Positions 1-64,000 of a DNA stretch of 64,000 nt are shown piece by piece; within the stretch, counting starts at the first letter, position 1, and every line of letters begins with the position of its first letter. Below the pieces are notes generated by a model. That model was not told where the DNA came from, ran no database searches, and saw nothing but the letters and a program-made list of their open reading frames with translations. Source of the DNA: Comamonas flocculans (GTDB lineage: Bacteria > Pseudomonadota > Gammaproteobacteria > Burkholderiales > Burkholderiaceae_C); assembly GCF_007954405.1 (NCBI RefSeq), contig NZ_CP042344.1, positions 2,604,001 to 2,668,000 of the forward strand, in the 5' to 3' direction. The translations under genes and the position numbers were made by a program.

Positions 1-23
1 TCTGTCTCTTGTAACTGACCGCC

Positions 24-1640
24 ATGTGGAACCAACTGCGCATCACCCAACGGTTTCTTCTGGTCCTGTGCGGCTGCTGGCTCTCGGGCGCGGCCATCAT
101 TGCCGTGAGCTACTGGGGGCTGGCGTCGGCGCGCGACAGCCTCAAGGCGGTGCATGAACATGCGATGGCCCTGGCGCTGGAAGCCGCCGATGCAGCGGAC
201 CTGACCGTGCAAAACCGCCTGCAGGTGGTGCTGGCCTTCCAGCATGCGGGCGACAGCCCGCTCGCCTCGCTGCACGACCATCCGCTGATCCAGCATCTGG
301 AGGCGGTCAAGAGCAACCGCGCCGCGGTGGCCCGCAAGGTGCAGCTCCTGGCCGACGTCGCCACCACCGCGCGCGAGAAAGCACTGGCGCAGAAGCTGCT
401 GGCCGCCCGTCTCGCCTGGGTTGCGCAGCTGGACAAGGCCACCGGGGCGCTGGCACAGGAGGACTTTTCCCCCGCGGTGATGCAAGCCTTTCTTGCCGCC
501 GGCCGCGGCGAAGGCGAGGCCCTGATGGCGGCGGCGCAAGAATTCCGCGCCGAGCAGATCGCTCAGGCCGACGCGGCCTACCAGGGCGCCGAGAGCCGCT
601 ATCGCAGCGGGCTGCTGGTGTTTGCGCTGGCGGCGCTGCTGCTTGGCCTGCCGGCCTCGCTGCTGGGCCTGTTGCTGCTGTCGCGCCTGCTCAGCGGCTT
701 TCGCACGGCCAACGCCGCAGCGGCGGCGATCGCGGCAAACGATCTGACCCAACCGATCACCGCGCAGGGACGCGACGAGATTGCGGCCATGCTTGGCCAG
801 ATGGAGGCCATGCGCAGCAAACTCAACCGCATGATCGGCCAGGTGCGCGACGGCGCCCAGGCGATTGCCGGTGCCTCCGTACAAGTGGCCGCTGGCACCA
901 CCGACCTGTCGGCGCGCACCGAACAGCAGGCCAGCGCCCTGGAGCAGACCGCCTCCTCCACCGAGGAGCTCTCCGGCACCGTGCAGCACAACGCCGACAG
1001 CGCCGCCCAGGCCAACCAGCTCGCCGCCCACGCCACCAGCGTCGCCCAGCGCGGGGGGCGGGTGGTCGGGCAGGTGGTTCAGACCATGGAGGAGATCAAC
1101 ACCTCCTCGCGCAAGATCGTGGACATCATCGGCGTGATCGACTCCATCGCCTTCCAGACCAACATCCTCGCGCTCAACGCCGCCGTCGAGGCGGCGCGCG
1201 CGGGCGAGCAGGGCCGCGGTTTCGCCGTCGTGGCCAGCGAAGTGCGCTCGCTCGCGCAGCGCAGCGCCGAAGCCGCGCGCGAGATCAAGGACCTGATCAC
1301 CGCCTCGGTTGCCAAGGTGGACATGGGCAGCGAGCAGGTGGCGCAGGCCGGCGCCACCATGCAGGAAATCGTGGAAGGCATCCAGCGCGTGGCCGACATC
1401 GTCGACGAGATCGCCGTGGCCAGCCGTGAGCAATCGCAAGGCCTGGCGCAGATCAACCAGGCGGTTGCCCATCTGGACGGCGTGACGCAGCAGAACGCCG
1501 CGCTGGTGGAGGAGACCTCCGCGGCTTCGGGTGCGCTGCAGGACCAGGCGCGCCAGCTGGCCAGCATGGCAGCGCAGTTTCAGCTGCAGCCGCAGGGCCC
1601 GGCCCCTGCCGAGGGCGTGCCGCGCCTCACCCAGGGCTGA
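24..1640 (+). CDS. Methyl-accepting chemotaxis protein
   Basis: A 538-residue membrane chemoreceptor that would pass a periplasmic signal to the CheA/CheW kinase complex. Hydrophobic segments at about residues 11-33 and 195-220 bracket a roughly 160-residue helical periplasmic domain. A HAMP region follows, around 220-275. The cytoplasmic signalling domain contains the highly conserved hairpin tip (VDIIGVIDSIAFQTNILALN, then RAGEQGRGFAVVASEVRSLA). Glutamine/glutamate-rich methylation helices flank the tip. There is no C-terminal NWETF-type pentapeptide, so CheR/CheB tethering is not expected. No che genes lie nearby, so this is an orphan receptor. The ligand cannot be told from sequence. The family call is secure. 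Confidence 0.95.
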   Translation: MWNQLRITQRFLLVLCGCWLSGAAIIAVSYWGLASARDSLKAVHEHAMALALEAADAADLTVQNRLQVVLAFQHAGDSPLASLHDHPLIQHLEAVKSNRAAVARKVQLLADVATTAREKALAQKLLAARLAWVAQLDKATGALAQEDFSPAVMQAFLAAGRGEGEALMAAAQEFRAEQIAQADAAYQGAESRYRSGLLVFALAALLLGLPASLLGLLLLSRLLSGFRTANAAAAAIAANDLTQPITAQGRDEIAAMLGQMEAMRSKLNRMIGQVRDGAQAIAGASVQVAAGTTDLSARTEQQASALEQTASSTEELSGTVQHNADSAAQANQLAAHATSVAQRGGRVVGQVVQTMEEINTSSRKIVDIIGVIDSIAFQTNILALNAAVEAARAGEQGRGFAVVASEVRSLAQRSAEAAREIKDLITASVAKVDMGSEQVAQAGATMQEIVEGIQRVADIVDEIAVASREQSQGLAQINQAVAHLDGVTQQNAALVEETSAASGALQDQARQLASMAAQFQLQPQGPAPAEGVPRLTQG

Positions 1641-1680
1641 TTCCCATCGTGCCGCGCGGCCTGCGCGCGGCGCCTGTCGG

Positions 1681-1715
1681 AAAACAAAAAAGCACCTGCG
1701 TTTTCACACAAGTGC
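1681..1715 (-). terminator. Probable original terminator of tRNA-Val, now stranded outside the island
   Basis: Read on the minus strand, GCACTTGTG pairs with CGCAGGTGC (two G-U pairs) around the loop TGAAAA and is followed by TTTTTTG. It lies just outside the left attachment repeat. Before the island inserted it would have been about 10 bases after the 3' end of tRNA-Val. That position and orientation are what a tRNA terminator would have. Confidence 0.6.
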
Positions 1716-1725
1716 CTGATTGCAT

Positions 1726-1742
1726 TGGTAGGCGCGATTGGA
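1726..1742. repeat. attL, left attachment repeat
   Basis: TGGTAGGCGCGATTGGA is identical to 10528-10544 and diverges immediately on both sides. It corresponds to the last 17 bases of tRNA-Val including CCA. No tRNA body adjoins it here, so this is the duplicated end created by integration. Confidence 0.88.
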
Positions 1743-1800
1743 GCCAAAGAATACTCGGAAAACCGCTTGTTTGCTTGGTGCTGGCTTCTAATTTTGAAAA

Positions 1801-1827
1801 TTGTTCCCCCGTTTGTTCCCCCGTTTT
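1801..1827. repeat. Left integrase arm-type site candidate
   Basis: Two tandem TGTTCCCCCGTTT units. Nearly the same doublet, with one extra C, occurs in the same orientation at 10393-10418. The copies lie about 60 bp inside attL and about 110 bp inside attR. Paired short repeats just inside both ends are the expected form of integrase arm-binding sites. Confidence 0.55.
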
Positions 1828-1945
1828 GCGTTGGATACCCCCCATTTTTGCCTGCAACCCCGCAACGGACGCGGCGCCTTGCGTTGGTGTGTCAGGCCAT
1901 CGTCAACCAGTTCCGCCGGGTGACCACTAGCGCGCGATCGGGGCC

Positions 1946-1981
1946 GCGATTACCCGCAGGGGAAGGGGCCAGGAAGTACCT
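1946..1981. repeat. Diverged 36-bp repeat, copy 1
   Basis: Begins GCGATTACCC and ends GGCCAGGAAGTACCT. A similar segment at 2973-3009 begins GCGAATTACCC and ends GGCCAGGAAGAACCT, with most positions conserved between them. Both are intergenic within the island. The function is unknown. Confidence 0.5.
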
Positions 1982-2074
1982 TTGAACTGTCGGCAAGGCA
2001 GCAGCAGGGCGTCAGCAAAAGGCGGGGAATTTTGCGTTTTTGCGTGCCCGTGCCTTCGGCTATCGTTCATTTTT

Positions 2075-2192
2075 AGCGGGGACAGCGGGGACAAATCCGA
2101 AAATCCCGACCAAACCATTGTCAACATTGAAGAAATCTGTCCCCGGTACAGGCGGGGACAAACCTTTTTTTGCCGGGGACAGCGGGGACAAA
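2075..2192. repeat. Left iteron cluster (GCGGGGACAAA)
   Basis: GGGGACA occurs five times on the plus strand: a doublet at 2078-2092, a single at 2154-2160 and a doublet at 2175-2190. One inverted TGTCCCC at 2138-2144 forms a palindrome with the single copy. The fuller unit is GCGGGGACAAA. The same unit recurs in opposite orientation at 8811-8916. The arrangement suggests binding sites for the island primase-helicase or another island protein. Confidence 0.65.
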
Positions 2193-2232
2193 TTGGCCTG
2201 AAATGTCACTACGGATGGAAAAGGGCGACATT

Positions 2233-2868
2233 TCATCGATTTGTAGCCGTCAGAGCGGCCTCCGCGTCCGCGTCGCAGTCGCCATCGCCCGCCAGTGTTT
2301 CAAGGGCGCCGCCGTCCGGGTCGCACGCGATTCTGTACAACTCGCCGGGCGTCGCCAGGTGCGCGCCAGGCACGGAAAACAATGCCGCTTCATCAAGCGA
2401 CAGCGGGGCCGTGCTGGCAGCCAGATCGTGCAGTGGCGCGGTGGCAAGCAAGAAATGCCCGCACAAGTGCCACCACAGGGCGGCGGGGAAGGTCAGGGGC
2501 ATCGCACTGGCCAGCGGCAAGCGCGCCAGCAGCTCGCGCAGCGGCCGCAGTTCATGCTGGCGCTGCATGGGATCGGCGCTCAGGTGGCCCGCCATGAAGC
2601 GCCCGGCAAGTTCCAGGGCGGCGCGCAATGCGGCGGGATCGATGCCCGCCCCCGGGGCGTCCTTTCGGGTGGCGATCGGCCTGGGGGCGCCTTGGGCGGG
2701 CGCTGCCTTCTGATCAGGGCGATTGCCTTTCACGCGCGATGGTTCAAGGTGGCGATTGCGCCAGCGCGTGGCCCGCTCGATCGTGTCCGTGGGCATGCCC
2801 CGCTTGGCAAGGCGGGAAACCATCGATGCCGAAATGCCCAGCAGCTCGGCAAGCTCCTTTTTCTGCAT
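2233..2868 (-). CDS. Island HTH protein, possible terminase small subunit-like
   Basis: A 211-residue protein. The start at 2868 was chosen because AGAGGA lies six bases upstream of the ATG; a longer reading frame exists but lacks this signal. The N terminus (KKELAELLGISASMVSRLAK, then RGMPTDTIERATRWR) is a winged-HTH DNA-recognition module. This layout is seen in Nu1-like phage terminase small subunits and in some phage regulators. A basic linker and a helical C-terminal half follow, ending in an acidic tail. It lies downstream of the primase, separated by 176 bp. In phage-inducible islands this is a common place for a small terminase that redirects packaging, but the match here is structural in style only. 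A regulator is an equally plausible reading. Confidence 0.6.
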   Translation of the reverse strand: MQKKELAELLGISASMVSRLAKRGMPTDTIERATRWRNRHLEPSRVKGNRPDQKAAPAQGAPRPIATRKDAPGAGIDPAALRAALELAGRFMAGHLSADPMQRQHELRPLRELLARLPLASAMPLTFPAALWWHLCGHFLLATAPLHDLAASTAPLSLDEAALFSVPGAHLATPGELYRIACDPDGGALETLAGDGDCDADAEAALTATNR

Positions 2869-2972
2869 GTTTTTCCTCTGGTGAACCATCGAACGAAACG
2901 GAACCAATCGGGGGCGTTTGCGCCCTTTTCTGAACCCTGCCCTGCATGGACTGACTACCCCCGGTGCGGGGT

Positions 2973-3009
2973 GCGAATTACCCTCAAGGGCAAAGGCCAG
3001 GAAGAACCT
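2973..3009. repeat. Diverged 36-bp repeat, copy 2
   Basis: Partner of 1946-1981. It lies in the gap between the primase stop and the HTH gene start, so the copies flank the HTH gene on either side. That placement would suit a regulatory or packaging site, but nothing in the sequence proves it. Confidence 0.5.
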
Positions 3010-3083
3010 AAAAACTCGCCCCGCCTTGGAAAATCTGGCGCGGTTCGATTTCTCGCCCCGCCCCCTTCGGGCGGCCCGGCGCG

Positions 3084-5960
3084 CTACACGTCAAGGGCGA
3101 AGATGGCGGGCGGAATGTGGTAGCAGCGGCTCGGCCCAAGGCCGGGCAGGCGGGCCTTGACGGTGAACCGCCCGGCCTCGGTCTTCAGGCATTCGTGGGC
3201 CACCAGCACGCGGCAAACGGCCTCGGGGTCAAAGCCTTGGCACACTTCTGCGCGGAACACTTCGGGCAAGATGAAATATTCCACGCTCACGGCCTCGCCT
3301 TGGGCTGGCGCCATGTGGTCGCCAAACTCGCCAAGGTGTTGCGCGTTGGTCTTGATCGGCTCGCCATCCTCGTTCAGCATGCGCCTGAACCCGGCGCGTT
3401 GCAGCGTCTTGGCGTTGTGGTCATCGGCGGCGCGGTGCCACCAGGTAAAGCGCCCTTCGCCGCTCACTTCCATGAAGCGGCGCACCTGCCGCAGCATCGC
3501 CCGCACCTCGCCGTTGCCAGCGCCACCACGCGCATGCAGCCAGGCATCAAAGCATTGCCCGGCCGCCCATGTGGCATCCATGTAGTCCCAGCCAGTCAGC
3601 CCGGCCTCGGTGGCCAGCTCGCCCGCCATGGCCACCAGTGCAAAGCGGCTGGCCACCCGTTGCACTTGACCGGATGCGCCCTCGGGCATCCATTGCGCCG
3701 CGATGGCTTGCACGCCCTCACGCAGGCGCCGGGGCAGTTCTGCCCAATGGGCGGCGGCCCATTCGATGAAGGCCACGCCGGGCGCGCCATGGCATGCGGC
3801 GGCCTCACGGGTCAGGTGCGTGGCGAATGCGGCAGCGCTGGCTTGCTGGTGTATGTCCTCGAAAGCGCCCATGCCTGCCCCTGCATCGGCGGGCACGTCA
3901 ACCATGCGGATTTCCTGCCCGGTGCGGGCGCGGCGCTGGCCTTCAGCCATGTGGTCGGCAAGGCCCAATTCCCCGGCGCTCAGGAACAGCAAGCGCCAGC
4001 TCAGGCGGGCACGCGGCGCACCGCCCCGGGTAGCGCGGGCCTTGCTTTGTTCATTGGCCAGCATGTAAGCGCATTCGCCCGCTACCTTGCCATCAACCTG
4101 TGCCAATTCATCCAAGATCAGCAGCGCGTCGCAGTGCTGCGCCGCAATCGCTTCCAGGGCGTTATCTGTGGCGCGCCAGCGCTGCATGTAGCTGGGGCCG
4201 CCGTTTACGCTCGCAGCCACGCGCAAGGCCGTGGTCTTGCCCGATGAAGAATCGCCCCGCAGGTGAAAGCCCCCGCTTTCCATGCCCGCAGGGCGCAGCA
4301 GCGGCCCGGCAAAGGCGCAAGACGCGGCAAACATCAAGCGGCTATTGCCACGGCACAGAACGCCGATGCGATCGCGCCAGGCGGCTGCATCCTTGCGCGT
4401 GCGCCAGGTGTTTTCCATGGCGCTGTCAGACTGAAAAACAATGCGCCCGCCGTGCGCGCCGATGGTCAGGTGCGGCAACACGAAGGCGGCGCCCCCGGCC
4501 TCGGTCGGGTGCCAGCCGATGCGGTCGGTACAGGTGGCAAATTCGCTCGGACGGCGGGTTTGCAGGTACTCGGTCAGCTTGTTGCGCGCGCTCGGGCCGG
4601 TGGCGATGCGCAGGCCCATGCCCAACAGCATCGCCCGGTATTCGGCGCCGTCGCCCGACAACATGCGGGCGGGCATGGCCCATTGCTTGGGGCGCTGCAA
4701 CGGGTCGGCAAATTCCAGTAGATAGCCCCAGCCTTGCCCATCCTGATCGCGCGTCAACGCCACCACGTCCAAGCGGCTGCACAGCCACAGCGGGCGCAGG
4801 GGTTCGCCCTCTTTGCCACGCCCGTGAAAGTACACCCCGCCATCATCAACGGTAAAGGGGTCGTACACCTCGGGCGCATCGTCGCCAGCGCCAGCAGGTA
4901 CGGGGCTGCGGGGCGCTGCGCCCGCTTGCCCATTGGCAGCGATGGCGGCTGCGATCGTGGCGCGCACAGCCGCAAGCCCTTGCGTGCGGTGTTGATCGTT
5001 GAAGTCCCAATTGATCGGCGCGCCATCATCGGGCGCGCCCTCGGGCAGCGCCACCACGCCATGCACGGCATGCGCGGCGGTTTCGGCTTTTGTGCGGCCG
5101 GGGTTGCTGCCGGTGCGCGCTTCGGTGGCCCGATCATCATCGGCAGCCAGCACCAACAGCGCGGCCGGATGCAGGCGCCGCAGGGCTTTGGCAACATGGA
5201 TCAAATTGCCAGCATCGAAGGCGCAAGCGGTCGGAAAGCCGGTGGCCTCGTACACAGTGGCAGCGCTGGCGTAGCCCTCAGCAATGGCGATCACGCCAGC
5301 CACTGCGGAAGCATCGCCCAGCAGGTGCCACAGCCCCGACTTGCGCCCGCCCCGGAAAAAGGTTTTCTCGGGGCCGCGCTCGGGCTTGGTTGCCGCGATA
5401 CGTTGCACATTCCACAGCACGCCAGCGGCATCGCGCAGGGGCACGCACAACACGCCGGGCGGCGCATGGCGCACGCCATGGGCGCCGATGCCCTTACGCA
5501 CCAGATAGCGCGCCTGTGCGGGGTCGGTCACGTCTTGGCAATTGCCCTCCCAAAACGCTAGCGCCTCGGCGGCGGCGGCGGCCTGTTCCGCTTGGGTGCG
5601 TTCGCGCTCGGCCCGGGCAGCGGCCTTGCGCTCGGCATCGCGGCGCGCCAGCTCGGCAGCGCTGGGGGGCTTGGCGGCGCGGCCTGCCTTGGGCAACTCA
5701 AAACCGTTTTCTTTGGCCATGTGCAGCAGGGTGGCGATGGTCACGCCCCCGCCCGGCCGCACGCTGCGCCAGGTGCTGGCGCAATCGCTGGCGTTGTAGG
5801 TGGCTGCTGTGCGGCTCCAATCTTCGAACAGCGCCCGGCCGGTTTCGTCGGGATATTCGCTCTTGATCGCCATCGCCACGCGCGCCCATTCGTCGCGTGG
5901 CAGCGCTGCCGGTATGTGCGCCAAGGCGGCGCGGATCAACTCGGGGGTGATTGCATTCAT
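3084..5960 (-). CDS. Primase-helicase (PriCT_2, TOPRIM, DUF927)
   Basis: A 958-residue replication protein of the island. Residues 1-90 form a PriCT_2 domain. A charged Ala/Arg/Glu linker covers about 95-135. Residues 222-275 are TOPRIM-like, with a conserved acid in AIAEGYASAAT and the LVLAADDDRA strand. The DUF927 helicase domain begins around 365, with Walker A GDSSSGKT at 569-576 and Walker B LLILDE at 613-618. Together these resemble the functions of the P4 alpha protein: priming, unwinding and probably origin recognition. The start codon overlaps the stop of the upstream 83-residue gene (ATGA), so translation is probably coupled. The closest partner in the sequence is the iteron set at both ends of the island. 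The family assignment is confident; the replication role is inferred. Confidence 0.9.
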   Translation of the reverse strand: MNAITPELIRAALAHIPAALPRDEWARVAMAIKSEYPDETGRALFEDWSRTAATYNASDCASTWRSVRPGGGVTIATLLHMAKENGFELPKAGRAAKPPSAAELARRDAERKAAARAERERTQAEQAAAAAEALAFWEGNCQDVTDPAQARYLVRKGIGAHGVRHAPPGVLCVPLRDAAGVLWNVQRIAATKPERGPEKTFFRGGRKSGLWHLLGDASAVAGVIAIAEGYASAATVYEATGFPTACAFDAGNLIHVAKALRRLHPAALLVLAADDDRATEARTGSNPGRTKAETAAHAVHGVVALPEGAPDDGAPINWDFNDQHRTQGLAAVRATIAAAIAANGQAGAAPRSPVPAGAGDDAPEVYDPFTVDDGGVYFHGRGKEGEPLRPLWLCSRLDVVALTRDQDGQGWGYLLEFADPLQRPKQWAMPARMLSGDGAEYRAMLLGMGLRIATGPSARNKLTEYLQTRRPSEFATCTDRIGWHPTEAGGAAFVLPHLTIGAHGGRIVFQSDSAMENTWRTRKDAAAWRDRIGVLCRGNSRLMFAASCAFAGPLLRPAGMESGGFHLRGDSSSGKTTALRVAASVNGGPSYMQRWRATDNALEAIAAQHCDALLILDELAQVDGKVAGECAYMLANEQSKARATRGGAPRARLSWRLLFLSAGELGLADHMAEGQRRARTGQEIRMVDVPADAGAGMGAFEDIHQQASAAAFATHLTREAAACHGAPGVAFIEWAAAHWAELPRRLREGVQAIAAQWMPEGASGQVQRVASRFALVAMAGELATEAGLTGWDYMDATWAAGQCFDAWLHARGGAGNGEVRAMLRQVRRFMEVSGEGRFTWWHRAADDHNAKTLQRAGFRRMLNEDGEPIKTNAQHLGEFGDHMAPAQGEAVSVEYFILPEVFRAEVCQGFDPEAVCRVLVAHECLKTEAGRFTVKARLPGLGPSRCYHIPPAIFALDV

Positions 5961-6208
5961 CGGCTGTCGATCATCGATGCGGCCGGGCGCTGTTCAAGGG
6001 CGCGGGCGATGCGTTCCAGGGCGGCAGCCACGGATTCGAGGCCATCGCGCAGCCAGACGGCCGATGCGCTGGCTTGGGTTTGGACTTGGGCCACGGCATG
6101 CGCACCGCTGGCGATGTTTTCGCCATGCAGATTGATGGCACGGATCAACACGGCGAACTGTTCCGGGGCCATCGCCAGCGCGGTTTCGGGTGAAGTGGTC
6201 TTGATCAT
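5957..6208 (-). CDS. Small island protein of unknown function (83 aa)
   Basis: An 83-residue, mostly helical protein with no family I recognise. It begins with an ATG that overlaps the alpA stop (ATGA) and ends with a stop that overlaps the primase start (ATGA). It is therefore sandwiched in a tightly coupled alpA-orf-primase operon. This double overlap is the main evidence that it is real. The C-terminal half (LRDGLESVAAALERIARALE) could form a short coiled coil. A longer upstream start exists but would overlap alpA heavily. Confidence 0.7.
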   Translation of the reverse strand: MIKTTSPETALAMAPEQFAVLIRAINLHGENIASGAHAVAQVQTQASASAVWLRDGLESVAAALERIARALEQRPAASMIDSR

Positions 6209-6474
6209 TGCTGCGCCTCCGCGATGCGGGCTTGAACCCAGCGAAGAACGGCCACTTCCGACCAGACGGCAAGGCGCGCATGGATGCGGAAATTTTTGGG
6301 GAAGCGCCCGGCGGCCATCATTTGGTAAATGGTGGATTTCCGGCAACCGGTCAGTTTTTCAACTTGCGGCAAACGAATCAACCGATCGCGGGGCGGCATT
6401 TCGGCGCTGGGGTGGCTTGCATGCGTTGCGGGCGCCGGGTCGTGGTCGATTTGTGGTGTGCTGGGGTGGATCAT
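6205..6474 (-). CDS. alpA: AlpA-family transcriptional regulator
   Basis: An 89-residue MerR-like HTH protein of the AlpA/excisionase superfamily. The core reads IRLPQVEKLTGCRKSTIYQM followed by FPKNFRIHARLAVWSEVAVLRW, the typical AlpA pattern. About 30 extra N-terminal residues precede the domain. AlpA proteins in CP4-57, P4-like satellites and phage-inducible islands activate integrase or early operons. Here the gene leads the coupled alpA-orf-primase operon. AAGGACG lies just upstream of its ATG and overlaps an inverted repeat, so autoregulation is likely. The family call is secure; the targets are unknown. Confidence 0.9.
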   Translation of the reverse strand: MIHPSTPQIDHDPAPATHASHPSAEMPPRDRLIRLPQVEKLTGCRKSTIYQMMAAGRFPKNFRIHARLAVWSEVAVLRWVQARIAEAQQ

Positions 6475-6476
6475 CG

Positions 6477-6504
6477 TTCGTCCTTAGTGGTCGGTACGGA
6501 CGAA
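6477..6504. promoter_or_regulatory. Inverted-repeat operator candidate before alpA
   Basis: TTCGTCC and GGACGAA form a perfect 7-bp inverted repeat with a 14-bp spacer, extending to eight of nine pairs. It begins three bases upstream of the alpA start and includes its ribosome binding site. A repressor bound here would block expression of alpA and the primase. Confidence 0.5.
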
Positions 6505-6552
6505 TGATTCGCGGAGCGCGCCGGTTAAAACAGGTCGATAAATGCAGGCGAA

Positions 6553-7203
6553 TTACTGGCCTTGACAAGCGCGCAGGCTTGCGATAGCGGCGGGGGATGC
6601 TTGCTCTATGGCGAACTCGTACCGAATGCACCCAAATTCAGCGCGGGCGCGGTCTGAACGCCACAGCCAACCATCGCCGTTTATCAGCACATGAACGGCG
6701 TTGTCTATGACCTGAAAAGTGGTCGCATCCTTGGTGACGGCAATCATGGTTGAAGCGTCAACCGGGTCTTCTGATTCGAAGCGCTGCAACGACATTCCTG
6801 CCACTGCCTTTCTGCCGGCTCGTATGCGCTTGTTCAAGGCTGATTCATCGGAAGCCCCGGGCCAGCCCCTCGCGTGCCACCAATCCAAGGTCTCGCGGCG
6901 GGCCGCCGGCCTGTCTCGGGGTTCGTCGCCTTTGCGCTGGTGCCATCGATGGCATAGCGCCAAAGCCACGTCCAAATGAGCTGCTTCGCCTGCTGGCCTG
7001 CCCCTTTTGGGGGGCAAGAACTCAACGTTGATCAGCTCCCCGTGGAAATAATGCCCGCCCCCGGCATCGTCTGACAAAACACCCTCTATGCGGTGGTGGT
7101 CGCCTCCAAAATCAAGGGTATAGAGGGTTCCCCGGTACAACCGCCCGCCGAGTCGCAAAGTGGTATCTATGGCCCGCTGTATGGGTGTTTTGCGCAGTGT
7201 CAT
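6553..7203 (-). CDS. Hypothetical island protein (216 aa)
   Basis: A 216-residue protein with no recognised domain. The N-terminal third (TTLRLGGRLYRGTLYTLDFG and on to the HYFHGELINVEF segment) looks beta-rich. The middle is basic and rich in Trp/Arg/His (ETLDWWHARGWPGASDESAL). The C-terminal third is mixed. No signal peptide or membrane segment is visible. It follows radC by 40 bp on the same strand and probably belongs to the same transcript. It is cargo or a regulatory component of the element. The reading frame is real by its length and operon position; its function is unknown. Confidence 0.7.
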   Translation of the reverse strand: MTLRKTPIQRAIDTTLRLGGRLYRGTLYTLDFGGDHHRIEGVLSDDAGGGHYFHGELINVEFLPPKRGRPAGEAAHLDVALALCHRWHQRKGDEPRDRPAARRETLDWWHARGWPGASDESALNKRIRAGRKAVAGMSLQRFESEDPVDASTMIAVTKDATTFQVIDNAVHVLINGDGWLWRSDRARAEFGCIRYEFAIEQASPAAIASLRACQGQ

Positions 7204-7243
7204 AGTTGCATTGCGAAGGTTCTGGCGCGAATGGCCAGCGGCA

Positions 7244-7813
7244 TTAAATCAGCCCCCGTTCCGCCATGCTCAGCGCCCGATCGCCGCCCACGATCACATG
7301 ATCCAGCACGCGAACATTGATCCATGCCAGGGCGTGTTTGAGGGTTTGCGTCAGGGTTTCATCGGCTCGGCTGGGCTCCGTGTTGCCGCTGGGGTGGTTG
7401 TGCGCCAGCACTACGGAAGCGGCCCGGTGGCGCATCGCAGCCTCTGCGATTTCACGGGGATGCACGACGCTTTGTGTCAGGGTGCCGATGGCATGGCATT
7501 CGAAGGCAATGCCCCGGTGCTGGCTATTCAGGTACAGCACCGCGAAGCGCTCGATGGGCTCGCCCGCCAGTTGCAAGCGCAGATACTCACGCACCGCCTG
7601 GGGGTTGTCCAACACGGCGCCGGGGCTGCCAAGGTAGCTGCCGAGAATGGACAGGGCGCGCTCGATCACCGCTCGATCACGGGCGCGCATGCGGGGGCGC
7701 AGTGCGGCGGAATCGCTGGGCAGGCCATACACGGGCAGACACTCCCCGGCCTTGTGGGCGCGCAGTTCGGCAGGGCGCTTTTTTGGTGGCGTTGCAATGT
7801 AGGTGCTGACCAT
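7244..7813 (-). CDS. radC: RadC-like JAB/MPN domain protein
   Basis: A 189-residue protein. The C-terminal 120 residues carry the RadC/JAB metal site: a conserved glutamate in the GTL strand region, then LAHNHPSGNTEPSRADETLT with the HxH...D ligands. The classic N-terminal helix-hairpin-helix of chromosomal RadC is absent. This is usual for mobile-element RadC proteins. The start at 7813 follows the stop of the upstream 80-residue gene by two bases, with GGGAGGGCG as a possible ribosome site. A longer frame exists but overlaps that gene. Biochemical function is unproven in the family; a metalloprotease or nuclease-linked role has been proposed. Confidence 0.85.
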   Translation of the reverse strand: MVSTYIATPPKKRPAELRAHKAGECLPVYGLPSDSAALRPRMRARDRAVIERALSILGSYLGSPGAVLDNPQAVREYLRLQLAGEPIERFAVLYLNSQHRGIAFECHAIGTLTQSVVHPREIAEAAMRHRAASVVLAHNHPSGNTEPSRADETLTQTLKHALAWINVRVLDHVIVGGDRALSMAERGLI

Positions 7814-7815
7814 GC

Positions 7816-8058
7816 TCACGCCCTCCCATCCATCGCCGCGCAGGCAGCCGCGCAGGCCAGCAGCTTGCCCGCCAAGGCGCGCGCTTGTGCAGGCGTCAGG
7901 CGCTGCGAGACGTAGCAATCCGGCTCCCAGCGTGACAGGCGCACCCCGTGGGCATCGGCGCTCACGCTCAGGCGCAGGCCGCTGCCGCTCAGGTATTCGC
8001 ATTGCAGCGCGGTGCCGGTTTCGGCATCGGTTGATCGGGTAAAGGTGGCTGCATTCAT
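7816..8058 (-). CDS. Small island protein of unknown function (80 aa)
   Basis: An 80-residue protein with an N-terminal beta-rich half (TALQCEYLSGSGLRLSVSAD) and an alanine-rich helical C terminus containing two cysteines. Its ATG overlaps the stop of the preceding gene (ATGA) and radC starts two bases after its stop. It is thus the middle member of a compact three-gene unit. No family is recognised. Similar small frames upstream of radC are common in integrated elements of this group, but no role can be inferred. Confidence 0.65.
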   Translation of the reverse strand: MNAATFTRSTDAETGTALQCEYLSGSGLRLSVSADAHGVRLSRWEPDCYVSQRLTPAQARALAGKLLACAAACAAMDGRA

Positions 8059-8297
8059 GCTGCGCCTCCTTGCACCAGGGCGGCATTCAAGCGCCGCAGC
8101 GCAGCCAGCGCCAGGCCGGTTTTACGCATTGCGGCGGGGACGTTGCCGCATGGCGACTGGCGCAGGTAGTACGCGGCCATGCTCAGGGCGTTGCAGGCAT
8201 CGGCATATGCCTGCATGGGCTCGGCTTGCCTGTTCGCTTGCGCGGGCACGGGCACAGCGCCGCAGGCGCTGGGTTGCGGGGGAAAGGTCACGATCAT
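8055..8297 (-). CDS. Small island protein of unknown function (80 aa), first gene of operon
   Basis: The start at 8297 was chosen because AAGGAG lies eight bases upstream; an in-frame ATG at 8330 lacks a ribosome site. The product has 80 residues. It has a proline-rich N terminus and a C-terminal helix pair (YADACNALSMAAYYLRQ, then MRKTGLALAALRRLNAALVQ). It is the promoter-proximal gene of the unit that continues through radC. It resembles no family I know. The ATGA overlap with the next gene supports its reality. Confidence 0.65.
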   Translation of the reverse strand: MIVTFPPQPSACGAVPVPAQANRQAEPMQAYADACNALSMAAYYLRQSPCGNVPAAMRKTGLALAALRRLNAALVQGGAA

Positions 8298-9006
8298 GGT
8301 TCCGGCTCCTTGTTGAGACTTGGAAGCCACCGGCCCGCGTTTTCACGCGCAGACAGGTGGGCGGGCGTTGAAAACACGCAACAAGACGTGCGGGCGCCCT
8401 TGCGGGTGGCCCCGCCCGCCCGAAACCATGCAAAGCAATTCGGGCACGACGAAGCCCCTCTATCGGGGGGGCGCTACCGCTTGTTGTCAGGTGTTTTCAC
8501 GCACCGGCCCCGGCTGGGGCTGGCGTGATTTTCGCCCACGGGCTGGGGCTGCGTCAATCGTGCGGGCCGCTATGGCGCCCGTCCATGGCGGCGGAAGCCT
8601 CACGGCGCCATGGACAACGGCGCCAGCCTGTGATAGCTGCGCGGCGCCTGGGCTGGGGGCTCCAGGGGGAACCCCTCTCGCGCTCACGTCCGCGAAGGCG
8701 CGCCAGCGTGCAGCACATGGCCGCAAGCGGGCAAGCGGCGGGCGGGTGGCCTGAAAAGAGAATCAGGGTTTGTATGTATGAAAAATTTCACTATTCAATA
8801 TATTTCTCTTTTGTCCCCGCTTTGTACCCCGCACTGTCCCCGCTTTGTCCCCGGCAGCCATCGGCCGCAAACCCGCATGGATGCTGGATTCTTTGTTTTG
8901 TCCCCGCTGTCCCCGCCGTTTTCTTGTTTTCCGGGGGGAAGGCTTTGCACCTGGGGCACAAAATAGCCACCCGGCCGGGGCGGCTGCGGGTGGCTGGTGC
9001 CGGGTT
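8298..9006. other. Non-coding region between integrase and the island operon
   Basis: About 700 bases with no convincing gene. The part nearest the operon (8300-8750) is GC-rich and has no recognised motif beyond the probable operon promoter. The part nearest the integrase (8757-8916) contains an AT-rich stretch followed by the right iteron cluster. Confidence 0.6.
8757..8916. other. Candidate replication origin: AT-rich tract plus right iterons
   Basis: The stretch 8757-8812 is strikingly AT-rich (TATGAAAAATTTCACTATTC and neighbours) in an otherwise GC-rich element. Next to it TGTCCCC occurs at 8813-8819, 8835-8841, 8847-8853, 8899-8905 and 8909-8915, plus the variant TGTACCCC at 8824. The full unit GCGGGGACAAA on the minus strand matches the left cluster. 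Iterons beside an easily melted tract are the usual layout of an iteron origin. Confidence 0.5.
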
Positions 9007-10248
9007 TCAGGCGCTGCGCTTGGGTAGCTCGATCACGTCTGCACCGGCTTGCAATTTGTCGAGATAGTCCGCCCACACTTCGAGCATGGCGGCGCGTTCA
9101 TCGATGAAGGTGGCCCGGTCATAGGCGCCCCCGTGGGTAATCTGGCCTTTGTGCGCCATCTGCGCCTCGATCACGTCGGCCGGGTACTTCAGCACCTGCC
9201 GCAAGATGGTGCGGCCGCTGGCCCGGTAGCCATGCCAGCAGTGGCGCCCCTTGTAGTCCATGGCATGCAGGGCGGCATTTACCGCAGCTTCGGACATCGG
9301 CCGCGCGTGGTCGCGCATGCCGGGGAACACGTACACGCCGTGCCCGGTCAGGGGCGCCAGCTCTCGCAGCAGCTCCACGGCTTGGCGGGGCAGGGGAACG
9401 ACGTGCGGCTGTCCGTTGATTTTTTCGTGCTTCTTGCGCTTCAGGTCTTCGCTGGGGATCGTCCATCGCCCGGCTTCCAGGTCAAGATCAGCCCAGCGCA
9501 TGGCGCGCAGGTTGCCGGGGCGCTGAAACAGGATCGGCGCCAGGCGCAGCGCCGCACGCACCACGGGGCCGCCCTTGTAGGCGCTGCTTGCGCGCAGCAG
9601 CTCGCCCAGCTCGGCAGGGTCGGTGATCGCGGGCATGTTCTTCGTGACGTGCGGGCGCAGCCCCTTGCGAATGTCTTGCGTCACGTCGCGCTCGGCATGG
9701 CCGGATGCGATGGCGTATTGCCAAACCCCGTGCGCCGTCAACACCACGCGATGCGCCACGTCCAAGGCGCCGCGTTCCTCTACCTTGCGCGCCACGGCCA
9801 GCACTTGGGGGCCGGTGATTTCGCGGATCGGCAGCGGCCCAAGGTAGGGCAGCAGGTCTTTTTCCAGATTGCGCAGCTCTCGGACATAGTGCCCATTGCT
9901 CCATGTGTCGCGGTGCAGATCAATCCATGCGGTGGCCATTGCCCGGAAACTGCCATCGTCGCTTGCCGCTTCTTGTGCGCGCGCCACCTGCCGGGCCTTC
10001 ACCGGATCGGCGCCGCTGGCCTTGTCTTGCTTGGCGTGGTCGCGCGCTTTGCGCGCTGCGGGAAGCTTGATCGCCGGGTAATTGCCAATGGCAAGGCGCC
10101 CCTCCTTGCCGTCTTTGCGGTACTTCCAGAACCAGCGCTTGGAACCGTTAGGGGTCACTTCCAGATAGAGCCCGCCCGCGTCATACAGCCGGGCGCGGCT
10201 CTTGTCGGGTGGGCAGGTGGCATTGCGGCATTCGGCATCGGTCAGCAT
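9007..10248 (-). CDS. int: P4-type tyrosine integrase
   Basis: A 413-residue site-specific recombinase that would insert and excise the island at tRNA-Val. The N terminus has the DUF4102 arm-binding domain (LYDAGGLYLEVTPNGSKRWF). The central SAM-like core-binding domain follows. The catalytic residues are visible: R243 in FQRPGNLRAMRW, H339 and R342 in WHGYRASGRT, H366 in QMAHK, and nucleophile Y376 in GGAYDRATF. The C terminus ends with the family pattern MLEVWADYLD. The ATG at 10248 has GAGG seven bases upstream; an ATG at 10260 is an alternative. The gene reads away from the adjacent tRNA-Val. It appears intact. Confidence 0.95.
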   Translation of the reverse strand: MLTDAECRNATCPPDKSRARLYDAGGLYLEVTPNGSKRWFWKYRKDGKEGRLAIGNYPAIKLPAARKARDHAKQDKASGADPVKARQVARAQEAASDDGSFRAMATAWIDLHRDTWSNGHYVRELRNLEKDLLPYLGPLPIREITGPQVLAVARKVEERGALDVAHRVVLTAHGVWQYAIASGHAERDVTQDIRKGLRPHVTKNMPAITDPAELGELLRASSAYKGGPVVRAALRLAPILFQRPGNLRAMRWADLDLEAGRWTIPSEDLKRKKHEKINGQPHVVPLPRQAVELLRELAPLTGHGVYVFPGMRDHARPMSEAAVNAALHAMDYKGRHCWHGYRASGRTILRQVLKYPADVIEAQMAHKGQITHGGAYDRATFIDERAAMLEVWADYLDKLQAGADVIELPKRSA

Positions 10249-10392
10249 GGCGGGCCTCATTGCAAGGTAGGCGGGTTGAACCCGGCGCGCGTCAGGCGGC
10301 GCGAAACGCCGAAACCCCGCAAACCCGCACCGCCAGCGGGTTTGCGCCGATGCGGGGGAACAGGTGGGCAAATTTTACCCCCAGCCCTCAAA

Positions 10393-10418
10393 TGTTCCCC
10401 CGTTTGTTCCCCCCGTTT
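10393..10418. repeat. Right integrase arm-type site candidate
   Basis: TGTTCCCCCGTTT followed by TGTTCCCCCCGTTT. This matches 1801-1827 except for one extra C. It lies between the integrase start and attR, where arm sites that control excision are normally found. Confidence 0.55.
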
Positions 10419-10482
10419 GGGCTGGCTGCATGCGGACAACGCCGGAAGCATGCGGGCGCTAAAGCGTTGTTTTCTATAGGGG

Positions 10483-10520
10483 AAAATAAAAAATCCGGAA
10501 GCTTGCGGAAGCTCCCGGAT
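10483..10520 (-). terminator. Island-borne terminator for tRNA-Val
   Basis: On the minus strand, ATCCGGGAGCTT pairs with AAGCTTCCGGAT (12 pairs, one G-U) around the loop CCGC, followed by TTTTTTATTTT. It lies eight bases after the tRNA-Val 3' end and inside the element. It replaces the chromosomal terminator displaced to 1681-1715. Confidence 0.8.
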
Positions 10521-10527
10521 CATCAAA

Positions 10528-10544
10528 TGGTAGGCGCGATTGGA
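10528..10544. repeat. attR, right attachment repeat within tRNA-Val
   Basis: Identical to attL. It forms the 3' acceptor strand, part of the T arm and CCA of the intact tRNA-Val gene, so integration leaves the tRNA functional. Confidence 0.88.
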
Positions 10545-10604
10545 CTCGAACCAACGACCCCCACCATGTCAAGGTGGTGCTCTAACCAGCTGAGCTACGC
10601 GCCT
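10528..10604 (-). tRNA. tRNA-Val(GAC)
   Basis: A 77-base tRNA with encoded CCA. The acceptor AGGCGCG pairs with CGCGCCU. The anticodon loop reads CUUGACAUG, with anticodon GAC. The T arm contains GGUUCGAGUCC. The 3' end doubles as the integration site of the island. Confidence 0.97.
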
Positions 10605-10655
10605 GTTCTACCGAAGGGCGCGATTCTAGCAAGAAAACCGGGCTGCCCTGGCCAC

Positions 10656-12896
10656 TCAGCGCCTTCTTGCGGAACGCACGCCGGTCACCGCGGCGAGGAT
10701 GCCGAGCACCTTGTTCAGACGCTCGGCGCTGGTGATTTCCACGGTGAAGGTCATCCAGGCCGTGTCCTTGACACTTTGCGTCTGCACGCCGATGACATTG
10801 ATCTTCTCGCGCGTGAAGACGTCGGAGATGTCGCGCAGCAGTCCCTGGCGGTCTGCCGCTTCGATGGCCAGGTCCACGGGGTAGACCTCGGCCGCGGGGC
10901 CGGGCTCGCCGCCCCAGGTGACTTCGATCACGCGCTCTTCATGGCGCGCGGCGAGTTCGCGGAAATTGCTGCAATCCGAACGGTGCACGCTCACCCCCTT
11001 GCCGCGCGTGACGAAGCCGCGAATGCTGTCCGGTGGCGCCGGTTTGCAGCATTTGGCCAGCTGCGTCATGAGCGATCCCAGGCCTACCACCAGCACCGCG
11101 CTCCTGGCGGCGTCGTCGCTGGCGCGTTGCCTTTTGCGCGCCGGTGCGTCCGCCTCGCCCGCGGGGGCCACGGGCTGCGGGTGCAGCAGCTGCTCGATGG
11201 AGCGCAGCGACAGCTCGTCCTTGCCGACCACCTCGAACAGGGCGCTGGCGCTCTTGAAGCCCAGTTGCGCGGCCAGGTCGTCGTGCTTGATGGCGGTCTT
11301 GCCCTCGCGCTGCAACAGCTTTTCGACCAGTTCACGCCCGCGCGCTATCGTGCCCTCGAGCTGCTCGGCATTGAACCAGGCACGCACCTTGGCCTTGGCC
11401 CGCGCACTCGTGAGGTAGCCCAGCTCGGGGTTGAGCCAGTCGCGCGAGGGGCGCCCTTCCTTGACGGTGATGATTTCCACCGTCTGCCCGTTCTGCAGCG
11501 CAGTGTTCAATGGCACCATGGCGCCATCGACCTTGGCGCCGCGGCAGCGGTGGCCCACGCTGGTGTGTACCGAATAGGCGAAGTCGACCGGCGTGGCGCC
11601 CTGGGGCAGTTCGATCACCGCGGCGTTGGGCGTGAGCACATAGATGCGGTCTTCGAACAGGCTGCTGTGGCTGGCGCTGCCCGCGAGGTCACGCTCCCAG
11701 GCCAGCAGCTGGCGCAGCACCGCGATCTTGGCGTCGTAGTCGCTGGCGGCGCTCACGCCGCCATAGCCCTTGGTGCCCGCTTCCTTGTAGGCCCAGTGCG
11801 CGGCCACGCCGCTTTCGGCGTGGTCGTGCATGGCCTGCGAGCGGATCTGGATCTCGATCGCGCGCCCGTCCTTGTCGCGCACCACGGTGTGCAGCGACTG
11901 GTAGCCATTGGGCTTGGGCCTGGCGATGTAGTCGTCGAATTCCGCCTGGATGGACTGGTACTGGCTGTGCACCCAGCTGAGCGCGGCATAGCAGTCCTTG
12001 ACGCTGGGCACGATCACGCGCAGCGCGTGCAGGTCGTACACCTGATCGAAAGGCAGCGACTTGCCGCGCATCTTCTTGACGATGCTGTAGATGTGCTTGG
12101 GTCGCCCGGACACCTTGGCCTGCACGCCCTGGCGCTGCAACTGCTCTTGCAGCTGGGCGCGCAGCTGCTCGACGAAGGCTTCGCGTTCCGTGCGCTTTTC
12201 ATCGAGCAGCCGGGCCACGTCGCGGTAGGTTTCAGGCTCCAGCTCGCGAAACGCCAAGTCTTCGAGCTCCCACTTGAGCTGCCAGATGCCCAGGCGGTTG
12301 GCCAGCGGTGCGAAGACCTGCAGGGTTTCGCGCGCCATCGCGGGGGAGGCGGGCTGGTGCGTGCTGGCGTGAAAGCGCATGGTCTGCAGGCGTGAAGCCA
12401 GGCGCAGCAGCACCACGCGCAGGTCGCGCGAAAACGCCAGCAGCATCTTGCGCACGTTCTCGGTCTGTACCTGGGTGGCATCGATCTGCCTGTGCGTGGC
12501 GTGCGCCTCCCGGGCCTGGCGCTGCACGCGCATGAGCTTGGTGGTTTCCACCGCCAGCTGCGCGAAATTGGGGCTGAAGGCCTTGGCGATGACCTCTTCG
12601 GGCCGCGTCAGGTGCAGGCAGGTGTGCACGAGATAGGTGGCGGCCTGCATGGTCTCCGAGCTGCCAAGCTCGCGCAGGATGCGCGCCACGGCGTCGGCGT
12701 GCTCGAGCGTGTTCTCACCCGAATCCAGGGTTTCGCCGCGCAGCAGGGGCTCGGCAAAGGCGCGTGCACGCACCAGTGCTTCATGCGGATGCAGGTCCAG
12801 ATCGGCCAGCCCTTCAGAGGTGGCTGCGATCAGGTGGGGCAGTGGCTCGGCGCCACTGCCCGCTCTGGCCTGGATGCTGGCGGCGGCGGCTTTCAT
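10656..12896 (-). CDS. relA: GTP pyrophosphokinase RelA
   Basis: A 746-residue (p)ppGpp synthetase of the stringent response. The N-terminal HD region is degenerate (VHTCLHLTRPEEV replaces the LHDVIEDT-type metal site), so hydrolase activity is not expected. The synthetase domain is intact: GRPKHIYSIVKKM, YDLHALRVIV, and the EFDDYIARPKPNGYQSLHTV segment with the EXDD motif typical of monofunctional RelA. A TGS domain (DRIYVLTPNAAVIELPQGAT), a zinc-finger/CC-type region (LAKCCKPAPPDSIRGF) and a C-terminal ACT domain follow. The start at 12896 overlaps the stop of the upstream hydrolase (ATGA), indicating coupling. A much longer reading frame upstream is an artefact. Confidence 0.95.
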   Translation of the reverse strand: MKAAAASIQARAGSGAEPLPHLIAATSEGLADLDLHPHEALVRARAFAEPLLRGETLDSGENTLEHADAVARILRELGSSETMQAATYLVHTCLHLTRPEEVIAKAFSPNFAQLAVETTKLMRVQRQAREAHATHRQIDATQVQTENVRKMLLAFSRDLRVVLLRLASRLQTMRFHASTHQPASPAMARETLQVFAPLANRLGIWQLKWELEDLAFRELEPETYRDVARLLDEKRTEREAFVEQLRAQLQEQLQRQGVQAKVSGRPKHIYSIVKKMRGKSLPFDQVYDLHALRVIVPSVKDCYAALSWVHSQYQSIQAEFDDYIARPKPNGYQSLHTVVRDKDGRAIEIQIRSQAMHDHAESGVAAHWAYKEAGTKGYGGVSAASDYDAKIAVLRQLLAWERDLAGSASHSSLFEDRIYVLTPNAAVIELPQGATPVDFAYSVHTSVGHRCRGAKVDGAMVPLNTALQNGQTVEIITVKEGRPSRDWLNPELGYLTSARAKAKVRAWFNAEQLEGTIARGRELVEKLLQREGKTAIKHDDLAAQLGFKSASALFEVVGKDELSLRSIEQLLHPQPVAPAGEADAPARKRQRASDDAARSAVLVVGLGSLMTQLAKCCKPAPPDSIRGFVTRGKGVSVHRSDCSNFRELAARHEERVIEVTWGGEPGPAAEVYPVDLAIEAADRQGLLRDISDVFTREKINVIGVQTQSVKDTAWMTFTVEITSAERLNKVLGILAAVTGVRSARRR

Positions 12897-13837
12897 GCTT
12901 GCGACCCGGCCCCGATGCCCAGAATAAACTCGGCCACCACGCGCACCTGCTCGGGCGCCACCAGAGTGGGCGCGTGACCAACACCGGCGAATTCCACCAG
13001 CCGCGCATGCGGGCCGCGCTCGCCCATCGCATGGGCCACCGCCGGCGACAGCAGGTCGGAGTCCTTGCCGCGCAACAGCAGCACCTGGGCGGTGATCTGC
13101 TCGTAGAGCTGCCACATCAATGCCTCGCCCTGCTGTGCGAGTTCGGGCGTGAGGGCCTTGAAGGGCTGGGCGATGGCGGGGTCGTAGTGCAGCCGCAAGC
13201 CGCCTTCGGGCGCAGGGCGCAGCATGGGGCGGCTCAGCGCCAGCCATTGCTCGGGGGTGTGCGGACCAAAGCTGCTGGAAATTGCCCAGAGCGCGTCGGC
13301 CGCCTGCTGCTCGCTCGCAAAACGCACCGGCGCGCCCAGATACTGGCCTATGCGCTGCAGCGCGTCCCAGGGCAGGGCGGGGCCGACGTCATTGAGTACC
13401 AGCCGGCGCACCGGCGCCGGCAGCGGCAGGTCCTGCTGGCCGGTCAGCACCATGCCGATCAGCCCGCCCATGCTCGTGCCCACCCAGTCCAGCCGGGCGA
13501 TCGGCCCTTCGCCATGCAGCTGTGCGAGCAGCGCGAGCATGTCGGCGGCGTAGAGCGGGATCTGGTAGTCCTCGGGGTTGGCGAGCCAGTCGCTTTCCCC
13601 GCGGCCCACCACGTCGGGGCAGACCACGCGTGCGCTCCCCGACAGCGCCTTCGCCAGGGTGTCGAAGTCGCGCCCCTGGCGCGAGAGCCCGTGCACGCAG
13701 ACGACGACGTGCGGGTGCTGCGGCTGCCCGCTCGCGTTCCATTGCCAGTACGCCATGCGGTGCCCGAGCTCGGCGTTGCGGGCGGGTGCGCCGGGGCAGA
13801 AAACGTGGCGCAGCGTGGGCTCGGAGGAGGTGTTCAT
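12893..13837 (-). CDS. Alpha/beta-fold hydrolase
   Basis: A 314-residue alpha/beta hydrolase. The oxyanion segment VVVCVHGLSRQGRDF, the nucleophile elbow WVGTSMGGLIGM (Ser), an acid near LLLRGKDSDLLSP and a late histidine in FAGVGHAPTLVA give a complete triad. The start at 13837 was chosen because it matches the natural beginning of the fold; the frame runs on upstream only as antisense of the next gene. It shares a 60-bp divergent promoter region with the hydroxybutyrate dehydrogenase gene. It is coupled to relA by an ATGA overlap. The substrate is unknown. An esterase acting on hydroxyalkanoate or acyl esters would suit the neighbour, but that is only a guess. Confidence 0.85.
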   Translation of the reverse strand: MNTSSEPTLRHVFCPGAPARNAELGHRMAYWQWNASGQPQHPHVVVCVHGLSRQGRDFDTLAKALSGSARVVCPDVVGRGESDWLANPEDYQIPLYAADMLALLAQLHGEGPIARLDWVGTSMGGLIGMVLTGQQDLPLPAPVRRLVLNDVGPALPWDALQRIGQYLGAPVRFASEQQAADALWAISSSFGPHTPEQWLALSRPMLRPAPEGGLRLHYDPAIAQPFKALTPELAQQGEALMWQLYEQITAQVLLLRGKDSDLLSPAVAHAMGERGPHARLVEFAGVGHAPTLVAPEQVRVVAEFILGIGAGSQA

Positions 13838-13897
13838 GCGGCCTTGCAACGGCTGATAATGCCTGCGTTGCATCCTAGTTGTTTCGGAGATTTTGTC

Positions 13898-14680
13898 ATG
13901 CTCAAGGGTAAAACCGCGCTCGTCACCGGCTCCACGAGTGGCATAGGATTGGGGATTGCCACCGCGCTGGCCCGCCAGGGTGCGAACATCGTGCTCAACG
14001 GCTTTGGCGACGTGGACGGGCCGCGCGCCCAGGTGCTGCAGGCCGGCCAGGCAGCGGGCGTCAAGGTGGGCTACCACGGCGCCGACATGGGCCGCCCCGA
14101 GCAGATCGAGGAGATGATGCGCCACGCGGCCAGCGAGTTCGGCCGGGTGGACATTCTGGTGAACAACGCCGGCATCCAGCATGTGAGCGCCATCCAGGAC
14201 TTTCCGGTGGAGCGCTGGGACGCGGTCATCGCGGTCAACCTCTCCAGCGCCTTTCACACCACGCGGCTGGCGCTGCCGGCCATGCTTGACAGCGATTGGG
14301 GTCGCATCATCAATATCGCCTCGGTGCATGGCCTGGTCGCATCGGCGCAAAAATCCGCCTATGTGGCGGCAAAGCACGGCATCGTCGGTCTGACCAAGGT
14401 CGTGGCCCTGGAGACGGCCGCCAGCGGCGTGACCTGCAACGCGATCTGCCCGGGCTGGGTGCTCACGCCGCTGGTGCAGCGCCAGGTGGACGCCAAGGCG
14501 GCCGAGCACGGCCTGTCCAACGAGGACGCCAAGAAGCGGCTGCTGGGCGAAAAAGAGCCCTCCATGCAATTCACCACGCCCGAGCAGCTGGGCGAGCTGG
14601 CCGTGTTTTTCTGCTCGCCGGCCGCCGACAACGTGCGCGGCGCGGCCTGGAACATGGATGGCGGCTGGGCCGCGCAATAG
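13898..14680 (+). CDS. bdhA: 3-hydroxybutyrate dehydrogenase
   Basis: A 260-residue short-chain dehydrogenase, the usual length for D-3-hydroxybutyrate dehydrogenase (EC 1.1.1.30), which oxidises 3-hydroxybutyrate to acetoacetate with NAD. Visible are the nucleotide motif TGSTSGIGLGIA, NNAGIQHV, the catalytic Ser and YVAAK (Tyr/Lys), and ICPGWVLTPLVQRQVDAKA, which resembles characterised PHB-cycle enzymes. The C terminus DGGWAAQ is also typical. The role would be mobilisation of polyhydroxybutyrate. It is transcribed divergently from the hydrolase. A plausible minus-10 element, GATAAT, lies at 13855-13860. Confidence 0.92.
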   Translation: MLKGKTALVTGSTSGIGLGIATALARQGANIVLNGFGDVDGPRAQVLQAGQAAGVKVGYHGADMGRPEQIEEMMRHAASEFGRVDILVNNAGIQHVSAIQDFPVERWDAVIAVNLSSAFHTTRLALPAMLDSDWGRIINIASVHGLVASAQKSAYVAAKHGIVGLTKVVALETAASGVTCNAICPGWVLTPLVQRQVDAKAAEHGLSNEDAKKRLLGEKEPSMQFTTPEQLGELAVFFCSPAADNVRGAAWNMDGGWAAQ

Positions 14681-14818
14681 GCGCAGGCAGGGCGGCGGCC
14701 AGCGGAAGGCGAAGACGCAACACCTGTAACAGTGGGTCAAACTTGAGGCGGCGCACCGGATTTTCCCGGCGTTAGGGGTCAGAATCCGGCGTTGTTACAA
14801 ATGGCGGGAGGCCCACGC

Positions 14819-15550
14819 ATGAACCCAGGCACGAATCGCACCGACAAGATCCTCGTCGTCGACGACGACGCCCGCATCCGCGACCTGCTGCGGCGCTACT
14901 TGACCCAGGAGGGCTTTGAAGTGCTGGTGGCGGAAGACGGCAAGGCGCTCAATCGCCTGCTGCTGCGCGAGACGGCGGACCTGATCGTGCTCGACCTGAT
15001 GATGCCCGGCGAGGACGGTCTGTCCATCTGTCGCCGCTTGCGCGCCGCGCACGACCGCACGCCCATCATCATGCTCACCGCCAAGGGCGAGGATGTGGAC
15101 CGCATCGTCGGCCTGGAAGTGGGTGCGGACGACTACATCGGCAAGCCCTTCAACCCGCGTGAGCTGCTCGCCCGCATCCATGCGGTGCTGCGCCGGCGCC
15201 CGCCTCAGGAAGCGCCGGGCGCGCCCTCGGGCGAAAACGAGGTCGTGACCTTCGGCCCCTTTACCTTTGACCTGGGCACCCGCGCGCTGCAAAAGAACGG
15301 CGAAGAGCTGCCGCTGACCACGGGCGAATTCGCGATGCTCAAGGCCTTGGTGCGCCACCCGCGCCAGCCGCTGTCGCGCGAGAAACTGGCGCTGCTGGCG
15401 CGCGGGCGCGAATTCGAGCCCTTTGACCGCAGCCTGGACGTGCAGATTTCGCGCCTGCGCAAGCTGGTGGAGCTGGATGCGGCCTCGCCGCGTTTCATTC
15501 AGACCGTCTGGGGCGTTGGCTACGTCTTCGTGCCCGATGGGGGCAATTGA
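14819..15550 (+). CDS. ompR: OmpR-like response regulator
   Basis: A 243-residue two-component regulator. The receiver domain has the acidic pair in ILVVDDDARIRD, the phosphoacceptor Asp in LIVLDLMMPGEDG, the switch Thr in IMLTAKG and the Lys in YIGKPFNPREL. A linker leads to a winged-helix DNA-binding domain with QISRLRKLVE and QTVWGVGYVF. The start at 14819 is preceded by GGGAGG; an ATG nine codons earlier has no ribosome site. The gene is six bases from a paired EnvZ-like kinase. The OmpR identity rests on overall resemblance and gene order. Confidence 0.9.
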   Translation: MNPGTNRTDKILVVDDDARIRDLLRRYLTQEGFEVLVAEDGKALNRLLLRETADLIVLDLMMPGEDGLSICRRLRAAHDRTPIIMLTAKGEDVDRIVGLEVGADDYIGKPFNPRELLARIHAVLRRRPPQEAPGAPSGENEVVTFGPFTFDLGTRALQKNGEELPLTTGEFAMLKALVRHPRQPLSREKLALLARGREFEPFDRSLDVQISRLRKLVELDAASPRFIQTVWGVGYVFVPDGGN

Positions 15551-15556
15551 GGGCGC

Positions 15557-17038
15557 ATGCGCCTGCCGTTGATGAGCGCAGAACCCGATTCCTCGTTTGC
15601 CGACAGCCAGGGCGGCACTGCGGCGCGTGGTGAACGTCGCAGCACCGTGCGCCGACGCGTGGGCCTGAATCTTTTCTGGCGCACCTTCTTCCTGTTGCTG
15701 GTGCTGCTCGTGGGCAGCATCCTGGTGTGGCTGCAGACGCTGCGTGCGCTGGAATTCGAGCCGCGCACGGTGCAGGCGGCCCAGCAGATAGCCTCGCTGG
15801 TCAACCTGAGTCGCGCCGCGCTGACCCATTCGGACGCCATTGCGCGCGTGGCGCTGATCAAGGCCATGGCCGACCAGGAAGGCGTGCGCCTTTTGCCGCG
15901 TGAGCCCGCCGATCGCTTCGACCTGCTGCCGCCCTCGCCGCTGGCACAGCGCCTGAGCGTGGAACTCACGCAGCGCCTGGGCCCTGGCACCATCGTCGCG
16001 AGCCAGGTCAATGGCGAGCCGGGCCTGTGGGTGGGTTTCACCATCAACGGCGATCCCAACTGGCTGCTGCTCGACCGCTCGCGGCTGACGGTGGCCGGCG
16101 GAGGCACCTGGCTGATCTGGCTGGCCACTTCGGTCATGCTGTCGCTGGCCGGCGCGGCAATGATTGCGCGGCTCATCAACCGCCCGCTCAAGCAGCTCTC
16201 TCGCGCCACCAACCGCGTGCGCCGCGGCGATTTTGCCGCCAGCATGCTCGACGAAGGCGCGGTCACGAGCGAGGTGCGCGAAGTCAACATCGGCTTCAAC
16301 CGCATGGCGCAGATGCTGGCCAAGCTCGACCAGGACCGCGCGGTGATGCTGGCGGGCATCTCCCACGACCTGCGCACGCCGCTGGCGCGCCTGCGCCTGG
16401 AGACCGAGATGAGCGTGGACGACCAGGTGGCGCGCACCCACATGGTGGAAGACATTGCCCAGCTCGATGCCACGATAGACAAGTTCCTGGATTACGCCCG
16501 CCCCGACTCGGCGGCGCTGGCCACAGTCAATCTGCACGTGGTGGTGACCACCTGCGTGCACGCTCTGCGCGACGACGGACAGATGCAGATCAGCACCGAC
16601 GTGCCCCGGGACCTGAACGTCATGGCCGACGAGATCGAGCTGGCACGCGTGATTTCCAACCTGCTGGAGAACGCGCGGCGCTATGGCAAGACGCCGGGCG
16701 ATGAGGTCACGCAGCTCGAGGTCACGGCCCATGGCGCCGGGGAATGGGCGGTGCTGCAGCTGCGCGACCACGGCACGGGCGTGCCGCAGCAGCAGATTGC
16801 CAGCCTGATCCAGCCCTTTTTCCGTGGCGACGCGGCGCGCACCGCCGCGGCCGGCGCGGGGCTGGGCCTGTCCATCGTGGACAAGACGGTGCGGCGCATG
16901 GGCGGAAGTTTTTCCATCTCCAACGCCGACGCCAAGGCCGGCGGTGGCCTGGTCGCGCGCGTCGAGCTGCGCCGGGTGAGCGCGCTCGCGCAAGAGGCGG
17001 CCGAGCACGAGAGTGCGGGCGAGCCGTCGGGCGCCTGA
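15557..17038 (+). CDS. envZ: EnvZ-like sensor histidine kinase
   Basis: A 493-residue membrane kinase. A cytoplasmic N-terminal tail is followed by a transmembrane segment (FWRTFFLLLVLLVGSILVWL), a periplasmic domain of about 120 residues and a second membrane segment (LIWLATSVMLSLAGAAMIAR). HAMP then leads to HisKA with phosphoacceptor His in GISHDLRTPLARLRLETEMS. The ATPase core shows N box NLLENARRYG, G1 LRDHGTGVP and G2 GAGLGLSIVDKTVRRMGG. The start may be ATG 15557 or ATG 15572. It would phosphorylate the adjacent regulator. The stimulus is not readable from sequence. Confidence 0.9.
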   Translation: MRLPLMSAEPDSSFADSQGGTAARGERRSTVRRRVGLNLFWRTFFLLLVLLVGSILVWLQTLRALEFEPRTVQAAQQIASLVNLSRAALTHSDAIARVALIKAMADQEGVRLLPREPADRFDLLPPSPLAQRLSVELTQRLGPGTIVASQVNGEPGLWVGFTINGDPNWLLLDRSRLTVAGGGTWLIWLATSVMLSLAGAAMIARLINRPLKQLSRATNRVRRGDFAASMLDEGAVTSEVREVNIGFNRMAQMLAKLDQDRAVMLAGISHDLRTPLARLRLETEMSVDDQVARTHMVEDIAQLDATIDKFLDYARPDSAALATVNLHVVVTTCVHALRDDGQMQISTDVPRDLNVMADEIELARVISNLLENARRYGKTPGDEVTQLEVTAHGAGEWAVLQLRDHGTGVPQQQIASLIQPFFRGDAARTAAAGAGLGLSIVDKTVRRMGGSFSISNADAKAGGGLVARVELRRVSALAQEAAEHESAGEPSGA

Positions 17039-17051
17039 GCAAGCAGGCACG

Positions 17052-17084
17052 AAAAAGGCCTCTCGCGCCGTGGCGCCAGAGGCC
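17052..17084 (-). terminator. Terminator of efp
   Basis: On the minus strand GGCCTCTGGCGCC pairs with GGCGCGAGAGGCC (one mismatch), followed by TTTTTC. It lies about 35 bases after the efp stop. The hairpin may also stop transcripts from envZ on the other strand, although there is no T-run on that side. Confidence 0.7.
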
Positions 17085-17118
17085 TGTCGTGCGGCAGGCG
17101 GCCAGAGCCGCCGGCGCA

Positions 17119-17673
17119 TCAGACGCGCTTGCGGTATTCGCCGGTGCGGGTGTCGATCTCGATGCGGTCGCCCTGGTTGACGAACAGCGGCACCGCCACT
17201 TCGAAGCCGGTGGCGATCTTGGCGGGCTTGAGTACCTTGCCCGAAGTGTCGCCCTTGACGCCGGGTTCGGTCCAGGTGATTTCGCGCTCGACGCTGGTGG
17301 GCACTTCCACCGAGATGGCCTTGCCTTCGTAGAAGACGACTTCGGCGCTCATGCCGTCTTCCAGGTAGTTGATGGCGTCGCCCATGTTGCCGGCCTCCAC
17401 CTCGTACTGGTTGTATTCGGCATCCATCCAGACGTACATCGGATCGGCGAAGTAGGAGTAGGTGCATTCCTTCTTGTCGAGGATCACGTTGTCCATCTTG
17501 TCGTCGGCGCGAAACACGACTTCGGTGCCGGTGTTGCTGAGCAGACCCTTGAGCTTCATGCGCACCGTCGAGGCGCCGCGCCCGCCTCGGGCGTATTCGG
17601 TTTTCAGAACGATCATCGGGTCTTTGCCCTGCATGATCACGTTGCCGGCGCGGATTTCCTGAGCGATTTTCAT
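17119..17673 (-). CDS. efp: Translation elongation factor P
   Basis: A 184-residue EF-P, full length, relieving ribosome stalling at polyproline. The N-terminal KOW-like domain carries the loop [10 protein letters not shown] with arginine at position 32 instead of lysine. This is the hallmark of EF-Ps activated by rhamnosylation. Two OB domains follow, ending in the conserved [17 protein letters not shown]. The start at 17673 gives the canonical MKIAQEIR beginning. The modifying enzyme gene earP lies 149 bp upstream on the same strand. Together they show the EarP-type activation pathway rather than the EpmAB lysine pathway. Confidence 0.97.
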
Positions 17674-17822
17674 GGGCTTGCGGTGTCCAGAGTGTGGGGC
17701 CGCTCCAGGGTCCGGGCGGGCGGGCCGCGCCTGCGGCCTTTCCAACCCCGGGGCCATGGAGCCAGCGGGGGGCGCCTGGGGCTCGCAGCAGAGGGCGGGA
17801 GCCGGGCGCAAAGACCGCCATT

Positions 17823-18887
17823 CTAGCTTTTTTCGTTCACGAAACGGCGCAGTTCGCTCAGCAGATCGGGCTGGGCCCACAGACGCTCGCGGGCCCGCAG
17901 CACGCAGCCGGACCACTCGTGCCAGAGCGCGCCGTCGCCTGGGTCGGGCAGTTGTGCGGCCGCTGCCATGCCGTTCCATGCGTGGTGCAGGCGGCGCAGT
18001 GACGCGGGCGCCTGCAGCCAGTCGAGGAAGGCATCGAGCTTGGCGTGGTGCGCGCCGTCGTCTTGCGGGTAGATCTGCCACAGCAATGGCTTGCCGGCCC
18101 AGAGCGCGCGCACCAGCGAATCTTCGCCGCGCACGCAGTTGAAGTCGCTGGCCCAGAGCAGCTCGTCGAAGTCGGTCTGGCTGCATGCGGCCAGGTGGCT
18201 GAATGCAAGCTGGCCGCCGGGCGGTGCGCTCTGCTGCGCATGCCAGTGCGCAAAGGCTGCACTCGCGCGTCCCGGCGTGAGCAGCAGGTGCGCGCGCTTG
18301 GTGCCCGCCAGCGCCTGCAGCCAGGCATCGAGGGCGGGCGGCTCATAGCAGAACAGGCTGACGGCCATGTGCCCGTCGGCGATGCCGTGGCGCCGGCGCC
18401 AGGCGGTGCGGTCAAAGGCCCGCTGGCGTTGGCACAGATCGCGCTCGCGCAGCAGGCCGCCGGTGTCCGCGCTGAAACCGGGGTAGAAGTACCAGCGCGT
18501 GAGTCCCGCGCCCGGGCCGCTGAAGATGGGCGAGGGCAGGCGATGGCTGTGCTGCACGTAGTCTTCGGCGCTCAGGTACTCGAGGTTGACCCAGACCGGC
18601 GGGCGCGCCATCGCGGCCATGGCGCCGATATAGGCGGGCGGCAGGTCGCAGCCAAAGGTTTCGATCACCACGTCGGCCGGGCCGCCTGCCGGCACGGCGG
18701 CGGGCCAGGGGTGGATCTGCACGCCGGGGCAGCCCGCGGGCGCCATCCAGGCCAGCGCGCTGGCGTCATCGGTCCACAGGCGCACCTGCAGACCTTCGCC
18801 CGCCAGCACGCTCGCCAGGCGCCAGCACACCCCGATGTCGCCCCAGTTGTCGATCACGCGGCAGAAGATGTCCCAGCGTTCAGCCAT
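17823..18887 (-). CDS. earP: EF-P arginine rhamnosyltransferase EarP
   Basis: A 354-residue glycosyltransferase of the GT104 type that transfers rhamnose from TDP-rhamnose to Arg32 of EF-P. The N terminus [17 protein letters not shown] has Asp13 and Asp17, the positions reported as essential in the family. [20 protein letters not shown] and the nucleotide-sugar-binding region [23 protein letters not shown] are also typical. The gene sits immediately before efp, its substrate, and shares a short divergent promoter region with the CoA-transferase. It appears intact. Confidence 0.95.
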
Positions 18888-18937
18888 GCGGAAATGGTAA
18901 TGTTGCCAGCCGGTGGAACACGAGAAGCGCTACCTGC

Positions 18938-20146
18938 ATGTCAGACAACAACGCCGCGCTGCTGCCGCTTGCCGGCCTGCGCGTGATAGAGATGGGGCAA
19001 TTGATCGCCGGGCCGTTCTGCGGCAAGACCCTGGGCGACTTTGGTGCCGAGGTGATCAAGGTCGAGGCCACCGGCAGCGGCGACCCGCTGCGCGGCTGGC
19101 GCCTGCTCAAGGAGGGCACTTCGGTATGGTGGCAGGTGCAATCGCGCAACAAGCGGTCCGTGGCACTGGACCTGCGCCAGGCCGAGGGGCAGGAGATTGC
19201 GCGCAAGCTGCTGGCCGAGGCGGACGTGCTGATCGAGAACTTTCGCCCCGGCACGCTGGAAGCCTGGGGCATGGCGCCCGAGACACTGCAGGCGGCCAAT
19301 CCGCGGCTGGTGATCCTGCGCATCTCCGGCTACGGCCAGAGCGGCCCCTATCGGGATCTGCCCGGTTTTGGCCTGATCGGCGAGGCCATGGGCGGCCTGC
19401 GCCATCTCACGGCCGAGCCGGGCCGGGTGCCGGTGCGCGTGGGCGTGTCCATAGGCGATACCCTGGCGGCGCTGCATGGCGTGATCGGCATCCTGATGGC
19501 GCTGTACCACCGCAAGGCGCATGGCGGGGCGGGGCAGGTGATCGACGTGGCGCTGTACGAGGCGGTGTTCAACTGCATGGAAAGCCTGATCCCCGAGTAC
19601 GACGCCTTTGGCGTGGTGCGCCAGCCCGGCGGCAGCGCGCTGCCGGGCATTGCGCCCAGCAACGCCTACCCCTGCAGCGATGGCTGGGTGCTGGTCGCGG
19701 GCAACGGCGACAGCATCTTCAAGCGCCTGATGGCAGCCATAGGCCGGCAAGACCTGGCCGATGCGCCCGACCTCGCCAGCAACCCGGGGCGCGTGGCGCG
19801 CGTGGCCGAGATCGATGGCGCGATCGCCGACTGGACGCGCACGCGCAGCGTGGATGCGGTGGTGCAGGCCATGGGCGAGGCACGCGTGCCCGCCGGCAAG
19901 GTCTATACCGCCCGGGACATCGCCGAAGACCCGCACTACCGTGCGCGCGAGATGCTGCTGCAGCAAGCCACGCGCGATGGCTACAGCCTGCAGGTGCCCG
20001 GCGTGGTGCCCAAGCTGTCTGCCACGCCGGGGCGGGTGCGCAGCAGTGCGCCGCATCTGGGCGAGGACACCGATCGGGTATTGGCCGAGCTCGGGATCAC
20101 GCCCGGGCAAATCGCCGCGCTGCGCGAGCGAGGCATAGTGCAATAA
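18938..20146 (+). CDS. Class III (CaiB/BaiF) CoA-transferase
   Basis: A 402-residue CoA-transferase of the formyl-CoA/carnitine family, full length. Typical segments are RVIEMGQLIAGPFCGKTLGD, VIKVEATGSGDPLRGW, NKRSVALDLR, IENFRPGTLE and RISGYGQSGPY. The catalytic aspartate is probably D174 in VSIGDTLAALHG, aligned by position with Asp169 of formyl-CoA transferase. The acyl substrate cannot be deduced. No acyl-CoA dehydrogenase or hydratase lies alongside to suggest a pathway. The ATG at 18938 lies 50 bp from the divergent earP. A dispersed hairpin repeat follows immediately after the stop. Confidence 0.9.
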   Translation: MSDNNAALLPLAGLRVIEMGQLIAGPFCGKTLGDFGAEVIKVEATGSGDPLRGWRLLKEGTSVWWQVQSRNKRSVALDLRQAEGQEIARKLLAEADVLIENFRPGTLEAWGMAPETLQAANPRLVILRISGYGQSGPYRDLPGFGLIGEAMGGLRHLTAEPGRVPVRVGVSIGDTLAALHGVIGILMALYHRKAHGGAGQVIDVALYEAVFNCMESLIPEYDAFGVVRQPGGSALPGIAPSNAYPCSDGWVLVAGNGDSIFKRLMAAIGRQDLADAPDLASNPGRVARVAEIDGAIADWTRTRSVDAVVQAMGEARVPAGKVYTARDIAEDPHYRAREMLLQQATRDGYSLQVPGVVPKLSATPGRVRSSAPHLGEDTDRVLAELGITPGQIAALRERGIVQ

Positions 20147-20150
20147 AGTG

Positions 20151-20203
20151 AATTTGATAGCTGCAAGCGAGCGCCCAGTCTGCGTTTGAGGCCGATTTCA
20201 TTC
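20151..20203 (+). repeat. Dispersed hairpin repeat, copy A
   Basis: Contains ATAGCTGC..GCG and GCGTTTGAGGCCGATTT. It is located between the CoA-transferase stop and tRNA-Ser. It is one of seven related copies in this window (see 28227, 37586, 42148, 52581, 54116 and 55441). Confidence 0.6.
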
Positions 20204-20204
20204 A

Positions 20205-20292
20205 TGGCGGAAGGGGTGGGATTCGAACCCACGGACGCTTGCGCGTCGCCGGTTTTCAAGACCGGTGCAATCGACCACTCTGCCACCCTTCC
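20205..20292 (-). tRNA. tRNA-Ser(TGA)
   Basis: An 88-base class II tRNA with encoded CCA. The acceptor GGAAGGG pairs with CCCUUCC. The anticodon loop CUUGAAA gives UGA. A long variable arm (CGACGCGCAAGCGUC) identifies tRNA-Ser. Confidence 0.95.
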
Positions 20293-20352
20293 CGGTGCCG
20301 CGCCGCTGGAGCCTTTTGCGGCTGCCTTGCGGGGCGGCCATTTTAGCGGCCG

Positions 20353-21048
20353 CTACATGCCCAGCGACTTGAGCAGCTCGTCCGTGTCCGAGCCCTCGCC
20401 CGCGGGTGGCGTGGGCGCCGTGCTGGCCGGCGCGCCGGCGGCCTGGGTCATCAGGGCGTCGGGGTCGGGCGCTTCCTGGGGTTCGAAGTCGTAGAGCTTG
20501 ATGAACTGGGTGTGGTCGATCGCCAGTTCCAGGTAGAAGATGTTGTTCTTGGCGGTGTAGAAGGTCACGCGCCGCGCTTCGGGCTGGTCGAGGTTGGCGT
20601 CCACGCTCAGCACGACCTGCTGGTTGAGCACCAGCATCTTGGGCTGGTTCTGCGTGATGCGCGTCTGCAGCTCGCGCTGGATGGCGCTGGTGAAGTCGCC
20701 CACCACCTGGTTCATGAGCTCGCCCATGACGTTGGCGACCTCGTCCGAGGTGTAGGCGGGGGCAAGGTCGCTTTCCGACATGCCCATGCTCAGCAGGTAG
20801 CTCTGGTAGATCTCCATGGCCGCCGCGGCCGAGAAGTTGATCACGACGAGGCCCGAGAAGCCGCCGTTGAACAGCACGAAGCAGCCGATGTCGGGCTTCA
20901 GGCAGGTCTTGCTGATGCGCTGCACCATGCCCGAGTAGCGCACCGTGCCCTGCGTGGCCACCGAGAGCACGCGCGTGACGGAGTTGCACAGGCTGATGAG
21001 CACGTCCTTGGTGCCATAGACGACGGTGTGGTCCGGGGATTCGGTCAT
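20353..21048 (-). CDS. DUF3334 (CheX-like) protein
   Basis: A 231-residue cytoplasmic protein. The pattern VYGTKDVLISLCNSVTRVLS, then CLKPDIGCFVLFNGGFSGLV, then INFSAAAAMEIYQSYLLSMG matches my memory of DUF3334, a family distantly like the CheX/CheC phosphatase fold. A helix with DEVANVMGELMNQVVGDF recalls the CheC/CheX active-site helix. It has a flexible Pro/Ala-rich C-terminal tail (MTQAAGAPASTAPTPPAGEG). The start at 21048 is clear from the fold; the longer frame runs over maeB. It follows maeB by 26 bp and is probably cotranscribed. Function is unknown. Confidence 0.8.
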   Translation of the reverse strand: MTESPDHTVVYGTKDVLISLCNSVTRVLSVATQGTVRYSGMVQRISKTCLKPDIGCFVLFNGGFSGLVVINFSAAAAMEIYQSYLLSMGMSESDLAPAYTSDEVANVMGELMNQVVGDFTSAIQRELQTRITQNQPKMLVLNQQVVLSVDANLDQPEARRVTFYTAKNNIFYLELAIDHTQFIKLYDFEPQEAPDPDALMTQAAGAPASTAPTPPAGEGSDTDELLKSLGM

Positions 21049-21074
21049 GGTGGGCAGCTTTCTCGGGGCCGGGT

Positions 21075-23372
<2,298 letters not shown>

Positions 23373-23480
23373 GGGGCACCCGATGGAGAAGAGTTGCGCG
23401 TCGAGCTTACTGCAAACAGGGGTGCTGGCAGGGCCTGCGCGCTGTGCGCCGGGCCCTTGGCCCGGGGACGCCGCGCCGGT

Positions 23481-24968
23481 TCAATGCGCGCCGGTCTGCA
23501 TGCTGGCACGGGCTGCCGCGGCGGTGTCTTCGCGCGCGCCGTTGAAAAACAGGTTCAGGGCCACGGCGCAAATCGAGGCGAGCAGGATGCCCGATTCGAT
23601 CAGCGGATGGATGGCGTGCGGCATCCATTGGCGAAAGTTCGGCGCGACCAGCGGAATCATGCCCACGCCTATGGAGATCGCGACGATGATGGCGTTGTTG
23701 CGGTTGTGGTGAAAGTCCACGCTCGCCAGGATGCGTATGCCGGTGGCGGCGACCATGCCGAACATCACCAGACCCGCGCCGCCCAGCACCACGGTGGGCA
23801 AGGATTCGACCAGCGCACCCATCTTGGGCACGATGCCGAAGACGATCATGATCGCGCCGCCCGCCACGCAGACCCAGCGGCTCTTGATGCCGGTGACGGC
23901 CACCAGCCCCACGTTCTGCGAGAAACTGGTGTAGGGGAAGGTGCTGAAGATGCCGCCGATCACGGTGCCCAGCCCGTCGGTGCGCAGGCCGCGCTTGAGG
24001 TCGTCGGGCGAAATGTGCTTGTCCGTCATCTCGCCCAGCGCGAGGAACATGCCGGTCGATTCGATCAGCACCACGATCATCACCAGCGACATGGTCAGGA
24101 TCAGGATGGGGTCGAACACCGGGTAGGCGATCTGGAAGGGCAGCACCAGATCGAACCATGCGGCCTTGCCGACCTTGGAGAATTCCATCAGCCCCATGGC
24201 CGCGGTGACGAGGCCGCCGACGATGATGCCTATGAGCACCGAGATGTTGGCAACGAAGCCCTTGCCGAAGCGCGCCACCAGCAAGATGGTGAGCAGCACC
24301 AGGGCGGAGATGCCCACGCCGGTCAGGTCGGCGTACCTGGGATTGGGCAGCGTGGGCAACACCGCGAAGCCCTTGGGCACGGCCGGCAGCGACGAGCCCG
24401 GCGCGCTGACGGCGGCCTGCAGCTCCTGCAGCCATTTGATGTGGTCGGGGTTGGCGATGGCCGGGGCGGTGGGGCCGATCGGGTTGCCGAAGATCCAGTT
24501 GATGCCTATGCGCATCAGGCTGATGCCTATCACCGCGATGATGGTGCCGGTGACGACCGGCGGGAAAAAGCGCAGCATGCGGCTCATCAAGGGCGCGATG
24601 AGGATGGCGACCACCCCCGCGCCGATGACCGACCCGAAGATCAGCCCCGCACCGTAGGGCCCGCCCGTGGTCTGCGCCATGGACACCATGGGCGCGACGG
24701 CGGCGAAGGTCACGCCCATCATCACCGGCAGCTTGATGCCGAACCACTGGGTGGCCCCGCCCGCCTGGATCAGCGTCACCAGGCCGCAGACGAAGAGGTC
24801 GGCCGAGATCAGGTGCGCCACCTGCTCGGGCGTCAGGTTCAGCGCCCGCCCCACGATGAGCGGCACGGCCACCGCGCCCGCGTACATCACCAGCACGTGC
24901 TGCAAGCCCAGGGCTATGGTCTGCCCCCAGGGCAGGGCTTCATCAACGGGATGGACGGTGTCGCGCAT
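23481..24968 (-). CDS. NCS2-family purine (urate/xanthine) permease
   Basis: A 495-residue transporter with about 12-14 hydrophobic segments. The NCS2 signature is present (SFSQNVGLVAVTGIKSRWV). The substrate-site glutamate is in GMFLALGEMTDKH, and an early histidine-containing helix reads LGLQHVLVMYAGAVAVPLI. It imports purines such as urate or xanthine with cations. It heads the purine block and has its own promoter with the GTATAC operator motif at 25000-25024. The choice between UacT-like and XanQ-like specificity cannot be made by eye. AGGATCC precedes the ATG as a ribosome site. Confidence 0.92.
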   Translation of the reverse strand: MRDTVHPVDEALPWGQTIALGLQHVLVMYAGAVAVPLIVGRALNLTPEQVAHLISADLFVCGLVTLIQAGGATQWFGIKLPVMMGVTFAAVAPMVSMAQTTGGPYGAGLIFGSVIGAGVVAILIAPLMSRMLRFFPPVVTGTIIAVIGISLMRIGINWIFGNPIGPTAPAIANPDHIKWLQELQAAVSAPGSSLPAVPKGFAVLPTLPNPRYADLTGVGISALVLLTILLVARFGKGFVANISVLIGIIVGGLVTAAMGLMEFSKVGKAAWFDLVLPFQIAYPVFDPILILTMSLVMIVVLIESTGMFLALGEMTDKHISPDDLKRGLRTDGLGTVIGGIFSTFPYTSFSQNVGLVAVTGIKSRWVCVAGGAIMIVFGIVPKMGALVESLPTVVLGGAGLVMFGMVAATGIRILASVDFHHNRNNAIIVAISIGVGMIPLVAPNFRQWMPHAIHPLIESGILLASICAVALNLFFNGAREDTAAAARASMQTGAH

Positions 24969-24999
24969 GGGGGGATCCTGAGATGCTGGTCAGAAGAAG

Positions 25000-25024
25000 T
25001 ACATACAAAAAGTGTATACAAAAC
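25000..25024 (-). promoter_or_regulatory. Purine-regulon operator candidate 1 (permease)
   Basis: TACATACAAAAAGTGTATAC followed by AAAAC, 32-56 bases upstream of the permease ATG. It shares the core GTATAC and A-rich flanks with three other sites in the window. Confidence 0.6.
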
Positions 25025-25095
25025 AGGGCGCATGGACACTATCGCTTGCACGGGCTTGACGCCCGCGCCCCGTTCGCGTAAGGCAGGCGCCCCGT

Positions 25096-26352
25096 TCAGG
25101 CCATGAGGTCGGCCAGGGCGCGCGCCAGGACCTTGGTGGCGCGGCGCAGGTCTTCCAGGTCCAGACGCTCGTCGCTGCGCTTGGCATGGCTTTCGAGCAC
25201 GGTGCGCGGGCCCGCGCCGTAGATCACCCCCGGGATGCCTTGTTCGCCGTAGAGTCGCACGTCGGTATACAGCGGCGTGCCCACGGCCGGCGGTATCTGG
25301 CCGAAGACCGCCGCCGCGTGTTTCTGCAGCGCGCCGACCAGCGGTTGGTTGCCGGGCAGCGGCGTCATGGCGCGCGCCAGCAGGATGCGGCGCACGTCGC
25401 TCGTCACCGCGTCCGCCCCCTTGACGCCGCGCCAGCGGTTGAAGTGGCGCGTCGCGTCCTGGATCACCTTGTGCAGCCTGGCTTCGACCTTGGCCGGGTT
25501 TTCCTCGGGGATCATGCGCCGGTCGAGCTTGAGCACCACCTTGCCCGGAATCACGTTGGTGTTGGTGCCCCCCTCGATGCGCCCGATGTTCAGATAGGGG
25601 TGGGAGATGCCCTTGACCCTTGAGCTCACCTCCTGGTAGGCGCTGTTTTCCGCATAGAGCGCGTTCATGACGAAGACCGCCGCCTGCAGCGCGTCCACGC
25701 CGGTGTTCGGCACCGCCGCGTGCGCCATGCGGCCCTGAATGGTGACTTCCAGCTGCAGGCAGCCGTTGTGCGCGGTGACGACCTCGTAGGAAAAGCCGGC
25801 GGCAATCATCAGGTCTGGCCTGGTCAGGCCCTGCGAGAGCAGCCAGCCGGGGCCGAGCAGCCCGCCGAATTCCTCGTCGTAGGTGAAGTGCAGTTCGATG
25901 CTGCCCTTGGTGGGCCGGGCTACCGCTTCGAGCGCGCGCACGGCGAAGCTGAAGGTGGAAAAGTCGCTCTTGCTGACTGCGGCGGCGCGGCCGTAGAGCT
26001 TGCCGTCCTCGATCTCGGCGCCGTAGGGGTCGTGCTTCCAGCCATCGCCCGGCGGCACCACGTCGCCATGGGCGTTGAGCGCCAGCGTGATGCCGCCCTG
26101 GCCATAGGGCCGGCGCACGATGAGATTGGTGATGCTCTGCATGCCGTAGTCGCGCACCTGCTGCTCGGGCACGGCGTGCTTTTCGGCCTCGAAGCCCCAG
26201 GCGCGGATGAGCTCGGCGGTGCGCTCGGCGTGCGGGGCGTTGTCGCCCGGCGGCGTGTCGGTGGGCACGCGCACCAGTTCCTGCAGAAAGCGCACCTGCT
26301 CGTCGAAGTGCGCGTCGATCCAGGCGTCGAGTTGTTCGTAGTCGCTACTCAT
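25096..26352 (-). CDS. M20-family metallohydrolase in the purine operon
   Basis: A 418-residue zinc hydrolase of the ArgE/DapE/M20 type. Metal-site motifs are visible: LNAHGDVVPPGDGW (His, Asp), TYDEEFGG (catalytic Glu-Glu) and GPRTVLESHAKRSDERL (terminal His). The dimerisation domain, around 190-310, contains GRMAHAAVPNTG. The ATG overlaps the uraD-allC stop (ATGA), so it is cotranslated with allantoin-degrading enzymes. Its substrate is therefore likely to be a ureido compound or a carbamoyl/dipeptide product, but it is clearly not a second canonical AllC. The exact reaction is unknown. Confidence 0.85.
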   Translation of the reverse strand: MSSDYEQLDAWIDAHFDEQVRFLQELVRVPTDTPPGDNAPHAERTAELIRAWGFEAEKHAVPEQQVRDYGMQSITNLIVRRPYGQGGITLALNAHGDVVPPGDGWKHDPYGAEIEDGKLYGRAAAVSKSDFSTFSFAVRALEAVARPTKGSIELHFTYDEEFGGLLGPGWLLSQGLTRPDLMIAAGFSYEVVTAHNGCLQLEVTIQGRMAHAAVPNTGVDALQAAVFVMNALYAENSAYQEVSSRVKGISHPYLNIGRIEGGTNTNVIPGKVVLKLDRRMIPEENPAKVEARLHKVIQDATRHFNRWRGVKGADAVTSDVRRILLARAMTPLPGNQPLVGALQKHAAAVFGQIPPAVGTPLYTDVRLYGEQGIPGVIYGAGPRTVLESHAKRSDERLDLEDLRRATKVLARALADLMA

Positions 26353-28211
26353 GGGTGTTCCTGTGCAAGTTGCTGCAATACGTCGCTGAAAGCCTGCACC
26401 GCGAGCTGCATGTCGTCGGCGGTGGTGGATTCCAGCGGGTTGTGGCTGATGCCGTTGTTCTCGCCGCGCACGAAGAGCATGGCCTGGGGCAGGATCTGGT
26501 GGATCTTCATCGCGTCGTGTCCCGCGCCGCTGGGCATGCGGTGCACCGGCAGGCCGAGCTTTGCCACGGCCGCCTCCCAGTGCGCCTGCAGGGTCGCGTC
26601 GCTGGGGGCGCAGCTGGCCTGCATGCTGCGCTCGGCGACGTATTGCAGGCCGCGGCGCTGGCAGATTTCATTGAGCTTTTGCAGCACGTCGGCCACCAGC
26701 GCGTCGCGCTGGGTGTCGCTGGGCGCGCGCAGGTCCAGACTGAATTCGCAGCGCCCCGGCACCACGTTGACCGAGCCGTCGGGCACCTGCAGCATGCCCA
26801 TGGTGGCCACGCTGTCGCCGTCCTGCGTGGCGCGCTGCTCCATGTAGACGAGCAGTTCGGCGGCGGCGGCCGCCGCGTCGCGCCGGCGCTTCATCGGCGT
26901 GGTGCCGGCGTGGCTGGCCATGCCGGTGATGCTGCAGCGGTAGCGGCTGCTGGCGTTGATGCTGGTGACCACCGCGAGCGGCAGGCCCATTTCATTGAGC
27001 ACCGGACCTTGCTCGATGTGCACCTCAACGTAGCCCAGGTAATCGGCCGGGTCGCGCTTGAGCCTGGGGATTTCGGCGATGCACAGGCCGGCGTCTTCCA
27101 TTGCCTTGCGCATGGTGATGCCCTCGGCGTCCTCCTGATCGAGCCAAGCCGGATCGAAGGCGCCCACCAGCGCTCCAGAGCCGAGGAAGGTCGCCTTGTA
27201 GCGCTGGCCTTCCTCTTCGGCAAACGCCACCACTTCGATGCCGAAGGGCAGACGCCGACCCGCGCGGTGCAGCTCGCGCACGCAGGCCATGGGCACGAAG
27301 ATGCCCAGGCGCCCGTCGTACTTGCCGCCGTTGCGCACCGTGTCGTAGTGGCTGCCGGTCAGCAGGTATTGCGCCGGGGGCGCGCCGGTCGCGTCGTTGG
27401 CCGCGTCGCCCTCCTGGCGGTTGGCGGCCTCGCGGGCTGCGGCGCTTGCGCCGTCCGCGCCCGCGGCCTGCGCCGGCCGGTAGCGCCCGACGACGTTGCC
27501 CACGGCGTCGATCTGCACCTCGTCAAAGCCGCTCTCGCGCATCCACTGGCTGAGCTGCTCGGCGCAGGCGCGGTGCGCTTCGGTGAGGTAGGTGACGGTG
27601 AGCTGGCCTTTTTCCGCATGGCCCTGGTCGCTGTGGCGCGCCAGGCGCTCGTGCCAGTCCCAGACCTCGTTGCCCAGGCGCGGCTCCTGGCCGAACTTCT
27701 CGTTCAGGCGGATTTCCGCAATGCGGTGGATGTTGCGCAGGGCCTCGGCGCGTTCGAAGTCCGGGTGGTTGGCCAGGCGCCGCGCGAAGGTCTCGATGAT
27801 CTGCTGCTTGGCAAGACCCGTGCCGCGCGGCCCGCGCACCGCCAGGATGAAGGGGAAGCCGAAGCGGGCGTTGTAGTCGGCATTGAGCTGCTGGATGCGC
27901 GCGAACTCGTCGGGCGTGCAGTCGGTCAGGCCGGCCCTGTTCTGCTCCTGGGTCGATTCGGCCGTCAGCGTCCGGCTCATCATCGCCTTGCCGGCCAGCT
28001 CGGGGTGGGCGCGGATCAGGGCGAGCTGCGCTTCGACCCCCGCTTCCTGCACCGCCTGCACCAGGGCCCACTTGAGCTGGGCCAGCGTGGCGAAGGGGCG
28101 CTGGGTCAAGGCCTCTTCCGCAACCCAGGGGGAATGCTCGTAAATGCCGTCCAGCAGGCGCGGAGCGTCGGCCAGCGGGGCGGTATTGATCTCGTCCAGC
28201 GTCAAAGGCAT
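26349..28211 (-). CDS. uraD-allC: Fused OHCU decarboxylase-allantoate amidohydrolase
   Basis: A 620-residue bifunctional enzyme. Residues 1-175 are OHCU decarboxylase (UraD), with active-site His69 and Glu71 in IRAHPELAGKAM, which yields S-allantoin. Residues of about 195-615 are allantoate amidohydrolase, an M20/Zn enzyme, with GSHYDTVRNGGKYDG, AFAEEEGQRYKATFLGS, YVEVHIEQGPVLNEMG and MPSGAGHDAMKIHQILP. A low-complexity Ala/Gly insert (AQAAGADGASAAAREAANRQ) interrupts the early AllC domain and is probably a surface loop. The two activities are non-consecutive steps, with PuuE allantoinase between them. The operon order is puuE, this gene, M20. Confidence 0.93.
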   Translation of the reverse strand: MPLTLDEINTAPLADAPRLLDGIYEHSPWVAEEALTQRPFATLAQLKWALVQAVQEAGVEAQLALIRAHPELAGKAMMSRTLTAESTQEQNRAGLTDCTPDEFARIQQLNADYNARFGFPFILAVRGPRGTGLAKQQIIETFARRLANHPDFERAEALRNIHRIAEIRLNEKFGQEPRLGNEVWDWHERLARHSDQGHAEKGQLTVTYLTEAHRACAEQLSQWMRESGFDEVQIDAVGNVVGRYRPAQAAGADGASAAAREAANRQEGDAANDATGAPPAQYLLTGSHYDTVRNGGKYDGRLGIFVPMACVRELHRAGRRLPFGIEVVAFAEEEGQRYKATFLGSGALVGAFDPAWLDQEDAEGITMRKAMEDAGLCIAEIPRLKRDPADYLGYVEVHIEQGPVLNEMGLPLAVVTSINASSRYRCSITGMASHAGTTPMKRRRDAAAAAAELLVYMEQRATQDGDSVATMGMLQVPDGSVNVVPGRCEFSLDLRAPSDTQRDALVADVLQKLNEICQRRGLQYVAERSMQASCAPSDATLQAHWEAAVAKLGLPVHRMPSGAGHDAMKIHQILPQAMLFVRGENNGISHNPLESTTADDMQLAVQAFSDVLQQLAQEHP

Positions 28212-28226
28212 GGTGTTTCCTATCGA

Positions 28227-28279
28227 AAAGAGAGCTGCTGGCGCTTGTGTGGCAAGGGCTGGAGCCTGTTTTGCTCAAG
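28227..28279 (+). repeat. Dispersed hairpin repeat, copy B
   Basis: AGAGCTGCTGGCGCTTG, then GCAAGGGCTGGAGCCTG and TTTTGCTCAAG. It lies between the fused gene start and puuE and overlaps the puuE stop codon. This suggests the repeat trimmed or extended the end of puuE. Confidence 0.6.
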
Positions 28280-29237
28280 AAACCGCAGGGAACTGCCGCG
28301 CCCAGTGCCGCGCCAGGTCGATGCGCCGGCAGACCCACACCCGCTCATGGCGCGCGATGTGGTCGAGAAATCTCTGCAGTGCGACGAAGCGCCCCGGGCG
28401 CCCCACCATGCGGCAATGCAGGCCGACGGTCATCATCTTGGGTGCGTTCGGGCCTTCGGGGTCGCCTTCGGCGTAGAGCACGTCGAAGGCGTCGCGCATG
28501 TACTGGAAGAAGGGCTCGGCGTGCGAAAAGCCCTGGGGCAGGCCAAAGCGCATGTCGTTCACGTCCAGCGTGTAGGGCACGACGAGCTGCTGCGCCGTGC
28601 TGCCGTCGGTCTTGGCCACCTTCATCCAGAAGGGCAGGTCGTCGCCGTAGTAGTCGGCGTCGTAGGTGAAGCGCCCGGTATCGGCCACCAGGCGGTGGGT
28701 GTGGGGGCTGTCGCGCCCGGTGTACCAGCCCAGCGCGTGGTCGCCCTTGCCGCCATAGAGCTGGTCGAAGATTTCCAGGCACTGGTGCATGTGCGCGCGC
28801 TCCACGGCCTCGGGCACGTCCTGGTAGTGGATCCAGCGCAGGCCGTGGCAGGCGACCTCGTGGCCCAGCTCGTCAAAGGCCTGGGCCACCTCGCGGTGCT
28901 TCTGCAGCGCGGTGGCGATGCCGTAGACGGTGAGTGGCAGCCCCCGCTTTTCAAACTCGCGCAGGATGCGCCAGACGCCGGCGCGCGAGCCGTATTCGTA
29001 GATGCTCTCCATGCTCATGTGCCGCGCGGGGTAGGCCGCGGGGTTGAACAGTTCGGACAGGAACTGTTCGCTGCCCGCGTCGCCGTGCAGCACGCAGTTC
29101 TCTCCGCCCTCTTCGTAATTGAGCACGAAGGAGACCGCAATGCGCGCCCGCCCGGGCCAGTGCGGGTGCGGCGGCGTGCGGCCGTAGCCGATGAGGTCGC
29201 GCGGGTAGGCCGCGGTGGTGTCGTAGCAAGCGCTCAT
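28275..29237 (-). CDS. puuE: Allantoinase PuuE (polysaccharide deacetylase fold)
   Basis: A 320-residue cofactor-light allantoinase of the NodB/CE4 fold that opens allantoin to allantoate. Typical segments are RDLIGYGRTPPHPHWPGRAR, SFVLNYEEGGENCVLHGD, YEYGSRAGVWRILREFEKRG, ATALQKHREVAQAFDELGHE, VACHGLRWIHYQ, LGWYTGRDSPHTHRLV and VGLHCRMVGRPGRF. The length is normal. The ATG overlaps the stop of the upstream gntR gene (ATGA), so it is translated in the regulator's operon. The stop codon lies inside a dispersed repeat copy. Confidence 0.95.
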   Translation of the reverse strand: MSACYDTTAAYPRDLIGYGRTPPHPHWPGRARIAVSFVLNYEEGGENCVLHGDAGSEQFLSELFNPAAYPARHMSMESIYEYGSRAGVWRILREFEKRGLPLTVYGIATALQKHREVAQAFDELGHEVACHGLRWIHYQDVPEAVERAHMHQCLEIFDQLYGGKGDHALGWYTGRDSPHTHRLVADTGRFTYDADYYGDDLPFWMKVAKTDGSTAQQLVVPYTLDVNDMRFGLPQGFSHAEPFFQYMRDAFDVLYAEGDPEGPNAPKMMTVGLHCRMVGRPGRFVALQRFLDHIARHERVWVCRRIDLARHWARQFPAVS

Positions 29238-29917
29238 GGATTGGTGGCGGTCAGCGCCATGGAAAGGTCGTTGGTAGGCAGGTCGCGTTCGAACATCAGT
29301 CCGTCCTCGACGTTGTCCAGGTGTTCCTGCATCAGCCGCACCGCTGCGGCTTCGTCGCCGGCGACGATGGCGCCGAAGATGGCTTCGTGCTCCGCGTGCG
29401 AGTGTTCGGCCGCGGTGCTGCTCTGGTACATCAGCGTGATCAGCGCGCAGCGCGAGATCAGCTCGCCCAGCAGCTGGGCCAGCACCGCGTTGCCCATGAG
29501 CGTGGCGATCTGCACGTGAAAGTCGCCCAGCAGCTGGGTGCGCTCGCTCACGTCCTGGCCTTGCATGGCCTTGCGCTCGGCCTCCATGTGCTTCTTGAGC
29601 GCACGGATCTTGGCCGGCGTGCTCTCCGCCATGAAGGCGCGCACCGTGGCCAGCTCCAGCATGCGGCGCACCGCAAACACCTGGCGCGCCTCCTGCACCG
29701 AAGGGGTCGCGACGAAGGCGCCGCGCGCCGGCTCCAGGCGAATCAGGCGGTTCTGCGCCAGCTGGAACAGCGCTTGACGCACCAGCGTGCGTGAAACGCC
29801 GAAGTGGTCGGCCAGCTTCTGTTCGGCCAGCTTGGTGCCGGGCAGCAGACGGTGCTCGACGACGGCGCGGGTCAGGCTCTCGACGATCACCGCGGTGGTG
29901 GAGGCGGGGGTATCCAT
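29234..29917 (-). CDS. GntR-family regulator (FadR/FCD type) of purine genes
   Basis: A 227-residue repressor or activator. The N-terminal winged helix (KLADHFGVSRTLVRQALFQL) is followed by a helical FCD effector domain. Metal-binding histidine positions are seen around DFHVQIATLMGN and AEHSHAEHEAI. It is the first gene of the puuE operon. A perfect 10-bp inverted repeat lies 21-50 bases upstream. The same core recurs before three other purine units. The likely effector is a purine catabolite such as allantoin or urate, which cannot be told from sequence. The start is either 29917 or 29926; neither has a strong ribosome site. Confidence 0.85.
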   Translation of the reverse strand: MDTPASTTAVIVESLTRAVVEHRLLPGTKLAEQKLADHFGVSRTLVRQALFQLAQNRLIRLEPARGAFVATPSVQEARQVFAVRRMLELATVRAFMAESTPAKIRALKKHMEAERKAMQGQDVSERTQLLGDFHVQIATLMGNAVLAQLLGELISRCALITLMYQSSTAAEHSHAEHEAIFGAIVAGDEAAAVRLMQEHLDNVEDGLMFERDLPTNDLSMALTATNP

Positions 29918-29937
29918 GCGTTCCATGATATCGCGTG

Positions 29938-29967
29938 AACACAAAAACTGCATACACTTTTTGTGTT
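29938..29967 (-). promoter_or_regulatory. Purine-regulon operator candidate 2 (gntR-puuE operon)
   Basis: Perfect inverted repeat AACACAAAAA / TTTTTGTGTT around CTGCATACAC. The spacer carries the GCATAC core shared with the other three sites. Its position directly before the regulator gene suggests autoregulation. Confidence 0.65.
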
Positions 29968-30004
29968 CCATCGGCACCGCAGGCGGCGGTTCCGTTCGTC
30001 CTTT

Positions 30005-30022
30005 TGTAGGTTGTGTCCGACA
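30005..30022. promoter_or_regulatory. TGTAGG-N6-CCGACA motif upstream of DUF2945 gene
   Basis: TGTAGG, six bases, CCGACA. The same half-sites and spacing occur at 36125-36142 upstream of the DUF1328 gene. The near-palindrome suggests a shared regulator of stress-type genes. Confidence 0.4.
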
Positions 30023-30204
30023 GGGCGCCGCTCGGTTGGCCGACGCGGGCGTGCGCCGGCAGCCGATGTCCTCGCCCGCCCCTGTTGCCTAGCATGAAGT
30101 CAGCGGCACGGGCCACCGCCCCGCCGCCAGGGCGCAGCGGCCGAGGCAAACGGCGCGCCCGGCGGGCGGCCGGCTGTCGGCATGCCGCTTGCAAGGAGGA
30201 AAGC

Positions 30205-30420
30205 ATGGGCAAGGAATACCAGACGGGCGACCACGTGAGCTGGAACTCGGAAGCCGGACGCGTGCGCGGCACCATCGGCAAGGTGCACAAGAGCGACTTC
30301 CAGTGGAAGGGCCACCAGCGCCACGCCAGCAGCGAGGAGCCGCAGTACGAAATCAAGAGCGACAAGACGGAGCACGTGGCAGTACACAAGGGCAGCGCAC
30401 TGCGGCTGCTGCGCAGTTGA
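30205..30420 (+). CDS. DUF2945 small basic protein
   Basis: A 71-residue protein with the pattern MGKEYQTGDHVSWNSEAGRV and GTIGKVHKSDFQWKGHQRHA, then PQYEIKSDKTEHVAVHKGSALRLL. This is a DUF2945/HVA1-type Tudor-like fold. The ribosome site AAGGAGGA is strong. The family is known in bacteria and fungi as stress- or virulence-associated, but its molecular function is undefined. It stands alone between the purine operon promoter and the solute-binding protein gene. It has a stress-type motif 180 bp upstream. Confidence 0.85.
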   Translation: MGKEYQTGDHVSWNSEAGRVRGTIGKVHKSDFQWKGHQRHASSEEPQYEIKSDKTEHVAVHKGSALRLLRS

Positions 30421-30493
30421 GCGGCGCGCTGCAGGCGCGCGCCTGCATGCCGTCGCGGGCTTGCAGGCTGGCTGTCAACCTGGGAGATACACC

Positions 30494-31564
30494 ATGAAGA
30501 AGCTTGTCGGCGCTCTGGTGCTGGCCGCGGTCGCCGCGGCGATGGCGCTGCCAGCCCGCGCGCAGAACGCCACGATCGACGTCTATTCCGGCCGAGGCCA
30601 GACGGCCGACGAGGCCTTTTTCGCCGACTTCGTCAGCACCACCTCGATCGAGGTCAACCGCACCGAGAACACCGGGCCGGCCACTCTCGAGGCACTGCGC
30701 AACGAAGGCGCCGATTCGCCCGCCGACGTGGTGCTGCTCGACGGTATCGCGCTGCTGGCGCAGGCCGAGGCCGAGGGCCTGCTGCAGCCGCTGCGCTCCG
30801 ACGCGCTGCAGGCGGCGGTGCCCGCGGCCCTGCGCGCGGCGCCCGACGGCGAAGGCGCCACCGCCTGGTTCGGCTTTGCGCGCAATGCCCGCATCGTGGT
30901 CTATCAGGGCGAGCAGGTGGACGCCGCGGACGTGGACAGCTACCTGAAGCTGGCCAGCGAGCGCAACCGCGGCAAGCTGTGCATGGCCGGGGCGCACACC
31001 CCGGCCAACCTCGGGCTGATCGCTGCGGTCATCGAGCATGAAGGCAGCGCCGGCGCACGCCGCTGGCTCAGCGGCGTCAAGGCCAATCTGGCGCGCGCGC
31101 CCGAAGGCAGCGATACCGACCAGATCCGCGCGGTGCTTGCCGGCACCTGCAAGATTGCGCTGGTGGGCCAGGCCGACCTGGCGCGCCTGATGCAGTCGGA
31201 CGTGCGCTCCGACCGCGACGCGGCCAGGGCGCTTGCGGTGAGCTTCCCCAACCAGGGCAGCTGGGGCACGCATGTGGACGTTTCAGGCGCCGCGCTGGCG
31301 CGCCATGCCAAACACCCGGCGCAGGCACGCGAGTTTTTGCACTACCTGGCCAGCGCCCAGGGCCAGAACCTGTTTGCCAATGGCAACAACGACTGGCCGG
31401 TGGTGCGCAAGTTCAGGTTCGACAACCCCGAGCTCAAGACCCTGCTCGGCGCGCGCGAGGACTTCAAGGCCGATGCCACGGCGCTGGCCAGGATTGCGCG
31501 CCAGCTCGGCGCCGCGCGCCAGATGGCCGAGCAGGTCGGCTTCGACCGGTCGCAGCGGCCTTGA
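30494..31564 (+). CDS. Periplasmic solute-binding protein, Fe(III)-binding family but lacking iron tyrosines
   Basis: A 356-residue protein with a signal peptide (MKKLVGALVLAAVAAAMALP, cleavage after ARA). It follows the FutA/FbpA-type fold throughout: FFADFVSTTSIEVNRTE, DVVLLDGIALLAQAEAEGLL, AVSFPNQGSWGTHVDVSGAA, HPAQAREFLHYLASAQGQNL and FANGNNDWPVVR. At residues 225-228 GQAD replaces the usual NTYY, and the upstream tyrosine segment reads HTPANLGL instead of the IYNLSL type. The Fe(III)-binding tyrosines are therefore missing. No permease or ATPase gene follows. It may bind another ligand or be an orphan. Confidence 0.8.
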   Translation: MKKLVGALVLAAVAAAMALPARAQNATIDVYSGRGQTADEAFFADFVSTTSIEVNRTENTGPATLEALRNEGADSPADVVLLDGIALLAQAEAEGLLQPLRSDALQAAVPAALRAAPDGEGATAWFGFARNARIVVYQGEQVDAADVDSYLKLASERNRGKLCMAGAHTPANLGLIAAVIEHEGSAGARRWLSGVKANLARAPEGSDTDQIRAVLAGTCKIALVGQADLARLMQSDVRSDRDAARALAVSFPNQGSWGTHVDVSGAALARHAKHPAQAREFLHYLASAQGQNLFANGNNDWPVVRKFRFDNPELKTLLGAREDFKADATALARIARQLGAARQMAEQVGFDRSQRP

Positions 31565-31798
31565 GCTTTCATGGGCGCCCGGCGTAGCCGCCATGGCGGC
31601 TGCGTGGTGCGCCCCGTTCGTGCCCGGCGCGCACAGAACGCGCCGCTCTCTGAGCGCCAGACTTCCGCTAGTCCTACAAGCCCGGGCGCCCGCGCTGCCG
31701 AGAATGAAATTTCCGGCAGCCACTCCACTTCGGCCCTCTCGGCCCCGCGGGGCGGGCGCCTCAAGCCCGCAGCGGGCAATGCAATTTCGAGGTAGCAA

Positions 31799-33451
31799 AT
31801 GCAAGGCATGGAGATGGCGGGAGCCCTGGACGAGACAAGCTTCAAACGTGCGGGCGAGCGCCTGCCCTTCAGCCGCCGGCAGCTGCTGGCCACCATAGGC
31901 AAGGTGGCGGGCGGCGCCGCGATGTACCAGGCGATGAGCACGCTGGGCTTTGCCGCCCAGAGCGGGCAGTACCAGTACAACGGTCCGATCAAGCTGGAAG
32001 GTGCCAAACCAGGCTCTTCCGTGGTCATTTTGGGCGCGGGCCTGGCCGGCATGGTTGCCGCCTACGAGCTGCGCCGCGCGGGCTACCAGGTGCAGATCCT
32101 CGAATACCAGGACCGCGCGGGCGGGCGCTGCTACACGCTGCGCGGCGGCGACAGCGTCGAGGAAATCGACGCCAGCGTGCAGAAGGTGCAGTTCGCCAGG
32201 GGCAACTACCTCAACCCCGGCCCCTGGCGCGTGCCCTACCACCACGTGGCGCTGCTCGACTACTACAAGAAGCTGGGCGTGGAGATCGAGCCCTTCAACA
32301 TGTTCAACCACAACGCCTACCTGCATGCCGATGGCGAGCTGGGGGGCAAGCCCGTGCGCGCCCACGAGGTCTACAGCGATGTGCGCGGCCATGTGGCCGA
32401 GCTGCTGGCCAAGAGCGTGCGCCAGAACGCGCTCGACGACGCGGTCTCGGGCGAGGACGCGCAAAAGCTCCTCGCCAGCCTGAAGGACTGGGGTTTTCTC
32501 GACAAGCAATACCGCTACGCCAAGAACATGCAGACCAGCATGGCGCGCGGCTACGCGGTGGAGCCGGGTGGCGGCCTGATGCCGGTGGCCCGGCCCTCGC
32601 AGCCCATAGGCCTGAAGGACCTCGTTGGCACCAACCTCTGGAGCATGCTGGGCGTCTTCAACATGCACGAGTTCGCGACCACGATGTTCGAGCCCAAGGG
32701 TGGCATGGACATGCTGGCCCAGGCCTTTGCGCGCGAGCTCAAGGACGTGATCCGGCTGCGCTCGCAGGTGGTGCGCATCGAGCAGGGCGCGGACGGCGTC
32801 ACCATCAGCTACAAGGACCGCGGCGACCCGGACAACGTGCTCAAGGCCCGCGCCGACTGGTGCGTGTGCACCATTCCCGCATCCGTCCTCTCGCAGCTCG
32901 AGGAGATCCAGGTGGGCAAGCCCATGCTGGACGCCATCCAGAGCCTGCCCTACGGCTCCTCGGTGAAGATCGGGCTGGAATTCAACCGCCGCTTCTGGGA
33001 AGAGGACGAGCGCATCTACGGCGGCATCAGCTACACCAGTCTGCCGATCGAGCAGATCTCCTACCCCTCCACCGGCTATCTGAGCAGCGGCCCCGCGGTG
33101 CTGCTCGGCTCCTACACCTACGAAAACACCAACAGCTACCGCTTCACCGCCATGTCGCCCGAAGAGCGCGTGCGCCTGGCGGTGGAGTGGGGTTCGAGGA
33201 TCCACCCCCAGTACAAGAAGGAATTTCGCAGCGGCGTGGCGCTGGCCTGGCACCGCATGCCGTGGATCCATGGCTGCTACGGGCTGTGGAACGACGCTCT
33301 GCGCGCCGCCCACTACGACGACCTCGCGGCGATCGACGGGCGCATCGTGCTGGCGGGCGAGCACGTGTCCTACATCCCGGCCTGGCAGGAAGGCGCGATT
33401 CTTTCCTCGCTGGACGCGATCACGCGCCTGCACGCCAAGGCCAGTGCCTGA
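31799..33451 (+). CDS. Tat-exported flavin amine oxidase
   Basis: A 550-residue FAD amine oxidase. Near residues 25-50 the sequence LPFSRRQLLATIGKVAGGAA resembles a twin-arginine signal. The FAD-binding motif VVILGAGLAGMVAAYELRRAG and the GG doublet AGGRCYTLRGG are clear. The C-terminal FAD motif is GRIVLAGEHVSYIPAWQEGA. Typical amine oxidase segments such as SVKIGLEFNRRFWEEDERIY also occur. The ribosome site GAGG lies before the ATG. A c-type cytochrome gene and a RidA-like lipoprotein gene follow in the same direction, suggesting periplasmic amine oxidation coupled to the respiratory chain. The substrate is unknown. Confidence 0.85.
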   Translation: MQGMEMAGALDETSFKRAGERLPFSRRQLLATIGKVAGGAAMYQAMSTLGFAAQSGQYQYNGPIKLEGAKPGSSVVILGAGLAGMVAAYELRRAGYQVQILEYQDRAGGRCYTLRGGDSVEEIDASVQKVQFARGNYLNPGPWRVPYHHVALLDYYKKLGVEIEPFNMFNHNAYLHADGELGGKPVRAHEVYSDVRGHVAELLAKSVRQNALDDAVSGEDAQKLLASLKDWGFLDKQYRYAKNMQTSMARGYAVEPGGGLMPVARPSQPIGLKDLVGTNLWSMLGVFNMHEFATTMFEPKGGMDMLAQAFARELKDVIRLRSQVVRIEQGADGVTISYKDRGDPDNVLKARADWCVCTIPASVLSQLEEIQVGKPMLDAIQSLPYGSSVKIGLEFNRRFWEEDERIYGGISYTSLPIEQISYPSTGYLSSGPAVLLGSYTYENTNSYRFTAMSPEERVRLAVEWGSRIHPQYKKEFRSGVALAWHRMPWIHGCYGLWNDALRAAHYDDLAAIDGRIVLAGEHVSYIPAWQEGAILSSLDAITRLHAKASA

Positions 33452-33476
33452 GCGTGCCTCACATGGAGAGAACGAC

Positions 33477-33962
33477 ATGAGGAATTTTCTGAAATACGCC
33501 GCCGCAGCCAGCGCCGTGGCCTGCGGGCTGGGATGGGCTGTCGCTTCGTCCGCTGCCGATGCCGAGGCCGGCGGCGCGCCCGACGCCCAACTGCAGAAGC
33601 TGATGGACAGCTTCTCTGCCTCGCGCGACGTCAATACCCAAAAGGGCGGGGCAGCCATCTATGCCACGGTCTGCGCTGGTTGCCACATGCCCGAAGGGCA
33701 GGGCGCCACGGGTGACGGCTTCTACCCCAAGCTGGCCGACAACCAGCGCCTGGCGGCCGGGGCCTATCCCATGACCGTGATCATCACCGGCCTGCACGGC
33801 ATGCCGTCGTTCGCCAACCGGCTGGACGACGAGCAGGTGGCGGCGGCGGTCAACTACATCCGCACCCACTTCGGCAACGACTACAGCGACGCGATTGCGC
33901 CCGCGCAGGTGGCCGAGCTGCGCAAGCAGGCGGCGCCCGATCCGCACAGCTCCTACGACTGA
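33477..33962 (+). CDS. Periplasmic c-type cytochrome
   Basis: A 161-residue protein with an N-terminal signal peptide (KYAAAASAVACGLGWAVASS) and one haem site, CAGCH in VCAGCHMPEGQGATGDGFYP. The axial Met is probably in the ITGLHGMPSFANRLDDEQ region. The fold matches the single-haem cytochrome c class found beside dehydrogenases. It starts 25 bases after the amine oxidase stop and is probably its electron acceptor. It ends 38 bases before the RidA-like gene. Confidence 0.9.
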   Translation: MRNFLKYAAAASAVACGLGWAVASSAADAEAGGAPDAQLQKLMDSFSASRDVNTQKGGAAIYATVCAGCHMPEGQGATGDGFYPKLADNQRLAAGAYPMTVIITGLHGMPSFANRLDDEQVAAAVNYIRTHFGNDYSDAIAPAQVAELRKQAAPDPHSSYD

Positions 33963-34000
33963 GCGCAGCGCGCGCTCCTTTTCCACGAAGGACGGTTCCC

Positions 34001-34543
34001 ATGAAACAAGATCTGCGCGCCCGGATGGGCAGCGTTGCGGGCGCGGGCCTGCTTCTGGGCGCACTGGCCCTGGCCGGCTGCGCCCAACCGGCGCCTGAGC
34101 GCGCGAGCGTCGCGGCGCCCCCGCCCAGCCAGGTGGTACGCCACCCGGTGGCGAACTTTCCCATCTCCTCGGCGGTGGAGGTGCCCGCGGGTGCGTCCAC
34201 CGTCTACCTGTCTGGCACCGTGCCGCCGCAGCGCGCGGACGGCAGCTACGGCAACATGCAAGAGCAGACCACCGGCGTCCTGCAGAGCATCTCGGCCCAG
34301 CTGGCGCAGCTCGGCCTGGGCATGGGCGACGTGGTGCGCATGCAGGCCTTCCTGGTCGGCGACCGCCGCCAGGGCGGCAGGCTGGACTTCGACGGCTTCA
34401 TGCGCGGCTATACGCGCTTTTTCGGCACGGCAGAGCAGCCCAGGCTGCCGGCGCGTTCGGCCTTCCAGGTTGCCGCGCTGGGCCATCCCGAGTGGCTGGT
34501 GGAGATCGAAGTCACCGCCGTGCGCCTGCCCGCGGACCGCTGA
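34001..34543 (+). CDS. RidA-family lipoprotein
   Basis: A 180-residue protein. It has a lipoprotein signal with lipobox LALAGC near residue 27, then a RidA/YjgF domain (VYLSGTVPPQRADGSYGNMQ, LGLGMGDVVRMQAFLVGD, LPARSAFQVAALGHPEWLVE, IEVTAVRLP). RidA proteins hydrolyse reactive imines and enamines; the conserved arginine is probably in RLPARSAF. A membrane-anchored periplasmic RidA is unusual. It follows an amine oxidase whose primary product is an imine. It would therefore be well placed to hydrolyse that product, although this is an inference from gene order. Confidence 0.85.
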   Translation: MKQDLRARMGSVAGAGLLLGALALAGCAQPAPERASVAAPPPSQVVRHPVANFPISSAVEVPAGASTVYLSGTVPPQRADGSYGNMQEQTTGVLQSISAQLAQLGLGMGDVVRMQAFLVGDRRQGGRLDFDGFMRGYTRFFGTAEQPRLPARSAFQVAALGHPEWLVEIEVTAVRLPADR

Positions 34544-34665
34544 GCGCGGCACCCGCTGCGCCCGCTTCCTCACCTCGCAAATGCCCTGCCCATCGGCGTG
34601 ACCGGCCCAGGCCGGTGAACCTCGTGGGCGTGGCGCGGGCAGCGCCGCCAGCGCGCGCGGCAAAG

Positions 34666-34705
34666 ACAAAAAGACGCCCATGCGGCACGAGGCCGTATGG
34701 GCGCC
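34666..34705 (-). terminator. Terminator of the PRC-barrel gene
   Basis: On the minus strand GGCGCCCATACGGC pairs with GCCGCATGGGCGTC around CTCGT, followed by TTTTTGTC. The hairpin sits between the convergent RidA-like and PRC-barrel genes. Confidence 0.7.
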
Positions 34706-34723
34706 AAGGGGGCTTGCCTGGAT

Positions 34724-35146
34724 TTACTTGAGCTTTTCGTCAGCGTTCCTGTTGTACTTGAACTCGGGCACGTTGCGCAGCGCTTCCTTGGTGGCGTCGG
34801 GCAGGGTGATGCGCTGGTTCTCCACATGGAACTGCTCGGCCGGGATCAGCACGTAGTGGGACGACAGGCCCAGATACTTGCTGGCGTTGACCACCGCGTA
34901 GGACACCGAGCCCTTGGGCGCGATGATGATGTCCTCGACGCTGCCCACGACTTCGGGCTTGGCGTCGTCGTTGTAGACATCGTGGTCAAGAATGGCCTTC
35001 TTCACGCTCCAGCCGTTGGCGGCCGTGGCATAGACCGATTGCGTGGTGCCGAGCACCGTGGTGCCGGCCACCTGCGCGCTGGCGGCAAAGGGCAGGGCGA
35101 GGCAGGCGCTCAGGATCAGGCCGTGGCCAATGGGGCGAAATTGCAT
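34724..35146 (-). CDS. Exported PRC-barrel domain protein
   Basis: A 140-residue protein. The signal peptide (HGLILSACLALPFAASAQ) is followed by a PRC-barrel domain (VLGTTQSVYATAANGWSVKK, VVGSVEDIIIAPKGSVSYAV, YVLIPAEQFHVENQRITLPD). PRC-barrel proteins of this exported type are common beside ferritin-like and membrane stress proteins in Burkholderiales. No function is established. It shares the block with the ferritin-like and DUF1328 genes, all on the minus strand. Confidence 0.8.
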   Translation of the reverse strand: MQFRPIGHGLILSACLALPFAASAQVAGTTVLGTTQSVYATAANGWSVKKAILDHDVYNDDAKPEVVGSVEDIIIAPKGSVSYAVVNASKYLGLSSHYVLIPAEQFHVENQRITLPDATKEALRNVPEFKYNRNADEKLK

Positions 35147-35207
35147 GGTTGTTTCCTTTCTGGGTGTACGCGGCGCGGCTTTGGGGTGTACGCCGCGGGT
35201 TGGGTAA

Positions 35208-35753
35208 TCAGGGGCGTTCGAGCCAGTCGGAGAGCTCGTCGGCGTGTTCCTCTTCCTCGGCCAGGATGTCGCGCAGCAGGTGCGCGCTGGTCGGGTCCTT
35301 GTCGGCCACCAGGGCGATGAGCTGGCGGTAGATCTCCACCGCCAGGCGCTCGGCCACCAGGTTGGCGCGGATCATGGCCTTGAGCTCGGTGGACTCGTCG
35401 TACTGCGCATGGCTGCGCGCCGACAGGGTGTCGGGGTCGAGCATGGGCTCGCCGCCGAGCTGGACGATGCGCGCCGCCAGGCGGTCCGCGTGGCCCAGCT
35501 CTTCATTGGCATGCGCCAGGAATTCCTCGGCAATGGCTTCGGAGGACAGGCCCTTGGCGGTGAAATAGTGGCGCCGGTAGCGCAGCACGCAGACCCATTC
35601 GGTGGCCAGCGCGTCGTTCAGCAGCTTGCAGATCTCTTGCGCGTGGGGCGCGATGCCCGGCGTGACCGCGCCCTGCTCGAGGTTGTCGCGGGCGCGGGCT
35701 ATGGCATCCTCATCGAGCTTCATCGTGCCCGAGGCAGGGGTGCTCTGGTGCAT
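35208..35753 (-). CDS. Ferritin-like (bacterioferritin/DPS-type) protein
   Basis: A 181-residue four-helix ferritin-like protein. Iron-binding residues appear in LNDALATEWVCVLRYRRHYF (Glu), EEFLAHANEELGHADRLAAR (Glu/His), LVAERLAVEIYRQ (Glu) and LAEEEEHADELSDWL (Glu, Glu/His). Two ExxH motifs (EELGH, EEEEH) give a complete diiron site. The start at 35753 was chosen because AAGGAG lies in the five codons upstream. A start at 35768 is possible but would have no ribosome site. It probably stores or detoxifies iron or peroxide. Confidence 0.88.
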   Translation of the reverse strand: MHQSTPASGTMKLDEDAIARARDNLEQGAVTPGIAPHAQEICKLLNDALATEWVCVLRYRRHYFTAKGLSSEAIAEEFLAHANEELGHADRLAARIVQLGGEPMLDPDTLSARSHAQYDESTELKAMIRANLVAERLAVEIYRQLIALVADKDPTSAHLLRDILAEEEEHADELSDWLERP

Positions 35754-35846
35754 GGTTTTCTCCTTCATGTTCAGATCGGGTGGCCGACCGCCCGTGGCTG
35801 GTGGCGCTTTGGGCGGCCGTCCCGGAGCTTGGTGTGCGGGCGAGCG

Positions 35847-36008
35847 TCAAGGTCGCCGGCGGCCAAAGATGAAGGACGCCACGAACAGAACCAGGAAGAC
35901 CACGAACAAGATCTTGGCGATCTCCGCCGCGACCCCGGCGATTCCGAAGAACCCGAGGAAGCCGGCAATCAGCGCGACGATCAGGAACACGAGTGCGTAA
36001 TGCAGCAT
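35847..36008 (-). CDS. DUF1328 small membrane protein
   Basis: A 53-residue two-helix membrane protein ([20 protein letters not shown], then [20 protein letters not shown]) ending in GRRRP. This is the standard DUF1328/YtjA pattern. A ribosome site (AAAGGAC) precedes the ATG. The family is stress-induced in several proteobacteria but without a known activity. It is the first gene of the minus-strand stress group, with the TGTAGG-N6-CCGACA motif about 120 bp upstream. Confidence 0.85.
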
Positions 36009-36124
36009 GGCGTTTGTCCTTTCTTTGGTTGTGGGTTCCGGGCCCTTCGCGTCGCCGGAGGTCGGCGTTGTGCACGGGGCCCGAGAGCTGAAATTCATTG
36101 TCCGGGGCCTTGCTGCGCCTGCCT

Positions 36125-36142
36125 GTAGGACGGCACCGACAC
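36125..36142. promoter_or_regulatory. TGTAGG-N6-CCGACA motif upstream of DUF1328
   Basis: Same half-sites and spacing as 30005-30022. It lies between the divergent DUF1328 gene and the glycerate kinase gene. Read on the minus strand it is TGTCGG-N6-CCTACA. Confidence 0.4.
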
Positions 36143-36210
36143 CTGCTGTCAGCGCAGATCGCGTGCGCAGCGCCCGGGGCGGGCGCCTTCGATAATTGCG
36201 CTCCACCGTG

Positions 36211-37545
36211 ATGCCTGCCATGCCGCTGAACACCCTGCCGCCGTTTCGCGAAGACCCGCGCGGCCTGCTGCGTGCGCTCTTTCAGGTGGCGGTGCGGCGC
36301 GCCCAGCCGCTCGGTGCCATCGGCCCCTGGCTGCCGCCGCCGCCGCGCGGGCGCACGCTGGTGCTGGGTGCTGGCAAGGCGGCCGGCGCGATGGCGCAGG
36401 CGCTGGAAGCCTTGTGGCCGACGCAGGCGCCGCTGAGCGGGCTGGTGGTCACGCGCTACGGCCACGTGCCGCCGCGCCCGACGGGCCTGGCCCGGCGCAT
36501 CGAGGTGCGCGAGGCCGCGCACCCCGTGCCCGACGCCGCCGGCGCTGCCGCGGCCCGCGAGCTGCTGGCGCTGGCCGGGGGCTTGACGGCGGACGACCTG
36601 GTGATCTGCCTGGTCTCAGGCGGCGGCTCGGCGCTCCTGAGCCTGCCGGTGCCGGGGCTCACGCTGGCGCAGCTGCAGGACATCCATGCCCGGTTGCTGG
36701 CCAGCGGCGCCGCCATCGGCGAGATGAACTGCCTGCGCAAGCACCTCTCGCGCACCGCGGGTGGCCGCCTGGCGCTGGCCTGCGCGCCGGCGCCGGTGCT
36801 GACGCTGGCGATCAGCGATGTGCCGGGCGACGAGGTGTCGGTGATCGCCAGCGGCCCGAGCGTGGCCGACGCCAGCAGCTGCGCCGATGCGCTGGCGGTG
36901 GCGCGCCGCTACCGCATCGCGCTGCCCGACGCCGTGGTGCGCGCACTGCAAAGCGGCGCGCTGGAAACGCCCAAACCGGGCGATGCACGCCTGGCCGGGC
37001 AGGCGGTCCACCTCGTCGCGACGCCCGGGCAGTCGCTGCAGGCGGCGGCCGAGGCGGCGCGCGCCGCGGGTCTTGCCGCGCACGTGCTCTCCGACGCCAT
37101 CGAGGGCGAAGCGCGCGAGGTCGCCAAGGTGCATGCGGCGCTGGCGCGCGAGGTGGCGCTGCGCAATGCGCCGTTTGCCCGGCCCTGCGTGCTGCTGTCG
37201 GGCGGCGAGACCACGGTGACGCTGGGCGCGGCGGCGCCGCAGGGCGCGCCCGCGCGCGGCGGACGGGCCGGGGAGTTCTGCCTGGCGCTGGCGCTCGCGC
37301 TGCAAGGCCAGCCGGGCGTGTGGGCGCTGGCGGCGGACACCGACGGCATCGACGGCACGCAGGACAAGGCCGGCGCGCTGCTCACGCCCGACACGCTCGG
37401 GCGCGCCGCGGCGCTGGGGCTCGATGCGCGCGCGCTGCTGCAGCGCCACGACGCCTACGGCTTCTTCGAGCCGCTGGGCGACGCGCTGCTGACCGGCCCC
37501 ACGCACACCAACGTGAACGACTTCCGGGCGCTGCTGATCGCCTGA
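36211..37545 (+). CDS. ttuD: Glycerate 2-kinase (MOFRL family)
   Basis: A 444-residue kinase of the MOFRL class (glycerate kinase type II, often annotated hydroxypyruvate reductase). Typical motifs are [81 protein letters not shown] and [20 protein letters not shown]. It phosphorylates glycerate to 2-phosphoglycerate. Lying among purine genes, it could close the glyoxylate to glycerate branch of ureide breakdown. The gene itself does not show the GTATAC operator. The start is uncertain (36211 or 36220), with no clear ribosome site. Confidence 0.9.
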
Positions 37546-37585
37546 GGCAGGGGCGTGCCGGAGGTGGCGCGCCTGATGCGATTAT

Positions 37586-37675
37586 GAGAGCTGCATGCGC
37601 AGGTACAGCAAGGTTTTCAAAGAGTTTTATATCTGAAAATCTTGGTGGACAAGCGCTGGCAGCCCCTGTTTTAGA
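37586..37675 (+). repeat. Dispersed hairpin repeat, decayed copy C
   Basis: Left half GAGAGCTGCATGCGC, then about 40 unrelated bases, then the right half GACAAGCGCTGGCAGCCCCT. The split suggests an inserted or rearranged copy. Confidence 0.45.
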
Positions 37676-37714
37676 AGCGGCCGCTGCGCTGCGATTGCGC
37701 TGCCCGCGCCGTCC

Positions 37715-39487
37715 TCAATAGCCCAGCGTGCGCCCGTCCGGGTTGCGCGGGTCGGACGCGCCATAGAGCAGGCCGCCGCGCAGCTCTATGGTCTGCGTGC
37801 GTCCCATCGCCGGCTTGACGGCGACGTGGTGGCCCCAGGCGCGCAGCAGATCCAGCGTGTCGCGCGAAAAGCCCTGTTCCACGCGCAGCTCGTCGGGCAT
37901 CCACTGGTGGTGAAAGCGCGGCGTGGCCGCCGCCTGCAGCGGGTTCATGCCGAAGTCGATGAGGTTGACCACGGTCTCGAGCACCGTGGTGATGATGCGC
38001 GGCCCGCCCGGGCTGCCGGTGACCAGGCGCAGCCTGCCGTCCTGCAGCACCAGCGTCGGCGTCATCGAGGACAGCGGGCGCTTGCCCGCGGCCACCGCGT
38101 TGGCGTCGCCGCCGACCAGGCCGTAGGCGTTGGCCACGCCGGGCCGCGCGGCAAAGTCGTCCATCTCGTTGTTCAGCACGATGCCGGTGCCGGCCGCGAC
38201 GATGCCGCTGCCGAAGTTGGTGTTGAGCGTGTAGGTGACGGCCACCGCGTTGCCGTGCGCATCGACCACCGAAAAATGCGTGGTCTGCCCGCTTTCATGG
38301 GCCTGGGGCTGGCCGGCCCGGATGTCGCTGGCGCTGCGCGCGCGCTGCGGCGCGATGCCGGCGGCCAATTGATCAGCGTAGCGCTTGCTGGTCAGGCCCG
38401 CAAGCGGCACGCGCACGAAGTCGGGGTCGCCCAGGTATTCGGCGCGGTCGGCGTAGGCGAGCTTCATCGCCTCGGCCATGTGGTGCACCGTGCGCGCGCT
38501 GTTCGCGCCCCAGTCGGCCAGCGGCCAGCGTTCCAGGATGTTGAGCATCTGCACCAGATGCGCGCCGCCCGAGGACGGCGGCGGCATGGTGACGATCTCA
38601 TGGCCGCGGTAGCTGCCGCGCACCGGCTCGCGCTCGAGCACGCGGTAGTTCTTCAGGTCGGCCAGGGTGACGCTGCCCGCGTGCGGCGCCATCTCCGCGG
38701 CGATTTTCTGCGCGATCTCGCCCTCGTAGAAGGCCGCCGGCCCCTGCGCGCCGATCAGGCGCAGCGAGTGCGCCAGGTCTTGCTGCACCAGCAGCGCGCC
38801 CTCGCGCAGCGGCGCGCCGTCGCGCCAGAAGATGGCCCGGCTGGCGGGCCAGGGCGCCAGGGTCTTGCGCTCGCGCGCCAGCACCTTGGCCAGCGTGGCG
38901 CTGACGGCGTAGCCTTGCTCGGCCAGGCGCGCGGCCGGCTCCACCGCCTGGGCCAGCGTGAGCGTGCCCCACTGGCGCAGCGCATGCGCCAGGCCCGCCA
39001 CCGTGCCGGGCACGCCGACGGCGTAGTGGGTGTAGAGCGACTTGCCGTCGACGACCTTGCCCTCGGCGTCCAGGTACATCCGCCGGTGCGCGCCGGCCGG
39101 CGCCATCTCGCGAAAGTCCAGCGCCACCTGGCGAGCGCTGCGCGCGTCGTGCACCAGCATGAAGCCGCCGCCGCCCAGGTTGCCCGCATTGGGCAGCACC
39201 ACGGCCAGCGCAAAACCCACGGCCACCGCCGCATCCACCGCATTGCCGCCCTGGCGCAGCACGTCGAGCCCGATGCGCGTGGCCAGAGCCTGCTCGCTGG
39301 CCACCATGCCGTGGCGCGCTACCACCGGGTGGAAGATGTCCTTGTCGAAGTCGTAGGCCGCGGCCGCTGCGCGCGCAGCCGGCGCCTGCTGCAGCACCGG
39401 CGCAAGCTCGGCCGGCGCATGGCTGCAGCCGGCCGTCAGCGCCAGCCACAGGCCGGCGAAAAGAAGGGAAGGGCGGCGGACGGACAT
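37715..39487 (-). CDS. ggt: Gamma-glutamyltransferase (lipoprotein)
   Basis: A 590-residue Ntn hydrolase proenzyme. The N terminus is a lipoprotein signal with LALTAGC. Domain features are [55 protein letters not shown] and the self-cleavage Thr in [20 protein letters not shown]. The small subunit continues with TLNTNFGSG and [16 protein letters not shown]. Both subunits are complete. It would cleave glutathione or gamma-glutamyl peptides at the cell surface. It is divergent from uraH and shares the intergenic region holding the third purine operator. Confidence 0.93.
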
Positions 39488-39548
39488 GGCGGCTTTGCGG
39501 ATGCGGTCGAAGCGCCAAGCCTAAACCCTGGGGCGCGCATGGCGAGAG

Positions 39549-39569
39549 TACAAAAACTGTATACACTTT
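39549..39569 (+). promoter_or_regulatory. Purine-regulon operator candidate 3 (uraH-xdhC)
   Basis: TACAAAAACTGTATACACTT, almost identical to half of the inverted repeat before gntR. It lies 39-59 bases upstream of the uraH ATG, in the region shared with ggt. Confidence 0.62.
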
Positions 39570-39607
39570 CCCGCATCGTCGATGGACCTGCTACAGGAGA
39601 CAAGGCC

Positions 39608-39958
39608 ATGGGGCTGAGCACCCACGTTCTGGACACCATGCACGGCTGCCCTGCCGCCGGCATGCAGGTGGCGCTGTACGCCACCGAGGGCGATAGCCCC
39701 ACGCTGATCAAGCGCCTGACGCTCAACCACGACGGGCGCAGCGACGCGCCGCTGCTGGACAACGCCAGCCTGCGCGCCGGCACCTATCGCCTGGTGTTCG
39801 ACGTGGCGGCCTATTTCAAGGCCCGCGCCGTAGAGCTGCCCGAGCCCAACTTCCTGAACCGCGTGAGCCTGGACTTCGGCATCGCCCAGCCCGAGCAGCA
39901 CTACCACGTGCCCTTGCTGGTCAGCCCCTGGAGCTATTCCACCTACCGGGGCTCCTGA
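39608..39958 (+). CDS. uraH: 5-hydroxyisourate hydrolase
   Basis: A 116-residue transthyretin-like enzyme that hydrolyses 5-hydroxyisourate to OHCU. The N-terminal motif [17 protein letters not shown] and the diagnostic C-terminal tetrapeptide YRGS mark the family, with catalytic histidines in THVLD and [10 protein letters not shown]. The length is standard. The ATG was chosen because it matches this N terminus; the frame extends upstream only as antisense to ggt. xdhC follows eight bases later. It is controlled by the operator candidate at 39549. Confidence 0.96.
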
Positions 39959-39965
39959 GCAGCCC

Positions 39966-40811
39966 ATGCCCGCGCCGCAGACTCCCCTGGAGCAGTTGCT
40001 CGCCGCCCTGGCGCGCGGCCCGGTCTGCCTGGTGACGGTGCAGCAGGCGCAGGGTTCGACCCCGCGCGAGGCCGGCGCCTGGATGGCCCTCGGCCTGGCC
40101 GAGCCCGAGCTGCTGATCGGCTCCATCGGCGGCGGCCACCTGGAATGGCAGGCCACGCAGGAAGCGCGCGCGCGCCTTGCGGCCTGCGCGCAAGGCCAGG
40201 CGCCGGGCGCGCCGCTGCTGCGCCAGGCGCTGGGCCCGAGCCTGGGCCAGTGCTGCGGCGGCGTGGTGCTGCTGCGCTTCGAATGCCTGGGCGCGCAGGA
40301 CGCGCCGGCGCTGCGCGAGCGCCTGGCGCCGCGGCTGCACCCGCTCACGCTGTTTGGCGGCGGCCATGTGGGGCGCGCGCTGGTGCGGGTGCTGGCGCCG
40401 CTGCCGTTTGCCATCCAGTGGGTGGACAGCCGCGACGAGATCTTTCCCGAAGGGCTTTCGAGCAAGGTGCAGTGCGAGTATTCCGACCCGGTGCAGGCGG
40501 CGGTGGCCGACGTCGCTCCCGGCTCGCAGGTGCTGATCATGAGCTTCAGCCACGCCGAAGACCAGGACATCGTGGCCGAATGCCTCAAGCGCCAGCGCGC
40601 GCGCGCCGACCTGCCCTTCATCGGCCTGATCGGCAGCAAGACCAAGTGGGCGAGCTTTCGCCACCGGCTGGAGGCGCGCGGCTACACCGAGGCCGACTTC
40701 GCCCACGTCACCTGCCCGATCGGCGTGCCCGGCATTGTCGGCAAGGACCCGCAGGTGATTGCCGTCGCGGTGGCGGCGCAGCTGCTGATGCGGGTAAGCC
40801 CGCTGGCCTGA
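39966..40811 (+). CDS. xdhC: Xanthine dehydrogenase accessory protein XdhC
   Basis: A 281-residue chaperone that delivers sulphurated molybdenum cofactor to xanthine dehydrogenase. Typical features are VTVQQAQGSTPREAGAWMAL, IGSIGGGHLEWQA, LGQCCGGVVLLRFE, a Rossmann motif LFGGGHVGRALVRVL, MSFSHAEDQDIVAECL, LIGSKTKWASF and CPIGVPGIVGKDPQVIAVAV. The enzyme genes xdhA and xdhB are not in the window and must lie elsewhere. It is cotranscribed with uraH, eight bases apart. Confidence 0.95.
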   Translation: MPAPQTPLEQLLAALARGPVCLVTVQQAQGSTPREAGAWMALGLAEPELLIGSIGGGHLEWQATQEARARLAACAQGQAPGAPLLRQALGPSLGQCCGGVVLLRFECLGAQDAPALRERLAPRLHPLTLFGGGHVGRALVRVLAPLPFAIQWVDSRDEIFPEGLSSKVQCEYSDPVQAAVADVAPGSQVLIMSFSHAEDQDIVAECLKRQRARADLPFIGLIGSKTKWASFRHRLEARGYTEADFAHVTCPIGVPGIVGKDPQVIAVAVAAQLLMRVSPLA

Positions 40812-40820
40812 GCGGGGTAT

Positions 40821-40844
40821 TTGCATACAATTTGTGTCCACAAA
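40821..40844 (+). promoter_or_regulatory. Purine-regulon operator candidate 4 (puuD)
   Basis: TTGCATACAATTTGTGTCCA followed by CAAA. It has the GCATAC core and a TTTGTGT arm like the gntR site, 101-124 bases upstream of the puuD ATG. Confidence 0.58.
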
Positions 40845-40944
40845 CCAGGTCGCAGCGGTGCCGGAGCATGCAGGCATGCGCCGAGCGCGGCCTCTCATGA
40901 GCTGCTCAGAGCGCCCGCGGTGGTGAGCAGCCGGAGACTTGCGC

Positions 40945-42147
40945 ATGGAAGCTTATCTGCTGGACTGGGCCAACCTGCTGCTGCGCTGGCTGCACGTCAT
41001 CACCGCCATCGCCTGGGTGGGGTCGTCCTTCTACTTCGTCTTTCTGGACAGCAGCCTCACGCCGCCCGCCGATGAAAAACTGCGCCGCGACGGCGCCACC
41101 GGCGAGCTCTGGGCGGTGCACGGCGGGGGCTTCTACCACCCGGTCAAGTACAACGTCTCGCCGCCCAGGCTGCCCGAGCACCTGCACTGGTTCTTCTGGG
41201 AGAGCTACACCACCTGGCTGTCGGGCTTTGCGCTGCTGTCCGTCTCCTACCTGTGGAACGCCGGCGTCTATCTGGTCAACCCGGCCGCGCCGCTGATGTC
41301 GCCCGCCATGGCGGTGGTGGCGGCGCTGGCCTTCCTCGTCGTCTTCTGGCTGCTGTACGACGCGATCTGCCGCATCTGGGGCCAGAAAGAGCGGGGCGAC
41401 ACCATCGTCGGCGCGCTGGTGGCCGTGCTGGTGTGCATCGCGGCCTGGCTCGCCTGCCATCTCTTTCCGGGGCAGGCGGCCTTCCTCCTGATGGGCGCGA
41501 TGCTCGCCACCGCGATGAGCGCCAACGTGCTGTTCTGGATCATCCCCGGCCAGCGCAAGGTGGTGGCGGCGCTCAAGGCCGGCCAGCCGGTGGACCCCAT
41601 CCACGGCCAGCGCGGCAAGCAGCGCAGCGTGCACAACACCTATTTCACGCTGCCGGTGGTCTTTGCCATGCTCTCCACCCACTACGGCTGGATGAACACC
41701 GCGCCGAACAACTGGCTGATCCTCATCCTGATGATGGCTGCGGGCGCGCTGATCCGCCAGTTCTTCGTGCTGCGCCACGGCTACAAGCTCGGGCGCAACC
41801 GCCACCCCTGGCCGTATGCGGCCATCGGCGTGGCCGTGCTGCTGGCGCTCGTCGCCTGGCTCAAGCCGGCGCCGCAGGCACTCGCCAGTTCCAGCGAACC
41901 CGTGGCCTTTGCCGATCTGCACGCGGTCATGAAGGAGCAGTGTTTCGTCTGCCACAGCAGCGCCACCATCCAGCAAAAGGGCGTGAAGTTCGACACGCCC
42001 GAGGACGTGAAGCAGCACGCCCAGCAGATCTACCAGCAGGTGGTGCAACTGCGCAAGATGCCCTTCGGCAATCCCGACGCGCTCAGCCCGCAGCAGCTGG
42101 ACATGTTCAAGCGCTGGTACGAGGGCGGGGCTCGCGTCGACCGCTGA
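40945..42147 (+). CDS. puuD: Membrane urate hydroxylase PuuD with cytochrome c domain
   Basis: A 400-residue integral membrane enzyme converting urate to 5-hydroxyisourate, as in the cytochrome-linked urate oxidases of proteobacteria. About eight membrane helices occupy residues 1-310 (LLRWLHVITAIAWVGSSFYF, VSYLWNAG, AAFLLMGAMLATAMSANVLF). The conserved soluble loop carries HGGGFYHPVKYNVSPPRLPE. A C-terminal periplasmic cytochrome c domain has CFVCH at about 333 and a probable axial Met in RKMPFGNPDALSPQQ. The start at 40945 follows GGAG; a TTG two codons earlier is in frame but unlikely. Confidence 0.93.
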   Translation: MEAYLLDWANLLLRWLHVITAIAWVGSSFYFVFLDSSLTPPADEKLRRDGATGELWAVHGGGFYHPVKYNVSPPRLPEHLHWFFWESYTTWLSGFALLSVSYLWNAGVYLVNPAAPLMSPAMAVVAALAFLVVFWLLYDAICRIWGQKERGDTIVGALVAVLVCIAAWLACHLFPGQAAFLLMGAMLATAMSANVLFWIIPGQRKVVAALKAGQPVDPIHGQRGKQRSVHNTYFTLPVVFAMLSTHYGWMNTAPNNWLILILMMAAGALIRQFFVLRHGYKLGRNRHPWPYAAIGVAVLLALVAWLKPAPQALASSSEPVAFADLHAVMKEQCFVCHSSATIQQKGVKFDTPEDVKQHAQQIYQQVVQLRKMPFGNPDALSPQQLDMFKRWYEGGARVDR

Positions 42148-42205
42148 ATTTGAGCCAAATCAGGCCGCAGCGCTTGCCCATCAAGCGCCAGCAGCTATGC
42201 TTTGA
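42148..42205 (-). repeat. Dispersed hairpin repeat, copy D
   Basis: On the minus strand ATAGCTGCTGGCGCTTG, then GCAAGCGCTGCGGCCTGATT. It starts right after the puuD stop. It is the clearest copy: its AGCGCTTG/CAAGCGCC arms form a hairpin. Confidence 0.62.
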
Positions 42206-42250
42206 GAAGCGATGCCACGGTTAGAATCCGCGCAACAGGAGTTCTGTCCC

Positions 42251-42817
42251 ATGAGCATCAAGAGCGACAAGTGGATCCGGCGCATGGCCAGCGAGCACGG
42301 CATGATCGAGCCGTTCGAGCCCGGCCAGGTGCGCGAGGTCGACGGCCGCAAGGTCATCAGCTACGGCACCAGCAGCTACGGCTACGACATCCGCTGCGCG
42401 GGTGAATTCAAGGTCTTCACCAACATCCACAGCACCGTGGTGGACCCGAAGAACTTCGACGAGAACAGCTTTGTCGACTTCGAGGGCGACTCCTGCATCA
42501 TTCCGCCCAACAGCTTTGCGCTGGCGCGCACGGTCGAGTACTTTCGCATCCCGCGCGACGTGCTCACCGTCTGCCTGGGCAAGAGCACCTACGCGCGCTG
42601 CGGCATCATCGTCAACGTCACGCCCTTCGAGCCCGAATGGGAGGGCTACGTGACGCTGGAGTTCTCCAACACCACGCCGCTGCCGGCCAGGATCTATGCC
42701 GGCGAAGGCTGCGCCCAGGTGCTGTTCTTCCAGAGCGACGAGGTCTGCGAGGTGAGCTACCGCGACCGCAAGGGCAAATACCAGGGCCAGCAGGGCGTGA
42801 CCCTGCCGCGCGCCTGA
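42251..42817 (+). CDS. dcd: dCTP deaminase
   Basis: A 188-residue dCTP deaminase, the standard length, producing dUTP for thymidylate synthesis. Segments [22 protein letters not shown]-type [20 protein letters not shown] and [20 protein letters not shown] contain the catalytic Glu and nucleotide-binding residues. AGAGTGACC-type tail motifs ([16 protein letters not shown]) are conserved. A plausible promoter (TTAGAAT) lies 25 bases upstream. It is convergent with the downstream cyclodeaminase homologue. Confidence 0.95.
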
Positions 42818-42823
42818 GTTGGT

Positions 42824-43735
42824 TCAGGCGCCCTGGCGCAGCGCCAGCCGCGCCGCCGCCAGGTCCCACCCCGCCCAGCCGCAGCTCTTGAACAGCACCG
42901 GGCCGCCGCGCGGCGGCTGCGGCCCGCGCAGCACGTCCTGCAGACTGGGCAGCGGCGCCACGGCAATGCCGGCTTGCAGCAGGTCGCCGGCCTCGTGCTC
43001 GGCGTCGCGCGTATCCACCACGATGCGCCCGTGCTCGGCAAAGTGGCGGCACAGGCCGGCGTCCAGCTCCCGCATCTGCGGCGTGAACGCGCCCACCGCC
43101 GCCACGAAGGCGTCGGCGCGCACCGGACCGCGCAGCACCACCGCGTTCGCCGGCGTGCAGGTCACGACCAGCGGACAGCGCGCAAGCGCCGCATGCGCAT
43201 CTGCAACGCTTTCTGCCTGCAAACCCAGGCTGTGTGCATGCTGCACGAGGGCCTGCGCGCTGGCCGCGCTGCGCGAGGCAATCACGAAGCGGCGTACGCC
43301 CAGCGTGGCGGCACAGGCTTGCAGGTGCGCCCGGCCCTGTACACCCGCGCCCACGATCAGCGCGGGCCCCTGCGGGCAGGCCGCCAGGTGCCGTGCGGCC
43401 AGTGCCGACACCGCCGCGGTGCGCCGCGCGGTCACCGTCGGACCGTCCAGGATCAGCCGGCGCTCGCCGCTGGCCACGTCGAAGACGCTCACCTCGCCCT
43501 GGATGGTGGGCCGGCCGGCGCCGGCATTGGCGGCGGTGAAGCTGATCAGCTTGGTCATGGCCACCGTGCCGTCGGTGGCCGGCATCACGAAGAGCACGCT
43601 GCCGTCGCCCGTCGGCATGACGATGCGTGGCGGCACCCGGGCGGCGCCGGCGCGCAGCAATGCCTCGATTTCATCGGCCAGCGCATCCCAGGGCAGGCTC
43701 GCGGCGGTGCGCCGTGCGTCGTGGATGGCGTGCAT
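42824..43735 (-). CDS. Ornithine cyclodeaminase/mu-crystallin family reductase
   Basis: A 303-residue NAD(P)-linked protein. The Rossmann motif is LIVGAGVQGRAHLQAC, and substrate-domain segments are VMPATDGTVAMTKLISF and PTIQGEVSVFDVASGERRLI. Many such proteins are delta1-pyrroline-2-carboxylate or piperideine-2-carboxylate reductases rather than true ornithine cyclodeaminases. Absence of the ornithine-specific residues cannot be judged by eye. It starts three bases after pcp and is probably translationally coupled. AGGAG lies directly before the ATG with almost no spacing. Confidence 0.85.
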   Translation of the reverse strand: MHAIHDARRTAASLPWDALADEIEALLRAGAARVPPRIVMPTGDGSVLFVMPATDGTVAMTKLISFTAANAGAGRPTIQGEVSVFDVASGERRLILDGPTVTARRTAAVSALAARHLAACPQGPALIVGAGVQGRAHLQACAATLGVRRFVIASRSAASAQALVQHAHSLGLQAESVADAHAALARCPLVVTCTPANAVVLRGPVRADAFVAAVGAFTPQMRELDAGLCRHFAEHGRIVVDTRDAEHEAGDLLQAGIAVAPLPSLQDVLRGPQPPRGGPVLFKSCGWAGWDLAAARLALRQGA

Positions 43736-43738
43736 CTC

Positions 43739-44407
43739 CTAGGCCTGGCTGGGGGCGGGCGTGTTCAGCGCGGCGCGCAGCCCGGTGCGCACCCCGTGCA
43801 CCAGCTGCGCCAGCGGCATGCCGGCGTTGCCCTGACCGCCGAGCGGCGGCAGGTGGATGAAGCCGCCGCGCGTGCCCTGCCAGCGCGGCTCGCTGGCCAG
43901 GCGGTGCAGGAGCTGGAAGAACACGTGGTTGCAGACGAAGCTGCCGGCGTTCTGCGACACCACCGTGGGCACGCCCGCGGCCACCATGGCGCGTTGCATG
44001 GCTTCGGTCGGCAGGGTGCACAGGTAGGCGGCGGGCGCGCCGTCGATGATGGGCTGCTCGCGCGGCTGGGCGCCGTCGTTATCCGGCAGGCGCGCATCGT
44101 CGCGGTTGAGCGCCACGCGCTCAAGCTGCAGCGCATCGCGCCCCGCGGTCAGGCCCAGGCAGAGCACCAGCGCCGGCTGGTGGCGCTCCAGCAGCTGCAG
44201 CAATTGCGCCGTCGCCGCGCCAAAGGCCGTAGGCAGTTGCGCGCCGACCACGCGGCACCCGGCAACCTGCCGACGGTGCAGCGCCTGCGCCACCTGGGCC
44301 GAGGGATTGACCGCATGCTCGCCAAAAGCGTCGAACCCGGTGACCAGCACCGTCGGGCGCGCAGCGGCCCGGGCGGCCGATGGGGAGGCGGATGCTGGCG
44401 TTACCAT
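43739..44407 (-). CDS. pcp: Pyroglutamyl-peptidase I
   Basis: A 222-residue C15 cysteine peptidase that removes N-terminal pyroglutamate. The triad is visible: Glu in LERVALNRDDARL, Cys in VVSQNAGSFVCNHVFFQLLH and His in GGFIHLPPLGGQ. The start VLVTGFDAFGEHAVNPS is typical, with about 18 extra residues before it. It forms a two-gene operon with the cyclodeaminase homologue and faces the zinc metallopeptidase gene across a 30-bp gap. Normal length. Confidence 0.93.
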   Translation of the reverse strand: MVTPASASPSAARAAARPTVLVTGFDAFGEHAVNPSAQVAQALHRRQVAGCRVVGAQLPTAFGAATAQLLQLLERHQPALVLCLGLTAGRDALQLERVALNRDDARLPDNDGAQPREQPIIDGAPAAYLCTLPTEAMQRAMVAAGVPTVVSQNAGSFVCNHVFFQLLHRLASEPRWQGTRGGFIHLPPLGGQGNAGMPLAQLVHGVRTGLRAALNTPAPSQA

Positions 44408-44437
44408 CGCTGCAATTTACTGCACTTGGAGCAGCGC

Positions 44438-45304
44438 ATGCGTTGGGAAGGTGAACGCCGGTCGGAAAACGTCGAAGATCGCCGCGGTGCGGGCGGGGGC
44501 GGATTCGGCCTGGGCGGGCGCAGCATAGGCGTGGGCGCGGTGGTGCTGGCGCTGGTGGGCTGGGGCGTGTTCGGCATCAATCCGCTGACCACGCTGCAGG
44601 TGCTCTCGGGCGGCGGCATGCCCCAGACCACGCAGGCGCCCGCGGGCCAGCCGCCGCAGGACGACAGGCAGGCGGCCTTCGTCTCCACCGTGCTGGCCTC
44701 CACCGAAGACGTCTGGAGCGAGATCTTTCGCAAGGGCGGCGCGCAATACCCGGCGCCGCGCCTGGTGCTGTTTCGCGGCGCCACGCCCACCGCCTGCGGC
44801 ACCGGCCAGTCGGCCATGGGGCCGTTCTATTGCCCGGGCGATCACAAGGTCTATCTGGACATGGACTTCTTCGACACCATGGGCCGCCAGCTCGGGGCGC
44901 CCGGCGTGTTCGCGCGCGCCTACGTCGTGGCGCACGAGGTGGGCCACCACGTGCAGACCGTGCTGGGCACCACCGCCAAGGTGGACGGCATGCGCGGGCG
45001 CATCAGCGAGCGCGAGCAGAACGCCCTGTCGGTGCGCCTGGAGCTGCAGGCCGACTGCTACGCTGGCGTCTGGGCGCAGCATTCGCAGCAGGCCAAGGGC
45101 TGGCTGGAGCAGGGCGACATCGAATCGGCGGTGAACGCCGCCCAGCAGATCGGCGACGACACGCTGCAACGCAAGAGCAGCGGCGTCGTGCGCCCCGACG
45201 CCTTCACCCACGGCAGCAGCGCGCAGCGCGTGCGCTGGTTTACCCAGGGCTACCAGAGCGGCTCGGTGCAATCCTGCGACACCTTTGGCGCGCGCACGCT
45301 CTGA
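44438..45304 (+). CDS. Neutral zinc metallopeptidase (YpfJ family)
   Basis: A 288-residue membrane-anchored protein. An N-terminal basic and glycine-rich segment (MRWEGERRSENVEDRRGAGG) leads to one membrane helix (SIGVGAVVLALVGWGVFGI). The extracytoplasmic domain has the HEXXH-type site AYVVAHEVGHHVQTVLG and the third ligand in LRLELQADCYAGVWA. This is the pattern of KPN_02809/YpfJ proteins, whose substrates are unknown. The start at 44438 gives the typical MRWEGERRS beginning. Confidence 0.92.
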   Translation: MRWEGERRSENVEDRRGAGGGGFGLGGRSIGVGAVVLALVGWGVFGINPLTTLQVLSGGGMPQTTQAPAGQPPQDDRQAAFVSTVLASTEDVWSEIFRKGGAQYPAPRLVLFRGATPTACGTGQSAMGPFYCPGDHKVYLDMDFFDTMGRQLGAPGVFARAYVVAHEVGHHVQTVLGTTAKVDGMRGRISEREQNALSVRLELQADCYAGVWAQHSQQAKGWLEQGDIESAVNAAQQIGDDTLQRKSSGVVRPDAFTHGSSAQRVRWFTQGYQSGSVQSCDTFGARTL

Positions 45305-45350
45305 GACCCGATTTGCCCGTTTTTTGTTGCAATGCGACAATCACGGGTTC

Positions 45351-46793
45351 ATGACGACGCTTTACCAATCAGTAGCGCTGGCTGACCCCCTGCAGCGCGC
45401 CGTAGCCGACATGGGCTACGAAACCATGACCCCCATCCAGGCACAGGCCATACCGGTGGTACTCACCGGCAAGGACGTGATGGGTGCGGCCCAGACCGGT
45501 ACCGGCAAGACCGCGGCCTTCGCGCTGCCGCTGCTGCAGCGCATGCTGGCGCACGAGAACACCTCGGCCTCGCCCGCGCGCCACCCGGTGCGCGCGCTGG
45601 TGCTGCTGCCCACGCGCGAGCTGGCCGACCAGGTGGCCGAGCAGGTCAAGCTCTACGCCAAGTACACGCAGCTGCGCTCCACCGTGGTGTTCGGCGGCAT
45701 GGACATGAAGCCGCAGACGGCCGAACTCAAGAAGGGCGTGGAGGTGCTGGTGGCCACGCCGGGGCGCCTGCTGGACCACATCGAAGCCAGGAACGTGGTG
45801 CTCAACCACGTGGAATACGTGGTGCTCGACGAGGCCGACCGCATGCTGGACATCGGCTTCCTGCCGGACCTGCAGCGCATCCTGTCCTACCTGCCCAGGG
45901 AGCGCACCACGCTGCTGTTTTCGGCCACCTTCTCGCCCGAGATCAAGCGCCTGGCAGCGAGCTACCTGCACGACCCGGTGACCATAGAGGTGGCACGCCC
46001 CAACGCCACCGCCTCCACCGTCGAGCAGTGCTTCTACGGCGTGGGTGAGGAAGGCAAGCGCGCCGCCATCCGTCAGGTGCTCAGGGAGCGGCAGCTCACC
46101 CAGGCCTTCATCTTCGTCAACAGCAAGCTCGGCTGCGCGCGCCTGGCGCGCTCGCTGGCACGCGACGGGCTGAAGACCGCGGCGCTGCACGGCGACAAGA
46201 GCCAGGACGAGCGCCTGAAGGCGCTGGAAGCCTTCAAGAGCGGCGAGGTTGACCTGCTGGTCTGCACCGACGTGGCCGCGCGCGGCCTGGACATCAAGGA
46301 CGTGCCGGCGGTGTTCAACCACGACGTGCCGTTCAACGCCGAGGACTACGTGCACCGCATCGGCCGCACCGGCCGCGCCGGCGCCTCGGGACTGGCGGTG
46401 ACGCTGGTGACCGAGCGGGACGCGCGGCTGATGGGCGAGCTCGAGAAGCTGCTCAAGAAAAAGGTCGAGGTGCAGCCCCTGCAGCTCAGGGACGAGCGCT
46501 CGCCCCTGCGCCACGGCGACAGCCGTCACCGCGAGGGCACGCACGGTGCGCGCGGCGAGCGCGATGGCATGCGTTCGTCGCGCAACCACCGCCATGCGGC
46601 GCCCGGCTTCGTGCCCTCGCGCGACCCTTTCTTCGACCGTCCCTACGAGCCCGGCAGCGCGCCCGAAGCCGCGCCCAGCTGGGAACAGCCGCCGGCCGCC
46701 GCACGCCCCCGGGTGTCGTCCAACATCAAGCAGCGGCGCGTGCTGCCTGCGCTCTTCAAGGCGCCGCAGGCGAGCGAGGAAAACGCCGCCTGA
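45351..46793 (+). CDS. rhlE: DEAD-box RNA helicase (RhlE-like)
   Basis: A 480-residue ATP-dependent RNA helicase. It has the Q motif (MGYETMTPIQAQAI), Walker A AAQTGTGKTAAFALP, motif Ib VLVATPGRLLD, DEAD in VVLDEADRMLDIGFLPDL, SAT in LLFSATFSPEIKRLA, and motif VI YVHRIGRTGRAGASG. The C-terminal 100 residues are basic and His/Arg-rich (RHGDSRHREGTHGARGERDG), suited to RNA binding, and end in IKQRRVLPALF as in RhlE. The role is probably in ribosome assembly or RNA decay. Normal for the family. Confidence 0.92.
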   Translation: MTTLYQSVALADPLQRAVADMGYETMTPIQAQAIPVVLTGKDVMGAAQTGTGKTAAFALPLLQRMLAHENTSASPARHPVRALVLLPTRELADQVAEQVKLYAKYTQLRSTVVFGGMDMKPQTAELKKGVEVLVATPGRLLDHIEARNVVLNHVEYVVLDEADRMLDIGFLPDLQRILSYLPRERTTLLFSATFSPEIKRLAASYLHDPVTIEVARPNATASTVEQCFYGVGEEGKRAAIRQVLRERQLTQAFIFVNSKLGCARLARSLARDGLKTAALHGDKSQDERLKALEAFKSGEVDLLVCTDVAARGLDIKDVPAVFNHDVPFNAEDYVHRIGRTGRAGASGLAVTLVTERDARLMGELEKLLKKKVEVQPLQLRDERSPLRHGDSRHREGTHGARGERDGMRSSRNHRHAAPGFVPSRDPFFDRPYEPGSAPEAAPSWEQPPAAARPRVSSNIKQRRVLPALFKAPQASEENAA

Positions 46794-46803
46794 GCGCGGG
46801 CCT

Positions 46804-47658
46804 TCAGGCGCGCGCCGCCCCCGGCACCTGGGCCTGCGCGCACTCAACCTGGAGGTGCTCGCGTTCGGCGAGCGTGTTGCCAAAGCGCACCGCGCTCAGG
46901 CTGCCACCCCAGACGCAACCGGTGTCGAGTGCGAGCAGGTCGGGGCGGCTCATCCAGCCGAGCGTCGACCAGTGGCCGAAAACCGTCAGCTGGCCCTGCG
47001 TCCTGCGTTCCGGCAGTTCGAACCAGGGCATGAGACCCGCGGGCGCCTGGCGCGCGCTTTCACTGCTGGAAAAATCCATCGCGCCCTGCGCCGAGCAAAA
47101 GCGCACGCGGGTGAGCGCGTTGACCACCACGCGCAGTCGGTCCATGCCCTGCAGGCCCTCGCGCCAGGCATCGGGCTCGTTGCCGTACATCTGCTGCAGA
47201 AACGACTGCCAATGCGCTCCGGTGAGCGCCCTCTGCACCTCGCCCGCGAGCGCCAGCGTTTGCTGCACGCTCCAGGGCGGGAGGACGCCCGCGTGCACCA
47301 GCAGCATGGTTTGGCCCCCATGGCGCACCTGCCGTGCAAGCGGCTGCTGGCGCAGCCAGTGCAGCATGGCGGTGCGCTGGGGGTGCGCCAGCAAATCGCC
47401 CAGGGTGTCGCGCGGCGACGGCGCGCGCACGCCCTGGGCCACGGCCAGCAGATGCAGGTCGTGGTTGCCCAGCACGACCTGCACGCTGCCCTCGAGCGCC
47501 ATGCAGCGGCGCAGCACGGCGACCGAATCGGGGCCGCGGTTGACCAGATCGCCAAGCAGATAAAGCGTGTCGCGGCTGGGAGAAAAACCGATTAGCGCAA
47601 GCAGTCGCGCCAATGCCCGGTCACAGCCCTGAATATCGCCGGCACAATATAAAGCCAT
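46804..47658 (-). CDS. apaH: Symmetrical bis(5'-nucleosyl)-tetraphosphatase ApaH
   Basis: A 284-residue calcineurin-type metallophosphatase that hydrolyses Ap4A to ADP. Metal motifs GDIQGC, LLGDLVNRGPDSVAVLR, VLGNHDLHLLAV and VHAGVLPPW are intact, as are VVNALTRVRFCSAQG and LDTGCVWGGSLSAVRFG. The start at 47658 matches the usual MALYC beginning; an ATG two codons earlier is in frame. It converges with the rhlE-like gene ten bases away and is divergent from hns. Confidence 0.94.
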   Translation of the reverse strand: MALYCAGDIQGCDRALARLLALIGFSPSRDTLYLLGDLVNRGPDSVAVLRRCMALEGSVQVVLGNHDLHLLAVAQGVRAPSPRDTLGDLLAHPQRTAMLHWLRQQPLARQVRHGGQTMLLVHAGVLPPWSVQQTLALAGEVQRALTGAHWQSFLQQMYGNEPDAWREGLQGMDRLRVVVNALTRVRFCSAQGAMDFSSSESARQAPAGLMPWFELPERRTQGQLTVFGHWSTLGWMSRPDLLALDTGCVWGGSLSAVRFGNTLAEREHLQVECAQAQVPGAARA

Positions 47659-47788
47659 TGCCATCCCGTTCGTAAGTCTGCATGCCGATTGTGCACCGCC
47701 TGCAGAAGGATCCGGGTATTGCGTGGCAGTTGCACCTGGAAACTTGAAAATCAGGCTGGCAGCGGTGCATTTGCGGAGAAACTGGTCT

Positions 47789-47794
47789 TATAAT
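47789..47794 (+). promoter_or_regulatory. Minus-10 element of hns promoter
   Basis: Perfect TATAAT, with a weak minus-35 match (TGCATT, 17-bp spacing) at 47766. It lies 48 bases upstream of the hns ATG. Confidence 0.6.
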
Positions 47795-47841
47795 CGCGCC
47801 GCATTGCCTTTCAACCCCAGGATCAACCATTCAGGATAATC

Positions 47842-48135
47842 ATGACGACCAGTTACAAGGAATTGCTGCAGCAGCGCGAGGCATTGGACGCCCAAATCCG
47901 CGCCGCGCGTGAAAAGGAAGTCGCGGACGCGCTCGCCAGGGTGCGCCAAACCGTGGCGGAATTCGAACTTACCGTCACGGATGTGTTTCCCTCGGGTCGG
48001 CGCACGCGCGCCACTGGCAGCGTGAGCAAGGTGGCGCCCAAGTACCGCAATCCGGCCACGGGGCAAACCTGGACCGGCCGGGGCAAGCCGCCCAAGTGGA
48101 TACAGGGTCAGGACCGCACGCAATTTGCCATTTGA
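47842..48135 (+). CDS. hns: H-NS family nucleoid protein
   Basis: A 97-residue DNA-binding protein of the short betaproteobacterial H-NS type. The N-terminal helix (LLQQREALDAQIRAAREKEV) dimerises. The C-terminal DNA-binding motif is KYRNPATGQTWTGRGKPPKW, with the AT-hook-like TGRGKPP. It would silence AT-rich DNA. A perfect TATAAT and a terminator bracket the gene, so it is monocistronic. Confidence 0.94.
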   Translation: MTTSYKELLQQREALDAQIRAAREKEVADALARVRQTVAEFELTVTDVFPSGRRTRATGSVSKVAPKYRNPATGQTWTGRGKPPKWIQGQDRTQFAI

Positions 48136-48161
48136 CGCAAGCCGCGGCCTCTTGCCTGCCC

Positions 48162-48186
48162 AGCCCGCCGCGCGCGGGCTTTTTTC
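48162..48186 (+). terminator. Terminator of hns
   Basis: AGCCCGC and GCGGGCT form a stem around CGCGC and are followed by TTTTTC, 27 bases after the hns stop. Confidence 0.75.
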
Positions 48187-48345
48187 TGCCCGCATTCTGG
48201 CGCCCGCCGCAAGGGCGATGCCCCTGCGGGCAGCACCGGCGCGGCCGGCGGGCGTACACTCCCAGCCTGTGTTGGATGCCCGAGGGCAGTGCATGCCGCA
48301 GGCCTGGCCCGACTTTCCGTTTTGCACTTACAAGGAGATCCCGAA

Positions 48346-51135
<2,790 letters not shown>

Positions 51136-51237
51136 CGGCGCGGGCGGCCTGCGCCCGCTGAGGGTTGCGGGCCGCGCGGTCGTCCGTACGTGGTCGCCGA
51201 CCGCGCTGCGCGCCGGCGGCCGACCCCCGGATTTTCC

Positions 51238-52452
51238 ATGCACCAGATCCTGATTGCAGGGGGCGGTATCGCCGGTCTGGCCGCTGCGCTGGCGAGCCAC
51301 CGCGCGGGCTGGCAGGTGCGCCTGCACGAACGCGCCAACGCCTTTGGCGAAGTGGGCGCGGGCGTGCAGCTCGGACCCAATGCGGTGCGCTGCCTCGACG
51401 CCTGGGGCCTGGCGGCGCCCCTGCGCGCGCTCGCCTGCCGCCCGCCGCTGCTGCAGGTGCGCAGCGCGCTGGACGGGCGCGAGCTTGCGCGCATGCGCCT
51501 GGGGCGCGAGATGAGCGAACGCCATGGTGGCGACTACCTCACCATCCACCGCGCCGACCTGCACGGCGCGCTGCTGTCTGCCGTGCAAGACCTCACCGAG
51601 GTGCAATTGCAGCTGCAGCACGAGCTGCTGGATTTCACCGAGGACGACGCGGCCGTGCGTACCCGGCTGCGCTGCGCCGACGGCCATGAGCTGCAGGTGG
51701 AGAGCGACGTGCTGCTCGGCGCCGACGGCCTGCACAGCCGCGTCCGCGCGCTGCTGCCCGGCGTGGCCGGCGAGCTGCCGGTGGGCCACCTGGCCTACCG
51801 CGCGGTGGTCGCCCAGCAGGCCTTGCCCGCGCCGCTGCGCAGTCAGGTGGTCACCGCCTGGCTCGGGCCGGGGCTGCATCTGGTGCACTACCCGCTGCGC
51901 GCCGGCGAGCTGCTCAATCTGGTGGCCATACGCCATGGGCAGCCCCCCGCCGGGCTGCAGGGCTGGGACTGCGCGGCAAGTGAATCGCAATTGCTTGCCG
52001 CCCTGGACGGCACCTGCGCACCGCTGCAGGACCTGGTCCGGGCGGCGGGGCAAGCGGGCGGCGTCTGGCGCCTGTGGCCGCTGGCCGAGCGCGCGCCCGT
52101 GGCCGGTGCCCACGAGATGGCCCAGGGCCGCGTGGCGCTGGCGGGCGACGCGGCACATGCGATGCGCCCCTACTTGGCCCAGGGCGCGGGCATGGCCATC
52201 GAGGACGCGATGCAGCTGCAGCGCGCGCTCGCGATGGAGGCGCTGGAGCCGCCGCTGCGGCTGCGCCGCTACGCACTGGCGCGCTGGCAGCGGGTGGCGG
52301 CGGTGCAGCGGCGCTCGCGGCGCAACGGGCGCATCTTCCATGCCGTCGGGCCGGTGCGTCTGGCGCGCGACCTGTCGCTGCGCCTGCTGGGCGAGCGCAT
52401 ACTCGACGTGCCCTGGCTGTATCGCGGCGGGCCGGTGCCGAAAGGCGAATGA
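51238..52452 (+). CDS. FAD-dependent monooxygenase (salicylate hydroxylase-like)
   Basis: A 404-residue group A flavoprotein hydroxylase. FAD-binding ILIAGGGIAGLAAALASHRA, the middle motif VLLGADGLHSRVR (DG motif), and RVALAGDAAHAMRPYLAQGA with the downstream GMAIEDAMQL match the salicylate/6-hydroxynicotinate monooxygenase class. The substrate cannot be determined. No ring-cleavage genes are nearby, so a catabolic pathway is not apparent. The start at 51238 gives a normal FAD-motif position; no strong ribosome site was seen. Confidence 0.88.
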   Translation: MHQILIAGGGIAGLAAALASHRAGWQVRLHERANAFGEVGAGVQLGPNAVRCLDAWGLAAPLRALACRPPLLQVRSALDGRELARMRLGREMSERHGGDYLTIHRADLHGALLSAVQDLTEVQLQLQHELLDFTEDDAAVRTRLRCADGHELQVESDVLLGADGLHSRVRALLPGVAGELPVGHLAYRAVVAQQALPAPLRSQVVTAWLGPGLHLVHYPLRAGELLNLVAIRHGQPPAGLQGWDCAASESQLLAALDGTCAPLQDLVRAAGQAGGVWRLWPLAERAPVAGAHEMAQGRVALAGDAAHAMRPYLAQGAGMAIEDAMQLQRALAMEALEPPLRLRRYALARWQRVAAVQRRSRRNGRIFHAVGPVRLARDLSLRLLGERILDVPWLYRGGPVPKGE

Positions 52453-52580
52453 TTTTTGTTGCACTGCGTCAGCGTCGGCACGCCCGATCGCGTTGAACGC
52501 GGGCGCCGCCCCGTGAACGGGCGGTGTCGGCACCGGCCGCGCCCCGCACGAATGAAGGTCAAATCCCGTTCTTGCGCTTT

Positions 52581-52612
52581 GCTGCCGGGCGCTACAAGCT
52601 ATCATTTTGATG
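52581..52612 (-). repeat. Dispersed hairpin repeat, half copy G
   Basis: On the minus strand ATCAAAATGATAGCTTGTAG then CGCC, matching one half of the repeat. It lies just upstream of ddh. Confidence 0.4.
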
Positions 52613-52626
52613 AACAGGAAGTCCCA

Positions 52627-53634
52627 ATGAACCATCAGGAAAACGACCATCGCCAGGCCCCCGTGCGTCTGGCCATCGCCGGTTACGGCAACCTCGGGCG
52701 CGGCGTGGAGCAGGCCGTGGCCAAGAACCCGGACATGGTGCTCACCGGCGTGTACACGCGCCGCGACCCGGCCGGCGTGCATCCGGCCAGCGGCGTGGCC
52801 AGCTACCCCTTGAGCGCTCTCGCGCAGCACCGCGGCAAGGTGGACGTGCTCGTTCTGTGCGGCGGCTCCAAGGACGACCTGCCCGAGCAGACGCCCGAGT
52901 TCGCGCGCCACTTCAACGTGGTGGACAGCTTCGACACCCACGCCCGCATCCCCGAACACTTTGCCAAGGTGGACGCCGCCGCGCGCGCGGGCGCCACCAC
53001 CGCCCTGATTTCGGCCGGCTGGGACCCGGGGCTGTTTTCCATCCAGCGCGTCATGGGCGACGCGCTGCTGCCCGACGGCGCCACCTATACCTTCTGGGGC
53101 AAGGGCCTGAGCCAGGGGCATTCGGACGCCATCCGCCATGTGCCGGGCGTCGCCGGCGGCGTGCAATACACGATTCCCGTGCAGGAGGCGATGCAGCGGG
53201 TGCGCAGCGGCACTCGCCCCGACTTGGCCACGCGCGAAAAGCACCGGCGCGAATGCTTCGTGGTGCTCAAGGAAGGCGCGGACGCCGAAGCGGTGCGCCA
53301 GGCCATCGTCAGCATGCCCAACTACTTCAGCGACTACGACACCACGGTGCACTTCATCAGCGCCCAGCAACTGGCGGCCGAGCATGCCGGCATGGGGCAT
53401 GGCGGCTTCGTCATCCGCAGCGGCAACACCTCGAACCAGCTCAAGCACGTGCTTGAGTTCAGCCTGCAGCTGGACAGCAATCCGGAGTTCACCGCCAGCG
53501 TGCTGGTGGCCTGTGCGCGCGCGGTGCACCGGCTGCACCAGGCGGGCCAGCACGGCTGCAAGACGGTGCTCGATCTCTCGCCCGCGCTGCTTTCGCCGCG
53601 CAGCGGCGCAGAACTGCGCGCCGACTTCCTCTGA
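52627..53634 (+). CDS. ddh: meso-Diaminopimelate D-dehydrogenase
   Basis: A 335-residue NADPH enzyme making meso-DAP in one step from tetrahydrodipicolinate. Motifs are VRLAIAGYGNLGRGVEQAVA, VLCGGSKDDLPEQTPEFARH, NVVDSFDTHARIPEHF, LISAGWDPGLFSIQRVMGDA, YTFWGKGLSQGHSDAIRHVP and MGHGGFVIRSGNTSN, matching characterised Ddh. Most proteobacteria rely on the succinylase route (dapCDEF), so this is a shortcut found only in scattered lineages. It stands alone with a half repeat directly upstream. Confidence 0.93.
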   Translation: MNHQENDHRQAPVRLAIAGYGNLGRGVEQAVAKNPDMVLTGVYTRRDPAGVHPASGVASYPLSALAQHRGKVDVLVLCGGSKDDLPEQTPEFARHFNVVDSFDTHARIPEHFAKVDAAARAGATTALISAGWDPGLFSIQRVMGDALLPDGATYTFWGKGLSQGHSDAIRHVPGVAGGVQYTIPVQEAMQRVRSGTRPDLATREKHRRECFVVLKEGADAEAVRQAIVSMPNYFSDYDTTVHFISAQQLAAEHAGMGHGGFVIRSGNTSNQLKHVLEFSLQLDSNPEFTASVLVACARAVHRLHQAGQHGCKTVLDLSPALLSPRSGAELRADFL

Positions 53635-53661
53635 AGTCCTGCGGCCGTGGTGCCGAGGCGC

Positions 53662-54114
53662 TCAGCTGCGGCCCTGCCTGGCGCCGGCGCGGCGTTGGCG
53701 GTACTTCCAGGGGGCCAGCGGGCGCTTTTGCGCCCACAGGCCCCGCCGCTGCGCACGCGCCTGGCGCGCGGCCGCCGCCAGGGCCGGGTGGATGCGCGCC
53801 TGGCTCGGATGCACCCAGGCCAGGCCTGCCTGCACCTGTACCCAGGCAGCGTCCCGCCCCCGGCACTGCACCTGTGCCAGCGTGCGGCCGTACTTGTCGC
53901 GCCCCTGCGCCTGCACCCGGGCGGTCTGGCGCAGGCACAAAGCCGCCAGGTTCCTGCGCGCCTGCCGGCCCCAGGCCTGGCGCAGCTCCGGCGCGTCGAT
54001 CGCGGCGATGCGCAGCTGCTCGCCGGGGCCGCCCGCGCAGCGCACGGTCAGCGAATCCCCGTCGCCCACGGTCATCACCATGCACAGCGTGAGCGCTGCA
54101 GCGACCAGCGGCAT
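53662..54114 (-). CDS. Thermonuclease-family (SNase) protein
   Basis: A 150-residue exported nuclease-like protein. The short hydrophobic N terminus (MPLVAAALTLCMVMT) may be a signal peptide. The SNase fold shows GDGDSLTVRC, RIAAIDAPELRQAWG, DKYGRTLAQVQC, AAWVQVQAGLAWVHP and RGLWAQKRPLAPWKYRQR. The catalytic Arg/Glu set (RIAAIDAPE and KYGRTLA) looks largely conserved. The C terminus is strongly basic. It shares convergent ends with ddh. Confidence 0.85.
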   Translation of the reverse strand: MPLVAAALTLCMVMTVGDGDSLTVRCAGGPGEQLRIAAIDAPELRQAWGRQARRNLAALCLRQTARVQAQGRDKYGRTLAQVQCRGRDAAWVQVQAGLAWVHPSQARIHPALAAAARQARAQRRGLWAQKRPLAPWKYRQRRAGARQGRS

Positions 54115-54115
54115 T

Positions 54116-54172
54116 TTTGAATGAAATCAGGCTCAAACGCCCGCCAGGCAAGCGCTTGCAGCTATTGAAAGA
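54116..54172 (-). repeat. Dispersed hairpin repeat, copy E
   Basis: On the minus strand ATAGCTGCAAGCGCTTGCC then GAGCCTGATTTCATTC. It lies between suhB and the nuclease gene and may act as a transcript-end hairpin. Confidence 0.55.
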
Positions 54173-54184
54173 GGGGTTGTCCGT

Positions 54185-55051
54185 CTAGTCGGCACGGCCT
54201 TCGGCGCTGCCCGCGGCCTGCACCGTCATCTTGTCGGCGACGCCGGCGAACTTGCTGTACTTGCCGATGAGACCGACCATCTGGCCGTAGATGCGCGGCG
54301 GCGCGGCCAGGCATTCGCGCTGCTCCAGATAGTTGGCCTCGCCGGTGAAATTGCCCACCAGGCCACCGGCCTCGGTCACCAGCAGACCGCCGGCCGCCAC
54401 GTCCCAGATGGACAGGCCGGTTTCAAAGAAGCCGTCGGTAAAGCCAGCGGCCACGTAGGCCAGGTCCAGCGCCGCGGCGCCCGGGCGGCGCAGGCCGTGG
54501 GTGTGCTGCATCACGTCGGCCATCATCTTCAGGTAGCCGGCGAAATCGTCGCCCGGGCGGTAAGGGAAGCCCGTGCCCAGCAGGCACTCGGACAGGCGCG
54601 TGCGTTTGGAGACGCGCACGCGGCGGTCGTTCATGAAGGCGCCGCGCCCGCGCGTGGCGGTGAACAGGTCGTTGCGCGTGGGGTCATAGACCACGCCGTG
54701 CTCCACCTTGCCGCGCACCGACAGCGCGATGCTCACGCAGTAGTAGGGAAAGCCGTGGATGAAATTGGTGGTGCCGTCCAGCGGATCGATGATCCAGACG
54801 AATTCGGAATTCTTCGCGCCGTGCTGGCGCCCCGACTCCTCGGCCAGAATGCCATGGCCCGGGTAGGCGGTGAGCAGGGTCTCGATGATGGCCGCCTCGC
54901 TCGCCTGGTCCACCTCGGTGACGTAGTCGTTGATCTGCTTTTGCGCCACGCGCACGGCTTCCACGTCCAGCGCGGCGCGGTTGATGATGGCGCCGGCGGC
55001 GCGCGCGGCCTTGATGGCCGTGTTGAGCATGGGGTGCAGATGGGACGACAT
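54185..55051 (-). CDS. suhB: Inositol monophosphatase SuhB
   Basis: A 288-residue Mg-dependent phosphatase of the IMPase family. Metal-binding motifs are GILAEESG (Glu), [20 protein letters not shown] (DPLDGTTN) and [18 protein letters not shown] (WDVAAG). The start [20 protein letters not shown] is standard for SuhB, which also acts in rRNA antitermination. The C-terminal extension past IGKYSKF is slightly longer than in E. coli. It is divergent from trmJ across an 89-bp gap. Confidence 0.94.
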
Positions 55052-55140
55052 GACAAGGAACAAACGGACGCGGCGATGCGCGAGGGCTGGCAATTCTAGT
55101 GCCTCGCGCCGCCGCGCGGGCCCGGGCGACAATCGCCGCC

Positions 55141-55926
55141 ATGCGAACACGCTTTGTACTGGTTCAGACCAGCCACCCGGGCAATGTGGGCGCCGCCGCC
55201 CGGGCGATGAAGACCATGGGCTTCGGCGACCTGGTGCTGGTGGCGCCGCGCTGGCCCAACCTACTGCGCCGGGAGATTGCGATCCAGCGCGCCAGTGGTG
55301 CGCTCGACGTGCTCGAACGCGCCCGCGTGGTCGCCACGCTGGAGGAGGCGCTCGAGGGCATGCACCACCTGTGCGCCACCGCCATGACGCCGCGCGACTT
55401 CGGTCCGCCCACGCGCACGCCGCGCGAGCACTTCGATTTGCTATTGAACGAGGAGCTTGCAGCGCTTGATACGCAAGGGTTGGAGGCCGATTCAAGCAAA
55501 AATTCCACAAGCGACTTCGGCGTCGCCTTCCTCTTCGGCAGCGAGCGTTTCGGCATGGCCAATGCCGACGTCTACCGCTGCCACGTGGCGCTGAGCATCC
55601 CCACCTCGCCGCACTTCGGCTCGCTCAACCTGGCGGCGGCGGTGCAGGTGATTGCCTACGAATGGCGTCTGGCCCTGGGCGGCTTCGCGGTGCGCGATGC
55701 CACGCCCGCTGCGGCACTGGCCGACAGCGCGCAGCTGGCGGGCATGCTCGCCCACTGGGAGCAGGCGCTGACGCAGATCGGCTTTCTGGACCCGGGCGCG
55801 CCAAAGAAGCTCATGCCGCGGCTCAACCAGCTGTTCAACCGCGCGCATCCCACCCGGGAGGAAGTCCACATCCTGCGCGGCATCGCCCGGGCCATGCTCG
55901 ATGCGCCGCGGCCCGGGGCCAGATAA
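55141..55926 (+). CDS. trmJ: tRNA (cytidine/uridine-2'-O-)-methyltransferase TrmJ
   Basis: A 261-residue SPOUT methyltransferase for position 32 of tRNAs. [61 protein letters not shown] and [20 protein letters not shown] cover the three SPOUT motifs of the trefoil knot. Between TPREHFDL and [12 protein letters not shown] it carries about 20 residues (101-120) encoded by a dispersed repeat. cysE follows 41 bases later. Confidence 0.93.
55441..55500 (+). repeat. Dispersed hairpin repeat, copy F, inside trmJ
   Basis: GAGGAGCTTGCAGCGCTTGA, then GCAAGGGTTGGAGGCCGATT and CAAGC. It is in frame and free of stops, encoding TrmJ residues 101-120. It aligns with the intergenic copies B, D and E. Confidence 0.6.
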
Positions 55927-55967
55927 TCGGCGCCACCGCCAGACTGCGCAGACGATCCGCACGAGCC

Positions 55968-56756
55968 ATGTTCCCCAGAATCCGTTCCGACATCCAATGC
56001 ATCCTGGACCGCGACCCGGCTGCGCGCAACGCCTGGGAGGTCGTCACCTGCTACCCCGGCCTGCACGCGATCTGGCTGCACCGGCCCGCGCACTGGTGCT
56101 GGACGCACGGCCTGCGCTGGCTGGGGCGCTTCATCTCGCATCTGGCGCGCTGGGCTACGGGCATAGAGATTCACCCCGGGGCCAAGCTGGGTGAGCGTGT
56201 GTTCATCGACCACGGCATGGGCGTGGTGATCGGCGAGACGGCCGAGATCGGCGACGGCTGCACCATCTACCACGGCGTGACGCTGGGCGGCACCACGCTG
56301 TACAAGGGCGCCAAGCGCCATCCCACGCTGGGGCGCGACGTGGTGGTGAGCGCGGGCGCCAAGGTGCTGGGCGGCTTCGTCGTCGGCGACGGAGCCAAGA
56401 TCGGCAGCAATGCCGTCGTCATCAAGCCGGTGCCTGCGGGCGCCACGGCCGTCGGCATTCCCGCGCGCATCATCGCCTCGCACAAGGAGCATGGGGCCGA
56501 CGTGACCGAGGCGCAGCACGAGGAGCAGCAGAAGTTCAGTGCCTACGGCGTCACGCCCCAGCAGGCCGACCCGCTGGCCCAGGCGCTGCGCACGCTGGCC
56601 GATTCCGCTTCCGCCCAGGAGCGGCAGATCGCGCTGCTGTGGCAGGCGCTGCAAAAGCTCTCGGCGGGCGAGCCCGCGCCGGGCTGCGTACCGCCGCAGG
56701 CGCAGGTCAGCGGCCGCTGCGAGGCCGAGAAGGTCAAGGAGATTCTCGGCAAGTAG
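55968..56756 (+). CDS. cysE: Serine O-acetyltransferase
   Basis: A 262-residue left-handed beta-helix acetyltransferase, first step of cysteine synthesis. Motifs are [58 protein letters not shown] and [20 protein letters not shown], ending the helix with [20 protein letters not shown]. The C-terminal tail is longer than in E. coli CysE and lacks the usual ending in Ile; it ends EILGK. Whether it forms the cysteine synthase complex is uncertain. Confidence 0.94.
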
Positions 56757-56781
56757 ACGCGGGCCGCCCGCGCCGCTTCGC

Positions 56782-56787
56782 TACAAT
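56782..56787 (+). promoter_or_regulatory. Possible minus-10 element before tig
   Basis: TACAAT, 160 bases upstream of the tig ATG, with only a weak minus-35 match. It is in the space between cysE and tig and would separate their transcription. Confidence 0.35.
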
Positions 56788-56950
56788 GCCGGGTTTTCCC
56801 AAGCAGCAGCCTGCCTGATACAGGGCGGGCGGCGCCCCCGGGCGCGTGAAGGCGAGGGAAAGCCCGCAAAACACACGCGAAGGTGCTGGTGGGGCCGCCC
56901 GGTCGGGCCGGCCGGGCATCTTCCACTCTGTCCGACGATGAGGAAGCACG

Positions 56951-58261
56951 ATGGCCGTCACTGTTGAAACGCTGGAAAAACTCGAACGCAAGATCACGCT
57001 CAGCCTGCCGGTCCAGAGCATCAAGAGCGAGGTGGACGGGCGCCTCAAGCGCCTGGCGCGCACCGTCAAGATGGACGGCTTTCGCCCGGGCAAGGTGCCG
57101 CTGGGCGTGGTGGCGCAGCGCTACGGCTATTCGGTGCAGTACGAAGTGATCAACGACAAGGTCGGCGAAGCCTTTGCCCAGGCCGCCAACGAGGCCAAGC
57201 TGCGCGTGGCGGGCCAGCCGCGCATCTCCGAAAAGGACGGCGCGCCCGAGGGCGAGATGGCTTTTGACGCGGTCTTCGAGGTCTTCCCCGAGGTCAAGCT
57301 CGGCGACCTCTCGGGCGCCGAAGTGCAAAAGCTCAGCGCCGAAGTCGACGACGCGGCCATCGACCGCACCCTGGACATCCTGCGCAAGCAGCGGCGCACC
57401 TTTGCCCAGCGCGCCCAGGGCACGCCCGCCGAGGACGGCGATCGCGTCACGGTGGACTTCGATGGCAAGATCGACGGCGAGCCCTTCGACGGCGGCAAGG
57501 CCGAGGCCTTCCAGTTCCTGGTGGGCGAAGGCCAGATGCTCAAGGAGTTCGAAGACGCGGTGCGCGGCATGAAGGTGGGCGAGAGCAAGACCTTCCCGCT
57601 GGCCTTTCCCGAGGACTACCACGGCAAGGACGTGGCTGGCAAGACGGCGGACTTTCTGGTCACGCTCAAGAACCTGGAAGCGGCGCACCTGCCCGAAGTC
57701 AACGAGCAGTTCGTCAAGTCGCTCGGCATCGAGGGCGGCACGGTCGAGAGCCTGCGCGCCGACGTGCGCAAGAACCTGGAGCGCGAGGTGAAGTTCCGCC
57801 TGCAGGCGCGCAACAAGCAGGCCGTCATGGACGCCCTGTTGGCCCACGCCGAGCTGGACCTGCCCAATGCCATCGTCCAGGCCGAGATCGAGCGGCTGCT
57901 CGAAGGCGCGCGCGCCGACCTCAAGGCCCGCGGCATCAAGGACGCCGACAAGGCCGACATCCCCGAGGACGTGGTGCGCCCGCAGGCCGAGCGCCGCGTG
58001 CGCCTGGGGCTGGTGGTGGCCGAACTGGTGCGCGCCAACGAGCTGCAGGCCAAGCCCGAGCAGCTCAAGGCCCATGTGGAGGAGCTCGCCTCCAGCTACG
58101 AAAAGCCCCAGGACGTGGTCAAGTGGTACTACGGCGACCGCGATCGCCTGGCCGAGGTCGAGGCCGTGGTGGTGGAAAACAACGTCACCGACTTCGTGCT
58201 GGGCAAGGCCCAGGTCACCGACAAGGTCGTCAGCTTCGACGAATTGATGGCGCAGAACTGA
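56951..58261 (+). CDS. tig: Trigger factor
   Basis: A 436-residue ribosome-bound chaperone and prolyl isomerase. The N-terminal ribosome-binding domain contains FRPGKVPLGVVAQRYG. The central FKBP domain contains RVTVDFDGKIDGEPFDGGKA and PLAFPEDYHGKDVAGK. The C-terminal helical arms span about 250-436. The length is normal. It starts the tig-clpP-clpX-lon block. No strong ribosome site precedes the ATG. Confidence 0.96.
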   Translation: MAVTVETLEKLERKITLSLPVQSIKSEVDGRLKRLARTVKMDGFRPGKVPLGVVAQRYGYSVQYEVINDKVGEAFAQAANEAKLRVAGQPRISEKDGAPEGEMAFDAVFEVFPEVKLGDLSGAEVQKLSAEVDDAAIDRTLDILRKQRRTFAQRAQGTPAEDGDRVTVDFDGKIDGEPFDGGKAEAFQFLVGEGQMLKEFEDAVRGMKVGESKTFPLAFPEDYHGKDVAGKTADFLVTLKNLEAAHLPEVNEQFVKSLGIEGGTVESLRADVRKNLEREVKFRLQARNKQAVMDALLAHAELDLPNAIVQAEIERLLEGARADLKARGIKDADKADIPEDVVRPQAERRVRLGLVVAELVRANELQAKPEQLKAHVEELASSYEKPQDVVKWYYGDRDRLAEVEAVVVENNVTDFVLGKAQVTDKVVSFDELMAQN

Positions 58262-58362
58262 GCCGGCCCTTCGGGGTGCGCATCAGATTTTGGGGCTTGT
58301 ACCGGCCGGTGCAGGCCCCATCTGTTTGCGGATAGAGTAAAGCGAATTTGCTGGAGAACTGC

Positions 58363-58971
58363 ATGAGTGCACAAGAGACGAAGGCCCTGGGTTTGATCCC
58401 CATGGTGGTGGAGCAATCGGGGCGCGGCGAGCGCTCCTACGACATCTATTCGCGCCTGCTCAAGGAGCGCGTGGTGTTCCTCGTGGGCGAGGTCAACGAC
58501 CAGTCCGCCAACCTGGTGGTGGCGCAGCTGCTGTTCCTGGAGAGCGAGAACCCGGACAAGGACATCTCGTTCTACATCAACTCCCCCGGGGGCAGCGTTA
58601 CCGCGGGCATGGCGATCTACGACACCATGCAGTTCATCAAGCCCGACGTCTCCACCATGTGCGTGGGCTTTGCCGCCAGCATGGGCGCCTTCCTGCTGGC
58701 CGCCGGCGCCAAGGACAAGCGCTATTCGCTGCCCAACTCCAAGATCATGATCCACCAGGTGCTGGGCGGGGCGCGCGGGCAGGCGACGGACATCGAGATC
58801 CACGCGCGCGACATCCTGCGCACCAAGGAGCAGATGAACCGCATCCTGGCCGAGCGCACCGGGCAGAGCTACGAGAAGATAGTGCACGACACCGAGCGCG
58901 ACTATTTCATGACCGCCGACGAGGCCAAGGACTATGGCATCGTCGACCAGGTGATCGCCCGCCGTTCCTGA
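58363..58971 (+). CDS. clpP: ATP-dependent Clp protease proteolytic subunit
   Basis: A 202-residue serine protease subunit. The catalytic Ser is in [14 protein letters not shown] and the His in [20 protein letters not shown], with the Asp further on. An N-terminal propeptide-like region ([20 protein letters not shown]) precedes the mature start. The ATG at 58363 has GGAG nine bases before it; an upstream TTG is not needed. It lies 101 bases after tig. Confidence 0.96.
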
Positions 58972-58990
58972 TCCCGCAAGGCCTGCGCGC

Positions 58991-59023
58991 ACGGCGTTTC
59001 CCCTGCGGGAAGCGCCGTTTTTA
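58991..59023 (+). terminator. Terminator between clpP and clpX
   Basis: ACGGCGTTTCCC pairs with GGGAAGCGCCGT around CTGC and is followed by TTTTATTT, 19 bases after clpP. It would reduce readthrough into clpX. Confidence 0.75.
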
Positions 59024-59068
59024 TTTGAGTATCATCAGTTCACGTTATCCGTTTCAAGGCGTAGCTCC

Positions 59069-60334
59069 ATGGCCGAGAAAAAAGGCTCTTCCAGCGAAAA
59101 AACCCTGTACTGCTCGTTTTGCGGCAAGAGTCAGCACGAAGTCAAGAAACTCATCGCAGGCCCATCGGTCTTCATTTGCGACGAGTGCATAGACCTGTGC
59201 AATGAAATCATTCGCGACGAACAACCGGGCTCCGACAACGCCCAGGGCGGCAACGGCGACCTGCCCACGCCGGCGGACATCAAGGCCAATCTGGACAGCT
59301 ACGTGATCGGCCAGGAGCCGGCCAAGCGCACCCTGGCCGTGGCCGTCTACAACCACTACAAGCGCCTGCGCCACAAGGAAAAGGCCGGCAAGGAAGACGT
59401 GGAGCTGTCCAAGAGCAACATCCTGCTGGTAGGCCCCACGGGCTCGGGCAAGACGCTGCTGGCCCAGACGCTGGCGCGCCAGCTCGATGTGCCTTTCGTG
59501 ATGGCCGACGCCACCACGCTCACCGAAGCGGGCTACGTCGGCGAAGACGTGGAGAACATCATCCAGAAGCTGCTGCAGAGCTGCAACTACGACGTCGAGC
59601 GCGCCCAGCGCGGCATCGTCTACATCGACGAGATCGACAAGATCACGCGCAAGAGCGACAACCCCAGCATCACGCGCGACGTCTCGGGCGAGGGCGTGCA
59701 GCAGGCGCTGCTGAAATTGATAGAAGGCACCATGGCCAGCGTGCCGCCGCAGGGCGGCAGAAAGCATCCCAACCAGGATTTCCTGCAGGTAGACACGACC
59801 AACATCCTGTTCATCTGCGGCGGCGCGTTCGCGGGCCTGGAGAAAGTGATCGAGGACCGCACCGAGGCTTCGGGCATAGGCTTTGGCGCCACGGTGCGCA
59901 GCAAGAAGCAGCGCTCGCTCTCCGAGGTGTTTCAGGATATCGAGCCCGAGGACCTCATCAAGTACGGCCTGATACCCGAGCTGGTCGGGCGCATGCCGGT
60001 GGTCGCCGCACTGGCCGAGCTTGGTGAAGACGCGCTCGTGCGCATCCTCACCGAACCCAAGAACGCGCTGGTCAAGCAGTACGGCGCGCTGCTCGAGATG
60101 GAAGGCGTGGAGCTGGAAATTCGCCCGGCCGCGCTCAAGGCGATCGCACGCAAGGCGATCGCCCGCAAGACCGGCGCGCGCGGCCTGCGCTCGATTCTTG
60201 AACAATCGCTGATAGGCACCATGTTCGATCTTCCGAATGCCGCCAACGTGGAGAAGGTGGTGGTCGAGGAGGCCACCATCGACGAAGCCAGGGCGCCGCT
60301 GCTGGTATACCGCGAGGCAGCGAAGAAAGCCTGA
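59069..60334 (+). CDS. clpX: ClpX unfoldase
   Basis: A 421-residue AAA+ unfoldase that feeds ClpP. The N-terminal zinc finger is [20 protein letters not shown] followed by ICDECIDLC. The Walker A is [15 protein letters not shown], Walker [11 protein letters not shown], and the ClpP-docking IGF loop sits in [16 protein letters not shown]. Sensor 2 [10 protein letters not shown] is present. The length is normal. A terminator precedes it, so an internal promoter is expected. Confidence 0.97.
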
Positions 60335-60399
60335 GAGTGGCCGGCCGCGGCCGCGCCATGCGGGCTGCCGGGGCCACCGGCGGCCCGGTCCGTGATCTT

Positions 60400-60430
60400 G
60401 GCCCTGCCCGTGCCGGCGCAGGGCCGTTTT
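60400..60430 (+). terminator. Terminator-like hairpin before lon
   Basis: GGCCCTGC and GCAGGGCC form a stem and are followed by GTTTT. It lies only 13 bases upstream of the lon ATG and just before its ribosome site GAGGAAT. It could be a clpX terminator or an attenuator for lon. Confidence 0.5.
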
Positions 60431-60442
60431 GAGGAATTGCCC

Positions 60443-62869
<2,427 letters not shown>

Positions 62870-62901
62870 GCCGGTTTTTCAGAAAGCGCAGAAAAATACC
62901 C

Positions 62902-62907
62902 TACAAT
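62902..62907 (+). promoter_or_regulatory. Possible promoter of the tRNA cluster
   Basis: TACAAT minus-10 element 35 bases upstream of the first tRNA-Gly and 33 bases after the lon stop. The minus-35 match is weak. Confidence 0.4.
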
Positions 62908-62942
62908 CTCGGCTTCCTTGTGAAGCGCAGGCTTTGCTCGAT

Positions 62943-63018
62943 GCGGGAATAGCTCAGTTGGTAGAGCGCAACCTTGCCAAGGTTGAGGTCGCGAGTTCGA
63001 GACTCGTTTCCCGCTCCA
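62943..63018 (+). tRNA. tRNA-Gly(GCC), copy 1
   Basis: A 76-base tRNA with encoded CCA. The acceptor GCGGGAA pairs with UUCCCGC and the anticodon loop reads UUGCCAA. It is identical to 63186-63261. Confidence 0.97.
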
Positions 63019-63032
63019 GAATCCTGAAATGA

Positions 63033-63058
63033 GGGGAGGCAAAAGCTTCCCCTTTTTT
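63033..63058 (+). terminator. Terminator between tRNA-Gly and tRNA-Cys
   Basis: GGGGAGGC pairs with GCTTCCCC around AAAA and is followed by TTTTTT. It lies 15 bases after the first tRNA-Gly. Confidence 0.75.
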
Positions 63059-63072
63059 CTGAAACAGAGTGC

Positions 63073-63146
63073 GGCGCGGTAGCAAAGCGGTTATGCACCG
63101 GATTGCAAATCCGTCTAGCCCGGTTCGACTCCGGGCCGCGCCTCCA
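63073..63146 (+). tRNA. tRNA-Cys(GCA)
   Basis: A 74-base tRNA with encoded CCA. The acceptor GGCGCGG pairs with CCGCGCC and the anticodon loop reads UUGCAAA. Confidence 0.96.
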
Positions 63147-63185
63147 GAAATGTCCGTGCCGTCGCGTCCTGCGCATGGCACCGAT

Positions 63186-63261
63186 GCGGGAATAGCTCAG
63201 TTGGTAGAGCGCAACCTTGCCAAGGTTGAGGTCGCGAGTTCGAGACTCGTTTCCCGCTCCA
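63186..63261 (+). tRNA. tRNA-Gly(GCC), copy 2
   Basis: Identical in every base to the copy at 62943-63018, including the ATGCGGG context of two bases upstream. Confidence 0.97.
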
Positions 63262-63387
63262 GCAGCCCAGCCCGGTGTTCCGGTGCCGCCTTGTCGGTGT
63301 GCCGGGACAAAGGCGCCGTTGCGCCTGCGGTTTGCCCTGGCGGCCCTTGTGCGTTAGCCTTGGCGGGACCTTGGGCGTCGCAGTTCT

Positions 63388-63480
63388 GCCCCGATGGTGA
63401 AATTGGTAGACACTGCGGACTTAAAATCCGCTGCCTTCCTGAAAAGGGGCGTGCCGGTTCGACCCCGGCTCGGGGCACCA
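63388..63480 (+). tRNA. tRNA-Leu(TAA)
   Basis: A 93-base class II tRNA with encoded CCA. The acceptor GCCCCGA pairs with UCGGGGC, the anticodon loop CUUAAAA gives UAA, and a long variable arm (UGCCUUCCUGAAAAGGGGCG) is present. Confidence 0.95.
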
Positions 63481-63491
63481 AAGAAGGTTTT

Positions 63492-64000
63492 ATGTCAGAT
63501 TACAACGCTCCCTTTGAAATCCACGTCCACGGCCAGGTTCAGTTGCGCCTCGGGGTCGATTTCGCGCAGTTGCAAGACGCGCTCAAGCCCTTGTGGAAGT
63601 ACGCCGGGGCCCGCTCGCTGGCCGATGGTTCTGTCAGCGCCTATGAAGAAGAGCCGGGCATCCAGTTCGAGCCCAAGGAACGCCTGTTGCAGATGTGCTG
63701 GACGGTGCGCGGCGATGAGGACTTTCGCCAGTCGCTCGACGAAATGTGCATGAGCCTGAACGAGATCGCCGACCAGGGCGCGGCCATCGAGGTGACCTTC
63801 TACGACACCGAGTTCGACGAAGACGAGGCCGAGGAGGCCGAGGACGAGAGCGAATCGCGCGACGACTTCCTGATGCTCTTCGTGGGGCCGACGCCCGCGG
63901 CCATCATGCAGGTGCAGCGCGACATGCTGGTGCAGGACGTGATCAACGTGATGGAGCGCCACTTTGACGCCGCCGAGCTCTCGGGCGTGGTCGCGGAGAT
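63492..64000 (+). CDS. Conserved acidic protein of unknown function, 3' end outside window
   Basis: At least 169 residues, cut by the window edge. It begins MSDYNAPFEIHVHGQVQLRL and GVDFAQLQDALKPLWKYAGA. A very acidic run (FDEDEAEEAEDESESRDDF) precedes LMLFVGPTPAAIMQVQRDML. No domain is recognised. I recall similar proteins only in betaproteobacteria. Its start 12 bases after tRNA-Leu, without a strong ribosome site, means it may be read from the tRNA transcript or its own promoter. Confidence 0.75.
   Translation, partial: MSDYNAPFEIHVHGQVQLRLGVDFAQLQDALKPLWKYAGARSLADGSVSAYEEEPGIQFEPKERLLQMCWTVRGDEDFRQSLDEMCMSLNEIADQGAAIEVTFYDTEFDEDEAEEAEDESESRDDFLMLFVGPTPAAIMQVQRDMLVQDVINVMERHFDAAELSGVVAE

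Follow-up and report, generated by a model that had tools for sequence, protein, structure and literature searches.

The window analysed here, a 64-kb stretch of Comamonas flocculans NZ_CP042344.1, carries at positions 1726-10544 an element inserted at a tRNA gene, which an earlier note had read as a phage satellite. This locus raises two questions: is the element an intact mobile satellite, and by which route would its DNA enter the particles of another virus? Its ends are formed by an exact direct repeat of 17 bp (1726-1742 and 10528-10544) that is maximal, with no extension on either side. As the note had described, the right copy (attR) is the 3' end of a tRNA gene, here tRNA-Val(GAC) (10528-10604, minus strand; tRNA call, Rfam tRNA 67.6 bits), while the left copy (1726-1742) is attL-like. 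In the closest congener (genome G005), where attB is present once, window positions 6-1742 (90%) and 10528-16000 (93%) align to one unbroken stretch, and the two aligned segments overlap by exactly the 17-bp repeat. The repeat therefore behaves as an att pair, and the insertion measures 8,802 bp. The tRNA-Val site of this relative is empty, so that the flanking repeat is polymorphic between genomes. The tRNA-Val gene and its relA-side flank were present in all nine genus genomes searched (our own and eight others), and no element-interior DNA was found beside them in the other eight, across flank stretches of 19.9 kb for seven genomes and 7.1 kb for one. Moreover, the motif GTTCCCCC occurs six times in the 64 kb, always inside the element, and four of these copies form tandem pairs near attL (1803-1823) and near attR (10394-10414), both on the plus strand, which are candidate integrase arm sites.

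From the tRNA inward, the element presents the integrase gene, a right iteron array, a 91-aa ORF, an 80-aa ORF, a RadC gene, a 216-aa ORF, AlpA, an 83-aa ORF, the primase-helicase gene, a first cos-like site (cos1), the gene of a protein with a TerS-type head (hereafter the TerS-head protein), a left iteron array, a second cos-like site (cos2) and attL, all genes being on the minus strand. Nine ORFs were scanned against protein families (Pfam, PHROG, NCBIfam and PADLOC). The integrase is of the P4 type, with Arm-DNA-bind_3, Phage_int_M and Phage_integrase domains, and has 417 aa from an inferred start, the ATG at 10260 (9007-10260). The AlpA regulator/excisionase (6205-6474) matches PF05930 at 1e-12. 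Both genes had been named in the earlier note, along with a PriCT_2/TOPRIM/DUF927 primase-helicase: the PriCT_2 (4e-19) and DUF927 (3e-83) domains were recovered in this 958-aa protein (3084-5960), whose residues 121-949 are covered by PHROG DNA-primase families, but the TOPRIM domain has no Pfam match at E ≤ 1. The RadC/JAB gene (7244-7813; PF04002, 1.6e-41), which lies in an ORF opening at 8086, likely encodes 189 aa from an inferred start, and the homologous ORF of Comamonas badia is also 189 aa long. This gene (2e-41 when rounded) had gone unmentioned. Several small proteins had been described as lacking a family, and indeed four ORFs have no family match at E ≤ 0.001. These are the 216-aa ORF (6553-7203), without any Pfam, PHROG, NCBIfam or PADLOC match at E ≤ 1; the 83-aa ORF overlapping the primase start (5957-6208), whose 129-aa frame opens at 6346 and has no Pfam match at E ≤ 1, its best weak match anywhere being 0.035; the 80-aa ORF (7816-8058; homologues in loci L057, L062 and L061), with a best weak family match of 0.0036; and the 91-aa ORF (8055-8330), with homologues in eight fetched loci. 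As previously remarked for structural genes, no structural, capsid, lysis or large-terminase gene was found among the nine ORFs scanned.

The left iteron array (2078-2190) contains six copies of GGGGACA and the right one (8812-8914) five, and these 11 copies are all those present in the 64 kb. In L078 the left array is spaced identically, and L073 and L075 show almost this spacing in mirrored form; other satellites possess two arrays of different 7-mers (GAGGACA, GGGAACA, GCGGACA). Testing for two arrays was positive in 18 of 44 primase loci (16 of 30 for the loci with both sides present, the window being counted as complete), as against none of 132 Markov-randomised loci and none of 10 real controls. 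A looser test adds L069, L077 and L084, with chance 7-copy arrays in two of four window controls. The origin of P4 consists of two iteron regions, ori and crr, and the paired arrays suggest a putative P4-like bipartite origin in our element.

We then investigated the gap between the primase and TerS-head genes (215 bp in the window), which, taken with short coding ends on its sides, shows conservation among four satellites (75% mean column identity). Its core, GGGTAATTCGNNCCCC, matched at least 120 stretches in IMG/VR. Of the 120 matches listed, 26 had less than 1.6 kb downstream and were left out; among the 94 testable ones, a large terminase gene (TerL) was found on the same strand within 2 kb of the core in 80, compared with 675 of 4,700 random positions (14%) in the same loci. 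The TerL model was derived from three large terminases, those of phages Lodos and OQ658367 and that of L092, the one among them that was tested as GpA-type. A position weight matrix (PWM) was built from 109 distinct viral sites (positions -45 to +70). In six Pseudomonas phage records, a site that scores 42-74 lies 50-110 bp before the first packaging gene, its core being exact in two and carrying one mismatch in four; the gene following the site is named small terminase in four of the six and unnamed in LPPA56 and Meadow.

In the window, the two best PWM scores belong to two direct lambda-type cos-like sites on the minus strand: cos1 (2942-3028; cosQ-like block 3009-2997, cosN-like block 2983-2968; score 26.2), located 115 bp upstream of the TerS-head domain, and cos2 (1914-2000; cosQ-like 1981-1969, cosN-like 1955-1940; score 13.3). 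The third-best score is -10.9, and no score over -3 was obtained in a 197-kb control sequence. The flanks of cos1 outside the seed reach only -1.5, a value also attained at 586 of 127,770 window positions, so that the case for cos1 depends mostly on its core with the cosQ-like block, on where it lies and on how it is conserved; the two sites of C. badia score 26.1 and 23.8, without equal in the window. Lambda cos is a distant relative at most, since its best PWM position scores -27.5. About 30 nt upstream of cos, lambda has a GGGTCCT block, which we take to be cosQ, and the corresponding block of the satellites (GGGTCCT, AGGTTCT or AGGTACT) lies about 26-27 nt upstream. The name cosQ is in use in PMC6092414 and PMC6739421.

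Among 399 genomes of the bacterial family, 37 exact sites were found in 26 genomes, and none for the reversed pattern. They were assigned to satellites (21 sites, including G238:C18 and G297:C48, both on thin evidence), to loci with TerL at most 5 kb downstream (10) or to neither (6). At least one site over threshold was present in 28 of 46 satellite loci, two of which (L062 and L080) are probably false, and two or more in nine of 46, one of the three in L073 being marginal (-2.9). Five of the 46 loci (L091, L093, L094, L120 and L284) entered the scan without a family primase match. Left out of this count were L097, L282, L283, L290, L294 and L299 (duplicate or phage loci), L100, and also L281, which has no primase match at 1e-60, yet whose site scores 41.2. 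The placement of the site varies, as it lies between integrase and AlpA in L076, L082 and L086. The motif might instead be a regulatory signal preceding packaging genes, and it does precede a primase-like gene of about 800 aa in five of the listed IMG/VR contigs, of which four have TerL at a distance of about 4-6 kb and the fifth has none in its stretch, a layout shared by family loci L283 and L290. We consider this very improbable: a cosQ-like block precedes the motif, the best position of the model in lambda falls one base from the cos junction, even if poorly scored, and in annotated phages the motif lies between lysis and terminase genes.

We also examined how the element is distributed. 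Primase matches at E ≤ 1e-60 were found in 46 of the 399 family genomes, our own included, and any primase match at E ≤ 0.001 in six of the nine genus genomes. The fetched relatives, whose maps are mechanical ORF calls, carry an integrase gene, small genes, often RadC, AlpA and the primase, mostly in one direction, and their integrase adjoins tRNA-Ser, -Pro, -Arg, -Phe, -Thr or tmRNA. Some of these sister satellites carry a capsid-like gene. A broadly similar gene order thus recurs at other tRNA and tmRNA genes, which was one of the comparisons proposed earlier; the gene set is not the decayed part of a larger prophage. With this and the polymorphic flanking repeat, neither of the two refuting findings named in the earlier note came true. 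By primase, two phage records come closest: phiAH14b (35% over 79%) and vB_Pae_U10. The latter is 10 kb long and has genes for an integrase, a primase pair and a major capsid protein as well as two excisionase/regulator genes. The element has sisters across the family, for which we found no satellite paper in the open literature (subscription papers lay outside our scope). As to the suggestion of an undescribed lineage, this one is not unrelated to known ones, phiAH14b having the same core.

It could be argued that this is a former satellite, now immobile. No resident helper phage was found, and within the genus, besides our own genome, a close primase is present only in C. badia DSM 17552 (G001; 86%), whose element adjoins tRNA-Pro rather than tRNA-Val, and in G002 (65-78%, in two pieces), where it lies on a 9.4-kb contig. 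On the other hand, the genes scanned have open frames, the two att repeats match exactly, and the dN/dS values obtained against C. badia are low for the primase (0.18) and integrase (0.21) genes and 0.35 for that of the TerS-head protein. Immobility therefore appears improbable, and an intact, integrated and mobile element is the reading that we retain.

The packaging route hinges on the 211-aa TerS-head protein (2233-2868, minus strand). It had been described as a small HTH protein; the HTH head is there, but the description was incomplete, because the protein matches PHROG 57 (terminase small subunit) at 5.4e-7. According to structure and tail comparisons, it combines a TerS-type DNA-binding head (about residues 1-50) with a non-TerS helical tail. 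The best structural matches of the head are TerS domains, and it also resembles the RppC head. The dN/dS of the window protein's head is 0.10, versus 0.47 for its tail. By hhalign, the tail is unlike TerS tails (probability 0.8%), and its predicted structure has no convincing fold match; when it was modelled on its own (pLDDT 87.8), RppC (tail residues 65-139) was not among the listed structure matches. The head shares 74-77% identity with those of three proteins, from L066 (a satellite), P0025 and P0037, that keep a normal TerS tail, so the tails have been swapped. The tail class of the window protein is also found in L057, L061 and L063, i.e. in four loci in all.

Genes encoding this head were found at 17 distinct loci (L097 repeats L079), of which 16 are testable once L092, at a contig edge, is excluded. 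Of these, 13 have a site above threshold at 74-322 bp upstream of the head: the window, L057, L061, L063, L066, L076 (322 bp), L079, L091, L093, L095, L096, L120 and L281. The site scores -4.5 in L094, just below threshold, and a poor -14.8 in L121, while no site was found in L119, where only 150 upstream bases exist. Judged by layout, the arrangement is the same as that of cos and terS in phages. This bears on the possibility that we are dealing with an ordinary transcription regulator whose HTH is TerS-like, packaging being ensured by the cos-like sites alone. Many HTH families do score weakly against the protein, and cos alone can suffice for transfer, as reported for cloned cos sites in PMC6092414. 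In view of the TerS domains as best structural matches and of the recurrent upstream site, such a role seems hardly likely.

The main rival to an Rpp-like action is that the protein is a complete small terminase whose new tail docks the large terminase of another helper, just as pac-type SaPIs bring their TerS. Full-length PHROG 57 or TerS-tail proteins do occur beside a similar site in L066 and L096, which have the same primase, and in L094, an integrase locus without it; bringing a TerS is thus a strategy within the lineage. But the window tail resembles no TerS tail and has no convincing fold match, and no TerL match was found in the fetched stretches of the four loci sharing it, L061 and L063 being short contigs. 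We regard a complete terminase as unlikely, though less so than a mere regulator.

In PMC6739421 and PMC6092414, RppC is described as a protein whose TerS-like head (1-64) is followed by a different tail (65-139); it enters a heterocomplex with the helper TerS, blocks phage packaging and directs packaging to the island. An Rpp-like packaging redirector would be the most likely job of the TerS-head protein, with a chance of about one in two. Slightly less firmly, such a redirector may have arisen independently in this satellite lineage, out of a small terminase that exchanged its entire tail. With the same near-even confidence, the DNA-binding head would then have been kept and the TerL-contacting tail lost, the faster-evolving new tail seizing the helper TerS. 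The discoverers of Rpp suggested its evolution from TerS (PMC6739421, PMC6092414).

Taken together, these data support the satellite reading of the earlier note, which is now joined by the pair of cos-like sites and the TerS-type head. The element is probably an intact, integrated mobile cos-type satellite with P4-like replication and PICI-like packaging, whose TerS-head protein may work like Rpp. Its own replication genes, two cos-like copies and hybrid packaging protein suggest that it travels as a hitch-hiker inside other viruses' particles. Excision at the 17-bp att core would be carried out by the integrase, probably together with AlpA, and the circle would be replicated by the primase-helicase from the bipartite origin formed by the two iteron arrays, as in P4. 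Through the two direct cos-like sites, the replicated DNA could be cut and packaged by a helper phage whose large terminase is of the GpA type. The gene of the TerS-head protein follows closely downstream of cos1, and the protein would act as Rpp does in E. coli PICIs: its head may bind the satellite cos region and/or pair with the helper TerS, and its new tail would stand in for the TerL-contacting tail, so that the helper terminase would be redirected to satellite DNA and helper packaging would suffer.

Satellites are best known from enterobacteria, vibrios and staphylococci. The window element and its sisters constitute a satellite group spread over one bacterial family, and the cos model allows satellites to be paired by sequence with candidate helper phages. 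The tail-swapped TerS proteins provide a natural series for how a subunit of the packaging enzyme turns into a packaging pirate. As the slot beside cos is occupied by a full TerS in some sister elements and by a hybrid form in others, the origin of Rpp from TerS becomes testable by comparing these elements.

Finally, we compared the element with known systems. Like satellite P4, it has a P4-type integrase at a tRNA 3' end, an AlpA-like regulator, a primase-helicase and two iteron arrays; unlike P4, it has a DUF927 replicase and lambda-type cos, and psu, sid and delta had no match among the nine ORFs scanned. It shares with phiAH14b an integrase, AlpA, a TOPRIM primase and a DUF927-type helicase in the same order, but phiAH14b is 16.8 kb long, has its primase split in two genes, 35% identical over 79%, and its record (KU708005) has a best cos-model score of only -11.9. 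In PMC4936722, this Pseudomonas satellite is induced by mitomycin C with AH14a and packaged in AH14a capsids, and the authors report no terminase-like gene. PICMI is likewise small, with int, alpA and primase genes and no structural genes, but it uses a fis site and a DUF3987/DUF5906 primase, in contrast to the tRNA-Val site and DUF927 of the window; its authors identified neither a terS homologue nor a cos or pac site (PMC10803314). SaPIbov5, a cos SaPI with the capsid homologue Ccm (PMC8569155), resembles the lineage by its cos type and by the capsid-like gene of some sisters, and differs by its capsid gene from the window element, among whose scanned ORFs there is none. Unlike cfPICI, the element has no capsid or large-terminase gene of its own among the nine ORFs scanned. 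Also close in plan are the EcCICFT073-type cos PICIs of E. coli, with cosQ/cosN-type sites, two cos, AlpA, their own replication gene and an HTH protein joining a TerS-like DNA-binding head to a different tail; EcCICFT073 itself, with its two cos sites, retains cosN and cosQ and lacks cosB (PMC6739421, PMC6092414). The window element departs from them by its longer protein with another tail, its DUF927 replicase and P4-like iterons, its cos core from another phage group and the full TerS held in the same slot by sisters L066 and L096. As the same kit comes with no sequence link to RppC (no match at E ≤ 10 for the family profile against PDB sequences, 6hlk included), the element is Rpp-like in plan and not a member by sequence. 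It presents these traits of a Gram-negative cos PICI: an att site with integrase, AlpA with a replication module, no structural, lysis or large-terminase gene among the nine ORFs scanned, and two cos-like sites.

In sequence terms, the replicase type of the window element is also found in an extrachromosomal setting: the primase of OX345456.1, a small Salmonella plasmid record (6,989 bp), is 36% identical to the window primase over 82% of the query. Among the sister satellites, a possible excised form was observed in L067 (G211:C47), a 7,880-bp contig with the permuted gene order primase-cos-int-RadC-AlpA. In this contig, alpA is apparently broken by both contig ends and the chromosomal flank is absent; no exact overlap was found between the ends. 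Such a layout would be compatible with an excised circle or a tandem copy.

The cos-like motif was also found in other contexts. In five phage contigs from IMG/VR (L130, L159, L194, L202 and L239), a primase-like gene of about 800 aa starts about 50-80 bp after the motif, and the large terminase (TerL) gene follows about 4-6 kb further on in four of them, TerL not being found within the stretch of L159. For two family loci (L283 and L290), the primase match lies at about +280 from the motif and TerL at 4.4-4.5 kb. One satellite (L064) displays four cos-like sites (11787-12303), two with a CCCC core and two with a CCGC core. It also carries a gene for a TMP_3 tape-measure protein of 1,098 aa (5279-8575), flanked by AlpA and the primase. 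A fragment of another tape-measure gene (TMP_2) was detected in locus L091 (3192-4469), after the TerS-head and capsid genes.

Elsewhere in the C. flocculans genome (L303, 3160000-3179900), phage genes encoding a head protein (PHROG 371), a minor head protein (PHROG 220) and a terminase (PHROG 2) were identified and are probably Mu-like. Within the window, a sub-threshold Rfam match to sRNA-Xcc1 (8351-8421, minus strand) reached 43 bits vs. a cut-off of 53 (E = 4.4e-5). ARAGORN also called a tRNA-Leu(CAG) (8150-8241, plus strand), antisense within the 91-aa gene of the element. No counterpart was called in the related C. badia element, and this tRNA is probably spurious.

Finally, in three sister satellites, a gene assigned to capsid proteins or capsid proteases (PHROG 4523/133) lies 3' of the primase (L063, 668-1714; L096, 6755-8527; L077, 12384-14804), and the TerL search gave no match in these loci. 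By analogy with Ccm, the capsid homologue of the cos SaPI SaPIbov5, these genes might perhaps ensure capsid redirection.
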